Origin: Agromyces marinus | Lineage (GTDB): Bacteria; Actinomycetota; Actinomycetes; Actinomycetales; Microbacteriaceae | Reading direction: 5' to 3' | DNA length: 64,000 nt | Assembly (NCBI RefSeq): GCF_021442325.1 | Contig: NZ_CP087879.1 | Coordinates: forward strand, 930,001 to 994,000 | Part shown: positions 1 through 64,000 of the stretch, in pieces | How the letters are laid out: every line of letters begins with the position of its first letter | Position numbering within the stretch: the first letter of the stretch is position 1 | The notes under the pieces: generated by a model | Database searches by the model: none | What the model was told of the DNA's origin: nothing | What the model saw: the letters and a program-made list of their open reading frames with translations, nothing else | Translations under genes and position numbers: made by a program

Positions 1-55
1 GGGCTATCGTGTGAGACGGGCGCGGCGACGCGCGATGAGACGACGGGGGGACGTT

Positions 56-760
56 GTGACGACGCAGACCGGCGGACGGACCGAGGACGCACCGACCACG
101 GTGGCGATCGTCGACGACCACGAGGCCGTCCGGCTCGGACTCCGCGCGGCATGCGCCGACGCCGGCTACGTCGTCGTCGCCGACACCGCGGATGTCGCTG
201 CGCTCCTCGGGCTGCTCGACGATCCGAAGGTCGACCCGGCCCGGGTGGTGCTCCTGGACCTCTCGCTCGGCGACGGCTCCCGGGTCACCGACAACGTGCG
301 AGCGGTGCTCGCCGCCGGGAGCCAGGTGCTCGTCCACAGCATCGCCGACCGCGTCGCCGCCGTGCGCGAGGCCCTCGCCGCCGGCGCTGCGGGCGTCATC
401 CCGAAGTCGGCCCCGACCTCCGCGGTGATCGCGGCGATCGCGACGGTGGCGCGCGGGGAGGCGCTCAACAACGTCGAGTGGGCGAGCGCGATCGAGGCCG
501 ATCGCGAGTTCGCCAAGGCGCAGCTCGGTCGCCGGGAACGCGACGTGCTCAACCTCTACGCCTCGGGGCTGCCGCTCAAGCTCGTCGCGCAGAAGCTCGG
601 CATCGCGCACTCGACCGCACGCGAGTACCTCGACCGCATCCGGGCGAAGTACGTCGAGGTCGGCCGCCCCGCCCCCACCAAGGTCGACCTGTTGCGCCGG
701 GCGGTCGAGGACGGCATCCTCCCCGGCCTCGACGCAGAGGGCGGGGATGCCCGCGCCTGA
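56..760 (+). CDS. LuxR-type two-component response regulator
   Basis: Cytoplasmic DNA-binding response regulator, presumably phosphorylated by the kinase encoded next to it. The receiver domain covers about residues 15-130: acidic pair in VAIVDDHE, phosphoacceptor Asp near residue 68 in LLDLSLGD, and the conserved Lys in VIPKSAP. The last ~65 residues hold a helix-turn-helix of the LuxR/sigma-70 region 4 type (GRRERDVLNLYASGL, then KLGIAHSTAREYL). I chose GTG at 56 because a run of G lies about 5 bases upstream; GTG at 11 and ATG at 35 would add an Arg-rich, non-conserved leader. The 3' end overlaps the kinase start by 14 bases, so the genes are translationally coupled. The target genes are not evident from sequence. 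Confidence 0.85.
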   Translation: MTTQTGGRTEDAPTTVAIVDDHEAVRLGLRAACADAGYVVVADTADVAALLGLLDDPKVDPARVVLLDLSLGDGSRVTDNVRAVLAAGSQVLVHSIADRVAAVREALAAGAAGVIPKSAPTSAVIAAIATVARGEALNNVEWASAIEADREFAKAQLGRRERDVLNLYASGLPLKLVAQKLGIAHSTAREYLDRIRAKYVEVGRPAPTKVDLLRRAVEDGILPGLDAEGGDARA

Positions 761-1979
761 CCGGCGGCCCGACCGCCTGTTCCGGAGCCGCGGCGCGGTG
801 GGCCGCGCCCAGGTCGAGACCGTCACGGCGCGTGCGCTCGGGGCGTTCGGGGTGGTGTTCGGGGCGCAGACCGTGCCGAGCGCCGTCGAGCAGGCGAACT
901 TCCTGGCGAACGGCGCGGGCGTGGCGATGATGGCCGGGCTCTACGGCGCGATCGCCGCGCTCGCGGCCGCGGCCTTCACCCGCACCGCGGTGCGCGCCGC
1001 GGCGCTCGTGTTCGCCGGCGTGTACGCGCTCGCGCTGCTGGCCTGGCCGCTGCTCGTCGTGGATCCCGCTGCGATGGCCGGCCAGACGCCCTGGCTGTAC
1101 TACCTGTGCACGGTCGCGACGACCGCCGCCGTCGTGGCCCTTCCGGTCGCACCGGCCGCGGCGTACACCACGGCGGTGCCCGCGGCGTACGGCGTGGTGC
1201 GCCTCACCGCGGCGGGCGGCGGGGCGAGCCCGCTCATCGCGGTGCTCGACACCATGTACGCGGTGATCCTCGGCGGCGTGGTGCTCGTGATCGTGACGAT
1301 GCTCAGGCAGGCCGCGAGTGCGGTGGATGCCGCGCAGGAGGCCGCGCTCGAGCGGTACGACGCCGTCGCTCGCGAGCACGCGAACGAGGCCGAGCGCGTC
1401 AAGGTCGACGCGCTCGTGCACGACAGCGTGCTCACGACCCTGCTCGCGGCCGCCGCGGCGCGGACGCCCGCGGAGCGCGCGCTGGCCGGACGCATGGCCG
1501 CCGACGCGGTGCGACGGCTCGACGAGGCCGCGGTCGAGGTGCCCGGTTCCGACGATCGCGTCCCGCTGGAGGTGCTCGTGCGGCGGCTCCGCTCCGGGGT
1601 CGAGGGCTTCGCGGCGCCCTTCATCGTCGATGTCGAGGGCGTCGACGGGGTCGAGTTGCCCGTCGCGGTCGTCGACGCGCTGTCGTCGGCGGCGATGCAG
1701 GCGATGGTCAACAGCGTGCAGCACGCCGACGGGCCGATCGGTCGCGTCCGGAGGGAGCTGCTGATCTCCGGGGTCGCGCCCGGCGGGTGCGTGATCAGGG
1801 TGCGCGACAACGGCGCCGGGTTCGACCCCGACGCGGTCCCGGCCAGTCGGCTCGGCCTGCGGGTGTCGATCGATGAGCGGATGACCGGCGAGGGCGGGTT
1901 CGCACGGGTGGAGTCCGGGCCCGGGCAGGGCACCCGGGTCACGCTCGCCTGGCCCGCGGGAGTGGAGGGGCGCGCATGA
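747..1979 (+). CDS. Membrane sensor histidine kinase (HisKA_3-like)
   Basis: Partner kinase of the upstream regulator, 410 residues. Hydrophobic stretches at about 32-45, 58-78, 83-105, 120-150 and 162-187 form a polytopic N-terminal sensor without an obvious extracellular domain. A dimerisation helix follows, with the candidate phospho-His at about 225 in VHDSVLTTL. The ATPase domain has an N-box (AMVNSVQHAD, Asn ~322), a G1 box (RVRDNGAGFD, ~352-360) and a glycine-rich end (GPGQGTRVTL). The arrangement resembles NarL/DesR-type systems of actinobacteria. The signal sensed cannot be read from the sequence. Start ATG overlaps the regulator gene and follows GAGGG. Confidence 0.85.
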   Translation: MPAPDRRPDRLFRSRGAVGRAQVETVTARALGAFGVVFGAQTVPSAVEQANFLANGAGVAMMAGLYGAIAALAAAAFTRTAVRAAALVFAGVYALALLAWPLLVVDPAAMAGQTPWLYYLCTVATTAAVVALPVAPAAAYTTAVPAAYGVVRLTAAGGGASPLIAVLDTMYAVILGGVVLVIVTMLRQAASAVDAAQEAALERYDAVAREHANEAERVKVDALVHDSVLTTLLAAAAARTPAERALAGRMAADAVRRLDEAAVEVPGSDDRVPLEVLVRRLRSGVEGFAAPFIVDVEGVDGVELPVAVVDALSSAAMQAMVNSVQHADGPIGRVRRELLISGVAPGGCVIRVRDNGAGFDPDAVPASRLGLRVSIDERMTGEGGFARVESGPGQGTRVTLAWPAGVEGRA

Positions 1980-3001
1980 TCTCCGTCCCCCGCTGGCTCC
2001 TGCTGGCGCTCGCGGCGATGTTCTCCGGGTACCACGTGGTCCTCGGGGTCTCCTCGCTCGCGACCCGTGCTCCGGCGTCGCCGTGGCCCGTGGTGGTCGC
2101 ACTCGTGCTGTACTCCGTCGCGACCGTGCTGAGCCTCTGGCCGACGCGGCGCGCGCGCATGCCGGACTGGCTCGCGGCCCTCGACCTGGCCGTGGGCATC
2201 GTCCTGCCCGTCCTCGTGACCAGCCAGCTCGACCCGGACGCGGAGAACGGGTACGCCACGTGGTACGTCGCCGCGGTCGGAACGCTCATGACCATCGCCG
2301 CGGCCCGACGTCAACTGGTGGTCGCCTGGGTCGGCGTCCTCGTCCTCGCGCTGCAGACCCTGCTCTGGGCCGGACCGCTCGCGCTCGGCACGCTCGGCGT
2401 CGTCGGCAGCATCGTGTGGGTCGCGATCGCGCACATGCTCTCGTCCGCGCTGGCGGGTGCGGCGCGGGCGACGAGGCGGTACGCGCAGGCCGAACGCGAG
2501 GCCGCAGCATGGCAGGCCGCACAGGACGCCCACCTCTTCGAGGGCCGGATGCGGCTCGCGCAGACGCAGCGGCTCGCATCGCCCATGCTCCGGCGCATCG
2601 CCGAGCGGCGCCTGCTCACCGACGCGGAGCGGGCCGAGTGCCGCAGGCTCGAGGCGGCGATCCGCGACGAGATCCGGGGGCGGATGCTGCTGACCCCGGC
2701 CGTGCGCGCGGCCGTGCGGGCGGCGCGGGAACGCGGCGCGACGGTGACCCTGCTCGACGAGGGCGGGATCGACGACCTCGACGAGGTCGAGCGGGATCGC
2801 ATCCTCTCGCGGCTGGCGGAGGCGCTGGAGTCGACCGCCGCCGAGCGCATCGTGGTGCGCACCGCCGCCGAGGGTTCGGCGGTCGCGGTCACGGTCGTCG
2901 GGTTGAGCGGTGCCGACGCCGATCTCGACTCCGACGAAGCGGAGGTCGCCCTGTGGCTCGAGATCCCGCGCGCGGCAGGCGCCTTCGCTGAGGAGCGCTG
3001 A
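1976..3001 (+). CDS. Uncharacterised membrane protein of the two-component operon
   Basis: 341 residues. The N-terminal ~170 residues contain about five to six hydrophobic segments, followed by an Ala/Arg-rich helical region (residues ~175-290) and a small beta-rich end. It is laid out like a sensor kinase (membrane part, helical linker, globular C-terminus), but I see neither an HDxxx phospho-His motif nor the N/G boxes of an ATPase domain. The start ATG overlaps the kinase stop (ATGA) and has GGAGGGG five bases upstream, so it is co-translated with the kinase. Possible roles are a degenerate kinase or an accessory sensor; no function can be assigned. Hairpins follow the stop. Confidence 0.7.
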   Translation: MISVPRWLLLALAAMFSGYHVVLGVSSLATRAPASPWPVVVALVLYSVATVLSLWPTRRARMPDWLAALDLAVGIVLPVLVTSQLDPDAENGYATWYVAAVGTLMTIAAARRQLVVAWVGVLVLALQTLLWAGPLALGTLGVVGSIVWVAIAHMLSSALAGAARATRRYAQAEREAAAWQAAQDAHLFEGRMRLAQTQRLASPMLRRIAERRLLTDAERAECRRLEAAIRDEIRGRMLLTPAVRAAVRAARERGATVTLLDEGGIDDLDEVERDRILSRLAEALESTAAERIVVRTAAEGSAVAVTVVGLSGADADLDSDEAEVALWLEIPRAAGAFAEER

Positions 3002-3042
3002 GCGGGTCCGACCGGCGGATCGAGGCCCCCGGACATGGGAGC

Positions 3043-3068
3043 GGGGGGTCGGCCCCTACCGACCCCCC
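3043..3068 (+). terminator. Hairpin terminator of the two-component operon
   Basis: Perfect 10-bp inverted repeat (GGGGGGTCGG at 3043-3052, CCGACCCCCC at 3059-3068) with a 6-base loop, 42 bases after the operon stop. There is no T-run, as is common for actinobacterial terminators. Confidence 0.7.
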
Positions 3069-3076
3069 GACAAGCC

Positions 3077-3113
3077 CGAGTCACGGCGACAACCCGAATG
3101 TCGCCCTGACTCG
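3077..3113. terminator. Second hairpin, 15-bp stem with one mismatch
   Basis: Arms at 3077-3091 and 3099-3113 pair as CGAGTCA-c-GGCGACA against TGTCGCC-c-TGACTCG with a single C:C mismatch and a 7-base loop. It sits between convergent operons and could stop transcription from either side. Confidence 0.6.
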
Positions 3114-3122
3114 CCCCCAGAG

Positions 3123-3148
3123 CGCCGCCGGTTACCCATCCGGCGGCG
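3123..3148. terminator. Third hairpin, 9-bp GC stem
   Basis: CGCCGCCGG at 3123-3131 pairs perfectly with CCGGCGGCG at 3140-3148 around an 8-base loop. It is the third stem-loop within about 105 bases and the one nearest the convergent accE gene. Confidence 0.5.
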
Positions 3149-3309
3149 GTACGACTCCTGTGGAGTGCGTACCACCATGCTACAAAGCCGGGCGCTCCGG
3201 GGAAGTCAGCATTTCGGGGGACATGGAGGGGGACCGATCGTCGGCATCCGCTCGCCGGAGCCGGACCCGCGCCTCCGGAAGGGGGACAGTCCTCAGCGCG
3301 CAGACGGAC

Positions 3310-3540
3310 TCAGCGCGCCGACGCGACCCACCGGCCGGGGCCGACCACGATGGGCGAGCGCACTGCGTTGCGCGGATGCGACCACTCGCTGCGCCGTTCC
3401 GGGACGGGTTCGGGGTCGCCTTCGGCGATCGCCTGCACGAGGACCGCGGTGACCGCTGCGGCCTCCTCGGCGGTGACGTTGCGCGTGGCGAACCGGAGGT
3501 CGAGGGCGATCGGGTCGGGTTGGCGTGCTGTGTCGTTCAT
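3310..3540 (-). CDS. accE: Acyl-CoA carboxylase epsilon subunit
   Basis: 76 residues, small and acidic in the middle. The pattern fits the epsilon subunit that stabilises actinobacterial acetyl/propionyl-CoA carboxylase complexes: an N-terminal helix-forming stretch with TAEEAAAVTAVL, then the C-terminal SEWSHPRNAVRSP motif shared by this short family. It begins 8 bases after the carboxyltransferase stop, so the two are one operon and probably one complex. The family is fast-evolving, so the call rests on position, length and the W-x-x-P end motif. Confidence 0.85.
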   Translation of the reverse strand: MNDTARQPDPIALDLRFATRNVTAEEAAAVTAVLVQAIAEGDPEPVPERRSEWSHPRNAVRSPIVVGPGRWVASAR

Positions 3541-3548
3541 CGGCTCCC

Positions 3549-5150
3549 CTAGAGCGGGATGTTCCCGTGCTTCTTGGCGGGGAGGTTCGCCCGCTTGGTC
3601 CGCAGCGCACGCAGCGCCTTCGTGACCGACACTCGCGTCGCCGCGGGCTCGATGACCCCGTCGAGCTCTCCGCGCTCGGCGGCCAGGAACGGCGAGGCGA
3701 CGTTGTAGGTGTACTCGTTGGCCAGCTTGGTGCGCACGGCCGCGACGTCCTCTCCCGCCTCCTCGGCCCGCTTGATCTCGCCGCGGTAGAGGATGTTCAC
3801 GGCGCCCTGACCGCCCATGACCGCGATCTCCGCGGTGGGCCAGGCGAGGTTCATGTCGGCGCCGAGCTGCTTGGAGCCCATGACGATGTAGGCGCCGCCG
3901 TAGGCCTTGCGGGTGATGACCGTGACGAGCGGGACGGTCGCCTCGGCGTACGCGTACAGCAGCTTCGCTCCGCGGCGGATGACGCCCGTCCACTCCTGGT
4001 CGGTGCCCGGCAGGTACCCGGGGACGTCGACCAGGGTGAGGATCGGGATCGAGAACGCGTCGCAGAACCGCACGAAGCGCGACGCCTTCTCGCCCGCTGC
4101 GATGTTCAGGGTCCCGGCCATCTGGCTCGGCTGGTTCGCGATGATGCCGACCGAGCGGCCCTCGATGCGTGCGAAGCCGATGACGATGTTCGGGGCGAAC
4201 AGCGGCTGGACCTCGAGGAAGTCGCCGTGGTCGACGATTCCCTCGATGATCGCGTGCATGTCGTAGGGCTGGTTCGGCGAGTCCGGGATGATCGTGTTCA
4301 GGCGGCGGTCGCCGTCGGTGATCTCGAGTTCGGTGTCGCTGTCGTAGACCGGCGCCTCGGACATGTTGTTGTCGGGAAGGAACGAGACGAGGGTGCGCGC
4401 GTAGTCGAGCGCGTCGTGCTCGTCGCTCGCGAGGTAGTGCGCGACACCGGAGACGGTGTTGTGCGTGAGCGCCCCGCCGAGCTCCTCCATCCCGACGTCC
4501 TCGCCCGTGACGGTCTTGATGACGTCGGGGCCGGTGACGAACATCTGGCTGGTCTTGTCGACCATGATGACGAAGTCGGTGAGCGCGGGGGAGTAGACCG
4601 CACCGCCCGCGGCCGGTCCGCAGACGATCGAGATCTGCGGGATGACCCCGGAGGCCGCGGTGTTGCGGCGGAAGATCTCACCGTACTTGCCGAGCGCGAC
4701 CACGCCCTCCTGGATGCGCGCGCCGCCCGAGTCGAGGATGCCGATGATGGGCACGCCGGTCTTCAGCGCGAGCTCCATGACCTTGATGATCTTCTCGCCC
4801 GCGACCTCGCCGAGCGACCCGCCGAAGATCGTGAAGTCCTGCGAGTAGACCGCGACCTGCCGACCGTGGATCGTGCCGGTGCCCGTGACGACCGCGTCGC
4901 CGTACGGACGCTTGGCGTCCATGCCGAAGGCGTGGGTGCGGTGCCGCACGAACTCGTCGAGCTCGACGAACGAGCCGGGGTCGAGCAGATCCGCGATGCG
5001 CTCGCGCGCGGTCATCTTGCCCTTGGCATGCTGCTTCTCGATCGCGGCCTGGCCCGAGGCCGTGACGGCCTCGTGGTAGCGCTGCTTGAGGTCGGCGAGC
5101 TTGCCCGCGGTCGTGGAGAGGTCGGGGCCGTCGGTCGTCGATTCGGTCAC
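3549..5150 (-). CDS. accD: Acyl-CoA carboxylase, carboxyltransferase (beta) subunit
   Basis: About 533 residues, the normal length of AccD5/PccB proteins. It transfers CO2 from carboxybiotin to acetyl- or propionyl-CoA to feed fatty acid or methylmalonyl-CoA synthesis. Recognisable family segments are the N-terminal [30 protein letters not shown], oxyanion-hole glycines in [16 protein letters not shown] context ([12 protein letters not shown]), [28 protein letters not shown] and [14 protein letters not shown] near the end. I placed the start at GTG 5150; GTG at 5159 and an upstream ATG at 5204 are possible but add residues unlike the family. It is divergent from birA, whose product biotinylates the partner alpha subunit (not in this window). 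Confidence 0.93.
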
Positions 5151-5256
5151 GCGCTTCACTCTACCGGCGCGCTTCCGGCCCGGATCGTTGACGGATTCCC
5201 ACAAAAAGCGGTCGGCGGATGGTGGTCATCGCCAGCGCCGCGGGCTCGGCGGACAC

Positions 5257-5262
5257 TAGCCT
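5257..5262 (+). promoter_or_regulatory. Candidate -10 element of birA
   Basis: TAGCCT fits the actinobacterial TAnnnT pattern and would give a leader of about 17 bases carrying the GGGAG ribosome-binding site of birA. No clear -35 is visible. Confidence 0.4.
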
Positions 5263-5286
5263 GAACGTCGACGGAAGGGAGCCGGG

Positions 5287-6126
5287 ATGGACTGGGAGCG
5301 GTCTCGCGCGGTGGTGCCGAGGTTCGAGTGGATGGACCGGGCCGGGTCGACCAACGACGTCCTCAAGGACGCCGCGACCGGAGCGGATGCCGCGGCCTGG
5401 CCGCACGGTGCCACGATCGTCACCGACGACCAGACCCGCGGACGGGGCCGCATGGGTCGCACCTGGCTCGCACCGACCGGCAAGACGCTCGCGATCTCGG
5501 TGCTCCTCCGGCCGGGGGACCTGCCCGGCGGGCCGCTGCCGGCGGACGCGTACGGCTGGCTCCCGCTCATCGCGGGCATCGCGATGACCGAGGCGGTGCG
5601 TGCCGAGGTCGCACGGGCCTCGGCCGACGAGGGCGGCGAGCAGGACGGCACCGGCGGCGTCGAGGTGTGGCTCAAATGGCCCAACGACGTCCTCGTGTCC
5701 GGGTTCAAGGTGTGCGGGATCCTCTCGGAACTCGTGAGCGCCGAGGCCGTCGTGATCGGGGCGGGCCTGAACCTGACCCTCGACGAGCACGACCTGCCCA
5801 CGCTCACGTCGACCTCGCTGCTGCTCGCGACGGGAGTGCGGCCGGACGGTGACGCCGTGCTCGCGGACTACCTCGAGCGCCTGCTCGCGCTCGTCGCCGG
5901 GTTCGCGGCCTCGGGCGGCGACGCGATCGCGAGCGGCGTCCACGAGCGGGCGACCGCGCTCTGCGGCACGCTCGGCATCGACGTCAGGGTCGAGTTGCCC
6001 GGGGGCGCGACGCTCGTCGGGGTGGCCGAGGCCGTCGACGCCGACGGCCGGCTCATCGTCCGCGACGACGAGAACGGGCACGCGCAGGCTGTCGCCGCAG
6101 GAGACGTCACGCACCTGAGGTATTAA
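5287..6126 (+). CDS. birA: Biotin--[acetyl-CoA-carboxylase] ligase
   Basis: 279 residues. It attaches biotin, via biotinyl-AMP, to the carrier Lys of biotin carboxylases. The catalytic core starts almost at the N-terminus (GSTNDVLKDA), so it lacks the N-terminal DNA-binding domain of bifunctional BirA. Diagnostic motifs are the biotin-binding RGRGRMGRTW loop (~55-65), KWPNDVLVSGFKVCGIL (~135-150) and a small C-terminal SH3-like domain with GVAEAVDADGRLIV. It sits divergently from the acyl-CoA carboxylase genes, which are its substrate system. Start ATG follows GGAAGGGAG. Confidence 0.95.
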   Translation: MDWERSRAVVPRFEWMDRAGSTNDVLKDAATGADAAAWPHGATIVTDDQTRGRGRMGRTWLAPTGKTLAISVLLRPGDLPGGPLPADAYGWLPLIAGIAMTEAVRAEVARASADEGGEQDGTGGVEVWLKWPNDVLVSGFKVCGILSELVSAEAVVIGAGLNLTLDEHDLPTLTSTSLLLATGVRPDGDAVLADYLERLLALVAGFAASGGDAIASGVHERATALCGTLGIDVRVELPGGATLVGVAEAVDADGRLIVRDDENGHAQAVAAGDVTHLRY

Positions 6127-6704
6127 TGGGGCGTATGGGGCAGACGGCCGAGGTCCGCGACCCCGCCGCGCGCGGCGAGGTCGTGCTGGCGCGCGTGCGC
6201 CGCCACGGGCGCGCGCTCGTCCTCCCCGCGCTCCTGCTGATCGTCGTCGCCGGACTCACGGTCTACGCGCTGCCCTGGCTCGACGAGGGGTGGCCGCGCC
6301 TGGCCACCGTGATCGGCGCGGGCCTGGTCGTGGTGCTCGGCTGCCTGCTGCCCTACCTCGGCTGGCTGAGTTCGCGCACGACGATCACGACGCGCCGCGT
6401 CATCGTGCGCCGCGGCCTGTTCGTGCGGGTGCGACGCGAACTCGCCCACCGCAGCGGGTACGACGTCCAGGTCCGACGCGGCTGGATCCAGCGGCTCTGG
6501 CGCTCCGGCGACGTCCTGCTCGAGACCGGCCACGAAGTGCCCGTGGTGCTGCGCGACGTCCCGGGGCCGACCCTCGTCCAGGCGGCGCTGCACGAACTCA
6601 TGGCGGACGCGCACGAGCTCGGCGGCATCGCCGGCAACGGTCGCTCCGCCTCGCCCGGGGGCGTCGCCGCCACCGGCGACGCGGTCGGCTGGGCCCTGCG
6701 CTGA
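6126..6704 (+). CDS. Membrane-anchored bacterial PH-domain protein (YdbS/YdbT-like)
   Basis: 192 residues. Two transmembrane helices at about 28-48 and 57-78 are followed by a bacterial pleckstrin-homology domain (TTITTRRVIVRRGLF, then a short second strand set ending in LRDVPGPTLVQAALHELM). Such proteins are common and of unknown function, sitting on the inner face of the membrane. The start ATG overlaps the birA stop (TAATG), so the two are co-transcribed; a second ATG at 6135 is possible. The last ~25 residues are a Gly/Ala-rich tail. Confidence 0.8.
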   Translation: MGRMGQTAEVRDPAARGEVVLARVRRHGRALVLPALLLIVVAGLTVYALPWLDEGWPRLATVIGAGLVVVLGCLLPYLGWLSSRTTITTRRVIVRRGLFVRVRRELAHRSGYDVQVRRGWIQRLWRSGDVLLETGHEVPVVLRDVPGPTLVQAALHELMADAHELGGIAGNGRSASPGGVAATGDAVGWALR

Positions 6705-6794
6705 GGGCAGGTGCGGCCGCGCCGTGCCGGAGCGCGTACGCTGGTCCGCGGCCCGTGCGGCATGCGGGTCCCACGCGACGAAAGGCTCCACCAC

Positions 6795-7628
6795 TTGGGC
6801 GAGGAATGCATCCACGGTTTCGATGAGGGCCTCTGCGCGATCTGCTCGCCCCCGCCCGAACCGGCGACCCCGCCCAAGCCGGCCCGCAGGCCGAGCCCCG
6901 CGCGGACCGCCCCGCGCGAGCGCGCGACCGTCCGCGGTGCGACCTCGTCGCGCACCGCTCGATCCAGCAGCGCATCAGCCGCACCGGTCGACGCCGGCGC
7001 GACCCGCATCTACCACGTCACCCACATCGACAACCTCGGTCGCATCCTCGGTGCCGGTGCGCTGCTCGCCGACGTGGGCGAGCCGGCAGCGACCCCCGCG
7101 GTCGACATCGCCGCACCCGCCGCGCGCGAGTACCGCCGCAGCGCGAGCATCCCCGGTGCCGAGACCACCGTCGCCGAGTACGTCCCGTTCCTGCTCAGCA
7201 CCGACGCCCACCTGTGGCACGCCGTCCGGACGAGCACGCCCGACCCAAGGCTCGCGCCCGAAGCGGTCGCCAGGCCCGCGGCCGACCACGTCATCCTCGT
7301 CTCCTCGGTCGGAGCCGCTGCCGGTGCCCGCCGCGACATCCCCGGAGAGGTCGTGGCGAGCGCGACCGATGCCGCCGTGGGCGGGGCGGGCCTCGCCGCC
7401 GACTGGACCGCGGTCGAGCGGATGATCGTCCGCCTCACGCTCGCCGACGACGGCGAGGGCCTGCGCTCGGGCGAGCTGCTCGTGCGCGGCAGCGTGCCCC
7501 TCGAACGGATCAACCTGATCGCCGTCTCCAACGACCGCGTCCGCGATCGCGTCCGTGCGGCGCTGCATGCCGTCGGCGCGCGCACCAGGGTCGCGGTCTA
7601 CCCGCCCTGGTTCCTCGCGGACGCCTGA
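6795..7628 (+). CDS. Orphan DarT-like ADP-ribosyltransferase with N-terminal Cys motif
   Basis: About 277 residues from the TTG at 6795, chosen because AAAGG lies 9 bases upstream and the Cys motif then opens the protein; ATG 6762 is the alternative. The N-terminus has C-x-H-G-(x)6-C-x-x-C (CIHGFDEGLCAIC), a probable small zinc site. After a Pro/Arg/Ser-rich linker of ~55 residues comes a DUF4433/DarT fold: NAD-site strand IYHVTHIDNLGRIL, the EYVPFLLS segment, and the strand ELLVRGSVPLERI that in DarT carries the catalytic Glu. DarT enzymes ADP-ribosylate thymidine in single-stranded DNA and are normally paired with the DarG macrodomain antitoxin; none is encoded nearby. Substrate and toxicity are therefore unknown. 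The 3' end overlaps the convergent GtrA gene by 31 bases. Confidence 0.75.
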   Translation: MGEECIHGFDEGLCAICSPPPEPATPPKPARRPSPARTAPRERATVRGATSSRTARSSSASAAPVDAGATRIYHVTHIDNLGRILGAGALLADVGEPAATPAVDIAAPAAREYRRSASIPGAETTVAEYVPFLLSTDAHLWHAVRTSTPDPRLAPEAVARPAADHVILVSSVGAAAGARRDIPGEVVASATDAAVGGAGLAADWTAVERMIVRLTLADDGEGLRSGELLVRGSVPLERINLIAVSNDRVRDRVRAALHAVGARTRVAVYPPWFLADA

Positions 7629-8209
7629 ACGGCCCCGTCGCCCGACGGCGCCCGCCCCGCGGCATCCGCTTCGAGGGGTTCCAGCGGCGGCTCCTCGAAG
7701 AGGGCCCGCTGGGCCTCCTCGGCACGGGCCAGACGCGACAGTCCGTCGCTGCGGTGATGCCCGAACACCCAGTACCGGTAGAGCAGGAACCGGAACGCCG
7801 TTCCCAGCCCGAGTCCGATGACGTTCGAGGCGATGTTGTCGGCGAGCAGGCTCGTGAACCCGAGCACGTGGTGGCTCACCCACAGGCAGGCGAGCGAGAT
7901 CGCCATGCCGCCGAGCGAGACGACCGCGTACTCGGCGAACTCGCGCAGCGCGTGCCTCCTGCGGTGCCGCCGGAAGGTCCAGTACCGGTTGCCGACCCAG
8001 TTGAACACGATCGCGACGCTCGTCGAGATCACCTTCGCGCCGATCGCGGTCTGGGCCCACGTGCCCTCGCCGAACACGCCGACCCTCAGGGCGTTGAACA
8101 GCGCGACGTCGATCGCGAACCCGATCAGCCCGACGACGCCGAACTTCACGAGGTAGGCGAGCACCCCGTGCCACGCCCGGCCGAGCAGGGCGGGCAGCGA
8201 GGAGGTCAC
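7598..8209 (-). CDS. GtrA-family membrane protein
   Basis: 203 residues with four hydrophobic helices: about 17-37 (FGVVGLIGFAIDVALFNAL), 52-72, 90-110 and 120-142. This is the GtrA/DPMS topology of small proteins thought to flip polyprenyl-phosphate-linked sugars or assist dolichol-phosphate-mannose-type synthases. Family hallmarks are F-N-W-x-x-N-R-x-W-T-F (FNWVGNRYWTF) and the final FRFLLYRYWVF. A ~50-residue charged tail follows the last helix. It is divergent from purK, an order I recall from other Microbacteriaceae. The probable partner is the DPM-like GT2 at 19994-20731. Confidence 0.88.
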   Translation of the reverse strand: MTSSLPALLGRAWHGVLAYLVKFGVVGLIGFAIDVALFNALRVGVFGEGTWAQTAIGAKVISTSVAIVFNWVGNRYWTFRRHRRRHALREFAEYAVVSLGGMAISLACLWVSHHVLGFTSLLADNIASNVIGLGLGTAFRFLLYRYWVFGHHRSDGLSRLARAEEAQRALFEEPPLEPLEADAAGRAPSGDGAVQASARNQGG

Positions 8210-8235
8210 CCCGGGATCCTACCGAGCGCTCGCCG

Positions 8236-8241
8236 TAGACT
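8236..8241 (+). promoter_or_regulatory. Candidate -10 element of purK
   Basis: TAGACT in the divergent gtrA/purK gap; it predicts a short leader of roughly 25-30 bases before the purK start. No convincing -35 is seen. Confidence 0.4.
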
Positions 8242-8274
8242 GGGACGTCGCGGCCGCCGGTGCCGCGGGAACGG

Positions 8275-9417
8275 ATGGTGCGTCAGGTGCGAGTCGGAGT
8301 GATCGGCGCGGGGCAACTCGCCCGCATGATGATCCCCGCTGCGATCGAGCTCGGCGTCGAACTGCGCGTGCTCGCCGAAGCCGAGGGCATGTCGGCCGGG
8401 CTCGCCGCCGACCGGGTGGGCGACTACACCGACATCGACCAGGTGCTGCCGTTCGCGCGCGAGGTCGACGTCGTCACGTTCGATCACGAGCACGTGCCCC
8501 AGGACGTGCTGCGTGCGCTCGTGGACGCGGGCGTCGCCGTGCACCCCGGACCCGACGCGCTGCGCTACGCGCAGGACAAGCTGCTCATGCGCGAGCGGCT
8601 CTCCGAGCTCGGCCTGCCGGTGCCCGAATGGGCGCGGGTGAGCACTCCCGGCGAACTCGACGCGTTCATCGGGGCGCACGACGGCGCGGCCGTCGTCAAG
8701 ACCCCGCGCGGCGGATACGACGGCAAGGGCGTGCGGGTGGTCCGGTCGGCGGCCGAGGTCGCCGAGTGGTTCTCCGCCATCGCGGAAGACGGTCGCGACG
8801 GGGCGCTGCTCGTCGAGGAGCTCGTCGACTTCCGCCGCGAACTGGCCCAGCTGGTCGCCCGCCGGCCCTCCGGCGAGGTCGCGGCGTGGCCGCTCGTCGA
8901 GACCCTCCAGGTCGGCGGGGTGTGCAGCGAGGTCATCGCGCCCGCCCCGCACTCGGCGGGCCGCCTCTCCGACGTCGCCGCCGACGTCGCGATCTCCATC
9001 GCCGAGGGCCTCGGCGTCACCGGCGTGCTCGCGGTCGAGCTCTTCGAGACCACCGACGACCGGATCCTCGTCAACGAGCTCGCGATGCGACCCCACAACT
9101 CCGGCCACTGGAGCATGGACGGCTCGACGACGGGCCAGTTCGAGCAGCACCTGCGGGCCGTGCTCGACCTCCCGCTCGGCGGCACCGGAACCCACGCCGA
9201 CTGGTCGGTCATGGTGAACCTGCTGGGCGGACCGGCCGAGGGCACCCTCGACGACCGGTACCGCGGTGCGCTCGCCTCGCACCCGACCGTGAAGGTGCAC
9301 AACTACGGCAAGTCCCCGCGTCCCGGCCGCAAGGTCGGGCACGTGACCGCGGTCGGCGACGACCTCGACGAGGCCGTGTACGAGGCCCGCGCGGCCGCAG
9401 CCGGGCTGCAGGAGTAG
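8275..9417 (+). CDS. purK: 5-(carboxyamino)imidazole ribonucleotide synthase
   Basis: About 380 residues. ATP-grasp enzyme of de novo purine synthesis that carboxylates AIR to N5-CAIR with ATP and bicarbonate. Seen: N-terminal nucleotide fold [13 protein letters not shown], the ATP-grasp core with [12 protein letters not shown] (~140-152), [16 protein letters not shown], and the family signature [17 protein letters not shown] (~275-290). Its product is the substrate of PurE, encoded next. I use ATG 8275; GTG 8260 or GTG 8287 are alternatives. Confidence 0.95.
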
Positions 9418-9495
9418 ACGACGCCCGATCGCGAACCTCCGCCGGCAGCCGCCGACGGGCGGGCGGCGCTGCCGGGAACTCGCAGGCGCGAGCCC

Positions 9496-9509
9496 TAATA
9501 TCTATCGGG
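9496..9509 (+). promoter_or_regulatory. Leaderless-type promoter of purE
   Basis: TAATAT at 9496-9501 lies 7 bases before the purE GTG (9509), so the predicted transcript starts at or next to the start codon. A 5-bp dyad (CTCGC-aggc-GCGAG, 9479-9492) lies just upstream. Confidence 0.5.
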
Positions 9510-10018
9510 TGATCGAAGCCAACTCCACCACCCCCCTCGTCGGCGTCGTCATGGGCTCCGACTCCGACTGGTCCGTCATGCGCGACGCGTCGGAACTGCT
9601 GGACGAGTTCGGCGTCCCGCACGAGGTCGAGGTGGTCTCGGCGCACCGCACCCCCGAGAAGATGATCGCCTACGGCAAGCAGGCCGCGGCCCGTGGCATC
9701 CGGGTCGTCATCGCCGGCGCCGGGGGCGCCGCGCACCTGCCGGGGATGCTCGCCTCGGTGACCACGCTGCCCGTGGTCGGCGTCCCCGTGCCGCTGTCCC
9801 GGCTCGACGGGCTCGACTCGCTGCTCTCGATCGTGCAGATGCCCGCAGGCGTCCCCGTCGCGACGGTGTCGATCGGCGGGGCGAAGAACGCCGGACTCAT
9901 CGCGGTCAAGATCCTCGCGACGGCCGACGACGACCTGCGCGTCGCACTCGAGGCGTACGCCGCGTCGCTGGCCGCACTCGTCGAGGAGAAGAACGAACGG
10001 TTGAAGTCGAGCCGATGA
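9509..10018 (+). CDS. purE: N5-carboxyaminoimidazole ribonucleotide mutase
   Basis: 169 residues, the usual size of class I PurE. It converts N5-CAIR to CAIR in purine synthesis. The substrate loop [13 protein letters not shown] is at ~12-24, the catalytic His segment SAHRTPEKM follows (~48-56), then [13 protein letters not shown] (~74-86). The GTG start has no ribosome-binding site but a TAATAT box 7 bases upstream, fitting leaderless translation. Its stop overlaps the LCP gene (ATGA), so a purine enzyme and a wall-polymer transferase are translationally coupled. Confidence 0.96.
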
Positions 10019-11391
10019 GCCTGGCCGAGAGCCCGATCCGCTACCCCGACACCCGGTCGCGGCCGCTGATGACGCGTCGCGGATGGTGGCTCGTGGTGCT
10101 CAACATCCTCATCCCGGGCTCGGCGCAGTCGCTCGCCGGCAGCCACCGGCTGGGCCGGATCGGCCTCGGCGCGACGCTCGTCCTGTGGACCCTGCTCGGC
10201 ATCGCCCTCGTCATGCGCTTCACGGCGCCCGCAGTGCTGTACTCGCTCCTGGCCAACAGCGTCATGCTGTGGGTGCTCGCCATCCTCCTCGTCGGCTACG
10301 GCGTGCTCTGGGTCGTGCTCACGCTCGACACCCTGCGCCTGGTCCGCCTCGTGAAGACCGATCCGTCGGCGCGCGGATGGCTGGCCCTCGTCGCAGCCGG
10401 CGTCATGGTGCTCGTCTCGGGCGGAGCCGCGTACGGCGCGTACGTCGCCACGACCGCGAGCGGGTTCCTGTCGTCCGTGTTCGTCGCGGGGCCCAGCGAG
10501 CCCCCGGTCGACGGCAGGTACAACATCCTGCTGCTCGGCGGCGACTCCGGGCCCGACCGCGAAGGGATGCGTCCCGACTCGATGACCGTCGCGTCGATCG
10601 ACGCGGACACCGGCCAGGCCGTGCTCATCGGTCTCCCGCGCGACCTCGAGGACGTCCCGTTCCCCGACGGATCGCCGCTCGCCGCCGTCTACCCGGAGGG
10701 GTACGGGTCGATCGACGGCTGCGAGGTCGACGTGTGCCTGCTCAACTCGATCTACACCGAGGTCGAACTGAAGAGCCCGGAGATGTACCCGGACGCCGTC
10801 GCGCAGGGGAGCCTGCCGGGCATCGAGGGCATGCGGGATGCCGCGGCCGGCGTCACCGGCCTCGACATCCAGTACTACGTCCTCATCGACATGCAGGGCT
10901 TCGAAGCCCTCATCGACGCCCTCGGCGGCGTCGACGTCACGGTCGAGCAGCGCCTGCCGATCGGCGGCGACGAGAACCTCCAGAACGTCGACGGATGGGT
11001 CGAGGCCGGCCCCCAGCACATGAACGGCTACACGGCCCTCTGGTTCGCGAGGGCCAGGCACGGCACGAGCGACTACGACCGGATGGAGCGGCAGCGCGTC
11101 CTGCAGGAGGCGATCCTGCGCCAGTTCACGCCCGCGAACGTGCTCACCAAGTTCCAGGCCGTCGCCGAAGCGGGCGCGGACACGGTCAAGACCGACATCC
11201 CCCAGTCGATGCTCGGCTACTTCGTCGACCTGGCCGGCAAGACCAGGGGACTGCCGGTGCAGACCCTCGAACTCACGCCGGAGAGCGGCATCGATCCCGC
11301 CGAGCCCGACTGGGAGCAGATCCACCTCATGGTTCAGGAGGCGCTCGTGCCCGTCACGCCCGCGCCGACCGAGGAGCCCGCAGCCGAGTGA
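10015..11391 (+). CDS. LytR-CpsA-Psr (LCP) family glycopolymer transferase
   Basis: 458 residues. LCP proteins transfer teichoic-acid-like polymers from the polyprenyl carrier to peptidoglycan on the outer membrane face. The N-terminal ~150 residues have about four membrane helices (ends near residue 150), more than the single anchor of classical LCPs. The LCP domain follows: [33 protein letters not shown] (Arg for pyrophosphate binding), [13 protein letters not shown], and the Arg pair [18 protein letters not shown] (~345-362). A Pro/Glu-rich tail ends the protein. It is coupled to purE and is the likely attachment enzyme for polymers made in the 12-60 kb locus. Confidence 0.93.
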
Positions 11392-11409
11392 TCCGGCGCG
11401 GCCACGGGC

Positions 11410-12552
11410 TCAGAGGTCGGCGTGCAACTGCCAGATGCGCTCGGCCGAGTCGCGCCAGTCGAACGCGTTCGCCCGGTCGCCGCCCGACACGGAGAGCCGA
11501 TCGGCCAGCTCGGCCCGCTCGAGCACCGTCGTGACCGCCGCCGCGAGCCGATCGGCGTAGCCGTCGCCGCCGACGCCGATTGCGACGGCGAGCCCGGCCT
11601 CGGCCGCGACCTCCACGTAGGCGGGCGCGTCGGAGTGGATCACGGGGACGCCCAGGCTGAACGCCTCGATGAGCGACGTGCCGTCGCCCTCCTCGTGGCT
11701 CGGCGCCACGAATGCCGTGGCCCCCGCGAGCACCACCGCGAGCGCCGCCTCGTCGCCCGGCTCGATCGCGCGCACGCGTGCCGGGGCGACGCCGGACTCC
11801 TCGGCGACGGTGGCGAGGTGCTGCTCGCCGTACGACTCGGGGCCGAGGACCACGAGCGGGATCTCGGGCACCCCCGACCGGCCGAGCGCGCGCAGCAGGT
11901 CGACCACGCCCGTGCGGGGCTCGAGCGAACCCTCGACGAGGAGGTACTCGGACGGGAGGTCGAGCGCGCGTGCGATCGCGTCGCCGTGCTCGGGGATGCG
12001 CAGCCCCGGTCTCGGTGCCGTGCCGACGACCCGGACCCGGTCGCCGAGGTCGACGATCCCGGCGAGCCGCTCGGCGAGCGCGTGGGTCGGCACGACCACG
12101 GCGTCGGCGTGCTTCCGTGCCCGCTTGAGCATGGCCTTCTGCCAGGCGACCGAGGTGCTGGTCAGCGATTCGGGGTGCGTCCACGCGAGCACGTCGTGGA
12201 CGGTCACGACCACCTGCTCGCCGGACGTCGAGCGGTCGTGGCGCCGAAGCGGTGCGAACAGGCTCGGCGCGTGGATCATGCCGCCGCCCGGCGAGGTCGT
12301 CACGCCGAACTGCCATGCGGCGGCCAGTTCGCGTCGGGCCAGGCTCGACCGGTACAGCCCCGAGAGTCCGGGAAGCGCGTGCTCGACTCGCTCGTAGTCG
12401 GCCGGCAGCGAGCTCGACACGATCCCCTCGACCGAACAGCCCGCGGGCGCGGTCTCGATCAGCGCCCCGGCGAGTGCCGCGGAGTACCGGCCGAGCGGGC
12501 CGGGGACGGGTGCGATGAGTTGATCGACGATCACGCGCAGCGTGGTGGACAT
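11410..12552 (-). CDS. GT4-family glycosyltransferase
   Basis: 380 residues, a cytoplasmic GT-B retaining glycosyltransferase. The N-terminal domain has VTVHDVLAWTHPES; the C-terminal Rossmann domain has VEGSLEPRTGVVDLLRAL (nucleotide-sugar loop) and the donor-site motif FVAPSHEEGDGTSLIEAFSLGVPVI with the E-x7-E spacing typical of GT4 (~290-310). The ATG is preceded by AGGAGG. It is convergent with the LCP gene and divergent from the following GT2 pair. Acceptor and donor are not predictable. Confidence 0.88.
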   Translation of the reverse strand: MSTTLRVIVDQLIAPVPGPLGRYSAALAGALIETAPAGCSVEGIVSSSLPADYERVEHALPGLSGLYRSSLARRELAAAWQFGVTTSPGGGMIHAPSLFAPLRRHDRSTSGEQVVVTVHDVLAWTHPESLTSTSVAWQKAMLKRARKHADAVVVPTHALAERLAGIVDLGDRVRVVGTAPRPGLRIPEHGDAIARALDLPSEYLLVEGSLEPRTGVVDLLRALGRSGVPEIPLVVLGPESYGEQHLATVAEESGVAPARVRAIEPGDEAALAVVLAGATAFVAPSHEEGDGTSLIEAFSLGVPVIHSDAPAYVEVAAEAGLAVAIGVGGDGYADRLAAAVTTVLERAELADRLSVSGGDRANAFDWRDSAERIWQLHADL

Positions 12553-12657
12553 GCGCCTCCTTCTGGCCGAACCGCGTCAACTGTACCCGCGCCGCCGCGC
12601 GCGCACGCCCGGTCGGGACGGTGCTGTGGACAGTCGCACAGGATCGGACAGGGCAAA

Positions 12658-13617
12658 ATGGACGGGATGCCTGCCAACCCCCACCAGCCGCGCGTGGTCG
12701 CCGTCGTGGTCGCGTACAACCGCCGCGACCTGCTCGCGGAGGTGCTCGCCGCCCTCGCCGAGCAGACCGCGCCGCTCGCACGCGTCGTCGTCGTCGACAA
12801 CGCCTCCACCGACGGCTCGGCCGACGTCGCGCGCGCCGCGGGCGGCATCGTCGACCTCGTCGAACTCGATCGCAACACCGGGGGCGCGGGCGGGTTCGCC
12901 GCGGGCATGGCCGTCGCCGTGCAGTCGCACGAACCCGACTGGCTGTGGCTCATGGACGACGACACCGTGCCGACCCCCACCGCGCTCGTCGAACTGCTGA
13001 GCGCGGTCGCGGGGTCCGGAGCCGTCGTCGCGGGCTCGCGCGTCGAATGGTTCGACGGCACCGAGCACCCGATGAACACGCCGCGGCGCAAGCCCCTCGT
13101 GCGGGCCGCCGAGCGTCGCGCCGCCGAGGCGCACGGTGCGATGCCGATCCGCAGCACCTCGTTCGTCTCGATGCTCGTGCGCGCCGACGTCGTCCGCGAG
13201 GTCGGCCTGCCGATCGCGGACTACTTCATCTGGAACGACGACTTCGAGTACTCCACGCGCGCGCTGCGCGGGCGCCGCGGGGTGCACGTGCCCGCCTCGG
13301 TCGTCGTCCACAAGACCCGGGTGCTCGGCTCGACCGACGCCGACCCCGGCGCGCGCTTCTACTACGAGGTCCGCAACAAGCTCTGGATGTTCCGCAGGTC
13401 GCGCAGCCTCGCCCCATGGGAGAAGGCGCTGTACGGCGGATCGAGCGTGCTGCGCTGGCTGCGCACCGGCATCCGCTCGCACGATCGGGCGACGCTCGCC
13501 GACGGATGGCGGCGCGGATGGCGCGACGGCACGCGGTTCCGCCCGCGGCCCAACGCCGCCGCGCTCGCGGGCCTCGGCCGCGCGAGCGAGGCGGTCGAGG
13601 CGGTCGAGGCGTCGTGA
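12658..13617 (+). CDS. GT2-family glycosyltransferase (rhamnosyl/galactofuranosyl-type)
   Basis: About 319 residues. GT-A fold inverting enzyme: VVAVVVAYNRRDLL, the D-N-A-S-T-D loop (VVDNASTDGS), a metal-binding triple Asp in WLWLMDDDTVPT (~98-103) and the acceptor-side FIWNDDFEYSTRAL (~190). The WNDDxE pattern is that of GlfT/WbbL-like transferases that add rhamnose or galactofuranose. ATG 12658 is chosen (AGGG four bases upstream); ATG 12667 is equally plausible. The stop overlaps the next GT2 gene. Confidence 0.88.
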   Translation: MDGMPANPHQPRVVAVVVAYNRRDLLAEVLAALAEQTAPLARVVVVDNASTDGSADVARAAGGIVDLVELDRNTGGAGGFAAGMAVAVQSHEPDWLWLMDDDTVPTPTALVELLSAVAGSGAVVAGSRVEWFDGTEHPMNTPRRKPLVRAAERRAAEAHGAMPIRSTSFVSMLVRADVVREVGLPIADYFIWNDDFEYSTRALRGRRGVHVPASVVVHKTRVLGSTDADPGARFYYEVRNKLWMFRRSRSLAPWEKALYGGSSVLRWLRTGIRSHDRATLADGWRRGWRDGTRFRPRPNAAALAGLGRASEAVEAVEAS

Positions 13618-14456
13618 GCGAACCGTTCAGCCTGCTCATGGCGGTCTACCGGGGCGACCATCCGGTGCACTTCCAGAAGGCGTTCACCTCGAGCGTCGCG
13701 GGGCAGACCCGCCGACCCGACCAGGTCGTCCTCGTCCAGGACGGTCCCGTCTCACCCGGCCTCGAGGGGGCGATCGAGCACGCGCTCGCCGACTCGCCCG
13801 CGCCCGTGCTGCACCACCGGATCGAACGGAACGTCGGCCTGGCCGACGCCCTCGCCCAGGGGCTCCGCCTGAGCGACCACGACATCGTCGCCCGGATGGA
13901 CGCCGACGACATCTCGCTGCCGGAGCGATTCGCCGCCCAGTTGCCGGCGATCGAGGGCGGGCTCGACCTCGTCGGCACCGGCATGCTCGAGTTCCTCGAC
14001 GACGACGGCTCGATCGTCGGCCGACGCGTGCCGCGCACCGGGCAGGCCGAGATCGAACGCTACGCGCGCTTCCACGACCCGTTCAGCCACCCCACGGTCG
14101 TCTACCGCAGGTCGGCCGTCGAGCACGCGGGCGGCTACCGGCCGCTCGGGCTCATGGAGGACTACTGGCTGTTCGCCCGCATGATCCACGCGGGCGCCCG
14201 GGTCGGGAACCTCGCCGAACCCCTCGTCATGTACCGCGTCGGCGACGGCGCGTACGCCCGGCGCGGAGGCCGCGCGCAGTGGCGCAGTGAACTGGCGCTG
14301 CAGCGCGCGTTCCGGCGGATCGGCTTCACCACCCGCGGGCAGTACCTGCGGAACGTGGCCGTCCGCGGCGGCTACCGATTCGTGCCGGAGCCGGTGCGGA
14401 AGGCGGCCTACCGGCGGTTCATCGCGCGCGGGGGAGCGCGCTCGGCGCTCGACTAG
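13614..14456 (+). CDS. GT2-family glycosyltransferase
   Basis: 280 residues. Begins at GTG overlapping the previous stop (GTGA). GT-A core: FSLLMAVYRGDHP, VVLVQDGP, IVARMDADDISLPERF (DxD ~98-100), then HPTVVYRRSAVEHAGGYR and MEDYWLFARM (~180), the usual signature of small capsule/LPS transferases. There is no membrane segment, so it acts on a lipid-linked acceptor from the cytoplasm. It forms a pair with the upstream GT2. Confidence 0.88.
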   Translation: MSEPFSLLMAVYRGDHPVHFQKAFTSSVAGQTRRPDQVVLVQDGPVSPGLEGAIEHALADSPAPVLHHRIERNVGLADALAQGLRLSDHDIVARMDADDISLPERFAAQLPAIEGGLDLVGTGMLEFLDDDGSIVGRRVPRTGQAEIERYARFHDPFSHPTVVYRRSAVEHAGGYRPLGLMEDYWLFARMIHAGARVGNLAEPLVMYRVGDGAYARRGGRAQWRSELALQRAFRRIGFTTRGQYLRNVAVRGGYRFVPEPVRKAAYRRFIARGGARSALD

Positions 14457-14466
14457 GATTGCCCGG
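14454..14466 (+). promoter_or_regulatory. Leaderless-type promoter of the 14466 glycosyltransferase gene
   Basis: TAGGAT at 14454-14459 overlaps the stop of the previous gene and ends 6 bases before GTG 14466, where no ribosome-binding site is visible. Confidence 0.45.
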
Positions 14467-15614
14467 TGACACGACCCCGGATCCTCTGCATCTCGTTCTC
14501 CGATCTCCGCGCGGATGCCCGGGTGCTCCGTCAACTCGGCGTCCTCGGGGAGTTCGGCGACGTGACCACGGTCGGCTACGGCGCGGCGCCCGACGGCGTC
14601 AGCGAGCACCTGGAGATCGATCGGAGCCTCCCGTCGCTGCCGCAGACGCTCGGTGGGGTGCTGAAGCTGGCCGTCCGCGCGTACGGCGCGGTCGACCTCG
14701 ACGCCCCCGCGGTCCGTCGGGCGCTGCAGCTCGTCGGGGATCGCGCATTCGACCTCGTCGTCGCGAACGAGGCGCGAGCCTTCCCCCTCGCGATGAAGCT
14801 CGCAGGTGATGCGCCGGTCCTGGGTGACCTGCATGAATGGGCCCCTGAGGAACGCTCGCACGTGCTGAGCTGGCGACTGCTCGTCAGCCCGTACATGTGG
14901 AGCGTGTGCCGCCGGTACCTGCCGCGTGCAGCGGCCGTCACGACCGTCAACCGGTCGATCGCCGATCTCTACGAGCGCGAGTTCGGCGTCCGCCCGGAGG
15001 TCGTCCGCAACTCCACCCGGTACCGGGAGTCGGTGCCGTCGCCGCTCGACGGCGACCGGATCAGGCTCGTGCACAGCGGCGGAGCGGTCCCGGGCAGGAG
15101 CATCGAGACGATGATCGATGCCGTCGACGTGTCCGATGAGCGGTTCACCCTGGACCTGTATCTCGTGGGCGCCTACGGCAGCGATTCCTACCTGGATCGA
15201 CTTCGCGACCGGGTCGAGCGCAGCGACCGGGTCCGGATCCACCCGCCCGTCGCCCCGGACGACCTGCCTGCGACCCTGAACTCGTACGACCTGGGCGTGT
15301 TCATCCTGCCGCCGCGCACGACCAACCATCGCCTGATGCTGCCGAACAAGCTGTTCGACTTCGTCCAGGCACGACTCGGCCTCGTCTTCAGTCCTGCCGT
15401 CGAGACCGACGCGCTCATCACTCGATACGGACTCGGTGTGACGACGGACGGCTTCGCGGTCGACGACCTGGTCCGCGCGCTCGAGGGCCTCACGGCAGAG
15501 CAGGTGCTCGAGTTCAAGGCGGCCGCTCACCGGGCTGCGCACGAGCTCAGCTCCGAGCACGATCTCGACGTGCTTCGGAGGACGGTGCAGCGCGTTCTCG
15601 CCGAGGTCGGCTGA
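14466..15614 (+). CDS. GT-B glycosyltransferase (paralogue of 28134 and 30775 genes)
   Basis: 382 residues. N-terminal segment RILCISFSDLRADARVLRQL, middle LHEWAPEERSHV, C-terminal VHSGGAVPGRSIETMIDA, then LNSYDLGVFILPPRT and LPNKLFDFVQARLGLV. The Y-D-[IL]-x-V...PP...LPNK-[LF]-F-[DE] pattern recurs in the genes at 28134-29315 and 30775-31950, so the three are one family that arose by duplication. This is GT4-like, but the usual E-x7-E motif is not obvious. Donor unknown. Start GTG looks leaderless. Confidence 0.8.
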   Translation: MTRPRILCISFSDLRADARVLRQLGVLGEFGDVTTVGYGAAPDGVSEHLEIDRSLPSLPQTLGGVLKLAVRAYGAVDLDAPAVRRALQLVGDRAFDLVVANEARAFPLAMKLAGDAPVLGDLHEWAPEERSHVLSWRLLVSPYMWSVCRRYLPRAAAVTTVNRSIADLYEREFGVRPEVVRNSTRYRESVPSPLDGDRIRLVHSGGAVPGRSIETMIDAVDVSDERFTLDLYLVGAYGSDSYLDRLRDRVERSDRVRIHPPVAPDDLPATLNSYDLGVFILPPRTTNHRLMLPNKLFDFVQARLGLVFSPAVETDALITRYGLGVTTDGFAVDDLVRALEGLTAEQVLEFKAAAHRAAHELSSEHDLDVLRRTVQRVLAEVG

Positions 15615-15665
15615 GCGCTCGGATCCCCGGTCGGCGGATGCCGGCCCGGCGACCCTCGGCCCGGC

Positions 15666-15689
15666 GACCCGGCGGCCCGCGGCCGGGTC
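15666..15689. terminator. Hairpin between convergent genes
   Basis: GACCCGGC (15666-15673) pairs perfectly with GCCGGGTC (15682-15689), loop 8 bases, overlapping the stop of the minus-strand gene. A 13-base unit GGCCCGGCGACCC occurs twice in tandem just before it (15643-15655, 15658-15670). Confidence 0.5.
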
Positions 15690-17640
15690 AGGTGCAGTCG
15701 ACCTCGAACAGCGCGAGATCGCCGGCGCCGGCGACGCGACGGATGCCGTCGGACTCCTGCACGTTCGTCAGCCCCTCGTAGGTCTGGGCTCGATCGTCGT
15801 TCTGGAAGACGAACCGGTCTCCGAAGTCGAGGATGTGGGTCACGCCGAGGTCTAGAGCAGTCCGGCAGGCCTCCGGCGTGAGATCGGCGAGCCCGCTCGC
15901 GAGGTCGCGGTACGACTCCGGATAGGCACCGCCGGTGTGGGGGAACACCGTGCGCCGTCCGGTGTACGCATACACCAGGGAACTGCCGTTCCAGGGATTG
16001 CCGGCGACGACCGCGTCCTCTGGAACCAGGTCCTGGATCGTACCGAAGAACTCGATTTCGCGATCCGAGAGCATCGGGCTGTTCGGGCCGAGGGCGTAGC
16101 GATAGCCGACGAAGCGCGTGCTGTCGGCGAGGACCGACAGGAACGAGAGCCCGACCGCGAGGATGCCCACCGAACTCACGACGATGGCGACACGGCGCCC
16201 GGTCGGTTCCCGCCGCTCGCCCCCGCGGGCGATGCGTCGGCTCGCCCGCAGGACCCACTTCGCGACCGTCACCGTGCCGAGCACGGCGAGGGGCACGGCG
16301 AGGATCGGTGTGAGGACGGCGAGCCGATACGAGTCGTTGTACCAGACTCCCGTGATGGCGGTGCGGAACGGGCCGACCGGCCACGCGATCGCGATCGAGT
16401 AGAGCAGGGCTGCGAGCAGCCACGACGCCACGACCCAGCGCAGCCTCGGCCGAAGGATCGCGATCCCCGCGCCGACGAGGACCATGACGGTGACCACCCA
16501 TGCGGCGGTGAGGTCGATGGGGGTGTTCGTGATGGCCTCGCGCATCGCGGACGGGAAGTTGCGAGTGGGCAGCCAGGCGTTGTCCCGGGTCGTCGCACGA
16601 CTGAATGCGTACACGATCGCGGCGAACACGAGGACGCCGGCACCGATCGCGGCCACGGCCGTCCGTGCACGCCGATCGGGCCTCGCGCGGCGCACCCTCC
16701 CGATGATCTCCACGACCAGGAGCGGTGCGCCGAGGACGAAGAGGCTGAACAACGCGTTCGGGTGGGCGAGGGCTGTGGCCCCGATCGACGCGAGGGCGAC
16801 CGCGATGAGCGTCCAGACCCTGAGGCCGAACGCCGGCCGACGCTGCACGACGGCGGTCAGGAGCGCCAGGGGGATCGGAAGGAGGCTGACCGCGAGAAGG
16901 TTCGGGTAGAGCACGCCGAACCAGGTCAGCATCGCGGGAAACGCCCCGAACGTGGCGCTGAATCCGCCCGCGAGCAGCGTGTGGAGGCTCGATCGACCGA
17001 AGAGGACGCGAGCGAAGAACACGCACGAGACCGTCCAGACCAGGGATGCCACGGCGAGCATCGTCGCATTCGTCGCCACCGTGATCGACGCACCGCTGAG
17101 CTGGACCACGATCGCGACGATCGCATGCCACGGCGTCGGGTAGAAGTTCGAGGACCGTTCGGGCGTCGTCATCGTCATCTCGAACGGCGACGCGTTCCCG
17201 GTGTCGATCACCCACTGCACCGCATTGAGGTGGAAGATCGTGTCGTAGCTCTGCGAAGGATGGTCGGGCGCGCCCATCCCGGACGTGAGATGGATGAGGG
17301 TGAGGGCGGCGCCGAGACCGATCGCGAGTGCCTGGACGCTGAACGGGCGCCCCCACTCATCGCGTCCCGGACCCGCGCGCCGGGCGAGGAGCCATCTCCG
17401 GAACGGGATCGCGATCGCGGCGATCGCCAGCGAGAGCACCAGGGGGGCGAGCACGTTCCACCGGACGCCGAGGAACGACGCGAGGATCGAGGCGCCGCCG
17501 ATGCTCGCGACCGACATCGCCACGGACACGGCCGCGAAGGCGATTCCGCGGAGCCCGAGCGATGCCGCGATCGGCGCACCGATGCCGAACAGCACCAGCG
17601 CGGCGACGAGGAATGCGGGGACGATCTCGATCCAGGACAT
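15688..17640 (-). CDS. Large polytopic membrane protein (DUF6541-like, possible polymer glycosyltransferase)
   Basis: 650 residues with about 12-14 hydrophobic helices and a C-terminal soluble part of ~130 residues. The outside loop after the early helices has GMGAPDHPSQSYDTIFHLNAVQWVIDTG, and later SSNFYPTPWHAIVAI. Acidic residues in such first loops are typical of GT-C enzymes that use polyprenyl-phosphate sugars (arabinofuranosyl-/mannosyltransferase-like). The C-terminal region contains AVVAGNPWNGSSLVYAYTGRRTVFPH. I assign it to the DUF6541 type by overall look, without certainty. It fits the GtrA, DPM-like GT2 and DUF2304 genes in this window as a lipid-linked sugar pathway. Confidence 0.65.
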   Translation of the reverse strand: MSWIEIVPAFLVAALVLFGIGAPIAASLGLRGIAFAAVSVAMSVASIGGASILASFLGVRWNVLAPLVLSLAIAAIAIPFRRWLLARRAGPGRDEWGRPFSVQALAIGLGAALTLIHLTSGMGAPDHPSQSYDTIFHLNAVQWVIDTGNASPFEMTMTTPERSSNFYPTPWHAIVAIVVQLSGASITVATNATMLAVASLVWTVSCVFFARVLFGRSSLHTLLAGGFSATFGAFPAMLTWFGVLYPNLLAVSLLPIPLALLTAVVQRRPAFGLRVWTLIAVALASIGATALAHPNALFSLFVLGAPLLVVEIIGRVRRARPDRRARTAVAAIGAGVLVFAAIVYAFSRATTRDNAWLPTRNFPSAMREAITNTPIDLTAAWVVTVMVLVGAGIAILRPRLRWVVASWLLAALLYSIAIAWPVGPFRTAITGVWYNDSYRLAVLTPILAVPLAVLGTVTVAKWVLRASRRIARGGERREPTGRRVAIVVSSVGILAVGLSFLSVLADSTRFVGYRYALGPNSPMLSDREIEFFGTIQDLVPEDAVVAGNPWNGSSLVYAYTGRRTVFPHTGGAYPESYRDLASGLADLTPEACRTALDLGVTHILDFGDRFVFQNDDRAQTYEGLTNVQESDGIRRVAGAGDLALFEVDCT

Positions 17641-17721
17641 TCGTGCGTCGACTCAGTTCCTGCGCGCGAGCGCGGCGTCTGGGGTCACGTGGAGGGCTCC
17701 ATTCCTGAAGGACGGTACATG

Positions 17722-18957
17722 CTAGCGGTCGCTCGCCCGGTGCTCCTGCGGTCGGTCGCCGAGGCTGCGGAGAACCGCGTCGGCGGCTGAGCCGCCGACC
17801 GCCCGCAGGGACGCGTTCTCCTCGACCCAGGCCGCACGATCGTCGCGGGCGACGGCGCTCTCGGGTGCGTCGCGCGCCTGCAGGACGTCGACCATCGCCT
17901 CCGCGACGGCCTCGGGCGTGAACGCCGCGTGTCGTCCGAGGCCGTGTCGGCGGACGAGCGCCGCGCCGCTGCTGGCATCCGAACCGGCGAAGACCACCGG
18001 GGTGCCGCACGCCGCGGCCGCGTACGTCTTGGTCGGCCGGGCGAAGTCGTAGCCGAGGCCCGGAGCGATGCTCACGAGTGCTCCGGCCGCGCCGCGGATC
18101 CATTCGGCGGACCGAGCGGGTGGGACCACGCCGCCGAACGTCACGACGTCGGGCGTCAGCCGCGAGGCGAGTTCCCGCAGTCGGGGCTCGGCCGCCCCCT
18201 GACCGAAGAACCGCAGCCGCACGTCGGGGAAGCGTTCGCGGACGATCGGCATCGCACGGACGAACACGTCCGCTCCCTGCCACTCGGACATGGTTCCGGT
18301 GTACACGAAGTACGGGTCGTCCGACTCGGCGACCGGGCCTCCTGGCGAGAACACGTCGGTGTCGACGCCGTTGCCGACGGTCGCGATGCGTGCGGGATCG
18401 ACCCCGAACCCCTGGATCCGGGCGGTCACCTCGTCGGAGATCGACAGGACGGTCGCGGCGTGCCTCATGACGTGCCCCTCGAGTGCCCGGATCATCGAGG
18501 TCACGGCTCTCGGGGCGCCGATGGCGGCCGTGCCATCCGTCCAGATGTCTGCGGCGTAGTAGGCGTACGGCCTGCGACGGAGCCGGCTGATCGCAGCGAC
18601 GACCATGCCCGTCGTCGGCGGCGCCTCGGCGATCGCGAGATCGAATCGCGAGAACAGGAGCCGGAACGCCAACGGGATGTCGAAGCTCAGGTATTGCACG
18701 TACCCGCGCACGTTCCCGCCGGAGTCCCGGAGCACCGGGAATCGCGAGACCTCCAGGCCCTGACGGTCGGGATCGGCGGCCGGCGCCGTGGGCGGCGGGG
18801 TGGTCGTGAGGACGCGGACCACTGCTCGCCGCTCGAGCAGCGCGAGTGCGAGCGCACGCAGGCGGAACGCGCCCGCGCTCACCTCGGGTGCGAAGAGCCG
18901 GGTCGCGAGCACCACTCGAGGGCGCGACGGATCCTTCGGCGCCCGTGCTCGGATCAC
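17722..18957 (-). CDS. GT4-family glycosyltransferase
   Basis: 411 residues from GTG 18957, which overlaps the stop of the acetyltransferase gene (GTGA); longer starts run into that gene. GT-B with LFAPEVSAGAFRLRALA (N-terminal glycine loop), YAYYAADIWTDGTAAIG, VGNGVDTDVFSPGG, YTGTMSEWQGADVFVRA, and donor motif YDFARPTKTYAAAACGTPVVFAG. This is the WbuB/WcaI-like group. It forms an operon with the acetyltransferase and probably acts on the ManNAc3NAcA-containing repeat unit. Confidence 0.87.
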   Translation of the reverse strand: MIRARAPKDPSRPRVVLATRLFAPEVSAGAFRLRALALALLERRAVVRVLTTTPPPTAPAADPDRQGLEVSRFPVLRDSGGNVRGYVQYLSFDIPLAFRLLFSRFDLAIAEAPPTTGMVVAAISRLRRRPYAYYAADIWTDGTAAIGAPRAVTSMIRALEGHVMRHAATVLSISDEVTARIQGFGVDPARIATVGNGVDTDVFSPGGPVAESDDPYFVYTGTMSEWQGADVFVRAMPIVRERFPDVRLRFFGQGAAEPRLRELASRLTPDVVTFGGVVPPARSAEWIRGAAGALVSIAPGLGYDFARPTKTYAAAACGTPVVFAGSDASSGAALVRRHGLGRHAAFTPEAVAEAMVDVLQARDAPESAVARDDRAAWVEENASLRAVGGSAADAVLRSLGDRPQEHRASDR

Positions 18958-19547
18958 TCGACCACCTCGTGCAGTTCGCCGTTCCGTTCGGCGAACCGCG
19001 CACCCGTGCTCGGGCACACCCACGCCCCGTCGTCGGTCTGCTCGAGCGGCACGCCCGCACGACCGACCCAGCGGATCCGGCGAGCCGGCACGCCGGCGAC
19101 GAGAGCGAACGGCGGCACGTCCTTCGTCACGACCGCTCCGGCCGCGACCGTGGCCCAGGCGCCGATCGTGACCGGTGCGACGCACACGGCTCGTGCGCCG
19201 ATCGATGCACCGCGCTCGATGGTGACGCCCACGGGCTCCCAGTCGGCGCTCGACTTGATGGAGCCGTCCGGCGAGATCGCGCGCGGGTAGGTGTCGTTGG
19301 TCAGGACCGCTGCTGGGCCGATGAACACCCCGTCGGCGAGGGTCGCCGGCTCGTACACCAGTGCATAGTTCTGCACCTTGCAGTCAGCGCCCATACGCAC
19401 ACCGGAGCCGACGTACGCGCCGCGCCCGATGATGCACCGGTCGCCGATCTCAGCGCCCTCGCGGACCTGCGCCAGGTGCCAGACCTTCGCGTCCACCCCG
19501 ATTCGGGCGTCGGATGCGACGTCTGCGCTGTCGGCGATCGTGGGCAC
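18954..19547 (-). CDS. Left-handed beta-helix N-acetyltransferase (WlbB/WbpD-like)
   Basis: 197 residues. Hexapeptide repeats run from ~10 to ~150 (IGVDAKVWHLAQV, IGDRCIIGRGAYVGSGV, VTIGAWATVAAGAVVTKDV). The loop EPVGVTIERGASIGARA and the NDTYPRA stretch match sugar 3-N-acetyltransferases such as WlbB/WbpD, which acetylate UDP-3-amino-GlcNAcA with acetyl-CoA. A short Trp/Cys end (WVCPSTGARF) follows. GTG 19547 is chosen because AAAGGA lies six bases upstream. The companion dehydrogenase, aminotransferase and epimerase are encoded at 20.8-26.2 kb. Confidence 0.85.
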   Translation of the reverse strand: MPTIADSADVASDARIGVDAKVWHLAQVREGAEIGDRCIIGRGAYVGSGVRMGADCKVQNYALVYEPATLADGVFIGPAAVLTNDTYPRAISPDGSIKSSADWEPVGVTIERGASIGARAVCVAPVTIGAWATVAAGAVVTKDVPPFALVAGVPARRIRWVGRAGVPLEQTDDGAWVCPSTGARFAERNGELHEVVE

Positions 19548-19601
19548 GAGGAGTCCTTTCGTCGAGCGGGGGCGCACGCGGGAGCGCCGCTCACGGCTCG
19601 G

Positions 19602-19997
19602 TCAAGCGTCGGTCGAAGGTGCTTCGGGGGAGTCGGACGGCGGTTCGGCGCGTCCTTCGAGTCGCTCCAATCGTACCTTCAGCAGGGCGGATTCCTCGGC
19701 GAGGGTGCGCGTCTTGTCCTCGAGATCGGTGAGTTCCGCGCTGTGCTGCAGGTTCACGAGGAAGAGCAGGACGATCGAGACGAAGAAGACCAGGTTGCTC
19801 GGAAGTCCGACGCCGAGCACCCCCGCGAGCCAGGCCACGCTCGCGGGGAAGACCGCACCGAGGAGCGCCAGGAGTGCGGCCAGGATCCACCAGACCGCAT
19901 GGCGCTCGCGGAGCCGGCCCCTGCGGAGCAGTTCGACGACCGAGGCGAGTGCGACGATCGCGGCGGCGATGCTGAGCAGGTACACCATCGTGCTCAT
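19602..19997 (-). CDS. DUF2304 membrane protein
   Basis: 131 residues. Three hydrophobic helices (about 5-22, 34-55, 66-85) and a C-terminal coiled coil (HSAELTDLEDKTRTLAEE...). DUF2304 proteins are almost always encoded with dolichol-phosphate-mannose-like GT2 enzymes, as here: the start overlaps the stop of the GT2 gene by four bases (ATGA). A likely role is membrane anchoring or assistance of that synthase; this is inferred from the pairing alone. Confidence 0.85.
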   Translation of the reverse strand: MSTMVYLLSIAAAIVALASVVELLRRGRLRERHAVWWILAALLALLGAVFPASVAWLAGVLGVGLPSNLVFFVSIVLLFLVNLQHSAELTDLEDKTRTLAEESALLKVRLERLEGRAEPPSDSPEAPSTDA

Positions 19998-20731
19998 GCC
20001 GTCGACTCCGCGCTCTCGAGCCGAACGGTGGGGCGTGCGAGCGCGAAGACGAGTGCCATGCAGGCACGAGCCAGGTACGCGGCCGCTCGAACGGGGTGGT
20101 GGGAGGGCACCCCGCCCTGGCGGACGCGCATGGACACCGGGAGTTGCCTGATCGTGAGCCCGGATCGCGCGGCGATCACCAGCGCCTCGACGGTGTCTCC
20201 GAGGTACTCCGCCGGGTAGGTGTGCGCGAACAGCGCGACCGCCCGGGGTCCGCTCGCCTTGAAGCCGCTGGTGGCATCGGTCAGCCTGGTGCTCGCGATC
20301 CTGCCGATCACCGCGGCGAGCACCTTCATCGCCCAACGGCGTGGACCTCGTGCGGCGTACTCGCCGGTCCCGGCGAACCGTGCACCGATCACGACGTCCG
20401 CCGAGTCGAGTTCGGCGACGAGGCGGGGAACATCGCGCGGGTCGTGCTGGCCGTCGGCGTCGACCTGGACGACGACCGTGTAGCCGTTGCGGACGGCGTA
20501 CCGGAAGCCCGCACGCATGGCGCCACCGACGCCGAGGTTGTAGGGCAGTTCGATCACGGTCGCGCCGCCGCGCCGTGCGACGTCGACGGTGCCGTCCGTC
20601 GAGCCGTCGCTGACGACGACGCAGTCGATGCCCGGGAGCGTCGACGAGAGCTCGTCGAGGAGGGGGCCGAGCGCCTGTTCCTCGTTGAACGCGGGCAGCA
20701 CGATGAGCGTGCGCTGCGGTGGGATCGGCAT
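19994..20731 (-). CDS. DPM1-like polyprenyl-phosphate glycosyltransferase (GT2)
   Basis: 245 residues. GT-A core: TLIVLPAFNEEQAL, VVSDGSTDGTVDVA, YNLGVGGAMRAGFRYA and VVQVDADGQHDPRDVP (DADGQHDP is the hallmark of DPM1/Ppm1-type synthases), then the TDATSGFKASGPRA segment. It would transfer a hexose from a nucleotide sugar to polyprenyl phosphate on the inner membrane face. There are no own membrane helices, so it probably relies on the coupled DUF2304 protein and a GtrA flippase. The ATG is preceded by TAGTAT only 7 bases away, so it is probably leaderless. Confidence 0.9.
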   Translation of the reverse strand: MPIPPQRTLIVLPAFNEEQALGPLLDELSSTLPGIDCVVVSDGSTDGTVDVARRGGATVIELPYNLGVGGAMRAGFRYAVRNGYTVVVQVDADGQHDPRDVPRLVAELDSADVVIGARFAGTGEYAARGPRRWAMKVLAAVIGRIASTRLTDATSGFKASGPRAVALFAHTYPAEYLGDTVEALVIAARSGLTIRQLPVSMRVRQGGVPSHHPVRAAAYLARACMALVFALARPTVRLESAESTA

Positions 20732-20798
20732 GTCGGCGATACTAGCAATCGGTCGCTGGGCGCCTGCCGCCCCGGACGGGTCGTCTACGATCGTGGCG
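20731..20798. promoter_or_regulatory. Divergent leaderless promoter pair
   Basis: On the minus strand TAGTAT (20744-20739, with extended TGC before it) ends 7 bases before the GT2 ATG. On the plus strand TACGAT (20786-20791) ends 6 bases before the epimerase GTG. Both transcripts would begin at their start codons within a 66-base gap. Confidence 0.5.
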
Positions 20799-21871
20799 TG
20801 AAGGTTCTCAGCGTCGTCGGCGCACGCCCGCAGTTCGTCAAGCTCGCGCCCATCAGTCGGGCCGCGGAGGCGGCAGGCGTCGACCACGTGATCGTCCACA
20901 CCGGCCAGCACTACGACCCGATGCTCTCGGATGTGTTCTTCACCGACCTGTCGATCCCGGCGCCCACGGTGCACCTCGGCGTCGGCTCGGGGAGCCATGG
21001 AGTGCAGACCGGCGCCATGCTCGGCGCCCTCGATGCGGTTCTCGACGAGCACGCACCGGATTGGGTCCTCGTCTACGGCGACACGAACTCCACCCTCGCG
21101 GCCGCGGTCAGCGCGGTGAAACTGCACTACCCGGTCGCGCACCTCGAAGCGGGGCTGCGCTCCTTCAACCGGCGGATGCCGGAGGAGCACAACCGGGTGC
21201 TCACCGATCACGCAGCCGACCTCTGCCTCGCCCCGACGCAGGTCGCGCTCGATCACCTCCGGGCCGAGGGGCTCGCAGAACGATCCGTCCTCGTCGGCGA
21301 TGTCATGACCGACGTCCTCCTGAACGTCCGCGAGCTCGTCGCGGGCGATCGCCCGGCGTCGCTCTCGGAGACCGGGCTCGCCGACGGAGGGTTCTACCTC
21401 GCGACGATCCACCGGGCCGAGAACACCGATGATCCCACCCGGCTCCGGACGATCGTGGAGAGCCTGGCCCAGCTCGACCGTCCGGTCCTGATCGTCGCGC
21501 ACCCGCGGCTCGTGGCGAAGGCCGCCGAGCACGGCATCGAGCTCGCCACGGGCACCCTCGTGCCGCACCGCCCGCTCAGGTATCCCGAACTCGTCGCGGT
21601 GGCGGAGCGGAGCGCGGGCGTGGTCACCGATTCGGGCGGGCTCCAGAAGGAGGCGTTCCTGCTGAGGGTCCCGTGCACGACCGTGCGCACCGAGACGGAA
21701 TGGGTCGAGACGGTTGACCTGGGCTGGAACGTCCTCGCCGACACGCACGAGGAGATCTCGCGCGCGGTGCAGCGTCCCGCGCCCGAGCCGACCCGGGCCG
21801 AGCCCTACGGCGACGGTCGCGCCGCGGAGCGGGTGATCCGCACCCTGCTCGAGGCGCGTCGCGCGGGCTGA
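20798..21871 (+). CDS. wecB: UDP-N-acetylglucosamine 2-epimerase family (non-hydrolysing)
   Basis: 357 residues. Interconverts UDP-GlcNAc-type and UDP-ManNAc-type sugars. Full family pattern: VVGARPQFVKLAP at the N-terminus, HTGQHYD, VLVYGDTNSTLAA, HLEAGLRSFNRRMPEEHNR (~115-132), YLATIHRAENTD, and VTDSGGLQKEAFLL near 270. In WlbD/WbpI the same fold epimerises UDP-GlcNAc3NAcA to UDP-ManNAc3NAcA; with WlbA/B/C-like genes adjacent, that is as likely as plain WecB activity. Sequence alone does not separate the two. Confidence 0.9.
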   Translation: MKVLSVVGARPQFVKLAPISRAAEAAGVDHVIVHTGQHYDPMLSDVFFTDLSIPAPTVHLGVGSGSHGVQTGAMLGALDAVLDEHAPDWVLVYGDTNSTLAAAVSAVKLHYPVAHLEAGLRSFNRRMPEEHNRVLTDHAADLCLAPTQVALDHLRAEGLAERSVLVGDVMTDVLLNVRELVAGDRPASLSETGLADGGFYLATIHRAENTDDPTRLRTIVESLAQLDRPVLIVAHPRLVAKAAEHGIELATGTLVPHRPLRYPELVAVAERSAGVVTDSGGLQKEAFLLRVPCTTVRTETEWVETVDLGWNVLADTHEEISRAVQRPAPEPTRAEPYGDGRAAERVIRTLLEARRAG

Positions 21872-21914
21872 CGCCGCGCCGTCCGTCGGCCCGTGCCGGT
21901 CCGCGAGCGCTGGG

Positions 21915-21920
21915 TATAGT
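21915..21920 (+). promoter_or_regulatory. Candidate -10 element of the LGFP-protein gene
   Basis: TATAGT, close to consensus, in the gap after the epimerase gene. It could serve a ~35-base leader to ATG 21962 with its GGGAGG site, or a leaderless GTG at 21926. Confidence 0.45.
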
Positions 21921-21961
21921 GAGCCGTGCTCGACCGACACACGCACGGGAGGCCCCGGCCC

Positions 21962-24034
21962 ATGGCGCGCATCGCACGACGAACAGCCGTCCTCGTCACG
22001 GCGGTGGCCGTGCTGGCGGGGCTGCTGACTGGGTTCCAGGTCGCCTCGTCGCCGGTCCCGGCAGCGCACGCGGCAGATGGCCGCGACTTCGATCCGGGAC
22101 TGATCATCACCGACGAGGTCTTCTACCAGAGTCGCACGATGACGGTCGCCCAGGTGCAGTCGTTCCTGAATGCGCAGGTGCCCTCGTGCGCCGCCGGGTA
22201 CACGTGCCTGAGGAGCTACGTCGAGACCTCGCGGTCGCAGCCAAAGCGCGCCGAGGGGTGTTCCGCCTATGCCGGACAGCGGGAATCGGCGGCCCTGATC
22301 ATCTACAAGGTGGCCGCGGCGTGCGGCATCAACCCCAGGGTGCTGCTCGTGCTGCTCGAGAAGGAGCAGGGCCTCGTCAGCGACTCGATGCCCTCGGCCC
22401 GGCAGTACCGGTCTGCGACGGGATACGGATGTCCCGACACCGCTGACTGCGACACCCTCTACTACGGCTTCTTCAATCAGGTGTACCACGCGGCGTGGCA
22501 GTTCAGGAAGTACCGTGCGTACCCGGACATCCGTCGCTACCAGGCGGGCAGGAACAACACCATCCAGTGGCATCCGAACGCCGCGTGCGGCAGTTCGACC
22601 GTGTACATCAGGAACCAGGCGACGGCCGGCCTGTACGTCTACACGCCGTATCGCCCGAACGCCGCCGCCCTGCGCAACCTGTACGGCACCGGGGACTCGT
22701 GCTCGTCCTACGGCAACCGGAACTTCTGGCGGCTGTTCACCGACTGGTTCGGTTCGACCGGTGTCGCGGTCGTCTCCGACGTCTTCGATGCGCTCTACGC
22801 GAGTTCCGGCGGGGCGAGCGGGCCGCTCGGGCTGCCCACGGCAGGTGCGGTCAGGCTCGCCGACGGCGGATACTCGCAGCGGTTCCAGGGCGGGTGGGCA
22901 TATCGATCGCCCGACGGTTCGGCCTTCTGGACGGCGGGTGCGATCTCGCAGGAGTTCGCGCGTCGCGGCGGACCGAGCAGCAACCTCGGCTACCCCGACG
23001 GCCCGTACCAGGTCGTCGCCGGAGGCCGGGTGCAGAAGTTCGAGAAGGGCTCGATGTACTGGAGCAAGGCCGGCGGAGTCCGATCGACGCACGGTCAACT
23101 CTCACTCGACTACACCGCGATCGGCGGCCCGACGAGTGCGCTCGGCTTCCCGATCGGGAACTACGCGACGCACGCGACCGTCGGTCGCTCGCAGCGATTC
23201 GAGCGAGGCTGGCTCTACTGGGGTCCGGAGACCGGCTCCGTGCCGACCGTCGGTGCGATAGCCCGGCGGTACGCCGCCGCGGGCGGGGCGACCCAGCCGA
23301 TCGGGTTCCCGTCGGCGCCTGCCGCGGCACCGGGAACCGATGGAGCCACGACCCAGCCGTTCGAGAACGGCAGCTACCACGCTTCGGCCGTCGGAACCGC
23401 GTACCTGCTCGACGCGATCGCTGCCGGGTACTCGCAGCTCGGCGGGGCGACCGGACGGCTCGGTCATCCGGTCTCCGACACGGTCGCCGTCGCGGGCGGG
23501 TTCACTCAGCAGTTCAAGGGAATCTGGCTGATCGTCTCAGAGGGAGGGGATGCCAGGACCACATCGGGCAGTCTCGGCGCCGAGTACATGAAGACCGGAC
23601 CGGCGGGCCGTGCGGGATTCCCCGTCGGCGACTACCAGGTCGTCGGCGACGGACGGAGCCAGCAGTTCGAGCACGGGACCTACCTCTGGTCGAGGCCTGG
23701 CGGCGTTCGGTTCGTCCCGACCCGGATCGCCGAAGCCATGACGGCCGCCCGGGGGCCGGTCTCCACGACCGGATTCCCGGTCGGCGACGCGACGGACTAC
23801 CCGGGAGGCGGTCTCGGCCAGCGATTCCAGTTCGCGGCGGTCTGGTGGTCTGCCGCCGGAGGCTTCTACACGGCCGGTTCGCTGGGCGCCCACTACCTGA
23901 AGATCGGCGGTCCACGCAGTTCGCTCGGATACCCGATCGGTCAGTACACGGCCCATTCCGATGGGTCGCGGTCGCAGCGATTCCAGCACGGGACGCTGGT
24001 CTGGACCTCGGCGACGGGCGTCGTCCGCAAGTAG
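21962..24034 (+). CDS. Secreted LGFP-repeat protein with lysozyme-like N-terminal domain
   Basis: 690 residues, exported. Signal peptide ~1-35 (Arg-rich start, hydrophobic core, cleavage near AHA-ADG). Residues ~40-255 form a Cys-containing domain with IITDEVFYQSRTMTVAQVQSFL, GINPRVLLVLLEKEQGLV (a Glu in a lysozyme/transglycosylase-like helix) and FWRLFTDWFG. The rest is about eight to nine LGFP-type repeats of ~50 residues, for example LGYPDG, LGFPIG, IGFPSA, LGHPVS, AGFPVG, TGFPVG, LGYPIG, each with a Q-R/K-F strand. LGFP repeats are linked to binding of wall polysaccharide in Corynebacteriales. ATG 21962 has GGGAGG at proper spacing; a GTG at 21926 is less likely. Confidence 0.85.
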   Translation: MARIARRTAVLVTAVAVLAGLLTGFQVASSPVPAAHAADGRDFDPGLIITDEVFYQSRTMTVAQVQSFLNAQVPSCAAGYTCLRSYVETSRSQPKRAEGCSAYAGQRESAALIIYKVAAACGINPRVLLVLLEKEQGLVSDSMPSARQYRSATGYGCPDTADCDTLYYGFFNQVYHAAWQFRKYRAYPDIRRYQAGRNNTIQWHPNAACGSSTVYIRNQATAGLYVYTPYRPNAAALRNLYGTGDSCSSYGNRNFWRLFTDWFGSTGVAVVSDVFDALYASSGGASGPLGLPTAGAVRLADGGYSQRFQGGWAYRSPDGSAFWTAGAISQEFARRGGPSSNLGYPDGPYQVVAGGRVQKFEKGSMYWSKAGGVRSTHGQLSLDYTAIGGPTSALGFPIGNYATHATVGRSQRFERGWLYWGPETGSVPTVGAIARRYAAAGGATQPIGFPSAPAAAPGTDGATTQPFENGSYHASAVGTAYLLDAIAAGYSQLGGATGRLGHPVSDTVAVAGGFTQQFKGIWLIVSEGGDARTTSGSLGAEYMKTGPAGRAGFPVGDYQVVGDGRSQQFEHGTYLWSRPGGVRFVPTRIAEAMTAARGPVSTTGFPVGDATDYPGGGLGQRFQFAAVWWSAAGGFYTAGSLGAHYLKIGGPRSSLGYPIGQYTAHSDGSRSQRFQHGTLVWTSATGVVRK

Positions 24035-24126
24035 CTGCGGCGTTCGGGCCGGTCGGGGCGAGAAGGTAGGCTTGACCGTCGTCTCCTGTGCCGTCCGGCA
24101 GATCTTAACTACGAGAGGTGGGGCGC

Positions 24127-25221
24127 GTGAGCGGTCCAGAGTTCATTCCCGCTGCGAAGCCGATCATCGGTGACGACGAGCGCGCAGCCGTCGACGCAGT
24201 CCTGCGATCCGGCATGGTCGCCCAGGGGCCCGAGGTCGCGGCGTTCGAGCGTGAATTCTCCGAGGTGCTCCTCGACGGCCGATCGACCGTCGCGGTCAAC
24301 TCCGGGACCTCGGGACTGCATCTCGGACTCCTCGCGGCCGGCGTCGGGCCGGGCGACGAGGTCATCGTGCCGTCCTTCACCTTCGCGGCGACGGCGAACT
24401 CGGTCGCGCTCACCGGCGCGACCCCGGTCTTCGCCGACATCGAGCCGGAGTACTTCTGCCTCGATGCGGCCGCTGTGGAATCGGCGATCACCGAGCGCAC
24501 CGTCGGAATCATGCCGGTCCACCTCTACGGGCACCCGGCCGACGTCGACGCGCTGGCCTCCCTCGCGGACCGGCGGGGGATCCGGCTGTTCGAGGACGCG
24601 GCCCAGGCACACGGCGCAACCTTCCGCGGTCGCGCCGTCGGCACGTTCGGGTCGTTCGCGATGTTCAGCCTGTACCCGACGAAGAACATGACCTCGGGGG
24701 AGGGGGGCATGGTCTCCACAGGCGACCCCGAGATCGAACGACGCCTCCGACTCCTCCGCAATCAGGGGATGGACCGCCAGTACGAGAACGAGCTCGTGGG
24801 CTTCAACGCACGCATGACCGACATCCATGCTGCGATCGGGCGGGTCCAGCTGACGAAGGTCCAGGCGTGGACCGAGCAGCGTCGTCGGAACGCGGCATTC
24901 CTCAGCGCGCACCTCGAGGGGGTCACCACGCCGGTGATCGCGCCCGAAGCGACCCACGCCTTCCACCAGTACACGATTCGCGTACCTGAGGGCCGCGACG
25001 AGTTGGCGGCCGCGCTGCGCGCAGAGTACGGGATCGGCTCGGGCGTCTACTATCCGATCCCGAACCACCGTCTGCCGTCGTTCGACCGCGCCGTGGAGCT
25101 GCCGCAGACGGAGCGAGCAGCGCGAGAGGCGCTCTCGCTGCCGGTGCACCCGTCGCTCACCGACGGGGACCTCGAGCGCATCGTCGCCGCGGTCAACGAG
25201 TGGGCGAAGGCGGGTGCGTGA
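24127..25221 (+). CDS. DegT/DnrJ/EryC1 sugar aminotransferase (WlbC/WbpE-like)
   Basis: 364 residues. PLP enzyme that aminates a keto-sugar nucleotide, here probably UDP-3-keto-GlcNAcA with glutamate. Motifs: NSGTSGLHLGLLAAGVGPGD (~60-80), PSFTFAATANSVAL, EDAAQAHGA (~158), and the PLP Lys in SLYPTKNMTSGEGG (~185-198). GTG 24127 has GAGAGG eight bases upstream; GTG 24118 is possible if the transcript is leaderless. The stop overlaps the next gene's ATG, coupling it to the oxidoreductase that makes its substrate. Confidence 0.9.
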   Translation: MSGPEFIPAAKPIIGDDERAAVDAVLRSGMVAQGPEVAAFEREFSEVLLDGRSTVAVNSGTSGLHLGLLAAGVGPGDEVIVPSFTFAATANSVALTGATPVFADIEPEYFCLDAAAVESAITERTVGIMPVHLYGHPADVDALASLADRRGIRLFEDAAQAHGATFRGRAVGTFGSFAMFSLYPTKNMTSGEGGMVSTGDPEIERRLRLLRNQGMDRQYENELVGFNARMTDIHAAIGRVQLTKVQAWTEQRRRNAAFLSAHLEGVTTPVIAPEATHAFHQYTIRVPEGRDELAAALRAEYGIGSGVYYPIPNHRLPSFDRAVELPQTERAAREALSLPVHPSLTDGDLERIVAAVNEWAKAGA

Positions 25222-26213
25222 TGGCCGACCTGCGGATGGGCCTCGTCGGCCTGGGAATGATGGGGCGCCATCATGCACGTGTCGTCCGTGAACTCGACGG
25301 CGTTCGACTCGTCGGGGCGGCGGACGCGCTCGGCGATGTCCACGGAGCGATGTCCGGACTGCCGGTCTACGACACGGTCGCAGAACTGGTCGACGCGGGC
25401 ATCGACATGTGCGTCGTCGCCGTTCCCACGGCCCTGCACGAGGAGGTCGCCCTCGAACTCGCCGAGGCGGGCGTGCACACACTCGTCGAGAAGCCGATCG
25501 CGAGCGACAGCGCAGGCGGTCGTCGCATCGTCGAGGCGTTCCGCACGCGGGGCCTCGTCGGCGGCGTCGGACACATCGAGCGGTTCAATCCGGCACTGCA
25601 GAACGTCCGTGAGCGACTCGAGGGCGGTGAACTCGGCGAGGTCTACCAGATCGCGACCCGACGACAGGGGCCGTTCCCCGGCCGGATCGCCGATGTCGGG
25701 GTCGTCAAGGATCTCGCCACGCATGACATCGACCTGACGGCGTGGCTCGCGCGCAGCCGATACGCGAGCGTCTTCGCACGTGCGACGCACCGCAGCGGGC
25801 GTCCCTACGAGGACATGATCGCGGTGACCGGTCAGCTCGAGAACGGGGTGATCACGAACCACCTCGTGAACTGGCTGTCGCCCATGAAGGAACGGTTGAC
25901 GGTGATCACCGGGGCGCGCGGAGCGTTCGTCGCAGACACCCTCACTGCCGACCTGACGTTCTTCGAGAACGGCACCGTGGCGACGGAGTGGGCTTCCATG
26001 GCGACGTTCCGTGGAGTGTCCGAGGGGGCGGCGACCCGTTACGCCATCGTGAAGAAGGAGCCGCTGCGTGCCGAGCACGAGGCGTTCCGCGATGCCGTCC
26101 TCGGGCTGTCGGACCGGTTGGTCAGCCTCGAGGAGGGCCTGCGCACCGTCATCGTGGCGGAGGCCGTCATCGCGTCGGCACGAGACCACGTCGTCGAGTC
26201 GATCGAGGCCTGA
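25221..26213 (+). CDS. Gfo/Idh/MocA oxidoreductase (WlbA/WbpB-like)
   Basis: 330 residues. N-terminal Rossmann domain MGLVGLGMMGRHHARVV (GxGxxG), substrate-side EKPIASDSAGGRRIVEAF (E-K-P motif ~92-94) and the catalytic region GVGHIERFNPA, then VVKDLATHDIDLTAWL. WlbA enzymes oxidise C3 of UDP-GlcNAcA using bound NAD and provide the 3-keto sugar for WlbC. Direct coupling to the aminotransferase, with the acetyltransferase and 2-epimerase in the same 7 kb, is the basis of the pathway call. A strong hairpin follows. Confidence 0.88.
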   Translation: MADLRMGLVGLGMMGRHHARVVRELDGVRLVGAADALGDVHGAMSGLPVYDTVAELVDAGIDMCVVAVPTALHEEVALELAEAGVHTLVEKPIASDSAGGRRIVEAFRTRGLVGGVGHIERFNPALQNVRERLEGGELGEVYQIATRRQGPFPGRIADVGVVKDLATHDIDLTAWLARSRYASVFARATHRSGRPYEDMIAVTGQLENGVITNHLVNWLSPMKERLTVITGARGAFVADTLTADLTFFENGTVATEWASMATFRGVSEGAATRYAIVKKEPLRAEHEAFRDAVLGLSDRLVSLEEGLRTVIVAEAVIASARDHVVESIEA

Positions 26214-26240
26214 GGGCTCGGGGCCTGCGGCCCCGAGCCC
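26214..26240. terminator. Strong hairpin between convergent operons
   Basis: GGGCTCGGGGCC (26214-26225) pairs perfectly over 12 bp with GGCCCCGAGCCC (26229-26240), loop 3 bases, immediately after the oxidoreductase stop. Confidence 0.75.
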
Positions 26241-26261
26241 TGCGGCCCGCACCTCGGCCGG

Positions 26262-26294
26262 AGCGCGTTCACCGGCGAGATCGGCGAACGCGCT
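26262..26294. terminator. Second hairpin at the end of the ABC exporter gene
   Basis: AGCGCGTTC (26262-26270) pairs with GAACGCGCT (26286-26294), extended inside by a CCG:CGG pair; it touches the minus-strand stop codon at 26294. Confidence 0.6.
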
Positions 26295-28129
26295 CAGTCG
26301 TCGGCCGGTGCGTCCCCACTCCGGCTCGAGCGCGTCGAGGGCGACCCCGGCTCGACGAGCCCGGCGAGCGCGGCCTGGTGGGCGAAGTCGGGAACGTCGC
26401 GGACGAGCTCGTCGAACGTCCCACGACCGATCACCTCACCGCCGCGAAGGTAGAAGATCTGGTCCGCGTGCATGACGGTCGCGAGCCGGTGCGCGACCAT
26501 CACGATCGTCATCGAACCGCGCATCTTCTTCAGCCGCTGGGTGATCGCTGCCTCGGTGGCCGTGTCGAGCGCGCTCGTGGCCTCATCCATGACCAGGACC
26601 GCGGGGTCGGCGTACAGCGCGCGCGCGATGCCGATCCGCTGGCGTTGGCCGCCGGAGAGCGACAGGCCGCGTTCGCCGACCGTCCCGTCGATGCCGTCCG
26701 GCCGCGCGTCGATCGTCTGCAGCAGCTGAGCCTGGTCGAGCGCATCGCGGACGCGCTCGCGATCGAAGTCCTCGCGCCAGGTCAGCGCGACGTTCTGCGC
26801 GACCGTGCTGTCGAACAGCGAGACCTCCTGGGGCACGTAGGCGACATGCGATCGCCATGCGGTCGTCAGCGAGGTCAACGGGATCCCGTCGACGGTGATG
26901 GTGCCCTCGGTCGGGTCGATCAGGCCGAGCAGGAGGTCGATGATGGTCGATTTTCCTGCGCCCGATGACCCGACGAAGGCGACCGTCTGTCCGAATGGAA
27001 TCTCGAGGTCGACCGACCGGACCGCGGGCTCGGCCGGGTCGGCGTACCGGAACGTCACCTGCTCGAACTTGAGCGTGCGCGGGTGCTCCGGGAGGTCGGT
27101 CTTCGGCCGGGCCAGGCGTTCCCGCCCGGCCGCCTCGGCGGCCGTGATCTCATCGATGACGCGACGTGCGTGCGGTGTGTTGTTCGTCACCGTCGTGATG
27201 ACGCTCTGGAATCGCACGAGGGACGGTGCCATCCGGAATCCGGCGAGCGAGAACAGGGCGACGGCCGTGAAGGCCTCGGCGGTGCCCCCCGTGATCCAGC
27301 CGACCGCACCGACCAGGACGAAGCCGCCGATGATCGCTGCCTCGAGGACGTACCTGGGCACCTGCGACAGGAACTGGTAGTTCGCGCGTGCCCTGGTCGT
27401 GTGGACGCGGTTCTCCCGGACGACCTCTCCGACCTCGGCGGACTTGCCGCGGAGCGTGACCTCCTTCAGCGCGCCGACCATCTCGGTGATCAGGCGCGAG
27501 CTGCGGAGGGTGTACTTCAGGTTCACGCGCCCCGCCTGCCGAGCGCGTCGGGTGATCCAGAACGAGAGCACGAGGGCGACGATGCCGAGGTAGATGAACG
27601 CGGTGAGTGCCACGACCGGTTGCACGATCGCCAGGACGACGATGACCACCACGAAGCTGAAGGCCTCGCCGATCAGCGACGCGCCCGGGAGGAGCACGCC
27701 GGCGATCGTCGCGCCGACGCTGGAGTCGACGATGCGGACGAGGTCGGTCGAGTTCTTCCGCAGCCGGACGACCCACGGTGCTTCGATGTAGGCGTTGAAG
27801 AGCCGGGAACCCGTCTCGAGTTCGAACCGCGAGAACCTGCGGGTGGCCCACCAGAGCAGGAGGACGGCGAACGCGCCCTTCAGCACCACCAGGAAGCAGA
27901 CGAGGACGATCATCGCGATGAGGCCGACGCCCTCGACCTCTCCGAAGAGGGGAAGCGTGACCGACGTCCCCGCGACGAGCGGCGTGATGACGGCCGCGAG
28001 CAGGGCGAGCGACGCGGCGTCGAGGATCGACAGCAGGGCGAGGGAGCCCGCGTACCGGACGAAGAACTTCCGTGCATCCTCGGGCAGGACCGCGAGCAGC
28101 TCGCGGTACAGGCTGGTGAGGTTCTTCAC
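26294..28129 (-). CDS. ABC exporter, fused permease-ATPase (PglK/MsbA-type)
   Basis: 611 residues. An N-terminal membrane domain with six helices (to ~330) is followed by a nucleotide-binding domain: Walker A FVGSSGAGKST, VAYVPQEVSLF (Q-loop), signature LSGGQRQRIG, Walker B AVLVMDEATSALD and switch His in VAHRLATV. It is homodimeric by design. In glycan loci this family flips lipid-linked oligosaccharides (PglK) or lipids (MsbA). GTG 28129 is chosen for the AAGGTGA four to five bases upstream. The gene begins 5 bases after the upstream glycosyltransferase stop, so it is in the same operon. Confidence 0.9.
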   Translation of the reverse strand: MKNLTSLYRELLAVLPEDARKFFVRYAGSLALLSILDAASLALLAAVITPLVAGTSVTLPLFGEVEGVGLIAMIVLVCFLVVLKGAFAVLLLWWATRRFSRFELETGSRLFNAYIEAPWVVRLRKNSTDLVRIVDSSVGATIAGVLLPGASLIGEAFSFVVVIVVLAIVQPVVALTAFIYLGIVALVLSFWITRRARQAGRVNLKYTLRSSRLITEMVGALKEVTLRGKSAEVGEVVRENRVHTTRARANYQFLSQVPRYVLEAAIIGGFVLVGAVGWITGGTAEAFTAVALFSLAGFRMAPSLVRFQSVITTVTNNTPHARRVIDEITAAEAAGRERLARPKTDLPEHPRTLKFEQVTFRYADPAEPAVRSVDLEIPFGQTVAFVGSSGAGKSTIIDLLLGLIDPTEGTITVDGIPLTSLTTAWRSHVAYVPQEVSLFDSTVAQNVALTWREDFDRERVRDALDQAQLLQTIDARPDGIDGTVGERGLSLSGGQRQRIGIARALYADPAVLVMDEATSALDTATEAAITQRLKKMRGSMTIVMVAHRLATVMHADQIFYLRGGEVIGRGTFDELVRDVPDFAHQAALAGLVEPGSPSTRSSRSGDAPADD

Positions 28130-28133
28130 AGCG

Positions 28134-29315
28134 TCACCTTTCGTCGATCCCGACGGCTCTGCGGAAGACATCGCCCTCGTGCGCGGCGTTCAGGTCCTGT
28201 GCGGCCGCCGCGGAGGCGTTCTTCATCCGGCGGATGTCGTCGGCCGTCAGATTCCGCACGCTGTCCGCGAGGTCCTCCGCGGTCCAGCCGGAGGCGATGG
28301 TCCCGTTGCCGTAGGCCTCGATCAGCTCGGCCATCATGACACTCGGTCCGATCGCCAGCGCCAGACGTCCCTGGACCGCTTCGAACAGCTTGTTCGGCAG
28401 GACGAAGCGGAGGTTCTCGGTCACGGGCGGGAAGAACATCACCTCGATGTCGTAGGCGTTGATGGACGACGCGATCTCCCGCATCGGGACCGGGGGCAGG
28501 ATCCGGACCCGGTCGCCGAGCTCGGCGGCGTACTCCTCGACACCGGCGATGACCTCGGCGGAGCCGAGGAGCATGAGCGTGAGCCTGAACCGCTCGGGGA
28601 GCAGGCCAACGGCGTCGACCATCTCTCGCAGGCCCCTGGTCCACGCCGCCGCCCCGTGATGGACGAGTTCGACCCGGTCCTCACGGACCGCGCTCGGCTC
28701 CAGGTCCTCGAGCTCCGGTGCGTTGCGGATGACCGCGAGCGGCGGGACGGCGAACTCGTCCTGGTAGAGCTCTGCGATTCCCCGCACGACGGCGGACCGA
28801 CTCGTGAACACGGGGTCAGCGATCATCGCCCGGCCCCAGGCGTAGTAGGGGTTCGCCAGGCGCCCGCCTCGTACCGACCGACGGTACTTCGGCGGGTGGT
28901 GCTCGTGCAGGTCGAGATGGACCCGCGTCGATCCGGGGAGATCGGAGAACGCGTCCGTCCGAGTCCACGGCAGCAGGTGGATGTCGTTGAACACGATGAG
29001 CCCGTACTCGCCGGAACGCACGCGGTCCTCGGCCTCCCGGGGGATCCTCGCGCGACTGAGGATCTCGAACCGTCTGCGATACGGCAGGAGGGTGTGGATG
29101 AGGCCCTTGGCCACGACCGGCCGCGCCCAGCGGGGCTCGTCGTGCATCGCGAAGTGATCGCGGATCGCTTCATCCGGGCGCTCCCCGAGGCCCAGCGTGT
29201 CGACGATCCATCCGGACTCGGCGAGCCACTGCATCTGGCGTCGAACGCGTGGATCCCGCTGCAGCGGTGACTGGGAGATGACGAGTGCGGCCGGTGGCCG
29301 GGCGCCTTCGCTCAC
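28134..29315 (-). CDS. GT-B glycosyltransferase (paralogue family)
   Basis: 393 residues. It opens with VISQSPLQRDPRVRRQMQWL, has LHLDLHEHHPPKYRR in the middle and INAYDIEVMFFPPVTENL plus LPNKLFEAVQGRLAL at the C-terminal donor side. It is clearly a relative of the 30775-31950 product (IASDSVIARDPRVLKQVRWL; LNAYDLEVIFYPPIAENL; LPNKFFEALQARVGV). GTG 29315 overlaps the preceding stop (GTGA) and has AAGGA upstream. Probably adds a sugar to the pseudaminic-acid-containing glycan; the donor is unknown. Confidence 0.82.
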   Translation of the reverse strand: MSEGARPPAALVISQSPLQRDPRVRRQMQWLAESGWIVDTLGLGERPDEAIRDHFAMHDEPRWARPVVAKGLIHTLLPYRRRFEILSRARIPREAEDRVRSGEYGLIVFNDIHLLPWTRTDAFSDLPGSTRVHLDLHEHHPPKYRRSVRGGRLANPYYAWGRAMIADPVFTSRSAVVRGIAELYQDEFAVPPLAVIRNAPELEDLEPSAVREDRVELVHHGAAAWTRGLREMVDAVGLLPERFRLTLMLLGSAEVIAGVEEYAAELGDRVRILPPVPMREIASSINAYDIEVMFFPPVTENLRFVLPNKLFEAVQGRLALAIGPSVMMAELIEAYGNGTIASGWTAEDLADSVRNLTADDIRRMKNASAAAAQDLNAAHEGDVFRRAVGIDER

Positions 29316-30778
29316 GAGGTCCTTCCTTGGCGTCGTGCCTGTTGACGGCCGGAGAACGCGACGAGGTTCTCCGCCGCGCCGGGCTTCCAGATGTCTTCGA
29401 GCGGGGTGCCGCCCGCGGGGACGGCCCGATCCGCCCCGGCGAACCGCTCGGCTGCACGCACGACGGATCCTCCGTCGCCGATTCGCTCGCCGAACAGCCG
29501 ATCCTCGATGTACAGGTCGGCGAGCGGGGAGTCGATCGCGGCGACCTGGCACCCGAACGCGAGGGCTTCGTAGAGCACTGTGCTCGCGAATCCGACGACC
29601 GCTCGCACGCGCCCGAGTGATGCGTAGACGTCGCGGTCCCGGTCCAGGATCACGCGGTCTTCGGCGAGGAGCTCGGAGTAGAGGTCGGCCACGGTCGCCA
29701 GCTCGCTGGGGTGCGGCCGGAACAGGACGTTCCAGCCCTCCGGGAGCGCGTCGCGGAGCCGCCGCACGATCTCCGTCAGCTGCTCACGCTCGTAGACGCT
29801 CGACGCGACGAGCACGAGGTTCTCGCGCGCCGAGACCGGTTCGGCTTCGGACGACCGAGCATCGAGGTGCGGCTTCCCGATCGCGACCGTGGCGCCGGGG
29901 AACCGGACCGCTTCGGACCAGAACTCCCCGAACGTCAGCAGGGTGTCCGGGAGGCCTGCGTTCAGCTCGGGCGAGCGCATCGCCGCGCCGAAGTTGTATG
30001 CGGCGTGGCAGGGACCGATCCAGCCGTGCTGCAGCTCAGCGACGCCGATGCCGCGTCGATGCGCGATCGAGATCATGCTCGCACGGTCGCCGTACGCTGC
30101 GGTCTGCATGTAGATCGTGGAGGGCTGGACGCGATCGAGTACGCGGGCGAACTCGGCGTCGAGGTGGCGGATGCGTGCGCTCCGGTACACCAGCTGATCG
30201 ATGGAGGTCCGGACGCGGTCCGGCTCGAGGCCGAAGTGCGCGAAGTGTCGGTAGACCTCTTCGGCCCATGCGGCGACCCGGGCCCGGTCGCTGCCGCCCA
30301 GCGGCTCGAGGCGGGTGCGCGTCTCGACCCTGCTGAGCGCATCGGCGAACGTGAACGTCGACGGGAATGCGGGGCGGGCGGCCCTGGCGGTGAAGGCGTC
30401 GAAGGGGAGATCCTGCAGGATCATCGCCTCGCTCTCGAGGGCCTCTGCGAATCCGTCCGCGAGCCAGTTCGACGTGCCGGCCGGTGTCGCATACGAGGTG
30501 CCCCCGTGGACGACGAACATCGCGGACCTTCGCGGAGCGCGCCCGGCGGAGCGGGGGTTCGGCAGGCTGCGGCGGGCGATCCGTCCGAGTGCGGCGATCT
30601 TCGAATCCCGTCGCCGTACGGCGACGGTGTTGAGCTCGGCTTCGGCGATGACGCGCGAGAGCGGGATGCGCAGCAGCGGCCAGAGCGGCACGTCACCGCC
30701 CGGGATCGTGTCGAACAGGATCGCTGGAGAGTCGTCCTCGAACGCGACGATCGCCTCGGTGCCCTCGGAGGAGATCAC
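29312..30778 (-). CDS. GT-B-like capsule-type transferase, candidate nonulosonic acid transferase
   Basis: 488 residues. The N-terminal half has VVHGGTSYATPAGTSNWLADGF and GVAELQHGWIGPCHAAYNFG. The C-terminal half has LVASSVYEREQLTEIVRRL, LFRPHPSELATVADLY and VRAVVGFASTVLYEALAFGCQVAAIDS. The R-P-H-P plus S-T-x-x-Y-E-A-x-x-x-G pattern occurs in sialyl/polysialyl, Kdo and CDP-glycerol transferases of the GT-B type. Because the CMP-pseudaminic acid genes follow within 5 kb, it is my best candidate for the pseudaminyl transferase. GTG 30778 overlaps the upstream stop (GTGA). Confidence 0.7.
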   Translation of the reverse strand: MISSEGTEAIVAFEDDSPAILFDTIPGGDVPLWPLLRIPLSRVIAEAELNTVAVRRRDSKIAALGRIARRSLPNPRSAGRAPRRSAMFVVHGGTSYATPAGTSNWLADGFAEALESEAMILQDLPFDAFTARAARPAFPSTFTFADALSRVETRTRLEPLGGSDRARVAAWAEEVYRHFAHFGLEPDRVRTSIDQLVYRSARIRHLDAEFARVLDRVQPSTIYMQTAAYGDRASMISIAHRRGIGVAELQHGWIGPCHAAYNFGAAMRSPELNAGLPDTLLTFGEFWSEAVRFPGATVAIGKPHLDARSSEAEPVSARENLVLVASSVYEREQLTEIVRRLRDALPEGWNVLFRPHPSELATVADLYSELLAEDRVILDRDRDVYASLGRVRAVVGFASTVLYEALAFGCQVAAIDSPLADLYIEDRLFGERIGDGGSVVRAAERFAGADRAVPAGGTPLEDIWKPGAAENLVAFSGRQQARRQGRTS

Positions 30779-31950
30779 GCGCGCGAATCCGATTCCGCCG
30801 ACGATGCGCCGACCGCCTCGAGGAACCGCGAGCCCTCGTGCTCGGCGGACAGCTCGCGGGCCGCGGCATCCGTGGCCGCCTTGATCTCCCGGACGCGGTC
30901 GGCGTCCATGGCGTTGATCCCGCGCGCCAGGTCCGCGGCGGTCCAGCCGGTCACGACCTCGCCGTTTCCGTGCGCCCTGACGAGCGAGACCATGTCGGGA
31001 CTGTCTCCGACGATGACACCGACCCGCGCCTGAAGCGCCTCGAAGAACTTGTTCGGCAGCGCGAACCGGAGATTCTCCGCGATCGGCGGGTAGAAGATCA
31101 CCTCGAGGTCGTACGCGTTGAGGACCTCGGGCAGTTGCTCCATGGGGACGGGGTCGCGGAAGCCCACGCGTGAACCCAGCGGCGCGGCCTTGCCCTTCAG
31201 CGCCTTGATGGTCTCGGCCGGACCGATGAGCATGAGCTCCAGCGTGAACCGGGATTCGACTTCGTGCATCGCGTCGATGAGGAGGTCGAGTCCGCGCGCG
31301 CGGGCCGCGACGCCGTGGTAGATGAGCTTGATCCGACCCGGATCGACCGGCGACGGCGTCCCCTCGGCGAACGCGACCGTGTTGCGGATGACGGTCGGTG
31401 CCTCGACATCGGCGTACTCGGAGTACAGGCCGGCGATCCCCGGCGACACCACCGTGCGCGAACCGATCCTCGAGTCGCCGACGAAGCTCGCGAGCCACAG
31501 CCGGAACCGCTTGAACAGCAGCGAATGGATGGCGCCGGTGTTCTGGCTCGGGGCGAACTCGTGCAGGTCGACGTGGAGGCGGCCGCCGGGCGCGAGCAGG
31601 TCGTCGAGGTGCTCGAGGCACCACGGCAGCATCTCGACCTCGTTGCAGATCACCAGGTCGTAGCGTTCGGCGCCCGGCTCGGTCATCGCGGGGGGCACCG
31701 TGCCGCCGATCAGCGCCGAGTACCGGGCGCGGTTCGGGAGGAACGCGTAGCAGGCGACCCGGACCGGGAAGGATCGTCGGGGCATCTCGAAGTGCGCACC
31801 GGCCTGGGCGTCCCATCCGCCGCCCCGCCCGAGCGTGTCGACGCTCCAGCCGGCCTCGGCGAGCCACCGCACCTGCTTCAGTACGCGCGGGTCGCGGGCG
31901 ATGACGGAATCGGACGCGATCAGGACGCGGTTCGGGTGGGCTTGTGACAC
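30775..31950 (-). CDS. GT-B glycosyltransferase (paralogue family)
   Basis: 391 residues. NRVLIASDSVIARDPRV at the N-terminus, LHVDLHEFAPSQNTG, IYHGVAARARGLDLLIDAM, LNAYDLEVIFYPPIAENL and LPNKFFEALQARVGV. Closest in the window to the 28134-29315 product and a more distant relative of 14466-15614. It is the first gene of a four-gene minus-strand operon (two GT-B enzymes, the capsule-type transferase, the ABC exporter) whose cistrons overlap by GTGA or lie 5 bases apart. The start GTG is leaderless-like. Confidence 0.82.
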   Translation of the reverse strand: MSQAHPNRVLIASDSVIARDPRVLKQVRWLAEAGWSVDTLGRGGGWDAQAGAHFEMPRRSFPVRVACYAFLPNRARYSALIGGTVPPAMTEPGAERYDLVICNEVEMLPWCLEHLDDLLAPGGRLHVDLHEFAPSQNTGAIHSLLFKRFRLWLASFVGDSRIGSRTVVSPGIAGLYSEYADVEAPTVIRNTVAFAEGTPSPVDPGRIKLIYHGVAARARGLDLLIDAMHEVESRFTLELMLIGPAETIKALKGKAAPLGSRVGFRDPVPMEQLPEVLNAYDLEVIFYPPIAENLRFALPNKFFEALQARVGVIVGDSPDMVSLVRAHGNGEVVTGWTAADLARGINAMDADRVREIKAATDAAARELSAEHEGSRFLEAVGASSAESDSRA

Positions 31951-31962
31951 TGCAATAATCTA
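31950..31962 (-). promoter_or_regulatory. Leaderless-type promoter of the glycosyltransferase-exporter operon
   Basis: Reading the minus strand, TAGATT (31962-31957) ends 6 bases before GTG 31950. A CCCC-gttc-GGGG dyad lies just upstream of it. Confidence 0.45.
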
Positions 31963-32048
31963 CCAACCCCGAACGGGGGCTTCGCTCGCCCCGACGTATG
32001 CCGCTCGGCTCCTGGCGGTGCCGGGCCCCTGCCCCGAGGAGGGCCGAC

Positions 32049-32525
32049 GTGACACAGCCACGGATCATCGTGCGACCGGCGGCGCCGGACGATTCGGAGG
32101 CGCTGCTCGGCTGGCGCAACGATCCCACGACACGCGCGGTGTCGCTCGACCGCGGGATCGTCGACCGGGCCGATCACGACCGCTGGTACGCCGCGGCGTT
32201 GGCGTCCACGAGCCGGCACATCCTCATCGCCGTCGTGCGGGAGGCGGGCTCGGAACTCCGGGTCGGCATGGTCCGATTCGACCGGTCCGAGGACGGCTCG
32301 CACGAGGTGAGCATCAACCTCGCGCCAGAGGCGAGGGGGAAGGGAATGTCCGGGGCGATCCTCGGTGCCGCGATCGAGGCGCTGCGCGAGGAGGCCGGCG
32401 CAGTGCTCCTCCGTGCGACGATCCGCGATGAGAACGAGCCCAGCATCCGCCTGTTCGCCGCGGCCGGGTTCCGGCTCGACGAGTCGTCCGACGGAGTCGG
32501 GCGCTACTCGCTCGCGCTCGACTGA
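32049..32525 (+). CDS. pseH: GNAT N-acetyltransferase, PseH candidate
   Basis: 158 residues. GNAT fold: RPAAPDDSEALLGWRND at the start, acetyl-CoA loop LAPEARGKGMSGAILGAAI (~98-115, pattern R/Q-x-x-G-x-G/A) and NEPSIRLFAAAGF near the end. In the pseudaminic acid pathway PseH acetylates the 4-amino group of UDP-4-amino-4,6-dideoxy-AltNAc. The W-R-N-D motif early in the protein is typical of sugar N-acetyltransferases of this kind. GTG 32049 has GAGGAGGG upstream. The 3' end overlaps convergent pseI by 22 bases. Confidence 0.8.
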   Translation: MTQPRIIVRPAAPDDSEALLGWRNDPTTRAVSLDRGIVDRADHDRWYAAALASTSRHILIAVVREAGSELRVGMVRFDRSEDGSHEVSINLAPEARGKGMSGAILGAAIEALREEAGAVLLRATIRDENEPSIRLFAAAGFRLDESSDGVGRYSLALD

Positions 32526-33562
32526 TCCGCGGGGGCGACCAGGTCCCAGTTCACCGGAGTTCCGGTCGCGGCGTCGCGTGCCGCGGTGCGTCCGAGCACG
32601 CGGTCGATCTCCGCCGGGGGCAGCCCGCCGGACGGGCGCACCGAGCGCACGTTCTCCGGGGTGAACCGTTCGCCCGCCCGAACATCGGCGGCGATGTACA
32701 GCGACGGCCTGAGCCTGAGCGACTCCGACTCGGCCGAGGTCGCCCAGGCATCCGCCGACCCGAGGGCGCGAGCTGCCGCGTCGCATTCCGCGACCAGCTG
32801 CGCCAGCTCGGACGGTTCGAGCGAGAACGCCGCGTCGACGCCGCCGTCGCCCCGGGACAGCGTGACGTGCTTCTCGATCACCGTCGCGCCGAGCGCGGTC
32901 GCGGCGACGGAGACGCCGATGCCGAGTGTGTGGTCGGACAGGCCGACCTTGGCGCCCCACATCCGCTGCATCGCGGGCATGCGCAGGAGGTTCGCGTCGT
33001 CAGGTTCCGCGGGGTAGGAGCTCGTGCAGGCGAGCAGGGTGAGGTCGGTGCACCCGCCAGACCGTGCGGCGGTCACCGCGGCATCGACTTCGCCGATCGA
33101 CGCGGTGCCCACGGAGACGATCATCGGCTTGCCCGTACGGGCGACCTGCGCGATGAGCGGGAGGTCGACGATCTCGAGCGACGCGATCTTGTAGAGCGGC
33201 ACGTCGAGCGACTCGAGGAACTCGACCGACGTCTCGTCGAACGGGGTGCTGAACGCGACCAGCCCGAGGTCGCGTGCGAGTTCGAAGATCGGCTCGTGCC
33301 ATTCCCACGGCGTGTGCGCCTCGCGGTAGAGGTCGTACAGCGTTCGCGACGACCAGAGATCGTGGCCTTCGCTGATCCGGAACGCCGGAGCATCCACGTC
33401 GAGCGTGATCGTGTCGGGCGTGTACGTCTGGATCTTGACCGCGCTGGCGCCGGTGTCGGCGACGGCGCGCACGATGTCGAGGGCACGGGGAAGGGAGCCG
33501 TTGTGGTTCCCGGAGATCTCCGCGACGATCAACGGTCCGGCGGGCGTCGTCGGTGCGGGCAT
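32504..33562 (-). CDS. pseI: Pseudaminic acid synthase
   Basis: 352 residues. Condenses 2,4-diacetamido-2,4,6-trideoxy-L-altrose with phosphoenolpyruvate. The NeuB-type TIM barrel starts with VAEISGNHNGSLPRALDIV, then KIQTYTPDTITLD, which is the PseI rather than NeuB version, STPFDETSVEFLESL, YKIASLEIVDLPLI, LLACTSSYPAEPDDANL and GLSDHTLGIGVSVAA. A C-terminal SAF antifreeze-like domain follows (~290-352; SLYIAADVRAGERFTPENV). ATG 33562 has GAGGAAGGA upstream. Followed by pseC and pseB on the same strand. Confidence 0.92.
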   Translation of the reverse strand: MPAPTTPAGPLIVAEISGNHNGSLPRALDIVRAVADTGASAVKIQTYTPDTITLDVDAPAFRISEGHDLWSSRTLYDLYREAHTPWEWHEPIFELARDLGLVAFSTPFDETSVEFLESLDVPLYKIASLEIVDLPLIAQVARTGKPMIVSVGTASIGEVDAAVTAARSGGCTDLTLLACTSSYPAEPDDANLLRMPAMQRMWGAKVGLSDHTLGIGVSVAATALGATVIEKHVTLSRGDGGVDAAFSLEPSELAQLVAECDAAARALGSADAWATSAESESLRLRPSLYIAADVRAGERFTPENVRSVRPSGGLPPAEIDRVLGRTAARDAATGTPVNWDLVAPADQSSASE

Positions 33563-33579
33563 GGGGTTTCCTTCCTCGA

Positions 33580-34707
33580 TCACGAGAGGATCTCGCGGAG
33601 CGCGTCGATGACCCGCGACTGGTCGTCGTCGGTGAGATCGGCGAACATCGGCAGCGACAGTTCCTCCGCGTAGAACCGCTCCGCGACCGGGCACATTCCC
33701 CGCCGATAACCGAGGTCCTCGAACACGGGGTGCCAGTAGACCGGGATGTAGTTGACCTGGACGAGGATGCCGCGCTCGCGCATCGCGGTGTACACCTCGC
33801 GCCTGCGACCGTCGAGCACGCGCAGGGCGAACAGGTGCCAGGTCGGGTCGATCCCGTCGACCCGGGCGGGCAGCCGGATCCCGTCGAGGTCGGAGAGTTC
33901 GCGGACGTACCGGTCGAAGATCGCCGCGCGGCGCGCCTTGAACCGCTCCAGCCGGGTGAGCTGGCTGCTTCCGAGCGCGGCCAGGACGTCGGGGAGGCGG
34001 TAGTTCAGGCCGAACTCGTGGACCTCCTGGTGCCAGCCGCCTTCGTCGGGGTGACGCTGCAGGTCGCGGTCCCGGACCAGGCCGTGCAGCTTGAAACGAC
34101 GCACGCGCTCGAGGAGCGCCGGATCCGTCGAGACGACCGCCCCGCCCTCGGCGGTGGTGAGGTTCTTCGTCGGGAAGAAGGAGAAGGTCGTGAGGTCGGC
34201 GATGCTGCCGACGGGACGGGACCGCGAGACGGAGCCGATCGAGTGCGCCGCGTCTTCGAGCAGGAGCGCGCCCGCGCCGTGCGCGATCGGCAGGAGCGCG
34301 TCCAGGTCGGCCGGCTGACCGGCGTAGTCCACGGCTGCCACGACCCGCGTGCTCGGCGTGATCGCGCTCGCGACCGAGTCGGGGTCGATGTTCGCGGTCG
34401 CGTCCTCGACGTCGGCGAACACGATCTCCGCGCCGAGTTGCGCCGCGGTCGCCGCGGTGGCGACGAACGTCATCGGGGTGGTCACCACGATGTCGCCGCG
34501 GCCGACGCCCGCTGCGGCGTACGCGGCGTGAAGTGCTGCGGTGCCCGACGACACCGCGACCGCGCCGGGGGTTCCGGCGCGCTCGGCGATGTCCGCCTCG
34601 AACCGATCGGAGGCCGGTCCCATCGTGAGCCAGTCGCTCCGGAGCGCGGCGACGACGGCTGCCACGTCATCCTCGTTGATGGACTGGCGGCCGTACGGGA
34701 TCGTCAT
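33580..34707 (-). CDS. pseC: UDP-4-amino-4,6-dideoxy-N-acetyl-beta-L-altrosamine transaminase
   Basis: 375 residues. PLP aminotransferase of the DegT/DnrJ family. The N-terminal IPYGRQSINEDDVAAVV and SDWLTMGP are the PseC opening. Then VSSGTAALHAAYAAAGVGRGD, TTPMTFVATAAT, LEDAAHSIGS and the PLP Lys in FSFFPTKNLTTAEGG. The later VNYIPVYWHPVF is also PseC-specific. It uses the 4-keto sugar made by PseB. The ATG shares its A with the pseB stop (TGATG). Confidence 0.93.
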   Translation of the reverse strand: MTIPYGRQSINEDDVAAVVAALRSDWLTMGPASDRFEADIAERAGTPGAVAVSSGTAALHAAYAAAGVGRGDIVVTTPMTFVATAATAAQLGAEIVFADVEDATANIDPDSVASAITPSTRVVAAVDYAGQPADLDALLPIAHGAGALLLEDAAHSIGSVSRSRPVGSIADLTTFSFFPTKNLTTAEGGAVVSTDPALLERVRRFKLHGLVRDRDLQRHPDEGGWHQEVHEFGLNYRLPDVLAALGSSQLTRLERFKARRAAIFDRYVRELSDLDGIRLPARVDGIDPTWHLFALRVLDGRRREVYTAMRERGILVQVNYIPVYWHPVFEDLGYRRGMCPVAERFYAEELSLPMFADLTDDDQSRVIDALREILS

Positions 34708-35693
34708 CAGGTGAGGTTCTCGACGAGCGCGCGGATGTCGTCCACGCTCAACCACTGGTCGTTCGAGTCCGAGCGGTAGGCGAACCCGTCCGGTACGGGA
34801 TCGCCCTCGGGCGCCGTGAACCCCCACTCGGCGATCGTCGGAAGCACGACGTACCGGTCGCCCATGAGCAGGGTCCGCCTGCTGTCGTCCTCGGAGATCA
34901 TCTCCTCGTGGAGCTTCTCACCGGGGCGGATGCCGATGTCGACCGTCTCGCTGCCCGGTGCGACGGCTTCGACGACGTCGAGGATGCGCGTGCTCGGGAT
35001 GCGCGGGACGTAGAGCTCGCCGCCGCGCATCAGGTCGAAGGAGTCGACGACGAACTGCACGGCTTCGGGAAGCGTGATCCAGAACCGCGTCATCCGCTCG
35101 TCCGTGATCGGGAGCGGCCTGCCTTCCGCTGCCAGTCGCTTGAAGAAGGGGATGACCGAACCGCGCGAGCCCATCACGTTGCCGTATCGCACGACGCAGA
35201 AGCGGGTGTCGTACGCGGCGGCGTAGTGGTTGCCGGACTGGAAGAGCTTGTCGGCGGCGAGCTTGGTCGCGCCGTAGAGGTTGAGCGGGCTGGAGGCCTT
35301 GTCGGTGGAGAGCGCGACGACGCGCTTCACGCCGGCGTCGATCGACGCTTCGATGACGTTCTGGGACCCGACGATGTTCGTCTGGACGAACTCGAAGGGG
35401 TTGTACTCCGCCGTGTCGACCTGCTTGAGCGCAGCGGCGTGCACGACGTAGTCGACGCCGTGCATCGCACGGCGCAGCCGGTGCTGGTCGCGGATGTCGC
35501 CGATGAACCACCGCAACCGAGGGTCGTTGTCGAGCAACTGACGCGCCTCGTACTGCTTGAGTTCGTCACGCGAGAAGATGACGATGCGTTCGGGGTCGTG
35601 GTCCTGAAGCAGTTGCCGGATGAATGCCTTGCCGAACGAGCCCGTCCCGCCGGTGACGAGAACGGACGAACCGTCGAGAATTGACAATGCCAT
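34707..35693 (-). CDS. pseB: UDP-N-acetylglucosamine 4,6-dehydratase (inverting)
   Basis: 328 residues. First step of CMP-pseudaminic acid synthesis: dehydration and C5 inversion of UDP-GlcNAc. SDR-type Rossmann start VLVTGGTGSFGKAFI, FSRDELKQYEARQL, GDIRDQHRLRRAM, AAALKQVDTAEYNPFEFVQT (PseB/FlaA1 pattern), ALSTDKASSPLNLYGATKLAADKLF with the YGATK catalytic motif, then RYGNVMGSRGSVIPFF. ATG 35693 lies only two bases after GAGAGG, while an in-frame TTG at 35687 has ideal 8-base spacing, so translation may begin at the TTG. Confidence 0.95.
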   Translation of the reverse strand: MALSILDGSSVLVTGGTGSFGKAFIRQLLQDHDPERIVIFSRDELKQYEARQLLDNDPRLRWFIGDIRDQHRLRRAMHGVDYVVHAAALKQVDTAEYNPFEFVQTNIVGSQNVIEASIDAGVKRVVALSTDKASSPLNLYGATKLAADKLFQSGNHYAAAYDTRFCVVRYGNVMGSRGSVIPFFKRLAAEGRPLPITDERMTRFWITLPEAVQFVVDSFDLMRGGELYVPRIPSTRILDVVEAVAPGSETVDIGIRPGEKLHEEMISEDDSRRTLLMGDRYVVLPTIAEWGFTAPEGDPVPDGFAYRSDSNDQWLSVDDIRALVENLT

Positions 35694-35799
35694 AACCTCT
35701 CAGTTGTTGCGGCGCGTTCCGCGTTGCGGTCAACCACTCAAGCTTACCCAGTCGGCCGGGCCGCGGCCGTCGAGCCGGGGGCGCCGTGAAGGAGGGGTC

Positions 35800-36807
35800 A
35801 TGCGGGTCGCGTTGCGTGCCGATGCCGGCGTGCGTCAGGGGACCGGTCACGTCATGCGCTGTCTCACGCTGGGCGGGGAGCTGCTCCGTCGCGGTCACGA
35901 TGTGCGCCTCGTGACCGCGCCGATCGACGTGGAATGGCTCCAGGCGGCGATTCGGGAGAGCGGGATCCGTGTTGAGCCGGCGGTTGCACACCGGATCGAT
36001 GCGGCGAGTCACCGCAGGATCGGGGCGGACTGGACGGTCGTCGACTCCTACTTGATCCCGCCGGAGGAGATCGACCTGCTCGCCGCCGACGGAAACGTGC
36101 TGATGGTCGTCGATGGAGACGTCCGTGGCGTCCGCGCGCACCTCTATCTCGACCAGAACCTCGGTGCCGACCGGCATCCCTGGCCCGACATCGCCCGGGA
36201 CCGGCAACTGCTCGGCGCGCAGTACGCGCTCATCCGCCGTTCGGTCGTCGAGGCGCGGCGGCCGCGGCCGTGGAACTGGCCGGAGCGCGAAGCGCCCCGC
36301 CTGGTGGTCATGCTCGGCGGCTCCGACCCCCGCGGGCTGACGGGACTCGTCGCGGCGGAGCTCGCCCGGATCGACCACGACCTGCGCGTCACCGTCGTGG
36401 TCCCGCCCGGGGCGCGGGAGGCGGTCGCGCGGCGACTCGGGGCGGACCCGCGGTTCAGCCTCATCGAGACGACGCCTCGGCTCGTCGACCACCTCGCCGC
36501 CGCGGACCTCGTCGTCTCGGCCGCCGGGACGACCGCGTGGGAGATCTGCACCCTCGGCCTGCCGGCGGTGCTCCTCGCGGTGGTCGACAACCAGCGGGAG
36601 TCGCTCGCACGCGCATCCGAACTCGGACTGTGCGTGGGGGCCGACGTGACCGAGCGCGACGACCTCGGCGGCCTCGCCGAGTCGGTCCGGTCGCTGATCG
36701 CGGATGAGCCGCTCCGGCGGCGCCTCTCGGAGCGCTGCCTCGAGCACTTCGACGGGGGAGGGGCGCGACGCGTCGCCGAGACGATGGAGCGGCACGTCTA
36801 CGCTTGA
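35800..36807 (+). CDS. pseG: UDP-2,4-diacetamido-2,4,6-trideoxy-beta-L-altropyranose hydrolase
   Basis: 335 residues. Releases UDP and gives the free sugar used by PseI. MurG-like GT-B fold; N-terminal VALRADAGVRQGTGHVMRCLTLG carries the G-x-G-H-x-x-R-C-L motif of PseG. Later VVDSYLIPPEE, DQNLGADRHPW, GAQYALIRRSV, MLGGSDPRGLTG and SAAGTTAWEICTLGLPAVLLAVVDNQ. Strong AAGGAGGGG site before ATG 35800. It is divergent from pseB and followed closely by the cytidylyltransferase. Confidence 0.92.
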   Translation: MRVALRADAGVRQGTGHVMRCLTLGGELLRRGHDVRLVTAPIDVEWLQAAIRESGIRVEPAVAHRIDAASHRRIGADWTVVDSYLIPPEEIDLLAADGNVLMVVDGDVRGVRAHLYLDQNLGADRHPWPDIARDRQLLGAQYALIRRSVVEARRPRPWNWPEREAPRLVVMLGGSDPRGLTGLVAAELARIDHDLRVTVVVPPGAREAVARRLGADPRFSLIETTPRLVDHLAAADLVVSAAGTTAWEICTLGLPAVLLAVVDNQRESLARASELGLCVGADVTERDDLGGLAESVRSLIADEPLRRRLSERCLEHFDGGGARRVAETMERHVYA

Positions 36808-36811
36808 CGAC

Positions 36812-37525
36812 ATGATGCTCGCCGTCCTGCAGGCCCGCTGCAGCTCGACTCGCCTGCCGGGCAAGGTGCTCGCGCCGGTCCTGGACCGGCCCATGATCCT
36901 GCGTCAGCTCGAGCGCATCGAGCGTGCGGCGCGCATCGACGGGCTCGTCGTCGTGACCTCCGTCGATCCCAGCGACGATCCGTTGGTCGAGGTCCTCGAC
37001 GGCGAGGGCATCCCGACCAGACGCGGCTCGCTCGCGGACGTGTACTCGAGGTTCGCCGGCGTCGTCGACGAGTTCGGGCCCGAGCACATCGTGCGACTCA
37101 CCGCCGACTGCCCGCTCACCGACCCCGAGGTGATCGACCTCGTCGCCCAGCGGCACCTCGAGTCCGGTGCCGACTACACGTCCAACGCGCTGATCCGCAC
37201 GTTCCCGCACGGTCTCGACGTCGAATGCGTCTCCGCCGACGCGTTCCGACGCTTGGGCGCCCTCGGGCTCGGTCCGCGTGAGCGCGAACACGTCACCCTC
37301 GGCCTCTACGCCCGCCCCGAGATGTTCAGGATCGAGCACGTGGTTCGCGAGCCCGACCTCTCGGGCCTGCGGTGGACGGTCGACTACCGGTCCGACCTGG
37401 AGTTCGTCCGCCGCGTGTACGCCGAGCTCCATCCCTCGGATCCCGCGTTCGGGACCCGCGACATCCTCGCACTGCTCGAGTCCCGGCCGGAACTGGTGCA
37501 CACCGCCGACGACATCGGCGACTGA
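36812..37525 (+). CDS. SpsF-type cytidylyltransferase, PseF candidate
   Basis: 237 residues. Nucleotidyltransferase of the CMP-KDO synthetase/SpsF group: VLQARCSSTRLPGKVL (R-x-x-S-x-R-x-P-x-K) at the N-terminus, MILRQLERIERA, VRLTADCPLTDPEVIDLV and a C-terminal LRWTVDYRSDLEFVRRVY. By position next to pseG it should activate pseudaminic acid with CTP. Typical PseF proteins are similar in size; this one looks more like SpsF, so substrate assignment is contextual. It lies four bases after pseG. TACGCT ends 7 bases before ATG 36812. Confidence 0.8.
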   Translation: MMLAVLQARCSSTRLPGKVLAPVLDRPMILRQLERIERAARIDGLVVVTSVDPSDDPLVEVLDGEGIPTRRGSLADVYSRFAGVVDEFGPEHIVRLTADCPLTDPEVIDLVAQRHLESGADYTSNALIRTFPHGLDVECVSADAFRRLGALGLGPREREHVTLGLYARPEMFRIEHVVREPDLSGLRWTVDYRSDLEFVRRVYAELHPSDPAFGTRDILALLESRPELVHTADDIGD

Positions 37526-37547
37526 CGACCGCGGCCCGGCGAGCGCT

Positions 37548-37561
37548 TAGGATCGAACCCA
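37548..37561 (+). promoter_or_regulatory. Leaderless-type promoter of the nucleotide-sugar dehydrogenase gene
   Basis: TAGGAT (37548-37553) ends 7 bases before ATG 37561; no ribosome-binding site is seen. Confidence 0.45.
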
Positions 37562-38877
37562 TGCGTATCGCCGTCGTGGCCCTCGGAAAGATCGGCCTCC
37601 CCCTTGCAGTCCAGTTCGCAGATCGAGGTCACGACGTGGTCGGCGTCGACGTGAACCGAGCGGTCGTCGACCTGGTGAACCAGGGCACCGAGCCCTTCCC
37701 GGGCGAGGCGCACCTGCAGGAGAAGCTCAGCGAGCTCGTTCCCGCCGGTCGCCTGCGCGCGACGACGGACTACGCCGACGCGATCCCCGGCGCAGACGCC
37801 GTCGTCCTCGTCGTGCCGCTGTTCGTGGACGACGCGACCTGGGAGCCGGACTTCGGCTGGATGGATGCCGCGACGGCGTCGCTCGCCGAACACCTCACCC
37901 CGGGCACGCTCGTCTCGTACGAGACCACGCTTCCCGTCGGCACCACGCGGACGCGCTGGAAGCCCATGCTCGAGGAGGGTTCCGGACTCGTCGAGGGTCG
38001 TGACTTCCACCTCGTCTTCTCGCCCGAGCGCGTGCTCACCGGGCGCGTGTTCGCCGACCTGAAGAAGTACCCGAAGCTCGTCGGAGGCCTGAGCGAGGCC
38101 GGTGCGAGCCGTGCTGTCGAGTTCTACGAGCAGGTCCTCACCTTCGACGAGCGGCCGGACCTCGAGCGTGGCAACGGCGTGTGGGATCTGGGCAGTGCCG
38201 AGGCCGCGGAGATGGCCAAGCTCGCGGAGACCACCTACCGGGACGTCAACATCGGATTGGCCAACCAGTTCGCGCTCTTCGCGGACCAGGTCGGCATCGA
38301 CGTCTACTCGGTCATCGATGCGAGCAACTCGCAGCCGTTCAGCCACATCCACCGGCCCGGCATCGCGGTGGGCGGCCACTGCATCCCGGTGTACCCGCGT
38401 CTGTACCTCTCGACCGACCGCGATGCGGAGATCGTTCGCACCGCGCGCCTGCTCAACGCGTCGATGCCGGGCCGCCTCGTCGACCAGGCGGCCGCGATCC
38501 TCGGTGATCTCGAGGGCCTGACCGCAGTCGTCCTGGGTGCCGCCTACCGCGGTGGCGTGAAGGAGACGGCGTTCTCCGGTGTCTTCGCGACCGTCGAGGC
38601 GCTGCGCGCCCGCGGCGCGAGGGTGCTCGTGCACGACCCGCTCTACTCCGACGAGGAACTCGGCCGATTCGGCTGGGATGCGTTCCACTTCGGCGACCGG
38701 GTCGACCTCGCGATCGTGCAGGCCGACCACGCCGAGTACCGCACGATGCAGCCGGCCGATGTCGCAGGGGTCCGGCTGCTCGTGGACGGGCGCAACATCA
38801 CCGACGCCCGGACCTGGGCCGGTACTCCGCGCATCGTGATCGGAGCGGGCGGCATCGCGGCTCCCGTCGCGCCGTGA
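37561..38877 (+). CDS. Nucleotide-sugar 6-dehydrogenase (WbpA/WecC/TviB type)
   Basis: 438 residues. NAD-dependent double oxidation of a UDP-HexNAc to the uronic acid. N-terminal VVALGKIGLPLAVQFADRGHDVVGVD, SYETTLPVGTTR, VFSPERVLTGRVFADLKKYPKLVGG (typical of UDP-GlcNAc/ManNAc dehydrogenases rather than UDP-glucose ones), catalytic Cys in VGGHCIPVYP (~275) and a C-terminal Rossmann half. Likely product UDP-GlcNAcA for the WlbA/WlbC/WlbB/2-epimerase route, or UDP-ManNAcA if WecB acts first. It is transcribed from its own promoter in front of glf. Confidence 0.9.
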   Translation: MRIAVVALGKIGLPLAVQFADRGHDVVGVDVNRAVVDLVNQGTEPFPGEAHLQEKLSELVPAGRLRATTDYADAIPGADAVVLVVPLFVDDATWEPDFGWMDAATASLAEHLTPGTLVSYETTLPVGTTRTRWKPMLEEGSGLVEGRDFHLVFSPERVLTGRVFADLKKYPKLVGGLSEAGASRAVEFYEQVLTFDERPDLERGNGVWDLGSAEAAEMAKLAETTYRDVNIGLANQFALFADQVGIDVYSVIDASNSQPFSHIHRPGIAVGGHCIPVYPRLYLSTDRDAEIVRTARLLNASMPGRLVDQAAAILGDLEGLTAVVLGAAYRGGVKETAFSGVFATVEALRARGARVLVHDPLYSDEELGRFGWDAFHFGDRVDLAIVQADHAEYRTMQPADVAGVRLLVDGRNITDARTWAGTPRIVIGAGGIAAPVAP

Positions 38878-40071
<1,194 letters not shown>

Positions 40072-40091
40072 CCCGTCGGACCCGGTCTGCC

Positions 40092-40123
40092 CGTCGGCGC
40101 GACGCAGCAGCTTCGCGCCGACG
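40092..40123. terminator. Hairpin between glf and the convergent galactofuranosyltransferase
   Basis: Perfect 11-bp stem (CGTCGGCGCGA, 40092-40102; TCGCGCCGACG, 40113-40123) with a 10-base loop. Confidence 0.7.
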
Positions 40124-40140
40124 AGTCGACCGGCGCCGGA

Positions 40141-42060
40141 TCAGGCGTCGAAGGTCTTCCGCCACGCCTCGGGCGAGGTGATCTCTGGCAGGGCCTCGCG
40201 GTACCGCCGCGAGAGTTCGGGCCAGCGGCGCTTCAGCTCGCGGTGCAGGCGACGGCTCTGACGCACGAGGCGGCGGAATTCGCGCGGGTCGCGCGTGTAT
40301 CGCACCTTGCCGGTGCCGTCGGCGGTCGACACGAGCGCGCTGTCGTAGACCGGCAGCCGGAACCAGGTCGCGTCTCTCTTGGCGAGCTCGACCTGAGGCG
40401 CGGAGACGTTGCGCGGTTGCGGTTTCGTGAACCACTGGCGCGCGACCATCCGCGCGGTGAAGATCACGAGCGGGATGCCCCGCGGGCCCTTGGCCGGCTT
40501 GCCGTCGGGGCCGAGCGGGAACACCTTCTTGCCCTCGACCGTGGCCGGAACCTCGTCATCGGTCTTCAGGACGGCCTTCTCGGGGAATCGCCCGGCCTCG
40601 GCGCGCAGTTCGCCGAGGATCGAGCCGATCTCGGCCTGCATGTGGGCCGGTCCGCGAAGGACGTCCTTCAGGGCGCGATGCCGCAGCGTCACCGGGTAGT
40701 ACTGCATCGACAGCAGGTGGCGGAGGTCCCAGCGCCAGCTGTCCTCCATCAGCTGCCCGCCGTCGTCGTGCGGGGAATGGAGCAGGGCGGCGACGAAGCG
40801 GTTGCGGGCGTGGAAGTACGCCTGCCAGTCGATCGAGTCGTCCTTGTCGAGCCACGACACGTGCCAGAGCGCCGCACCGGGCAGGGTCACGGTCGGGTAC
40901 CCGCCCGAGCGGGCGCGGAGGCAGTACTCGGCGTCGTCCCACTTGATGAACGCGGGCAGCGCGAGGCCGGTGTCGCGCAGCGTCGCCGTCGGGATGAGGC
41001 AGAACCACCAGCCGTTGTAGTCGGTGTCCATGCGGGCGTGCATCCAGCGCGTCTGCCGCAGGTTGCTGAAGCGGAAGTCGTGCGGGACCTCGTCGTGAGG
41101 CTGCGCGTGCCACATGAAGGGTCCGAGGTCCATGCTCTCGGCGAACGCGTGCATGACCGGCCGGTCGAGCAGGTCGAACATGTGGCCGCCGACGATCACC
41201 GGCTGCGTCGCGTAGCGCGCGAACCGGACGGACCGCGCGATGCTCTCGGGCTCGATGGTGACGTCGTCGTCGAGGAGGATCACGAACTCGCTGGTGCCGC
41301 CCTCGAGGGTCTCGAGCATCGAGCGGGCGAAGCCGCCCGATCCGCCGAGGTTCGCCTGTTCGATGACCTCGAGGCGGTCGCCCATGCGTTCGGCGATCCC
41401 GGGGTACTCCTCGCGATCCCGGACACGCTGCGAGCCCTGGTCGACGACGTAGACCCGGTCGAGCACCTCGGCCACCGAGTCGTCGGAGGCGAGCGCGTCG
41501 AGGGTCCGGACGCAGTAGTCGGCCTTGTTCATCGTGGTGATGCCGATCGAGGCGCGTCCGTCGCGCACCGCGTCGACGTCCGTCTCCCAGGCCGCGTCGC
41601 TCAGCACGACGTCGCCGCGGCCCGCGACGATGTCGAACCAGTACCATCCGCCGTCGCCGAAGGTCGTGACCGGGAGATCGACGCGCACCTCGGCGCCCTC
41701 TCCCGAGAACGACTCGGATGCCACCCGCTGCGGCACGCCCTGCGCGGTCGACCGGTACACCAGGAGGGTCCCCGACCCGCTCAGCGTCGCGCGAAGCCGG
41801 ATCCGGTCGACCACGGTCCAGTGCTGCCAGTAGGACGCGGGGAACGCGTTGAAGTAGCCGGCGAACGACATCCGCTCGCCCGAGGCCACACGGAACCGGC
41901 CCCGCCCCAGCACGTCGTCGATGTGCGCCCGGTCGCTCACGCGCACCTCGCGCGTGCCGAAGCGCGCCCACACGTCGGCGTCGACGTACAGCGGGAGGAC
42001 GTCGGGGTCGCCGTCCTGCGGGAAGACGACGCGCTGCAGCTCGGTCCAGGTCGAGGTCAA
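40141..42060 (-). CDS. GlfT2-like bifunctional galactofuranosyltransferase
   Basis: 639 residues, essentially the length of mycobacterial GlfT2 (637). N-terminal beta-sandwich domain to ~190 (WYWFDIVAGRGDVVLSDAAW), then GT-A domain: IGITTMNKADYCVRTLDAL, YVVDQGSQRV, NLGGSGGFARSMLE, metal site VILLDDDVTIEPES and acceptor-side IKWDDAEYCLRARSGGYP, followed by LPGAALWHVSW. A helical C-terminal domain follows. It polymerises galactofuranose on a lipid-linked primer. The start is a TTG at 42060 with GGAG seven bases upstream; the same frame stays open far upstream but without homology. No arabinan enzymes are seen. Confidence 0.9.
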   Translation of the reverse strand: MTSTWTELQRVVFPQDGDPDVLPLYVDADVWARFGTREVRVSDRAHIDDVLGRGRFRVASGERMSFAGYFNAFPASYWQHWTVVDRIRLRATLSGSGTLLVYRSTAQGVPQRVASESFSGEGAEVRVDLPVTTFGDGGWYWFDIVAGRGDVVLSDAAWETDVDAVRDGRASIGITTMNKADYCVRTLDALASDDSVAEVLDRVYVVDQGSQRVRDREEYPGIAERMGDRLEVIEQANLGGSGGFARSMLETLEGGTSEFVILLDDDVTIEPESIARSVRFARYATQPVIVGGHMFDLLDRPVMHAFAESMDLGPFMWHAQPHDEVPHDFRFSNLRQTRWMHARMDTDYNGWWFCLIPTATLRDTGLALPAFIKWDDAEYCLRARSGGYPTVTLPGAALWHVSWLDKDDSIDWQAYFHARNRFVAALLHSPHDDGGQLMEDSWRWDLRHLLSMQYYPVTLRHRALKDVLRGPAHMQAEIGSILGELRAEAGRFPEKAVLKTDDEVPATVEGKKVFPLGPDGKPAKGPRGIPLVIFTARMVARQWFTKPQPRNVSAPQVELAKRDATWFRLPVYDSALVSTADGTGKVRYTRDPREFRRLVRQSRRLHRELKRRWPELSRRYREALPEITSPEAWRKTFDA

Positions 42061-42107
42061 GGGTGCACTCCGGAAGGGTCGATGAGCCGACGGCGAGCGG
42101 TCGGCGG

Positions 42108-43337
42108 CTACGAGCCTACCGCCACCCCGCGTGCGAGCCTCGGAGCGAGCTTCCAGAGTTGCACGCCCAGCACGGCGAGCTCGGCGGCCGCGAGACCCCA
42201 CGCCACACCGGGCACCCCGATCGTGAGCAGCAGCGGGATCATGAGCGCAGTGCCGACGACGGCCCCCGCGATCGTGCTCGTCGAGAGCACGCGCGACATG
42301 CCGAGGGCGGTCAGGCACGCGAAGCCCGTGAGCTGCGAGGCGAGGATCGCCGCGAGGTTCACGCCCATCGGGATCGACAGATCGAAGGGGATGGCGAGTT
42401 CGCCGCCCGAGAGGATGCCGCCGGCCCACGGAGCGAGCGCCGCGAACGCGACGCCGCCGAGCGCGCCGAGCCCGAGCCCGATCGCGGTGACCCGGCGGGC
42501 GCGCGAGACGAGCACGTCGGGGTCGGGGTTCGGCACCCACCCCTGGGCGACCTGGACGATCGGCCGCGTCGCGTACAGCGCGAGCCGGACCATCCGCTCG
42601 GCCAGCGCGTACACCGCGGTCGCGGAGGGCACGAAGACCTGCACGAGCAGGATCGGCACGTTCACGTAGACCGCCGAGGTCGCCGACATCGCGACCGTGT
42701 GACCCTGACCGCGGAGGTTGCTCGCTGCGCGGACCGGCGAGAGCGACGCATGCCATCCCCGATGGCGGCGGAGGATGTCGGCCGAGGCGATCGCCGCCGA
42801 CACGACGACCCCGGCCAGCTGGAGGCCGGCGAACCACACGGCGTTCCCGGTGACGACGACCGCGACGGCACCCGCGATCGTGCCGGCGAGCCTCGGTGCG
42901 GTGTCGATGAGGAGGAACCGGAGCGGGCTGCGCTCGCCGACGTAGAACCACCCCGCTCCGAGCGCGACGAGGATGCCGCTGACGGTCGTCAACGCGGCCA
43001 GCACCGGCTGGTCCGGGGCGAACGCGATGGCCACGACGACCGCGACCGGCACGATCACGACGCACAGCCACGCCCGACTGAGCAGCGAATCGGCGAAGTA
43101 CCCGCCTCGCTCCTCGACGGCGCGCGACGCGACCTCGGTCGGGCCGACGACGCCCCAGCCGTACACCGCGGGGACGAACGCGAAGCCCGCGACCGCCTGC
43201 GCGACGGCGATCGTGGCCCAGGCCTCGGTGCCCGCAGCGATGATGACCGCGGGGATCACGAGCAGGCTCACGAGCCCGCTCAGCACGACCGACAGGCCGT
43301 AGCCGCCGGCGGCGCGGGCGAGGACGGACCGTCGCAT
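42108..43337 (-). CDS. Wzx-like polysaccharide flippase (MATE/MOP superfamily)
   Basis: 409 residues, about 12 hydrophobic helices, for example GLSVVLSGLVSLLVIPAVII, AWLCVVIVPVAVVVAIAFAP and TIAGAVVGTALMIPLLLTIG. The overall pattern is that of oligosaccharide flippases of the PST/Wzx group moving undecaprenyl-linked repeat units across the membrane. ATG 43337 is chosen for its AGGAG site; an ATG at 43388 would add 17 residues. It is divergent from the LicD-methyltransferase gene. The presence of both a flippase and ABC exporters suggests more than one polymer. Confidence 0.82.
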   Translation of the reverse strand: MRRSVLARAAGGYGLSVVLSGLVSLLVIPAVIIAAGTEAWATIAVAQAVAGFAFVPAVYGWGVVGPTEVASRAVEERGGYFADSLLSRAWLCVVIVPVAVVVAIAFAPDQPVLAALTTVSGILVALGAGWFYVGERSPLRFLLIDTAPRLAGTIAGAVAVVVTGNAVWFAGLQLAGVVVSAAIASADILRRHRGWHASLSPVRAASNLRGQGHTVAMSATSAVYVNVPILLVQVFVPSATAVYALAERMVRLALYATRPIVQVAQGWVPNPDPDVLVSRARRVTAIGLGLGALGGVAFAALAPWAGGILSGGELAIPFDLSIPMGVNLAAILASQLTGFACLTALGMSRVLSTSTIAGAVVGTALMIPLLLTIGVPGVAWGLAAAELAVLGVQLWKLAPRLARGVAVGS

Positions 43338-43438
43338 GCGGCTCCTGTTCGCTCGGGCGGCCCCGAGGGGGAGTCGGGGTCGGTCCATTGTGCAGCACGG
43401 AGGCCCCGGGAGGCGACGGCGCCCGTCGGCGGACGGAC

Positions 43439-43444
43439 GTAGAA
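43439..43444 (+). promoter_or_regulatory. Candidate -10 element of the LicD-methyltransferase gene
   Basis: TAGAAT, giving a leader of roughly 45 bases with an AGAGAGG ribosome-binding site before GTG 43496. Confidence 0.4.
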
Positions 43445-43495
43445 TCGTCGGGTCGGCCGGTCACGGCTGTCTCCACGAGCCGCAGAGAGGGTCCC

Positions 43496-45088
43496 GTGAC
43501 GCCGTTGCACCAGGTCGCGAGCGAGGGGTCGTCCCCGCCCGCGGCGGCGACGCTGCAGGTGACCAGGACCGCGTTGACCTGGACCGGGCCGGCTCCGTCG
43601 TCCGATGTGCTCGACATCGAGATCGACGGCACGCGCGTCTGGTCGACGCGGCTGCCCGCGGCGACGCGACGCGGGCGCCGGCGGCTCGAGTGGCCCCGGG
43701 CGCTGCGGCCGCACGTCGGCGGTCGGGGGGCGGTGACGCTCCGCGACCAGTCCGACGGGACGGTGGTCGCCGAGGGCGTGTACGCGTTCGGCGCTGCACC
43801 CGGAGAGACGGCCCTCGCCGACATCGCCTCCGCCGGGCTCGTCGTCGACAAGTGGGGCAAGCTCGTGCCCGCGGCATCCGCTTCGCTGCATCGCGCCCTC
43901 ATCGACGGGCTCGACGCGGTGCTCGCCGACCTCGCCGACGCGGGGTTCGCCGCGAGCATCACCGGCGGCACCCTGCTCGGGGCCGTCCGGTCGGGCGAGA
44001 TCCTCGAACGCGACGACGACGCCGACCTCATGGTGTACCTGGGGGAGTGCCACCCGGCCGACGTCTCCGCCGCGTCCTACGAGATCGAGCGGGCGCTCGT
44101 CGCCCGCGGACACCGGCTCATCCGGCACAGCGACGCGCACCTGCAGATCCTCGTCGGCGCGGCGGGCGCTCACGTCGACGTGTTCCTCGGCTTCCACCAC
44201 CTCGACGTGTACCACCAGCCCATCGCGGTGCGCGGGCGGTTCGAGCGCGACCGGATCCTTCCGTTCGGAACGGTCGAGCTGCACGGCCGCGAGTACCCGG
44301 CCGTGGCCGATCCCGAGGGCTGGCTCGAGCTCTGCTACGGACCGGGATGGCGCACGCCCGATCCGTCCTTCCGCTTCCACACCCCGTCGTCGACTCGGCG
44401 CAGGTTCGAGAACTGGTTCGGCGTGTACGACCTCAACCGGCACTTCTGGGAGGAGGCGGCGAAGCGGCCCGCAGCGCGCCCGGCGTGGCGCGCCGACGTG
44501 GACGCACTGCTCGCCGAGGGCGCGACGACCGAGCGCGTGATCGACCTCGGTTGCGGGCGGGGCGAGTCGGCGGTCCGACTCGCCGAGGCCGGCCGCCGCG
44601 TCCTCGCCGTCGACTACGCGCTCGCGGCCGTCGATGCGGTCGAGCGGCGAGCGCATCCCCGAGTGCGCGCCTGCCGGCTCAACCTGGCCGATCGGCGAGC
44701 CGTCCTCGGGCTCGCGATCGACGAGTGCTCGCAGGACGGCCCCGTCGACATCCTGCTCTCGGACGTGCTCGCGTACCTCACGCGGGGCGTGCGGACGAAC
44801 GTGTTCACGTTGCTGCGAACCGTGCTCGGGCGCGGGGGCGTCGCGATCGCGAGCGTTCCCGTCAACCCGTCGATCCGGTACGACCACCATCGACCGGACA
44901 CGTGGCATCTCCCGATCTCGTGGATGCGCAGCGAAGCCGAGCCGTACGGACTCGGCATCGGCGTGCTCGGCCACGAGTACCGGCAGACCTCGAGCGGTCG
45001 CCGGCTCATCGCGACGGTGGCGATCCGGCGGCGCGTGCCCGCCGCGGCCGATCGCGCCGTCCCCGACCCCGAGGAGTGGAACAGATGA
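43496..45088 (+). CDS. Fusion of LicD-type phosphotransferase and SAM methyltransferase
   Basis: 530 residues. Residues 1-120 form a beta-rich leader without recognised homology. Residues ~130-300 are LicD-like: GGTLLGAVRSG (158-168) and DDDADL (173-178), the nucleotidyltransferase-type metal site used to transfer phosphocholine/phosphopolyols or similar groups, then VDVFLGFHHLDVYH. Residues ~335-520 are a class I methyltransferase with motif I VIDLGCGRGES (348-358), VLAVDYA and the later VDILLSDVLAYL. A single protein would thus decorate and methylate the polymer or its terminus. GTG 43496 has AGAGAGG upstream. The stop overlaps the small coiled-coil gene. Confidence 0.78.
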   Translation: MTPLHQVASEGSSPPAAATLQVTRTALTWTGPAPSSDVLDIEIDGTRVWSTRLPAATRRGRRRLEWPRALRPHVGGRGAVTLRDQSDGTVVAEGVYAFGAAPGETALADIASAGLVVDKWGKLVPAASASLHRALIDGLDAVLADLADAGFAASITGGTLLGAVRSGEILERDDDADLMVYLGECHPADVSAASYEIERALVARGHRLIRHSDAHLQILVGAAGAHVDVFLGFHHLDVYHQPIAVRGRFERDRILPFGTVELHGREYPAVADPEGWLELCYGPGWRTPDPSFRFHTPSSTRRRFENWFGVYDLNRHFWEEAAKRPAARPAWRADVDALLAEGATTERVIDLGCGRGESAVRLAEAGRRVLAVDYALAAVDAVERRAHPRVRACRLNLADRRAVLGLAIDECSQDGPVDILLSDVLAYLTRGVRTNVFTLLRTVLGRGGVAIASVPVNPSIRYDHHRPDTWHLPISWMRSEAEPYGLGIGVLGHEYRQTSSGRRLIATVAIRRRVPAAADRAVPDPEEWNR

Positions 45089-45273
45089 TGCGCATGAGGT
45101 CGGCCGTTCGCAGGCTCATCCGAACGCGGTCCCGCGATGCGGCGGCGATCCGGCAGCTCGAGCAGCAGGTGGCGGAACTCCGGGAGGAGATCGACGATCT
45201 CCGCGCCGACTCGGCGCGGATCGCCGAGATCTACGACGTGGTCGTCGAACGACTCGCCGAGCCCAGGGGCTGA
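45085..45273 (+). CDS. Small coiled-coil protein (62 aa)
   Basis: 62 residues: basic N-terminus (~1-20, many Arg), then a heptad-patterned helix (IRQLEQQVAELREEIDDL) and a short acidic/hydrophobic end (IAEIYDVVVERLAEP). ATG overlaps the methyltransferase stop (ATGA) and has GAGGAG eight bases upstream, so it is a real, coupled gene. Similar short proteins (DUF6752-like) accompany glycosyltransferase genes in actinobacteria. Role unknown; scaffolding or membrane association of the upstream enzyme is one possibility. Confidence 0.7.
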   Translation: MMRMRSAVRRLIRTRSRDAAAIRQLEQQVAELREEIDDLRADSARIAEIYDVVVERLAEPRG

Positions 45274-45361
45274 GCCGGCATCGCGGTTGCGGGCGACGGC
45301 GGTCGGCGGCATACGACCCGTCTTCGGTGCGGGCCGGTAGGACCGACGCGGAGACGGTATT

Positions 45362-45383
45362 CGACCGACCGACCGACCGATCG
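45362..45383. repeat. Short tandem tetranucleotide repeat
   Basis: Four to five copies of CGAC (the last changed to CGAT) directly after the stop of the CDP-ribitol synthase gene. It does not lie in a reading frame and may be a slippage product. Confidence 0.5.
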
Positions 45384-45384
45384 T

Positions 45385-46755
45385 TCAGTTCGTCACGCGG
45401 ACGTCGACGATCTGGCCGGTGACGTCGGATTCGAGCACCTTCAAGCTGACCGCGGCCACGTCGGTCGGGTCGAGGAGGGTCTGGGGCGGCTCGTCCCCGA
45501 ACGCGTTCGTCCGCATCGGGGTGCGGGTGCGCTGCGGATTGATGCAGTTGACCCGGACGCCGTGCTCGGCCCACTCGTCGGCGAGGGCCTGCGTCAGGTT
45601 GACGACACCGGCCTTCGTGGCGGAGTAGAGACTGTACCCGGCCCGCCCGCGCGTGTATGAGCTCGAGGTGAAGAACAGCAGTTGGCCGCGTGAATCCCGA
45701 AGGTGGGGGTAGGCCTCTTGCGCGATCTTCGCGGGCGCCAGCAGGTTGATCTCGAGGGTGTTGCGGAGCGCTCGCTTCTTGGTCTTCGCCAGGGGCGAGA
45801 TCGTGAGGATCCCGGCAGTGACGATGACATAGTCGATCGGCCCCGAATCGGCTGCGACGCGAAGCGCGTGCCGGACTGACTTCCGACTCGTCACGTCGGT
45901 ACCGGTCGTCGTCCGACTGAAAGCGTGCACGGTCGCCCCCGCGCGTTCGGCCAGCGCGACGATGCTTGCACCGATGCCGTAGCTGCCGCCGAGCACGACG
46001 ACGTTCTTGCCCGTCAGATCAAGGTCGAGCTCGCCGTCGAGTTCGGTGAGCTCCGCGGTCTGCAGCTGGAAGATCTTGTCGGCGATGTGCAGGTCGAGCG
46101 GCTCCGTGATCTTCATGTTCTCGGCGCTGCCCTCGACGACCCGGATCGGGACTTCGGGGAGGTAGGTGAACACCACGCCGCAATCGTCGGTCGCGGCGAA
46201 GCCGGGGTCGTCGGAGGCAGCCTCGTACGCCCTGCGGATGGTTCCGAGTCGGAAGGCCTGCGGGGTCTGCCCGCGGCGCAGTCGTGAGCGGACCGGGATG
46301 CCGGTGATGATCCCGTCGTCGACCTCGATGATCGTGTCGGCCGACGGGATCGCGGTGTCGACGGCGTCGTACTGGTCGAGCGCGTGAACGCAGTCCTCGA
46401 TGATGCGCTCGTCGATGAATGGACGCACGGCATCGTGGAAGAGGACTTTCGTCGCCGGGTCGTCGGGCAGCGCCTCGAGCGCGAGCCGCGTGGTGTCGTT
46501 GCGCGTCTCTCCACCGGGGAGGATCGCTTGGAGTTTCGGGAACCGAGGGTCGCCGACGAGGTGGTCGAGTTCGTGGCGGCTCTCGGCGTTCATCATCACC
46601 ACGATCTCGTCGATGAGGTCGCTCGCCGTGAGCGACTCGAGCGTGTGCTCGACGATCGCCTTCCCCGCGATGCGGATCAGTTGCTTCGGGATGCCGAGGC
46701 CGACTCTCGTGCCGACGCCGCCGGCGAGGACGACCGCGATGGTTCGTTCGGACAC
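45385..46755 (-). CDS. Bifunctional cytidylyltransferase / SDR reductase (CDP-ribitol synthase, Bcs1/TarIJ-like)
   Basis: 456 residues. Residues ~1-230 are an IspD/TarI-type CTP transferase: AVVLAGGVGTRVGLGIPKQL, FHDAVRPFIDERII, TDDCGVVFTYLPE. Residues ~240-456 are a short-chain reductase: VVLGGSYGIGASIVALAE and the YSATKAG catalytic motif with upstream FFTSSSYTRGRAGYS. The same fusion in Haemophilus (Bcs1/Acs1) reduces ribulose-5-phosphate and makes CDP-ribitol. This implies a ribitol-phosphate polymer or side group. GTG 46755 shares one base with the Wzt stop, so export ATPase and CDP-ribitol synthesis are in one operon. Confidence 0.88.
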   Translation of the reverse strand: MSERTIAVVLAGGVGTRVGLGIPKQLIRIAGKAIVEHTLESLTASDLIDEIVVMMNAESRHELDHLVGDPRFPKLQAILPGGETRNDTTRLALEALPDDPATKVLFHDAVRPFIDERIIEDCVHALDQYDAVDTAIPSADTIIEVDDGIITGIPVRSRLRRGQTPQAFRLGTIRRAYEAASDDPGFAATDDCGVVFTYLPEVPIRVVEGSAENMKITEPLDLHIADKIFQLQTAELTELDGELDLDLTGKNVVVLGGSYGIGASIVALAERAGATVHAFSRTTTGTDVTSRKSVRHALRVAADSGPIDYVIVTAGILTISPLAKTKKRALRNTLEINLLAPAKIAQEAYPHLRDSRGQLLFFTSSSYTRGRAGYSLYSATKAGVVNLTQALADEWAEHGVRVNCINPQRTRTPMRTNAFGDEPPQTLLDPTDVAAVSLKVLESDVTGQIVDVRVTN

Positions 46756-47501
46756 TATCTGGTGCTTTCTTTCAGGGTGACGACGGCCTCGTCGACGGGA
46801 CCGTCGAAGATCATGCGACCACGTCGGATGACGATGCCGCGCGTGCAGAGTTCGGTCACCATACGGACGTCGTGGCTGACGACGAACATCGTCTTGCCCT
46901 GCTCGACGAGTTCGCGGATCTTCGCCTTGCACTTCTCCCGGAACGGCGCATCGCCCACCGCGAGCACCTCGTCGACGAGGAGGATGTCGAGTTCGGTGTG
47001 GATCGCGACCGAGAAGGCGAGCCTGACGAACATTCCGGAGGAGTAGTGCTTGACCTCCGTGTCGATGAACTCTCCGATCTCGGAGAACTCGACGATCTCG
47101 TCGAACCGTGCGTCGATCTCTGCCCGGCTCATCCCGAGGATCGCCGCATTGAGGTAGACGTTGTCGCGACCGGAGAGGTCGGGGTGGAACCCGGCGCCGA
47201 CCTCGATGAGACCGGCGACACGGCCGCGCGTGAGCACCCGCCCTCGATCCGGGCGGAGCACGCCGGAGATGAGCTTCAGCAGGGTCGACTTGCCCGAGCC
47301 GTTGTAGCCGAGGAGGGCGACCGATTCGCCCTCGCCGACGCGCAGGTCGATGCCGTCGAGCGCCTGGAACGACGTGGTGAGGGGTTTGCGCCGCACCCAG
47401 GAGATGAAGAGTTCCTTGAACGACTGCGTGTGGCGCAGCGTGAAGTGTTTGGCCACGCTCTCGATGATGATGCTGGGCCGGGTCTCAGAGGTCTTGGGCA
47501 A
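46755..47501 (-). CDS. Polysaccharide ABC transporter ATP-binding subunit (Wzt/TagH)
   Basis: 248 residues. SIIIESVAKHFTLRHTQSFKELF is the Wzt/TagH opening, then Walker A LLGYNGSGKSTLLKL, VGAGFHPDLSGRDNVYLN, signature YSSGMFVRLAFSVA and Walker B ILLVDEVLAVGD. The C-terminal carbohydrate-binding domain of long Wzt proteins is absent, as in TagH-poor or group-2-capsule exporters. The start is TTG 47501 with GGAGG seven bases upstream, inside the permease gene (17-base overlap). Confidence 0.93.
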   Translation of the reverse strand: MPKTSETRPSIIIESVAKHFTLRHTQSFKELFISWVRRKPLTTSFQALDGIDLRVGEGESVALLGYNGSGKSTLLKLISGVLRPDRGRVLTRGRVAGLIEVGAGFHPDLSGRDNVYLNAAILGMSRAEIDARFDEIVEFSEIGEFIDTEVKHYSSGMFVRLAFSVAIHTELDILLVDEVLAVGDAPFREKCKAKIRELVEQGKTMFVVSHDVRMVTELCTRGIVIRRGRMIFDGPVDEAVVTLKESTR

Positions 47502-48357
47502 AACGGCCCTCCAGCCTGCGGAACACGATCTGGCCGACGGCGATGAACCCGGACACGACCACGATGGCGATCCCGGCGAGGAGCCAGAGGTGCTCGGGCC
47601 GTTCCATCGTCTCGGGGGTCGTGGAAAACCAGAATGCGGAGTGGAAGAGTTCGACGGCGACTGTCAGCGGGTTCGCCATGTAGACGTCGAACAGCCAGCC
47701 CGGCAGTTGGTCGCGCACGAGCACGAACGGGTACAGCACGGGCGAGGTCCACGTCGCGAACATCAGGATGATCTCGACGAAGTTCTGGGAATCACGGAAC
47801 GACACGTTCATGGACCCGAACAGCAGCCCCAGGCCGAGGGCGAACGCGAGCACGATGAGCACGGCGAGCACCGCGCCGGCCACCTGGACGACGGTCGGGG
47901 CCCAACCGACGACGAGCAGCACCGTGAGCAGGATCGCCAACTGCGGCAGGAAGTGCACGAAGGCGATGAAGACGTCGGCGACCGGGAAGAGCTCGCGCGG
48001 CAGGTAGATCTTCTTGACGAGGGCCTTGTTGTTGACGATCGACTTCGTCGCGTTGCCGAACGCCTCGTTGAAGAGGTTGATGACGATGATCCCCGAGAAC
48101 AGGTAGATCGGGAAGTTGTCGATGCCTCGATCGAGCCCGAGGAACACGCCCATGACCACGTAGAAGATGCCGAACTGCGCGGCCGGCTTGACGTACGACC
48201 AGGTCCAGCCGAGGACGGAGCCGTGGTAGCGGGTCTGCGTTCCCTTGCGGATGAGCAGGCGGAGCAGGTAGCGATAGCGGAAGACGTCGAGGATGCCGCG
48301 GCCGCTTCCCGGGGTGCTGAAACCGGTGAGGTCGTCAGCGGGGGTGGGTCGGATCAC
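47485..48357 (-). CDS. Polysaccharide ABC transporter permease (Wzm/TagG)
   Basis: 290 residues, six membrane helices in the ABC-2 pattern: LGWTWSYVKPAAQFGIFYVV, FPIYLFSGIIVINLFNEAF, PVADVFIAFVHFLPQLAILL, then two central helices and a last helix near 260-280. The R-Y-x-x-S-x-L-G-x-x-W motif (RYHGSVLGWTW) is typical of TagG/Wzm. It exports a completed lipid-linked glycan with the coupled ATPase. GTG 48357 looks leaderless. Confidence 0.92.
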   Translation of the reverse strand: MIRPTPADDLTGFSTPGSGRGILDVFRYRYLLRLLIRKGTQTRYHGSVLGWTWSYVKPAAQFGIFYVVMGVFLGLDRGIDNFPIYLFSGIIVINLFNEAFGNATKSIVNNKALVKKIYLPRELFPVADVFIAFVHFLPQLAILLTVLLVVGWAPTVVQVAGAVLAVLIVLAFALGLGLLFGSMNVSFRDSQNFVEIILMFATWTSPVLYPFVLVRDQLPGWLFDVYMANPLTVAVELFHSAFWFSTTPETMERPEHLWLLAGIAIVVVSGFIAVGQIVFRRLEGRFAQDL

Positions 48358-48370
48358 TCGGACGAGTGTA
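48357..48370 (-). promoter_or_regulatory. Leaderless-type promoter of the wzm-wzt-CDP-ribitol operon
   Basis: Reading the minus strand, TACACT (48370-48365) ends 7 bases before GTG 48357. Confidence 0.45.
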
Positions 48371-48417
48371 CTGGCACGGAGGCGGGAGTCCGGCCGGAGG
48401 TGGCCCCGGCCCGGGGC

Positions 48418-49674
48418 TCACCGGGCCGAGGCGAGCGCGTCCCGCCAGCTCATGTCGCGTGCGGCCTTGACCGCGCAGACGACCAGCAGCATCCACCCGC
48501 CCTCGACGAGCACGAAGCTCTCGGCGACGCTCGTGACACTGATCGCGACGAGCATGAGCGCGGGCCAGAGGTAGACGACGCTGCGCCGGTTGGAGGCCAG
48601 CAGCCACGAGCGCACGAGCGCGACGCCGAGGAGCGCGGCGAACAGCAGTACGCCGATGACCCCGATCTGGAAGTAGGTGTCGATGAACGCGCTGAGCGCC
48701 GACGCGAGGTCGCGCCCGATCGCGCGCTCGATCCAGACGTAGGGCGCCCCGTCGATCCAGCGACCCGTCCACCCCCACCCCTGCAACGGGTTCGCCGAGA
48801 GGTAGCGGGAGACCTCGCGCCACACGTCGAGCCGGACGTCGAACTCCGCACGCGCATCGAGCAGTTCGATGATCCGGAGGCGGAGGACCCAGCCCGCCAC
48901 GAGTGCGGCCGAGACGCCCGCCAGGAGGGCGACCTGAACCCGCCAGCGGTGCTCGGCGGGCACTCGCCGCAGGCCGTAGAGCGCACCGATCGCGACGAGG
49001 CACACGCCGAGCGCGATGACGGTCGTGGGCGAACCCGACAGGATGATCGACCCGCCCGCGAGCACGAGCGATGCGATCGCGCGACCCCGTCGGACGCTGC
49101 GGGTGCGCCACTCGATGACGAACGTGAGCAGCGCGATGAGCGCGACGAATCCGAGTACGTTGCGGGATCCGAACAGGCCCTGGACCGGCCCGAGCGAGGC
49201 GATGTTCCCCTGGATGCCGAGGAAGACGATGGGCAGGTCCAGCAGGATTCCCGAGAACACCTCGAGTCCGATCGAGATCCCGAGCAGCAACCGCAGGACG
49301 TCGCCGAAGGCTCGGACGATCTGGATCGTGTCGCGCATGAGCGCGACGTAGACGCCCAGGATTCCGAAGGCGACGAGGTAGCCGACCCCGAGCACGGTCG
49401 CGCCGGGATTGCTCGACCAGATCACCGAGGCGGCGCACCACCCGACGAAGACCAGGATCGTGAGCGGCAGGATGCCGTACCACTCGACCGCCCGCCACCG
49501 GGCGACGAGCGAGGTGCCCGCGAGGACGAGCAGCATCGCGATCGACGCGATGAGCCCGGGCCAACCGATGAGCGCGCGGACGGCATGCGTGGAGAACGCC
49601 AGCCCGATCGACATGAGCGTGACGGCGTGGGCGAGGCGCGCCGATCCGGCGAACTCGCGCAGGGCGTCCCTCAC
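48418..49674 (-). CDS. O-antigen ligase/polymerase-like membrane protein (copy 2)
   Basis: 418 residues, about 11 hydrophobic helices. The large outside loop contains VRLDVWREVSRYLSANPLQG and GWGWTGRW, the R-x-x-x-W...P-x-x-G-x-G pattern of the WaaL/Wzy O-antigen ligase superfamily. GTG 49674 overlaps the stop of the neighbouring relative (GTGA). It probably transfers or polymerises lipid-linked glycan on the outer membrane face. The nearly identical loop pattern in the two tandem genes marks a duplication. Confidence 0.87.
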   Translation of the reverse strand: MRDALREFAGSARLAHAVTLMSIGLAFSTHAVRALIGWPGLIASIAMLLVLAGTSLVARWRAVEWYGILPLTILVFVGWCAASVIWSSNPGATVLGVGYLVAFGILGVYVALMRDTIQIVRAFGDVLRLLLGISIGLEVFSGILLDLPIVFLGIQGNIASLGPVQGLFGSRNVLGFVALIALLTFVIEWRTRSVRRGRAIASLVLAGGSIILSGSPTTVIALGVCLVAIGALYGLRRVPAEHRWRVQVALLAGVSAALVAGWVLRLRIIELLDARAEFDVRLDVWREVSRYLSANPLQGWGWTGRWIDGAPYVWIERAIGRDLASALSAFIDTYFQIGVIGVLLFAALLGVALVRSWLLASNRRSVVYLWPALMLVAISVTSVAESFVLVEGGWMLLVVCAVKAARDMSWRDALASAR

Positions 49675-51029
49675 GAACGCGCCTCCGGGCGGGCGCGAAG
49701 GCGCGGCACTCGCGCCGGCGGCATCGGGGGCAGCGGATCGGGCGACCACTGGCGGCGCTTCGTGCCCCAGGCGATCGCGATGAGCAGCAGCCATCCGCTC
49801 TCGACGAGCAGTCGGCTCTCGGCGAGCGACTGGCCGATCAGGGCGACCATCGCGAGCAGCGGGACGAGGGCGAGTGCCGAGTGTGGGACGACGCGTCCCC
49901 GGTCGTCGCGAGGCGGGTCGACGGCGAGGAACCACGATCGCCACAGCGCGCCGATCACGATGGACGCGAACGCGATCAGCCCGACGATGCCGAGTTGCAT
50001 CCAGACGTCGAGCCAGGCGTTGTGCGCCTGGAGGTACTCGACGCCGTTGCGGACGGCGAGGCCGCCGTAGGGTTCCGCCCATGGCATCCAGTACCCGATC
50101 CATCCCCAGCCGAGAACGGGACGTTCGGCGGCGAGCCCGATGACCGATGCCCAGATGTCGATGCGGCCGGTCAGGTCCTCGCCCTTGCCGAACAGGTCGA
50201 GCAGCAGGTTCCAGAGCACCGCGAGCAGGGCGACGGATGCCACGAGCGCCGCGGTCGCGGTCGCGTACACGCGTCGGCGGTGCTGCGGCCCGCTCCGGCG
50301 CGCCCACAGGGCGAATCCGAGGGCCGCCGCGACGAGCAACGAGACGAGGATCACGGTCGCCGACCGGGTCAGGGCGTACGTCAGTGCCGCGACGACGACC
50401 CACCCGATGCCCTGGGCGCGACGCATGCCGCCACTGGCCAGCAGGCAGCCCCAGAGGATGAGCGCGAGGAGCGCGGCCATCGCCAGGAGGTTCCGGCTCG
50501 CGACGATGCCCTCGATGGGCCCGCCGTCGAAGAGCAGCGCGCGCGACCAGTAGAACGCCATCGGGATCTTCTCGTCGCCGTAGTCGACGAAGTTCGGCAG
50601 GAGCGGTTCGCGGATGAAGACCGCGACCCAGAGCTCGAACAGGAGCGAGAGCGCGAGCACCCACTTCAGCGCCGACGAGAGTGCCCGCAGGAAGCCGTGC
50701 CAGCCCAGGCACAGCGCGAGCGAGATGCCCGTGAACGTCGTCGCGAGCGTGAACGCGAGACCGAGAAGGGTCGACGCCGGGTAGTTCGACCAGATGATCG
50801 AGAGCGCCGCGATCCCGACGAACGCGAGCGTCGACTTCGGCACCCGCCTCCACGTCAGGTCGGGGCGATGCGCGATCCACAACCAGATCGCGCCGACCAG
50901 CACGAGCGCCGCGACGGCGCCGAACCCCCACCACCCGAGCAGGTTGCGCCAGAACTGCCCGGCGAGCAGCGTGAACAGCGCGAACGTCGCATACGCGGAC
51001 TCGAGCGCGCGGCGTCCTCCGATGCTCAT
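49671..51029 (-). CDS. O-antigen ligase/polymerase-like membrane protein (copy 1)
   Basis: 452 residues, about 11-12 hydrophobic helices. The outside loop has TGRIDIWASVIGLAAERPV and LGWGWIGYWMPWAEP, followed by NAWLDVWMQLGIVGLIAF, matching the ligase superfamily. The C-terminus is a short Pro/Arg-rich tail. ATG 51029 starts the protein right before its first helix. It is coupled to the downstream copy, and divergent from the UDP-glucose dehydrogenase gene. Which of ligase or polymerase activity it has cannot be read off. Confidence 0.87.
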   Translation of the reverse strand: MSIGGRRALESAYATFALFTLLAGQFWRNLLGWWGFGAVAALVLVGAIWLWIAHRPDLTWRRVPKSTLAFVGIAALSIIWSNYPASTLLGLAFTLATTFTGISLALCLGWHGFLRALSSALKWVLALSLLFELWVAVFIREPLLPNFVDYGDEKIPMAFYWSRALLFDGGPIEGIVASRNLLAMAALLALILWGCLLASGGMRRAQGIGWVVVAALTYALTRSATVILVSLLVAAALGFALWARRSGPQHRRRVYATATAALVASVALLAVLWNLLLDLFGKGEDLTGRIDIWASVIGLAAERPVLGWGWIGYWMPWAEPYGGLAVRNGVEYLQAHNAWLDVWMQLGIVGLIAFASIVIGALWRSWFLAVDPPRDDRGRVVPHSALALVPLLAMVALIGQSLAESRLLVESGWLLLIAIAWGTKRRQWSPDPLPPMPPARVPRLRARPEARS

Positions 51030-51119
51030 GTCGACAAGGGTATCCGGCGCCCCGCGCCCCAGTGGCGGTTCCATCGCCCCCAGCAGGGAGAATGGACGCC
51101 GACGGATGTGAGGAGCAAC

Positions 51120-52421
51120 GTGAGAATCTCGGTCATTGGCTGCGGATACCTCGGCGCGGTGCATGCTTCGGCCATGGCGAAACTCGGCCACGACGTCGTG
51201 GGCATCGACACGGATGCCGAGAAGGTGGCCAAGCTCGGGTCGGGCGTGGCGCCGTTCTTCGAGCCCGGGCTCCCAGAGCTGCTGGCCGAGTCGCTTGCCA
51301 CGGGACGGTTGCGGTTCTCGACCGACATCGGCGATGCGGCCGACGCGCAGGTGCATTTCGTCGCGGTGGGCACGCCGCAGTTGCCGTACTCGGACGGCGC
51401 CGATCTGCGTTTCGTGCGCGGTGCGTTCGACGCGCTCGCCGCGGTCGCGGCGCCCGGCTCGCTCATCGTGGGCAAGAGCACGGTTCCGGTGGGCACAGCT
51501 GCCGAGCTCGAGGAACGGATGCGGCGCGCGGGCTCCGACGCGCTGCTCGCCTGGAACCCCGAGTTCCTCCGGGAGGGCTTCGCCGTCGCCGACACGCTCA
51601 CGCCCGACCGGCTCGTGTACGGCGTGGCCGACGAGCGCGCGACCGACCTGCTCGACGAGGTCTACGCGCAGATCCTCGACGCGGGAACGCCGCGCATCGT
51701 GACCGATTTCGCGACGGCCGAGCTCGTCAAGACCGCCGCGAACGCCTTCCTCGCGACCAAGATCAGCTTCATCAACGCGATGGCCGAGATCGCCGAGGCG
51801 ACCGGGGCGGATGTCACGACCCTCGCCGACGCGATCGGGCATGACGCGCGCATCGGCCGGCGCTTCCTGAACGCCGGCATCGGGTTCGGCGGTGGCTGCC
51901 TGCCCAAGGACATCCGGGCGTTCACGGCGCGCGCGGAGGAGCTCGGGCGCGCGGAATCGGTGGCATTCCTACGCCAGGTCGACGCGATCAACCTCCGTCG
52001 TCGCGAACGCGCGGTCGATCTGGCCGTCGAGATGCTCGACGGTTCGGTGTTCGAGCGACGGATCGCGGTGCTCGGACTCACGTTCAAACCCCAGTCCGAC
52101 GACACCCGCGACTCCCCGGCGCTGGACGTGGCTGCTCGACTCCACGGGCTCGGCGCTCGAGTCCTTGCCACCGACCCCGAGGGCATCGAGAACGCGCGGC
52201 TGCGCCATCCGCAGCTCGAGTACGTCGCGACCGCGAGCGAGGCCCTCGCCGATGCCGAGCTCGTGGTCCTCGTGACCGAGTGGCCCGAGTATCGCGAGCT
52301 CGAGCCGGACCTGGTCGCCGGACTGATGGCCTCGGCCCGCGTGATCGACGCGCGCAACGTGCTCGATCCTGCCGCGTGGAGGGCAGCCGGCTTCGCCTAC
52401 CGCGGGCTCGGCCGCTCCTGA
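51120..52421 (+). CDS. UDP-glucose 6-dehydrogenase
   Basis: 433 residues. Makes UDP-glucuronic acid (or a related uronic acid). ISVIGCGYLGAVHASAMAKLGHDVVGID, FFEPGLPELL, FVAVGTPQ, STVPVGTAAEL, NPEFLREGFAVADTL (UDP-glucose dehydrogenase signature), catalytic Cys in GFGGGCLPKD (~260) and LGLTFKPQSDDTRDSPAL. These distinguish it from the WbpA-type enzyme at 37561. GTG 51120 has AGGAG four bases upstream. Confidence 0.93.
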   Translation: MRISVIGCGYLGAVHASAMAKLGHDVVGIDTDAEKVAKLGSGVAPFFEPGLPELLAESLATGRLRFSTDIGDAADAQVHFVAVGTPQLPYSDGADLRFVRGAFDALAAVAAPGSLIVGKSTVPVGTAAELEERMRRAGSDALLAWNPEFLREGFAVADTLTPDRLVYGVADERATDLLDEVYAQILDAGTPRIVTDFATAELVKTAANAFLATKISFINAMAEIAEATGADVTTLADAIGHDARIGRRFLNAGIGFGGGCLPKDIRAFTARAEELGRAESVAFLRQVDAINLRRRERAVDLAVEMLDGSVFERRIAVLGLTFKPQSDDTRDSPALDVAARLHGLGARVLATDPEGIENARLRHPQLEYVATASEALADAELVVLVTEWPEYRELEPDLVAGLMASARVIDARNVLDPAAWRAAGFAYRGLGRS

Positions 52422-52428
52422 CGTCGGC

Positions 52429-53610
52429 TCAGACGAACGCGGCTTCGCCCGTGATCGCACGTCCCACGATGAGGGTGTTCATCTCGCGCGTGCCCTCGTA
52501 GGAGTACAGCGCCTCGGCGTCGGCGAAGAAGCGGGCGACGTCGTAGTCGAGCACGATGCCGTTGCCGCCGCACACTTCGCGGGCCCAGGCGACGGTCTCC
52601 CGCATCGCTGAGGTCGCGTACGCCTTGGCGAGCGCCGAGTGCTCGTCGCGCTGCTGCCCGGCGTCGAGCATCTGCGAGACGCGCACGACCATGCCGAGCG
52701 AGGCGGTGATGTTGCCGAGGCACTTCACGAGGAGGTCCTGGACGAGCTGGTGCGAGCCGATGGCCCGGCCGAACTGCTCGCGCCGCTTCGCATAGGCGAC
52801 GGCGGCCTCGTAGGCGCCGATGGCGGTGCCCACCGCGGCCCAGGCGACCTCGGCCCGGGTCTGGCGAAGCACCGCCGCCGTGTCGCGGAACGAGTTCGCG
52901 TTCTGCAGTCGCAGCGACTCGGGGACCCGGACGTCGGTGAGCGTGATGTCGGCGTTCTGCACCATGCGGAGGCTGATCTTGCCCTCGATCTTCGTCGCCT
53001 CGTAGCCGGGCGTCGAGGTCGGGACGATGAAGCCCTTGACCTGGCCATCGGCCTCGTCCTTGGCCCAGATGATCGTGATGTCCGACCAGGTGGCGTTCCC
53101 GATCCAGCGCTTCTCGCCGTTGAGCACCCAGTCGTCGCCCTCTCGGCGAGCCGTCGTGCGCAGGCCCCGGGCCGAGTCGGAGCCCGAGAGCGGCTCGGTC
53201 AGCCCGAACGCGCCGACGACCTCTCCGGAGGCGAGCTTCGGGATCCATTCGCGGCGCTGCTCGGCCGACCCCGCCACGGCGAGCGACCCGGTCGCGAGGC
53301 CGTTCTGCACGCCGACGAACGTGCCGATCGACGCGTCGACGCGGGCGAGTTCGAGCGCGACGAAGCCGCGGAACACCGCCGAGTTCTCGAAGGGCCTCGT
53401 CTCGTCCCACGCGAACGCGAGCGCGCCGTGCTCGGCGAGGGGCTTGACGACCTGGGTCGGAAACTCGGCCCGCTCCCAGTATTCGTTCGCGATCGGCCGG
53501 ACGTCGCTCTCGAGCCAGGCGCGGAGTGCGGCGAGCGCGTCCTTCTCGCGGTCGGACAGCAGCGCGGACTCGTACGAGTAGAAGTCGCTCGCGAGCGGCT
53601 CGAAGGACAT
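52429..53610 (-). CDS. Acyl-CoA dehydrogenase (glutaryl-CoA dehydrogenase-like)
   Basis: 393 residues. FAD enzyme of acyl-CoA oxidation. It has FGLTEPLSGSDSARGLRTTA (FAD/substrate loop), WVLNGEKRWIGNA, the arginine-containing AKRREQFGRAIGSHQLVQ and EVCGGNGIVLDYDVARFFADAEALYSYEGTREMN with the catalytic Glu in YEGT. That end is typical of the glutaryl-CoA/short-chain branch. ATG 53610 has AGAGGAG upstream. It is unrelated to the surrounding glycan genes and appears to be an ordinary metabolic gene. Confidence 0.9.
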   Translation of the reverse strand: MSFEPLASDFYSYESALLSDREKDALAALRAWLESDVRPIANEYWERAEFPTQVVKPLAEHGALAFAWDETRPFENSAVFRGFVALELARVDASIGTFVGVQNGLATGSLAVAGSAEQRREWIPKLASGEVVGAFGLTEPLSGSDSARGLRTTARREGDDWVLNGEKRWIGNATWSDITIIWAKDEADGQVKGFIVPTSTPGYEATKIEGKISLRMVQNADITLTDVRVPESLRLQNANSFRDTAAVLRQTRAEVAWAAVGTAIGAYEAAVAYAKRREQFGRAIGSHQLVQDLLVKCLGNITASLGMVVRVSQMLDAGQQRDEHSALAKAYATSAMRETVAWAREVCGGNGIVLDYDVARFFADAEALYSYEGTREMNTLIVGRAITGEAAFV

Positions 53611-53716
53611 GGGAACTCCTCTGGTGATCGGCGGCCTCCCGAGCGTAGGGGCGGCGTCGGCGTCGGCCGGGGTGCTTGGTAGCTTGGAGCCAAACCGCGA
53701 AAGGACCCTCACTGGC

Positions 53717-54976
53717 ATGTTTGTCGCGATCCGAAACACCCCACGGGACTACGCGTGGGGTTCTCGCACGGCGATCGCCGAGTTCATGGGGGTGGAGCCC
53801 AGCGGTGGACCCGAGGCCGAGCTGTGGCTGGGTGCGCACGCGGGATCGCCGTCGAAGCTCCTCGATGCCGTCGAGGGCGGTCCGTCCGATCTGGCCGACC
53901 TGATCGCCGCGGACCCGGTCGCAGCCCTGGGGCCCGAGGTCGCGGGTCGCGGACCGCGACTGCCGTTCCTGATGAAGGTGCTCGCGGCCGGCCGTCCGCT
54001 GTCGTTGCAGGCGCACCCGACGCCGGAGCAGGCCCGCGCGGGTTTCGAGCGCGAGGAGGCCGAGGGACCGGCGATCGACGCGTTCGACCGCAACTACAAG
54101 GACCCCTACGCCAAGCCCGAGCTCGTCGTCGCGGTCAGCGAGCGCTTCGAAGCCCTCTCGGGGTTCCGCCCGATCGAGGAGGTCGCCGGCATCGTCGCGA
54201 CGCTTCGGGCAGCGGATGCCGCGTCGGCCCGGCCGCAGCCGGGCGCGATCGACCTGCTGACGGCCAGGCTCGACGGTCCGGACGGCCTGCGCGAGACCGT
54301 CGCCTGGCTCCTGCTCGACGGGCGCGGCGGAGACAGCGGGGAGGCGGCGTGGCTCATCGAGCGCGTCGCCGCGCTCGCCGCGGGCGATGAGGCGCTCGCA
54401 ACACCGTACGCGGCGTCGTTCCTCACCGTGCTCGACCTCGCCGCGGAGTACCCGGGCGACCCGGGCATCGTCATCTCCCTGCTGCTGAACCGGGTGACGC
54501 TGCGGCGGGGCGAGGCCCTGTTCCTGGATGCCGGGAACATCCATGCCTACCTCGAGGGCCTCGGCATCGAGCTGATGGCGGCGAGCGACAACGTGCTCCG
54601 TGGCGGCCTCACTCCCAAGCACATCGACGTGCCCGAACTGCTCGAGGTGCTCGACTTCACGCCGATGGCGCCGCCACTACTGACGCCGATCGAGGTCGCT
54701 CCCGGGGTGCTGGAGTACCGCCCGGCCGGCCCGGACTTCACGCTCTTCCGGGTCGAGGGGTCGGGAGACACGCGGCTGGCGCTCTCCGGCCCCGCGCTGG
54801 TGCTGGTCGAAGGGGCGTGGGCCGAGGTTTCAAGCAGGTCGGGGCTGATGCGGATCGAGCGGGGCGATGCGCTATTCGTCTCCCCTGACGAGCGCGCGCT
54901 CTCCTTCGAGATGGCCGGGACCGCCTGGGTGGCTACCACGACCGAGCGCACTACTAGACCCCTGCCGCGAGCGTGA
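53717..54976 (+). CDS. manA: Mannose-6-phosphate isomerase, class I
   Basis: 419 residues. Interconverts fructose-6-P and mannose-6-P, the entry to GDP-mannose. RNTPRDYAWGSRTAIAEF, ELWLGAHAGSPS, zinc-site Q-A-H-P in SLQAHPTPEQA, KPELVVAVSERFEALSGF (second metal ligand Glu), and LDAGNIHAYLEGLGIELMAASDNVLRGGLTPKHID (third ligands), all in order. ATG 53717 lies 11 bases after AAAGGA. Confidence 0.95.
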   Translation: MFVAIRNTPRDYAWGSRTAIAEFMGVEPSGGPEAELWLGAHAGSPSKLLDAVEGGPSDLADLIAADPVAALGPEVAGRGPRLPFLMKVLAAGRPLSLQAHPTPEQARAGFEREEAEGPAIDAFDRNYKDPYAKPELVVAVSERFEALSGFRPIEEVAGIVATLRAADAASARPQPGAIDLLTARLDGPDGLRETVAWLLLDGRGGDSGEAAWLIERVAALAAGDEALATPYAASFLTVLDLAAEYPGDPGIVISLLLNRVTLRRGEALFLDAGNIHAYLEGLGIELMAASDNVLRGGLTPKHIDVPELLEVLDFTPMAPPLLTPIEVAPGVLEYRPAGPDFTLFRVEGSGDTRLALSGPALVLVEGAWAEVSSRSGLMRIERGDALFVSPDERALSFEMAGTAWVATTTERTTRPLPRA

Positions 54977-54988
54977 CGCAACCCCGCT

Positions 54989-56433
54989 TCATCGCACGAG
55001 CCACCGCTTGCGGCTGCTGACCTGTCGCTCGAGAGCGTCGATCCTCATCAGCGCGGATCGGAGTTCGTCCTCGAGGCCAGGTTCGGCAGCGGCCGGAGCC
55101 TGGGGCTTGAAGGGCGGGATGTACCCCCCGCGCCACCGCGCCTTGTCAGACGGAGCGCCTTGTCGCAGCCAGCGAACGCGATCGATGAGAACGGCGGCCG
55201 TGTCGACGTTCTTCGCGCTGATCGGAAGCACGGCAGGCGGGTAGGTCGTGCCCGCGAGAAGCTCGTCGTACTCGTCATTCGCCTGACCCGGTTCGAAGAT
55301 GTTGGGCACATCATTCCAGCGAGGAACGATGCGAACCGGCTCGACGCCTCCGCTCGGAACGCGTTGAACCCTGTGAAATCCACCGTCGCCGCAAGGTCTG
55401 CTGCATCGACGGACGCGGCTTCACCGACGAGCTGGAACGGAATGCAGTGGTATTCAGCGAGTTCCAGCGTCCGGGCGTCGTGCGAGAGCAGCATGGCGGG
55501 AGTCCCTGCCGCCAGCGCGGCGATCGTGCCATGGATGCGGGTTCCGAAGGCGAACTGGCGCTCGCGCAGGAAGGCTGTCCAAGGCTCCGGGTCCACGAAG
55601 AACCGTACTTGCCCCTCTCGATAGAGCGGATGGCTGGGATACAACGGCAGACGCGCATCCCTGTACGCGATCGGCTCGCCCCACATCATGAGTGCGAGTT
55701 CATGGGCCTCTTGGGGGATGTAGACGAGGTCACGGTACCTGGCGACGTTCGTCTCGACGATCTCACCCATGCGAGAAGCGCTCGGGGTGATGTTGATCGC
55801 CAGCGGAGACTCGGGCGTCACATCAGCGGGAGACGCGATCTGCTCGGGTGCGAGTTCCATGTTGAGTGACGGGCACCCGATGATATCGACGACGTCCGTC
55901 GGAAAGCCAAGGGCTTCGAGATAGTTGGCGGTGCGCCGACCGCGCACGCCGATCGAGGCGGACTTCTCGAGCACTGCCCGAACGAAGGCGCGTGCCGCTT
56001 GGTCGACGCTCTCGCCCGCTGTGAATCGCCCGTCGACTCGCTCGATGTTCTGGACGCCCACACCCGCGACGACTGTGGGGATGGTCATTCGTTCGACCGC
56101 ACGTGTCAGCCGCCGCAATGAGCCCTCGAACTCGGGCCGGAACGCGTTCGCGAGGGGGATGACGTAGCGGTCAAATTCCCCATTGATGCGCTCGATGTGC
56201 GCGTCGGCCTCGCCGTTGCCAGGAAGTTCCGTGAGCAGAGAGTCGGACACGGTGCTCGCGCCGCGGACATTCACCGCTCGGAAGACCGAGTTCGTGAATA
56301 GCAGGTTGCCCACGTTCGCGCCGAACACACCCCACCCGTTCCTCGCGAGGGACCCCTCATGCGAAACCACATGATGTGGCGCCTTGCCGGAGCGGACGAG
56401 CGTGCGAACGGTGGGCGACGTTGACCCGGGCAT
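54989..56433 (-). pseudogene. Polysaccharide pyruvyl transferase family gene with a frameshift
   Basis: Pyruvyl transferase-type GT-B protein: GSLARNGWGVFGANVGNLLFTN, VAGVGVQNIERV, SIGVRGRRTANYLEALGF, IIGCPSLNM, INITPSASRMGE and the C-terminal FAFGTRIHGTIAALAAGTPAML (R-x-H motif). Homology-like sequence leaves this frame near 55310-55325, after RFASFLAG; the continuation (DVPNIFEPGQANDEYDELLAG, then a coiled-coil end) is in another frame and ends at 54989. The whole span is 1445 bases, one short of 482 codons, as expected for a single-base deletion. Without the shift the first frame runs to 55048 with an Arg/Ser-rich, non-family tail. ATG 56433 follows GGAG. It could be a pseudogene, a sequencing error, or an intact protein with a changed tail. 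Confidence 0.75.
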
Positions 56434-56538
56434 ATGACTCCAATTCCTCATACGGCCACCAATCGGCCGGCAGCGATCGATGAGCGCGACGGGAAGGTAG
56501 TCTAGGCCGGTTGTTCCGAACCCCAGATGAGGATACAA

Positions 56539-59500
56539 GTGTCATTCAAGTCATCGCTGCTCCGCGTTGCGGGCAGTACCCGACTTCTCCCCGCCCGAGA
56601 ACGTACACGGGCGGTGCACACCTGGATCAGGGCAGCTGGCATGCGCGCCAGCTGGCTGATCCGGCGCGGGCGGCCGATCGCGGGCCTCATGTCTGTTGTG
56701 GTGCCTGTCTACAACGTCGAGCGGTATCTGGAAGACATGATGCAGTCCCTCCGTCGACAGACGTACCGGAACATCGAGATCATCGTCATCGACGACGGCA
56801 GCACTGATGGAAGCTCACGGATCCTCCAGAGCCTGAAATGGCGTGAACCTCGGCTTCGCGTGATTCGCAAGGCGAACGCGGGGCTTGGAGCGGCTCGGAA
56901 CACGGGCGTGGGGTTCGCGCGAGGCGAGTACCTCACATTCATCGATAGCGATGACACCGTCGATCGGCACGCGTTCAAGTACGCCATCCAGACGCTCGGC
57001 GAGACGCAATCGGATTTCGCGGTCGCCCCGTACCGACGACTCGTCCGCGACATGGAGCGCCCAGCTGGGCCTTGGATCTACGCCGCACATGAGACCGAAC
57101 GCCGCGGAACGAACCTGGTCGAGTTTCCGCAGATCCAAGTCAACGCCGTCGCATGGAGCAAGGTGTATCGCATGCGGTTCTGGCTCGACCAGGGACTGTC
57201 GTTCCCGGAGGGCGTTCTCTACGAGGACCAGCCCGTATCGACTCGGGCCTACGCCGCAGCGAGTTCATTCGACGTGCTGACGCACCCTTCGGTGAACTGG
57301 CGGGTCCGGGACGACGGGTCGTCGATCACGCAGTCGGCGCTTTCGGTCCGGAACACCACCGACCACCTGGAGGCCGCACTCGCTTCGCTCGCGAGTCTCG
57401 AACAGGCTGGCCTGAACGTAGCCCGGGTCGAGCGACTCCGGCAGCTCCTCGCCAATGACTATTCGCATGTGATTCCGCTGCTTCCACGTGCGAGTGAAGA
57501 GGAATGGAACGCGTTCGCTTCCGCTGTCCGAGCGCTCGTCGCCGAGGTCGGAGACGACGGGGACGTGTGGCGACACGTCCACGCACGGAACAAGATCTGC
57601 TTCTGGCTCCTGGCGCACGAATCGCGCGCGCGACTTGATGAGTACATCCTCGCTGGCAACTGGAATGGCTCAACCGATGAGACCCTCGTGCGGGGCGACC
57701 AGGTGTTCGCGGTGCCGCCCGCCGACTTCCTCGCACTGGCTGAGATTCCTCGGGCGGCGTTCGCCCTCAGCACGTTCGAGACCCGGCTGAGGAGCGAGAC
57801 CTCTCGCTCGATCTGGAGGGGCGACGTGCTGGAGATCTCCGGGCACGCCGTCATTTCCGGCGTCGATCCGGGTCGCTTCCCTGCGCAGATCAGCGCTGAG
57901 GCCGTCGATCAAACCACGGGCCGGCGGTTCCCGCTCCGGGCGGCCTTCAGTCCTGACTCCCTCGATACGACGGCCTTCAGCTCCAAGTTCATGGATGGCA
58001 CGAAGGCGCATTTCACCATCGACGTCGACGCCGTCACCCTTGCATCGGAGCCCGGTGAGTTCGAGATCGAGTTGACGCTCCGAGTCGGCGACCTCGTCCG
58101 CAGCAGGTCGCTGCACGATCATCGCGAGACTCGGTCGCTGGCAGCGAGGAACGTCGGCGACAAGATCGTCGACACCTACTCCGACCGAAGGGGATACCTA
58201 GCCCTGCGAGTCACTGAGCCCGCCGCAACAATCGCTTCCACCGAGATTCGCGGACGAAGCATTCGCGTCGAACTGGAAGCAGCGCAGCAGTTCACCAGCC
58301 TTGGGCTAGTGAGGACGTCCGATCGGTTCAATCTTCCGATCGCGGTCGAGAGTTTGCTTCGGACCGGGCCGACTACAGCTCGCGCAACGCTTCGCCTTCC
58401 CGCCGAACCCTCCGCCGCGATGGGTGGTGACCACCGACGACGAGTCTGGCGGCTGGTGGTCGGCGACGACAGCGGTCGCTGGTCGAATGTCACTGCAGCG
58501 CGGGACACGCCGTATGAGGGCGATACCCTCGGTGCTGCATCCGTCACGATCGAGCGGCGCCTCGGAGGCGCGTTGCTTCGCAGCCGGGTCTCGCCAGCGG
58601 ATCCGCATCGCGATTACATCCCTGGAGCCACCGCAATCGTCGTCGAGAGGCTGCATTGCGCGACGGTGACCGCCGTGACAGTCATGGGAACGGAGCTTCG
58701 GGTCTCACTGGCCGCATTCGGATTGTCGCCTCGTGCCGAGATCGAGTTGACCTCGGGCAAGACGACGATCGTCGCGCGAGTCAGTGAAGTCGACGGAGCA
58801 CCGGTCGCTCGCTTCGATCTCGCGGGTCAGAACTGGGGGATCTCTACACCGTCGCTGCCGCGTGGTGACTACAGGCTGCGGATCGTCGACTCGGGTGTGA
58901 CGATTACCCCGTTCGTCTCGGGTGATTTCGCCCAGAGGCTCCCGATGGTCGAGTTCGGCGACCATGTGCGAGCCTGGATCGCGGCACGCCCGAACCGAAG
59001 CCTGCAGATCTCACTCAGCGCGCCGCTCCGGAACTTCCAACGAAGTCCGTACCAGCTCGAACGGCAACGAGCGTCCTCGATCCTCAGGGTTGCCGACCGT
59101 GAGCCGCAGCCTTCGGTGTTCTTCCGGTCCCTCTATGGGGAGGTCGCGGGAGACTCTGCCGAGGCGATCCATCATGAACTGCGGCGTCGTTCGAGTTCGC
59201 TCAAACTGTTGTGGTCGACGGTGGACGCATCCGTTCCCATCCCCGAGGGCGGCGACCGCATCTATGAGGGTTCTACCGAGTTCGTTCGGGCCATCTCCGA
59301 GTCGAAGTACGTCGTAGTGAACGTGCACCAGCCCGATTGGTTTGCGAAGTCGCCCGGGCAGACCCTCATCCAGACCATGCACGGTTACCCGTTCAAACTC
59401 GCGGGCCGACGCCACTGGGAAGTGAGTGATCTCCCACCGAGTCGCGTCGAGTCGTTCCTCTTTCGCGCCTCGGAATGGGACTACTTCGTCTCACCCTCGG

Positions 59501-60198
59501 CGTACTCGACACCGCTCCTGGAGGAGTTCCTGCCCGCGGACTGGACGGGGACCATGCTCGAGATCGGCTACCCACGGAACGATGTGCTCGTCAGGGACCA
59601 CTCAGAATTGCGGCGAACCACACGCGCAGCGCTTGGAATTCCCGACGGACGCATCGCGGTGTTGTACGCTCCGACCTATCGTGACTATCTCTCAGTAGAC
59701 GAGTTCCGCGCCGAAGCGCTTACGGCGCTCGACCTGCGGGCGCTCGCCTCCGCGTTGTCACGCACTCACACGATACTCGTACGCGGGCACGTCATGAATG
59801 CGCGGATGGGGTTCTCGAAGCGGTCGCCGAACGTCATCGATGTCACCGAATATCCGTCGATCGCCGGACTGACAGCAGCGAGTGATGCGGCGATCCTCGA
59901 CTACTCGTCGCTGCGATTCGACTACGCGTTGACGGGCAAGCCGATGCTCTTCTTCAACCCCGATCGCGAACGATACTTCGAGAGCCGCCCATCGATGATG
60001 CCCTACGAGGGCACAGCGCCGGGTCCCTGGCTGACCAGCACGTCTGATGTAACCCGAGCACTTCGGAGGCTCGACCGTATCGAGCATCGCTTCGCATCCG
60101 ATGTGGATCGCTTCCGCTCGCGTTTCATGGAGCTCGAGGACGGGAACGCTGCTGCACGGCTGGTCGATCGGGTGTTCGTCCCCCGTGGAGACGCCTAG
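56539..60198 (+). CDS. GT2-TagF fusion, teichoic-acid-type polymerase
   Basis: 1219 residues. Residues ~50-270 are a GT2 domain (MSVVVPVYNVERYLEDM, VIDDGSTDGSS, TFIDSDDTVD). Residues ~400-800 are beta-rich repeats of unknown function. Residues ~840-1210 are a CDP-glycerol/ribitol phosphotransferase (TagF/TarL-like) domain: QTMHGYPFKLAGRRH, GYPRNDVLVRD, VLYAPTYRDY, ILVRGHVMNA, TEYPSIAGLTAASDAAILDYSSLRFDYALTGKPMLFF. It would link a sugar and a polyol phosphate in a wall polymer, and CDP-ribitol is available from the 45385 gene. GTG 56539 has GAGGA five bases upstream; ATG 56527 is possible. The gene has lower GC and more A/T-ending codons than its surroundings. Confidence 0.88.
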   Translation: MSFKSSLLRVAGSTRLLPARERTRAVHTWIRAAGMRASWLIRRGRPIAGLMSVVVPVYNVERYLEDMMQSLRRQTYRNIEIIVIDDGSTDGSSRILQSLKWREPRLRVIRKANAGLGAARNTGVGFARGEYLTFIDSDDTVDRHAFKYAIQTLGETQSDFAVAPYRRLVRDMERPAGPWIYAAHETERRGTNLVEFPQIQVNAVAWSKVYRMRFWLDQGLSFPEGVLYEDQPVSTRAYAAASSFDVLTHPSVNWRVRDDGSSITQSALSVRNTTDHLEAALASLASLEQAGLNVARVERLRQLLANDYSHVIPLLPRASEEEWNAFASAVRALVAEVGDDGDVWRHVHARNKICFWLLAHESRARLDEYILAGNWNGSTDETLVRGDQVFAVPPADFLALAEIPRAAFALSTFETRLRSETSRSIWRGDVLEISGHAVISGVDPGRFPAQISAEAVDQTTGRRFPLRAAFSPDSLDTTAFSSKFMDGTKAHFTIDVDAVTLASEPGEFEIELTLRVGDLVRSRSLHDHRETRSLAARNVGDKIVDTYSDRRGYLALRVTEPAATIASTEIRGRSIRVELEAAQQFTSLGLVRTSDRFNLPIAVESLLRTGPTTARATLRLPAEPSAAMGGDHRRRVWRLVVGDDSGRWSNVTAARDTPYEGDTLGAASVTIERRLGGALLRSRVSPADPHRDYIPGATAIVVERLHCATVTAVTVMGTELRVSLAAFGLSPRAEIELTSGKTTIVARVSEVDGAPVARFDLAGQNWGISTPSLPRGDYRLRIVDSGVTITPFVSGDFAQRLPMVEFGDHVRAWIAARPNRSLQISLSAPLRNFQRSPYQLERQRASSILRVADREPQPSVFFRSLYGEVAGDSAEAIHHELRRRSSSLKLLWSTVDASVPIPEGGDRIYEGSTEFVRAISESKYVVVNVHQPDWFAKSPGQTLIQTMHGYPFKLAGRRHWEVSDLPPSRVESFLFRASEWDYFVSPSAYSTPLLEEFLPADWTGTMLEIGYPRNDVLVRDHSELRRTTRAALGIPDGRIAVLYAPTYRDYLSVDEFRAEALTALDLRALASALSRTHTILVRGHVMNARMGFSKRSPNVIDVTEYPSIAGLTAASDAAILDYSSLRFDYALTGKPMLFFNPDRERYFESRPSMMPYEGTAPGPWLTSTSDVTRALRRLDRIEHRFASDVDRFRSRFMELEDGNAAARLVDRVFVPRGDA

Positions 60199-60235
60199 GC
60201 TCCGAACACTTGCGCCGCTTTCGCGTCACCCGGCC

Positions 60236-60263
60236 GCGAGCGGATGCCGCGGCATCCGCTCGC
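60236..60263. repeat. 28-bp perfect palindrome with flanking 13-bp direct repeats
   Basis: The sequence from 60236 to 60263 equals its own reverse complement (centre GCCG|CGGC). The direct repeat GCGTCACCCGGCC lies on both sides (60223-60235 and 60274-60286), the second inside the end of the regulator gene. It could act as a bidirectional terminator between convergent genes, though an RNA hairpin here would have only a small loop. Confidence 0.6.
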
Positions 60264-60276
60264 CGCGACCAGGGCG

Positions 60277-61233
60277 TCACCCGGCCTGGCGCGGCCCGAA
60301 CACCTTGCGGTACTGCGTGGGCGTGGTCTGGAGCACCTTGACGAAGTGGTGGCGCATGACGGCCGCTGCGCCGAAGCCGGTCTCGCGGGCGATCTCCTCG
60401 AGCGTGAGGCCGGTCTCCTCCAGGAACTGCTGGGCGCGGAGCAGCCGCTGCCGGTTGAGCCACGCGTTGGGCGTGGTGCCCGTCTCGGCGCGGAAGCGGC
60501 GCGCGAACGTGCGCGGCGACATGAGCGCCTTGCGCGCGAGGCGGTCGACGGTGAGGTCTTCGTCGAGGTGCTCCAGCATCCACTCGGTGACCTCGGTGAG
60601 CGAGTCGCTGCGGCACTCGACGACGGGCGTGCGGATGAACTGGGACTGGCCGCCGTCGCGCTGCGGCGGCACGACCATGCGGCGGGCGACGATGTTCGCG
60701 GCGGTCGCGCCGAGTTCGGTGCGCACGATGTGCAGGGCCGCATCGATGCCGGCCGCGGTGCCCGCGCCGGTGACGACGTGGCCGTCCTGGACGAAGAGCA
60801 CGTCGGGGTCGACCTCGGTCGCGGGGAACATCTCGGCGAGCCGGTCGGTGTACATCCAGTGCGTGGTCGAGCGTCGCCCGTCGAGCACGCCGGCCCGGCC
60901 GAGGGTGAATGCGCCCGAGCAGACGGAGAGGACCCACGCGCCCCGATCGACGGCGTCCCGGATGACGCGGAGGACCTCGGGGTGCGAGGCCTCGTCGATG
61001 AGCGAGGCGGGGACGGCGACGAGGTCCGCGGTCTCGGCTGCGGTCAGGTCTTCGCGGACGAGCACGTCGAAGCCGAGCTTGGTCGGGATGGGGCCGGGCT
61101 CGGCCGCGACGACGTGGAAGTCGAACGTGGGGCCGCCGTGTTCGGTGCGGTCGATGCCGAACACCTCGCAGATCACGCCGAACTCGAACGGCGCCATCTG
61201 CGGCAGGGCGATGCAGGCGATGGTGCGGAGCAC
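60277..61233 (-). CDS. GlxA-family transcriptional regulator (DJ-1/PfpI + AraC)
   Basis: 318 residues. Residues ~1-190 form a DJ-1/PfpI-like domain (IALPQMAPFEFGVICEVFG; nucleophile-elbow-like VLSVCSGAFTLGRAGVLDG with Cys ~105; TGAGTAAGIDAALH). Residues ~215-318 hold the two-helix AraC HTH (LARKALMSPRTFARRFRAETGTTPNAWL; EEIARETGFGAAAVMRHHF). Such regulators respond to small metabolites. GTG 61233 has a perfect AGGAGG. The divergent gap to the micro-protein gene holds matching inverted sites, suggesting autoregulation. Confidence 0.92.
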   Translation of the reverse strand: MLRTIACIALPQMAPFEFGVICEVFGIDRTEHGGPTFDFHVVAAEPGPIPTKLGFDVLVREDLTAAETADLVAVPASLIDEASHPEVLRVIRDAVDRGAWVLSVCSGAFTLGRAGVLDGRRSTTHWMYTDRLAEMFPATEVDPDVLFVQDGHVVTGAGTAAGIDAALHIVRTELGATAANIVARRMVVPPQRDGGQSQFIRTPVVECRSDSLTEVTEWMLEHLDEDLTVDRLARKALMSPRTFARRFRAETGTTPNAWLNRQRLLRAQQFLEETGLTLEEIARETGFGAAAVMRHHFVKVLQTTPTQYRKVFGPRQAG

Positions 61234-61255
61234 GGATCCTCCTCGACTCGGCGGT

Positions 61256-61326
61256 GGCAGGAATGTGCCGATCTGTGGCGAGTCTGCCACTTTCGGCAGG
61301 ATCTTGCAAGGGGCACAATTCCTGCC
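61256..61326. promoter_or_regulatory. Operator-like inverted sites in the divergent gap
   Basis: GGCAGGAATGTGCC (61256-61269) reappears inverted as GGCACAATTCCTGCC (61312-61326), one base longer, so each copy lies at the start of one divergent gene. Between them are GTGGC/GCCAC and GGCAGG half-sites. This looks like binding sites for the adjacent AraC-type regulator. Confidence 0.5.
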
Positions 61327-61476
61327 ATGGAACTCATGATGCTGCTCATCCTCGGCGGCCTCGCGGTGTGGGGCGTCGTCGCGACGCTCCTGCGCCTGGA
61401 CTCCGACGGCTACGGCCGTCCCGAGATCCGCGACCGCGTGCGTCACGTCGAGCACACGCCGCTGCGTCGCGCCTGA
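61327..61476 (+). CDS. Small single-pass membrane protein (49 aa)
   Basis: 49 residues. One hydrophobic helix at ~3-22 (LMMLLILGGLAVWGVVATLL), then a short basic end with DSDGYGRPEIRDRVR. I recall similar mini-proteins with a DGYGR segment from Microbacteriaceae, always hypothetical. The ATG directly abuts an inverted site shared with the divergent regulator gene, and no ribosome-binding site is visible. Function unknown; regulation by the GlxA-type protein is suggested by layout. Confidence 0.65.
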   Translation: MELMMLLILGGLAVWGVVATLLRLDSDGYGRPEIRDRVRHVEHTPLRRA

Positions 61477-61484
61477 GCCGCCGC

Positions 61485-61490
61485 TAGCAT
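61485..61490 (+). promoter_or_regulatory. Candidate -10 element of galE
   Basis: TAGCAT; predicts a leader of about 32 bases ahead of ATG 61529 containing the dyad at 61499-61515 and a GGAAGGA ribosome-binding site. Confidence 0.4.
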
Positions 61491-61498
61491 CGTCACGA

Positions 61499-61515
61499 CG
61501 CCGGAGGCTCCGGCG
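61499..61515. promoter_or_regulatory. 17-base dyad in the galE leader
   Basis: CGCCGGAG-g-CTCCGGCG, perfect 8-1-8 dyad. The centre is too tight for an ideal RNA loop, so a protein operator is as likely as a leader hairpin. Confidence 0.4.
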
Positions 61516-61528
61516 GCGGAAGGACGAG

Positions 61529-62494
61529 ATGAGCTGGCTGGTCACCGGAGGCGCGGGATACATCGGAGCGCATGTCGTGCGCGCGTTCCGCGAACAGGGC
61601 ATCGACACCGTCGTGCTCGACGACCTGTCCTCCGGTCGGCGCACCTTCGTGCCCGAGGGCGTGCCGTTCGTCCGCGGCACCATCCTCGACGGCGCCCTGC
61701 TCGAAGACGCCATGCACGAGCACCGGGTGCGCGGCGTCGTGCACCTGGCCGGCTTCAAGTACGCGGGCGTCTCGGTGCAGAAGCCCCTCCACACCTACGA
61801 GCAGAACGTCACGGGCACGGCCCGCCTGCTCGGCGCCATGCAGGCGCGGGGCGTCGACCGCATCGTCTTCTCGTCGAGCGCGGCCGTGTACGGCACGCCG
61901 GACGTCCACCTCGTCACCGAGGACACGGCCAAGCGCCCCGAGTCGCCGTACGGCGAATCCAAGCTCATCGGCGAATGGCTGCTCGCCGACCAGGCGCGCG
62001 CGGCCGACCTGCGCCACACCTCGCTGCGCTACTTCAACGTGGTCGGCTCGGGCACCGACGAGATCTACGACCCGAGCCCGCACAACCTCTTCCCGCTCGT
62101 CTTCGATGCGCTCCTCGACGGGCGCACCCCGCGGATCAACGGCGACGACTACCCGACACCGGACGGCACGTGCGTCCGCGACTACATCCACGTCGCCGAC
62201 CTCGCCGCGGCCCACGTCGCAGCCGCGAAGCGCCTCGACGCCGGCGAGCCCGTCGAGCCCGTCTACAACCTGGGCTCGGGCGACGGCGTCTCGGTCGGCG
62301 AGATCATGCGCGAGGTCGCGAACGTCACCGGCATCGCCTTCGAGCCCGAGATCGCCGCGCGCCGCGGCGGGGACCCCGCCCGCATCGTCGCGTCGGGCGA
62401 ACTCGCAGCCCGCGATCTCGACTGGCGCATGCGGCACAGCCTCGCCGAGATGGTCGCGACCGCGTGGTCGGCCCGCCGGGCGGCATCCGCCTGA
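61529..62494 (+). CDS. galE: UDP-glucose 4-epimerase
   Basis: 321 residues. Extended SDR: WLVTGGAGYIGAHVVRAF, LDDLSSGRR, VHLAGFKYAGVSVQKP, SSSAAVYGTP, catalytic SPYGESKLIGEWL (Y-x-x-x-K), LRYFNVVGSG, DGTCVRDYIHVADLA and YNLGSGDGVSV. Provides UDP-galactose, the precursor of UDP-Galf made by Glf in this window. It is slightly short but complete for the actinobacterial type. Confidence 0.95.
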   Translation: MSWLVTGGAGYIGAHVVRAFREQGIDTVVLDDLSSGRRTFVPEGVPFVRGTILDGALLEDAMHEHRVRGVVHLAGFKYAGVSVQKPLHTYEQNVTGTARLLGAMQARGVDRIVFSSSAAVYGTPDVHLVTEDTAKRPESPYGESKLIGEWLLADQARAADLRHTSLRYFNVVGSGTDEIYDPSPHNLFPLVFDALLDGRTPRINGDDYPTPDGTCVRDYIHVADLAAAHVAAAKRLDAGEPVEPVYNLGSGDGVSVGEIMREVANVTGIAFEPEIAARRGGDPARIVASGELAARDLDWRMRHSLAEMVATAWSARRAASA

Positions 62495-62582
62495 CCGACC
62501 GGAGTCACGACTCGGCCACGCCGACAGCGTGTCGCGCGTCGCTGAAGCCTCGAGGGTCGGTCGAGGGTTTACGATTCGCGAC

Positions 62583-62613
62583 TTGACTTCCACCGAATTA
62601 CACCGGTGTAATT
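62583..62613 (+). promoter_or_regulatory. whiB promoter with 18-bp palindrome
   Basis: -35 TTGACT (62583-62588) and -10 TGTAAT (62607-62612) are 18 bases apart. A perfect palindrome AATTACACCGGTGTAATT (62596-62613) fills the spacer and covers the -10, an ideal position for a repressor. The region is AT-rich compared with everything around it. A GACAC pentamer follows at 62620. Confidence 0.65.
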
Positions 62614-62663
62614 GGTCAAGACACACCCCTCGGGGATGTCGGTACAACTGGGTGGGAGACGAT

Positions 62664-62984
62664 ATGGGCAAGCCTGAATATCGTTCTGGGGTACCTGAGA
62701 ATTGGTTCGTCGACCCTGTGCGGCTCGGCGTCCCAGGAGTTCGCGGGGTCGCAGACGACGACAACCAACTGGCATGGCAGACCGACGCGCTGTGCGCGCA
62801 GACCGATCCTGAGGCGTTCTTCCCCGAGAAGGGCGGCTCGACGCGGGATGCGAAGCGCATCTGCACGGGATGCGAAGTGCGCACCGAATGCCTCGAGTAC
62901 GCGCTCGCCAACGACGAGCGCTTCGGCATCTGGGGCGGCCTCTCCGAACGCGAGCGCCGCAAGCTGCGGAGGCAGGCCGGCTGA
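62664..62984 (+). CDS. whiB: WhiB-family iron-sulfur transcription factor
   Basis: 106 residues. Four Cys ligands for a 4Fe-4S cluster: DALCAQTD, then C-T-G-C within RICTGCEVRTECLEYAL, matching C-x(n)-C-x2-C-x5-C. The G-[IV]-W-G-G turn (FGIWGGLSERERRKL) is followed by a basic DNA-binding tail. Length and N-terminus (NWFVDPVRLG) resemble the WhiB2/WhmD branch, which controls cell division and septation. ATG 62664 has GGGAG five bases upstream after a ~45-base leader. Confidence 0.93.
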   Translation: MGKPEYRSGVPENWFVDPVRLGVPGVRGVADDDNQLAWQTDALCAQTDPEAFFPEKGGSTRDAKRICTGCEVRTECLEYALANDERFGIWGGLSERERRKLRRQAG

Positions 62985-62995
62985 TCCGCCGCGCC

Positions 62996-63029
62996 GCGGG
63001 CGCACCCGACATGTTCGAGGCGCGCCCGC
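62996..63029 (+). terminator. Weak candidate terminator after whiB
   Basis: GCGGGCGC (62996-63003) can pair with GCGCCCGC (63022-63029), loop 18 bases. Confidence 0.3.
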
Positions 63030-63060
63030 AGCGCTGACGGGCACCGCGGGGAGCGCGGCC

Positions 63061-63074
63061 TAGGCTGTCCCCGA
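63061..63074 (+). promoter_or_regulatory. Leaderless-type promoter of the last gene
   Basis: TAGGCT (63061-63066) ends 7 bases before ATG 63074, where no ribosome-binding site is seen. Confidence 0.4.
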
Positions 63075-64000
63075 TGTTCCCCAGAGTCACCGCCGTCCTC
63101 GTCGTGCAGCACGGCGGCGACCGGCTCCGTGCCACGCTCGACGCGCTCCGCGGCCAGACGCGTGCGCCCGACGAACTCGCCGTCGTCCTCGTGGGCGCCG
63201 ACGACGAGACCCGCCGCCTCGTCGAGGCCGAGCACCCGTCGCACCTCGTCGCGCTCGGCGACCCACACCCCTTCGGCGCCGCGATCGCGGACCTCGTCCG
63301 CACACTGCCCGAACCCTCGGGCGAACGCGACGCGGTGTGGCTCCTCGCCGAGGATTCCGCGCCCGAACCGGAGGCGCTCGCCGCGCTCGTCGACGCCCTC
63401 GAGAACGCGCGGACCGCAGGGCTGGCGGCCCCCAAACTCGTCGAGTGGGACGATCCGCGGCGCATCGTGCGCTTCGGGCGCACCCTCACCCGGTGGGGGC
63501 GCAGCGTCGCCGTCGTCGACGGCGAGTTCGACCAGGGCCAGCACGACGACCTGTCCGATGTGCTCGGTGCCGACCCCGTCGGACTGCTCGTCCGGCACCG
63601 CCTCTGGAACGACCTCGACGGCTTCGACCCCGCACTGCCCGTCGTCGACGACGGCCTCGACCTGGGAATCCGCGCGCGACTCGCCGGCCACCGCGTCATC
63701 GCGGTGCCCGGGGCGCGGATCCGGTTCGCCGACGACGGGGTGGCCGGTCCCGGATCCGCACCGGGCGGACGCGCGGCGCGACGACGCGCCCGCGACCTGC
63801 GCGCCGCATCGCTGCACCGCCGGCTCGTCGCCGCACCGGCCGCCCTCGCCCCGCTGGTCTGGCTCGCCATCCTCCCGCTCGCCGTGCTGCGCTCCCTGCG
63901 TCACCTGCTCGTGAAGACCCCCGGGGCGATCCCCGGCGAGTTCGACGCCGCCGTCCGCGTCATGGCGGCGCCGCAGCGCGTCATCCGCTCTCGCCGCACG
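63074..64000 (+). CDS. GT2-family glycosyltransferase, large membrane type (3' end outside window)
   Basis: The first 309 residues of a gene that runs off the window. GT-A features: VTAVLVVQHGGDRLRATLDAL, PDELAVVLVGADDE, WLLAEDSAPEPEALAALV (the DxD position reads E-D-S) and LDGFDPALPVVDDGLDLGIRARLAG. A hydrophobic helix begins at ~258 (LAPLVWLAILPLAVL). In related actinobacteria such genes encode very long membrane-bound GT2 proteins near whiB. The weakened metal motif may mean reduced or different activity. Start ATG appears leaderless. Confidence 0.75.
   Translation, partial: MFPRVTAVLVVQHGGDRLRATLDALRGQTRAPDELAVVLVGADDETRRLVEAEHPSHLVALGDPHPFGAAIADLVRTLPEPSGERDAVWLLAEDSAPEPEALAALVDALENARTAGLAAPKLVEWDDPRRIVRFGRTLTRWGRSVAVVDGEFDQGQHDDLSDVLGADPVGLLVRHRLWNDLDGFDPALPVVDDGLDLGIRARLAGHRVIAVPGARIRFADDGVAGPGSAPGGRAARRRARDLRAASLHRRLVAAPAALAPLVWLAILPLAVLRSLRHLLVKTPGAIPGEFDAAVRVMAAPQRVIRSRRT

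What the first reader, a model, noticed from the sequence alone, without database searches (positions are those of the whole stretch)
28134..37525. Complete pseudaminic acid pathway inside an actinobacterial wall-glycan locus
PseB, PseC, PseH, PseG, an SpsF-like PseF candidate and PseI are all recognisable within 32.0-37.5 kb, next to glycosyltransferases and an ABC exporter. CMP-pseudaminic acid is best known from flagellin glycosylation and LPS of Gram-negatives. In actinobacteria nonulosonic acids are known in a few wall 'teichulosonic acids'. No flagellar gene is seen here, so a wall polymer is more likely (inference).
Basis: partly seen in the sequence, partly recalled or inferred. Interest (0 to 1): 0.75.

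Follow-up and report, generated by a model that had tools for sequence, protein, structure and literature searches.

The report
Swappable sialic-like sugar wall-glycan locus
An actinobacterium without flagella carries what looks like a full gene set for pseudaminic acid, a bacterial relative of sialic acid, inside a probable cell-wall sugar-polymer locus, and some relatives have a similar locus with a different sialic-like sugar swapped in, which suggests that these bacteria vary their surface much as capsule types do.

Summary
PseB and PseI pass curated cut-offs; PseC and PseG fall just short; PseH is a weak GNAT match helped by PseG-PseH fusions in two relatives; PseF is an SpsF-type cytidylyltransferase, not TIGR-type PseF. 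The genome has no flagellin or FlhA match. The window also holds one gene for each family step of a UDP-ManNAc3NAcA-type pathway (including the genome's only PF02350 epimerase), a CDP-ribitol-type fusion, a TagGH/Wzm-Wzt-type exporter, an LCP protein and a galactofuranose branch. Twelve of 12 loci with a homologue at 33% identity or more (window included) hold a nonulosonic acid cassette: pseudaminic in 5, legionaminic in 7; 9 of 12 share a diacetamido-uronic trio. I propose it as the CMP-nonulosonate transferase, though 6 of 9 PseI-positive family genomes lack it and a second sialyltransferase motif is not met. A second NeuB operon lies elsewhere in the genome. Best reading: a pseudaminic-acid-bearing wall glycopolymer with exchangeable sugar cassettes; biochemistry, linkage and wall location are inferred.

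The parts
32049..32525 (+). PseH-like GNAT N-acetyltransferase
   Evidence: TIGR03585 31 bits (cut-off 93.1), PF13302 62.3; PDB relatives are general GNATs; fused to a PseG-like part in L043 and L048
32504..33562 (-). PseI, pseudaminic acid synthase (NeuB + SAF domains)
   Evidence: TIGR03586 450.2 bits over cut-off; PF03102, PF08666; best PDB sequence 8h2c 'Pseudaminic acid synthase' E 1.5e-70, ahead of SpsE and NeuB
33580..34707 (-). PseC, 4-aminotransferase
   Evidence: TIGR03588 406.9 bits, under cut-off 423.5, next model 258; best PDB sequences are ArnB-type
34707..35693 (-). PseB, inverting UDP-GlcNAc 4,6-dehydratase
   Evidence: TIGR03589 484.1 over cut-off; best PDB 2gn4 UDP-GlcNAc C6 dehydratase E 3.7e-107, STDK and YGATK stretches aligned and kept
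35800..36807 (+). PseG, UDP-sugar hydrolase
   Evidence: TIGR03590 147 bits, cut-off 153.55; no PseG among PDB matches by sequence
36812..37525 (+). SpsF-type cytidylyltransferase, candidate PseF
   Evidence: PF02348 76.4 bits; best PDB 6oew 'Cytidylyltransferase' E 2.4e-28; homologues at 53-65% in the Pse loci L042, L045, L055, L057, L059, G041 and 38% in L043, L048
29312..30778 (-). Candidate CMP-nonulosonate (pseudaminyl) transferase of an unnamed GT-B family; its start overlaps the stop of the gene before it by 4 bases
   Evidence: No match in NCBIfam, Pfam, PHROGs at the thresholds used; AF2 pLDDT 90.3, pTM 0.91; GT-B folds top the PDB search; 12 of 12 close loci hold NulO cassettes
30775..31950 (-). 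GT4-type glycosyltransferase
   Evidence: PF13692 41.8 bits
28134..29234 (-). GT4-type glycosyltransferase (the longer ORF to 29552 runs into the gene before it)
   Evidence: PF13692 25.4 bits, under its cut-off 27; gene model
26294..28129 (-). MsbA/PglK-type ABC exporter
   Evidence: PF00005 108 bits; TIGR02203 263.9 bits under cut-off 602
37561..38877 (+). Nucleotide-sugar 6-dehydrogenase (WbpA/UtrD-like step)
   Evidence: TIGR03026 301.4 over cut-off 189.8
25221..26213 (+). GFO/IDH oxidoreductase (WbpB-like 3-dehydrogenase step)
   Evidence: best NCBIfam model UDP-N-acetylglucosamine 3-dehydrogenase 213.3 bits, under cut-off 450
24127..25221 (+). DegT aminotransferase (WbpE-like step)
   Evidence: PF01041 410.4 bits
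18954..19547 (-). Hexapeptide acetyltransferase (WbpD-like step)
   Evidence: PF00132 72.5 bits; travels with homologues of 24127-26213 in relatives
20798..21871 (+). UDP-GlcNAc 2-epimerase, the only PF02350 match in the genome
   Evidence: TIGR00236 256.6 over cut-off 210.15; genome search 1 match; start codon chosen
21962..24034 (+). Probably secreted repeat protein related to an LGFP-repeat protein of a sister locus
   Evidence: 35% identity over 715 columns to L058:66-3173, which carries 11 LGFP stretches
38917..40071 (+). UDP-galactopyranose mutase
   Evidence: TIGR00031 330 over cut-off 303.75
40141..42060 (-). GlfT2-like galactofuranosyltransferase
   Evidence: PF19320, PF17994, PF13641
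45385..46755 (-). IspD/TarI-type cytidylyltransferase fused to a short-chain dehydrogenase (CDP-ribitol-type)
   Evidence: PF01128 + PF00106; D-ribitol-5-phosphate cytidylyltransferase subfamily 163.2, cut-off 166; ispD 174.6, cut-off 181.3
46755..47501 (-). TagH/Wzt-type ABC ATPase
   Evidence: TagH and galactan Wzt models are best but under cut-off
47485..48357 (-). ABC-2 membrane subunit (TagG/Wzm-type)
   Evidence: PF01061 62.6 bits
48418..49674 (-). Wzy_C (O-antigen ligase/polymerase type) membrane protein
   Evidence: PF04932 41.7 bits
10015..11391 (+). LytR-CpsA-Psr family protein (wall-glycopolymer ligase type)
   Evidence: PF03816 85.1 bits
56641..60198 (+). GT2 plus CDP-glycerol:polyglycerophosphate transferase fusion
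   Evidence: PF00535 115.4 and PF04464 255.2 bits

Best explanation
The locus makes CMP-pseudaminic acid in the cytosol: UDP-GlcNAc -> PseB -> PseC -> PseH -> PseG -> PseI with phosphoenolpyruvate -> SpsF-type cytidylyltransferase with CTP. The GT-B protein at 29312-30778 then moves the sugar from CMP to a growing or finished lipid-linked glycan. That glycan is a wall glycopolymer of teichuronic/teichoic type holding a 2,3-diacetamido-2,3-dideoxy uronic acid (GlcNAc3NAcA or ManNAc3NAcA), possibly also galactofuranose and ribitol phosphate; an ABC exporter carries it out and an LCP protein attaches it to peptidoglycan. The nonulosonic acid part is an exchangeable cassette: sister loci with much of the same scaffold carry legionaminic acid genes instead. 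Shown here: gene content, family matches, no flagellin or FHIPEP match, co-occurrence, fold class of the model. Inferred: every enzyme activity, donor and acceptor of 29312-30778, one polymer rather than several, and the wall location.
For: Pathway; PseG-PseH fusions in 2 relatives. Not flagellar. Diacetamido-uronic pathway; the same set of enzyme types was assigned to UDP-ManNAc3NAcA in the S. griseus wall polymer (PMC13274773, sections 8 and 9 read). Wall-type genes. Transferase: matches in 6 of 199 family genomes (3 strong or own, 3 weak at 24-27% identity), all 6 with a NeuB-family gene within 14 kb; the genome scan, not chosen for NulO genes, gave 10 loci, one of them G041 again, and the other 9 of 9 hold a Pse or Leg cassette or the part of one that the stretch reaches. 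HP motif invariant in 16 of 16 aligned sequences; HP binds CMP-Neu5Ac in characterised sialyltransferases (PMC2169525, passages). AF2 model pLDDT 90.3, GT-B best matches. Exchange: Leg cassette of L058 named by family, absent from the window.
Against: PseH and PseF are not certain by sequence alone; the best PDB relatives of PseC are ArnB-type. The D/E-D/E-G motif of bacterial sialyltransferases is not met: the stretch is Q-H-G. No Pfam match; the 50 PDB rows shown, of 1411, are led by UDP-GlcNAc 2-epimerases and NDP-sugar GT-B enzymes, with no sialyltransferase, and the profile's match to the polysialyltransferase SiaD is not significant (E 0.47). Of 9 PseI-positive family genomes only G000 and G041 have a close homologue and G179 weak ones; 6 have none at E 1e-3, so it cannot be the general Pse transferase. 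In one search (class, 394 genomes) the two matches besides the own one do not show linkage: G231 has it on another contig than its PseI, and G403 (24 bits) has only a short NeuB about 200 kb away. The family pairs with both Pse and Leg, so it may be tuned to the acceptor. The window holds at least two export routes, so the Pse glycan and the ribitol/galactofuranose polymer may be separate. G111 lacks the diacetamido-uronic trio.
Confidence: 0.58

Rival explanations
1. The CMP-Pse goes onto a surface (glyco)protein or an exopolysaccharide rather than a wall-bound polymer; the MsbA/PglK-type exporter 26294-28129 flips a lipid-linked Pse glycan.
For: 26294-28129 sits two genes from the candidate transferase in the window and has homologues in L056, L057, L059, G111 (52-61%) and more weakly in L062, L063; PglK is among its models; Tannerella forsythia ends a protein O-glycan with Pse or Leg by strain (PMC6388019, passages).
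Against: LCP, TagGH-type exporter, ribitol and diacetamido-uronic genes in the same window point to the wall; in 6 of 7 Leg loci the gene after the transferase is Wzm. No oligosaccharyltransferase was searched for, so none can be excluded.
Confidence: 0.22
2. 29312-30778 is a TagB/TagF-like polyol-phosphate transferase, or a GT-B enzyme for another sugar; the Pse transferase is one of the GT4 enzymes beside it.
For: Q-H-G and R-P-H-P stretches resemble (recalled) those of CDP-polyol enzymes; 6 of 9 PseI-positive family genomes lack a homologue at E 1e-3.
Against: PF04464 does not match it although it matches 56641-60198 strongly; 12 of 12 close loci hold NulO cassettes; the wider profile also matches genes in the NulO loci L042, L045, L048 (two) and L054, but not in L043, L050 or L053, and only NulO loci and the window were scanned. 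TagB-domain proteins have themselves been put forward as Pse/Leg transferases in T. forsythia (PMC7439481, passages).
Confidence: 0.22
3. The cassette makes a stereoisomer or a differently acylated relative of pseudaminic acid, because PseH and PseF are divergent.
For: PseH 31 bits of 93.1 needed and PseF not of the TIGR type; Acinetobacter makes epimers with extra genes (PMC5595891, passages).
Against: PseB and PseI pass their cut-offs, and those epimers are predicted to arise from the Leg route. aciA-D relatives were not searched for; none of the six cassette genes is of that kind by the matches seen.
Confidence: 0.15
4. Flagellin glycosylation locus.
For: The best-known role of the pathway.
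Against: No Flagellin_N match in the genome and no FHIPEP match; of 10 genomes checked (9 PseI-positive, own included, plus G111) only G066 has FHIPEP.
Confidence: 0.01

Closest known systems
CMP-pseudaminic acid pathway (PseB-C-H-G-I-F) of Campylobacter/Helicobacter
   Same: Same six steps by family; PseB and PseI pass the curated models
   Different: SpsF-type instead of TIGR03584-type cytidylyltransferase; no flagellar genes found
Streptomyces griseus teichuronic-acid-like wall polymer (utrA-J), PMC13274773 (sections 8 and 9 read)
   Same: Same predicted enzyme types for UDP-ManNAc3NAcA, with ribitol teichoic genes
   Different: Sections 8 and 9 report no nonulosonic acid in that polymer; here a Pse cassette and a candidate transferase are added
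Teichulosonic acids of actinomycetes (Kdn polymer of Streptomyces; Kribbella)
   Same: Nonulosonic acid in an actinobacterial wall glycopolymer (PMC11481543 and PMC6113628, passages). That Kribbella uses Pse is recalled, not seen
   Different: Streptomyces uses Kdn; whether Pse sits in a backbone here is unknown
Tannerella forsythia strain-specific Pse or Leg terminal sugar, PMC6388019 (passages)
   Same: The same two sugars exchanged on one conserved glycan
   Different: Protein O-glycan of another phylum; the transferase candidates there are TagB-domain proteins
Bacterial sialyltransferases GT38/GT52/GT80
   Same: GT-B-type model, invariant HP motif
   Different: Q-H-G in place of D/E-D/E-G; no family match

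Membership tests
CMP-pseudaminic acid pathway | Inverting UDP-GlcNAc 4,6-dehydratase (PseB) | tested here: met
   484.1 bits, cut-off 407.75
CMP-pseudaminic acid pathway | PseC aminotransferase | tested here: inconclusive
   406.9, cut-off 423.5; best model by 149 bits; PDB relatives ArnB-type
CMP-pseudaminic acid pathway | PseH acetyltransferase | tested here: inconclusive
   31, cut-off 93.1; context and fusions in favour
CMP-pseudaminic acid pathway | PseG hydrolase | tested here: inconclusive
   147, cut-off 153.55
CMP-pseudaminic acid pathway | PseI synthase | tested here: met
   450.2, cut-off 340.25; NeuB model 269, under its 399.65
CMP-pseudaminic acid pathway | PseF cytidylyltransferase of TIGR03584 | tested here: not met
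   No match at E 0.001; SpsF-type CTP_transf_3 protein in its place
CMP-pseudaminic acid pathway | Product is CMP-Pse5Ac7Ac | not testable with these tools
   Needs chemistry
Flagellin glycosylation system | Flagellin and flagellar export genes in the genome | tested here: not met
   0 matches to PF00669 and PF00771 in the own genome
ManNAc3NAcA teichuronic-type locus | Dehydrogenase, oxidoreductase, aminotransferase, acetyltransferase and 2-epimerase genes | tested here: met
   One gene for each in the window by family; the 3-dehydrogenase model is under its cut-off; substrates not tested
Teichulosonic acid | Nonulosonic acid in the repeating backbone of a wall polymer | not testable with these tools
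   No structure data
GT38/GT52/GT80 sialyltransferases (29312-30778) | HP motif | tested here: met
   H356-P357 in 16 of 16 rows
GT38/GT52/GT80 sialyltransferases (29312-30778) | D/E-D/E-G motif | tested here: not met
   Of the conserved stretches, the one nearest in form is Q-H-G
GT38/GT52/GT80 sialyltransferases (29312-30778) | Family profile match | tested here: not met
   No Pfam family at E 0.01

The most novel reading that the evidence does not exclude
29312-30778 belongs to a new family of CMP-pseudaminate/legionaminate transferases of actinobacteria, and some Microbacteriaceae hold a serotype-like wall-glycan system in which whole nonulosonic acid cassettes (Pse or Leg) are exchanged around a diacetamido-uronic acid scaffold and this transferase, perhaps to escape lectin-guided toxins or phages.
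Probability: 0.43. Interest if true: 0.68.

Novelty: new variant of a known kind. Interest (0 to 1): 0.52.

Why it matters
Few transferases for pseudaminic and legionaminic acid are known outside flagellar Maf and some capsule enzymes (recalled). A compact family whose close members all sit with such cassettes is a directly testable candidate and could become an enzymatic tool. The exchange of whole sugar cassettes on one wall scaffold would give actinobacteria a capsule-type-like surface code. Surface glycopolymers were recently shown to be receptors for Streptomyces umbrella toxins (PMC13274773, sections 8 and 9 read), so the exchange could set who is attacked by whom (inference).

Tried and rejected
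Rejected: flagellar role. PF01973 was searched as a stand-in for Maf (0 of 10 genomes), but this Pfam model is MptE-like and rang only in archaeal controls, so absence of Maf is not shown by it. My simple gene caller put doubtful genes at 20444 and perhaps elsewhere (49671-51842, 55048-56328 not resolved) and gave nothing or little for L041, L042, L044, L045, L052, L054, L055 and parts of L057; tblastn replaced it there. The first AF2 model, from 3 sequences, was poor (pLDDT 53.8) and was not used. Alignment A4 had six rows on the wrong strand and was replaced by A5. PHROGs gave no match; the viral structure library gave only general GT-B matches. Tree of the transferase: the six Microbacterium Leg loci form one clade (100/100), the five Pse loci are spread around it; G111 was counted as Leg although it also carries a PseB- and SpsF-like second cassette. 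The tree cannot tell donor from acceptor specificity. DUF6716, the glycosyltransferase-like neighbour in the second NulO operon, shares 100 profile columns with the new family (hhalign 90%, E 1.4e-6): distant kinship, not proof of function. Profile A3 also gives a 14.5-bit match to PseG itself, so weak matches must be read with care.

On holding the report against the calls I mended: 'soil-type' (no basis) removed; the 6 of 9 PseI-positive genomes without the transferase, the unlinked G231 and G403, and the loci without a profile match were added; the odds of the best explanation, the novel case and the second rival were moved slightly for these.
Full report
OBSERVATION. The window is 930001-994000 of a single 3,202,016-base contig. 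It belongs to the Microbacteriaceae: a genome reported as 'same family' (G041) has a contig of 733,407 bases, the length of JAHBTA010000001.1, 'Microbacteriaceae bacterium isolate ACE_ACT14', with identical proteins. The six claimed genes are present. Two pass curated cut-offs (PseB, PseI), two fall slightly short (PseC, PseG), two are assigned mainly by context (PseH, PseF). PseB's best solved relative by sequence is the UDP-GlcNAc C6 dehydratase 2gn4 (E 3.7e-107), PseI's is 8h2c, named pseudaminic acid synthase (E 1.5e-70). Less helpful: PseC's best solved relatives are ArnB-type, PseG and PseH match only general enzymes of their folds in the PDB. PseH gains support from relatives in which a PseH-like and a PseG-like part are fused (L043 10479-11912, L048 11293-12780). 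The cytidylyltransferase is of the SpsF kind; in B. subtilis spsF encodes a putative cytidylyltransferase and is needed for legionaminic acid to reach the spore surface (PMC7439481, passages), and sps genes were used to name PseC, PseF and PseG in Clostridium (PMC13317340, passages).

LAYOUT. pseI-pseC-pseB run leftwards, pseG and the cytidylyltransferase rightwards from a 106-base gap, pseH converges on pseI. The arrangement PseG against PseB-PseC-PseI with PseH converging is seen in L042 and L045, and as far as each short contig reaches in L041, L044 and L047.

DISTRIBUTION. A PseI over the curated cut-off occurs in 9 of 199 family genomes and 20 of 394 class genomes, the own genome in both. 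Of the seven genomes of this genus, own included, only this one has it. Any match to the model at E 1e-3: 73 of 199 and 136 of 394, mostly other NeuB-type proteins.

NOT FLAGELLAR. No Flagellin_N match in the genome and no FHIPEP match. Of ten genomes checked (nine PseI-positive, own included, and G111), only G066 has FHIPEP.

THE REST OF THE LOCUS. The window codes for one enzyme of each family needed for UDP-ManNAc3NAcA: dehydrogenase 37561-38877, oxidoreductase 25221-26213 and aminotransferase 24127-25221, hexapeptide acetyltransferase 18954-19547, and the only PF02350 2-epimerase of the genome, at 20798-21871. These enzyme types were assigned to UDP-ManNAc3NAcA in the S. griseus wall polymer that is joined to ribitol teichoic acid and serves as a toxin receptor (PMC13274773, sections 8 and 9 read). 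The 2-epimerase could instead serve UDP-ManNAc. Also here: a ribitol-type cytidylyltransferase-reductase fusion, a TagGH/Wzm-Wzt-type exporter, a Wzy_C protein, UDP-galactopyranose mutase and a GlfT2-like enzyme, an LCP protein and a GT2-teichoic-type fusion. A probably secreted protein at 21962-24034 resembles an LGFP-repeat protein; homologues are in 10 of the 12 loci below, not in L059 and L061.

THE MISSED GENE. 29312-30778 (-) overlaps the gene before it by four bases and matches no family at the thresholds used. Relatives are rare: 6 of 199 family genomes (G041 and G111 strong, G067, G081 and G179 weak, and the own) and 3 of 394 class genomes. All six have a NeuB-family gene within 14 kb. 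Of the two others, G231 has a PseI over cut-off but on another contig, and G403 (24 bits) only a short NeuB about 200 kb away. A scan by sequence patterns gave 10 loci; one is G041 again. Counting the window, G041, G111 and the nine others, 12 of 12 hold a NulO cassette or the part that the stretch reaches: Pse in the window, L055 (Leucobacter, six of six), L056/G041 (no separate PseH seen), L057 (Cryobacterium: PseB, PseG, PseF and the start of PseC before the stretch ends) and L059 (Microbacterium CBA3102: PseF, PseH, PseI and the end of PseC; its PseI is over cut-off); Leg in L058, L060, L061 (short contig, partial), L062, L063, L064 and G111. The Leg cassette of L058 was checked by family: LegB 465.5 (cut-off 475), LegC over cut-off, NeuC-type epimerase over, NeuB 397.4 (cut-off 399.65), NeuD over, a sugar-nucleotidyltransferase with an N-terminal part that in the G111 homologue matches KpsF-type models (PtmE-like), and a cytidylyltransferase matching TIGR03584 at 124.6, cut-off 205.7. 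The acetyltransferase-aminotransferase-oxidoreductase trio is shared by 9 of the 12; it is not seen in L055 (cut by the contig end on one side), L061 (5-kb contig) and G111. On the other hand, of the 9 PseI-positive family genomes only the own and G041 have a close homologue and G179 weak ones; 6 have none. So the gene goes with one kind of scaffold, not with Pse as such.

MOTIFS AND FOLD. In 16 aligned sequences E248, Q250, G252, H356, P357, T400 and E404 are among the invariant residues. The HP motif binds CMP-Neu5Ac in characterised sialyltransferases (PMC2169525, passages). Their second motif, D/E-D/E-G, is absent; the conserved glycine follows Q-H. The AF2 model (16 rows) has pLDDT 90.3 and pTM 0.91. 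Its best PDB matches are GT-B folds led by UDP-GlcNAc 2-epimerases and NeuC, TM about 0.4-0.5 by query length. That shows the fold class, not the donor; no sialyltransferase is among the 50 rows shown of 1411. A profile of the family matches remoter genes in L042 (right beside pseH), L045, L048 (two) and L054, all NulO loci, but none in L043, L050 and L053, also NulO loci; apart from the window no non-NulO stretch was scanned in that call.

SECOND SYSTEM. At 2.39 Mb lies a row of a NeuA-HAD fusion, a 290-aa NeuB, too short for the C-terminal part of the model, and a DUF6716 protein. DUF6716 matches occur in 56 of 199 family genomes; in 51 of 56 genomes one lies within 600 bases of a NeuB, in 3 about 2.4 kb away, in 2 no NeuB was listed on the contig. 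So this genome may make two nonulosonic acids (inference).

LITERATURE. Microbacterium with legionaminic: 0 papers. Microbacterium with pseudaminic: 2, neither on this by title. Kribbella with pseudaminic: 1 (passages of it, did not bear on this). Broader searches were seen only as their listed rows (20 of 27, 15 of 291, 20 of 65, 15 of 83, 8 of 15, 8 of 29); none of the rows reports, by title or abstract start, Pse or Leg wall glycans of Microbacteriaceae. [quoted passage not shown] Strain-wise choice of Pse or Leg is known in T. forsythia (PMC6388019, passages). So the principle has a precedent; the actinobacterial setting and the transferase family appear new to me.

VERDICT. Real, correctly recognised, and richer than stated, but not a new kind of system: a new variant of nonulosonic-acid surface glycopolymers with a testable transferase family.

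Noticed in passing
genome C1:2390750-2394500, L003 7752-11502: Second nonulosonic acid gene row: NeuA-HAD phosphatase fusion, short NeuB, DUF6716 glycosyltransferase-like protein; in 51 of 56 family genomes with DUF6716 one lies next to a NeuB.
   Followed up: partly
window 21962-24034: Probably secreted repeat protein like the LGFP-repeat proteins that recur in sister NulO loci; may bind the wall glycan.
   Followed up: partly
L050 4001-8832 (G111): A second cassette with a PseB homologue (72%), an RmlD-like reductase, a NeuB of another type, a GT4 and an SpsF-like cytidylyltransferase: perhaps another nonulosonic acid.
   Followed up: no
L046 7666-9222 and 13386-15507 (G041): A nucleotidyltransferase-like plus PseG-like fusion, a second NeuB-type gene and a pyruvyltransferase-like gene beside the Pse cassette.
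   Followed up: no
L048 914-4600 and 4323-7985 (G179): Two very long ORFs whose C-terminal parts are remote relatives of the candidate transferase, near both a Pse cassette and a short-NeuB row.
   Followed up: no
window 42108-43337: 409-aa protein without a match in Pfam, NCBIfam or PHROGs, membrane-like at its start; a flippase is a guess.
   Followed up: no
window 56641-60198: GT2 fused to a CDP-glycerol polyglycerophosphate transferase in a lower-G+C stretch (0.63-0.64).
   Followed up: no
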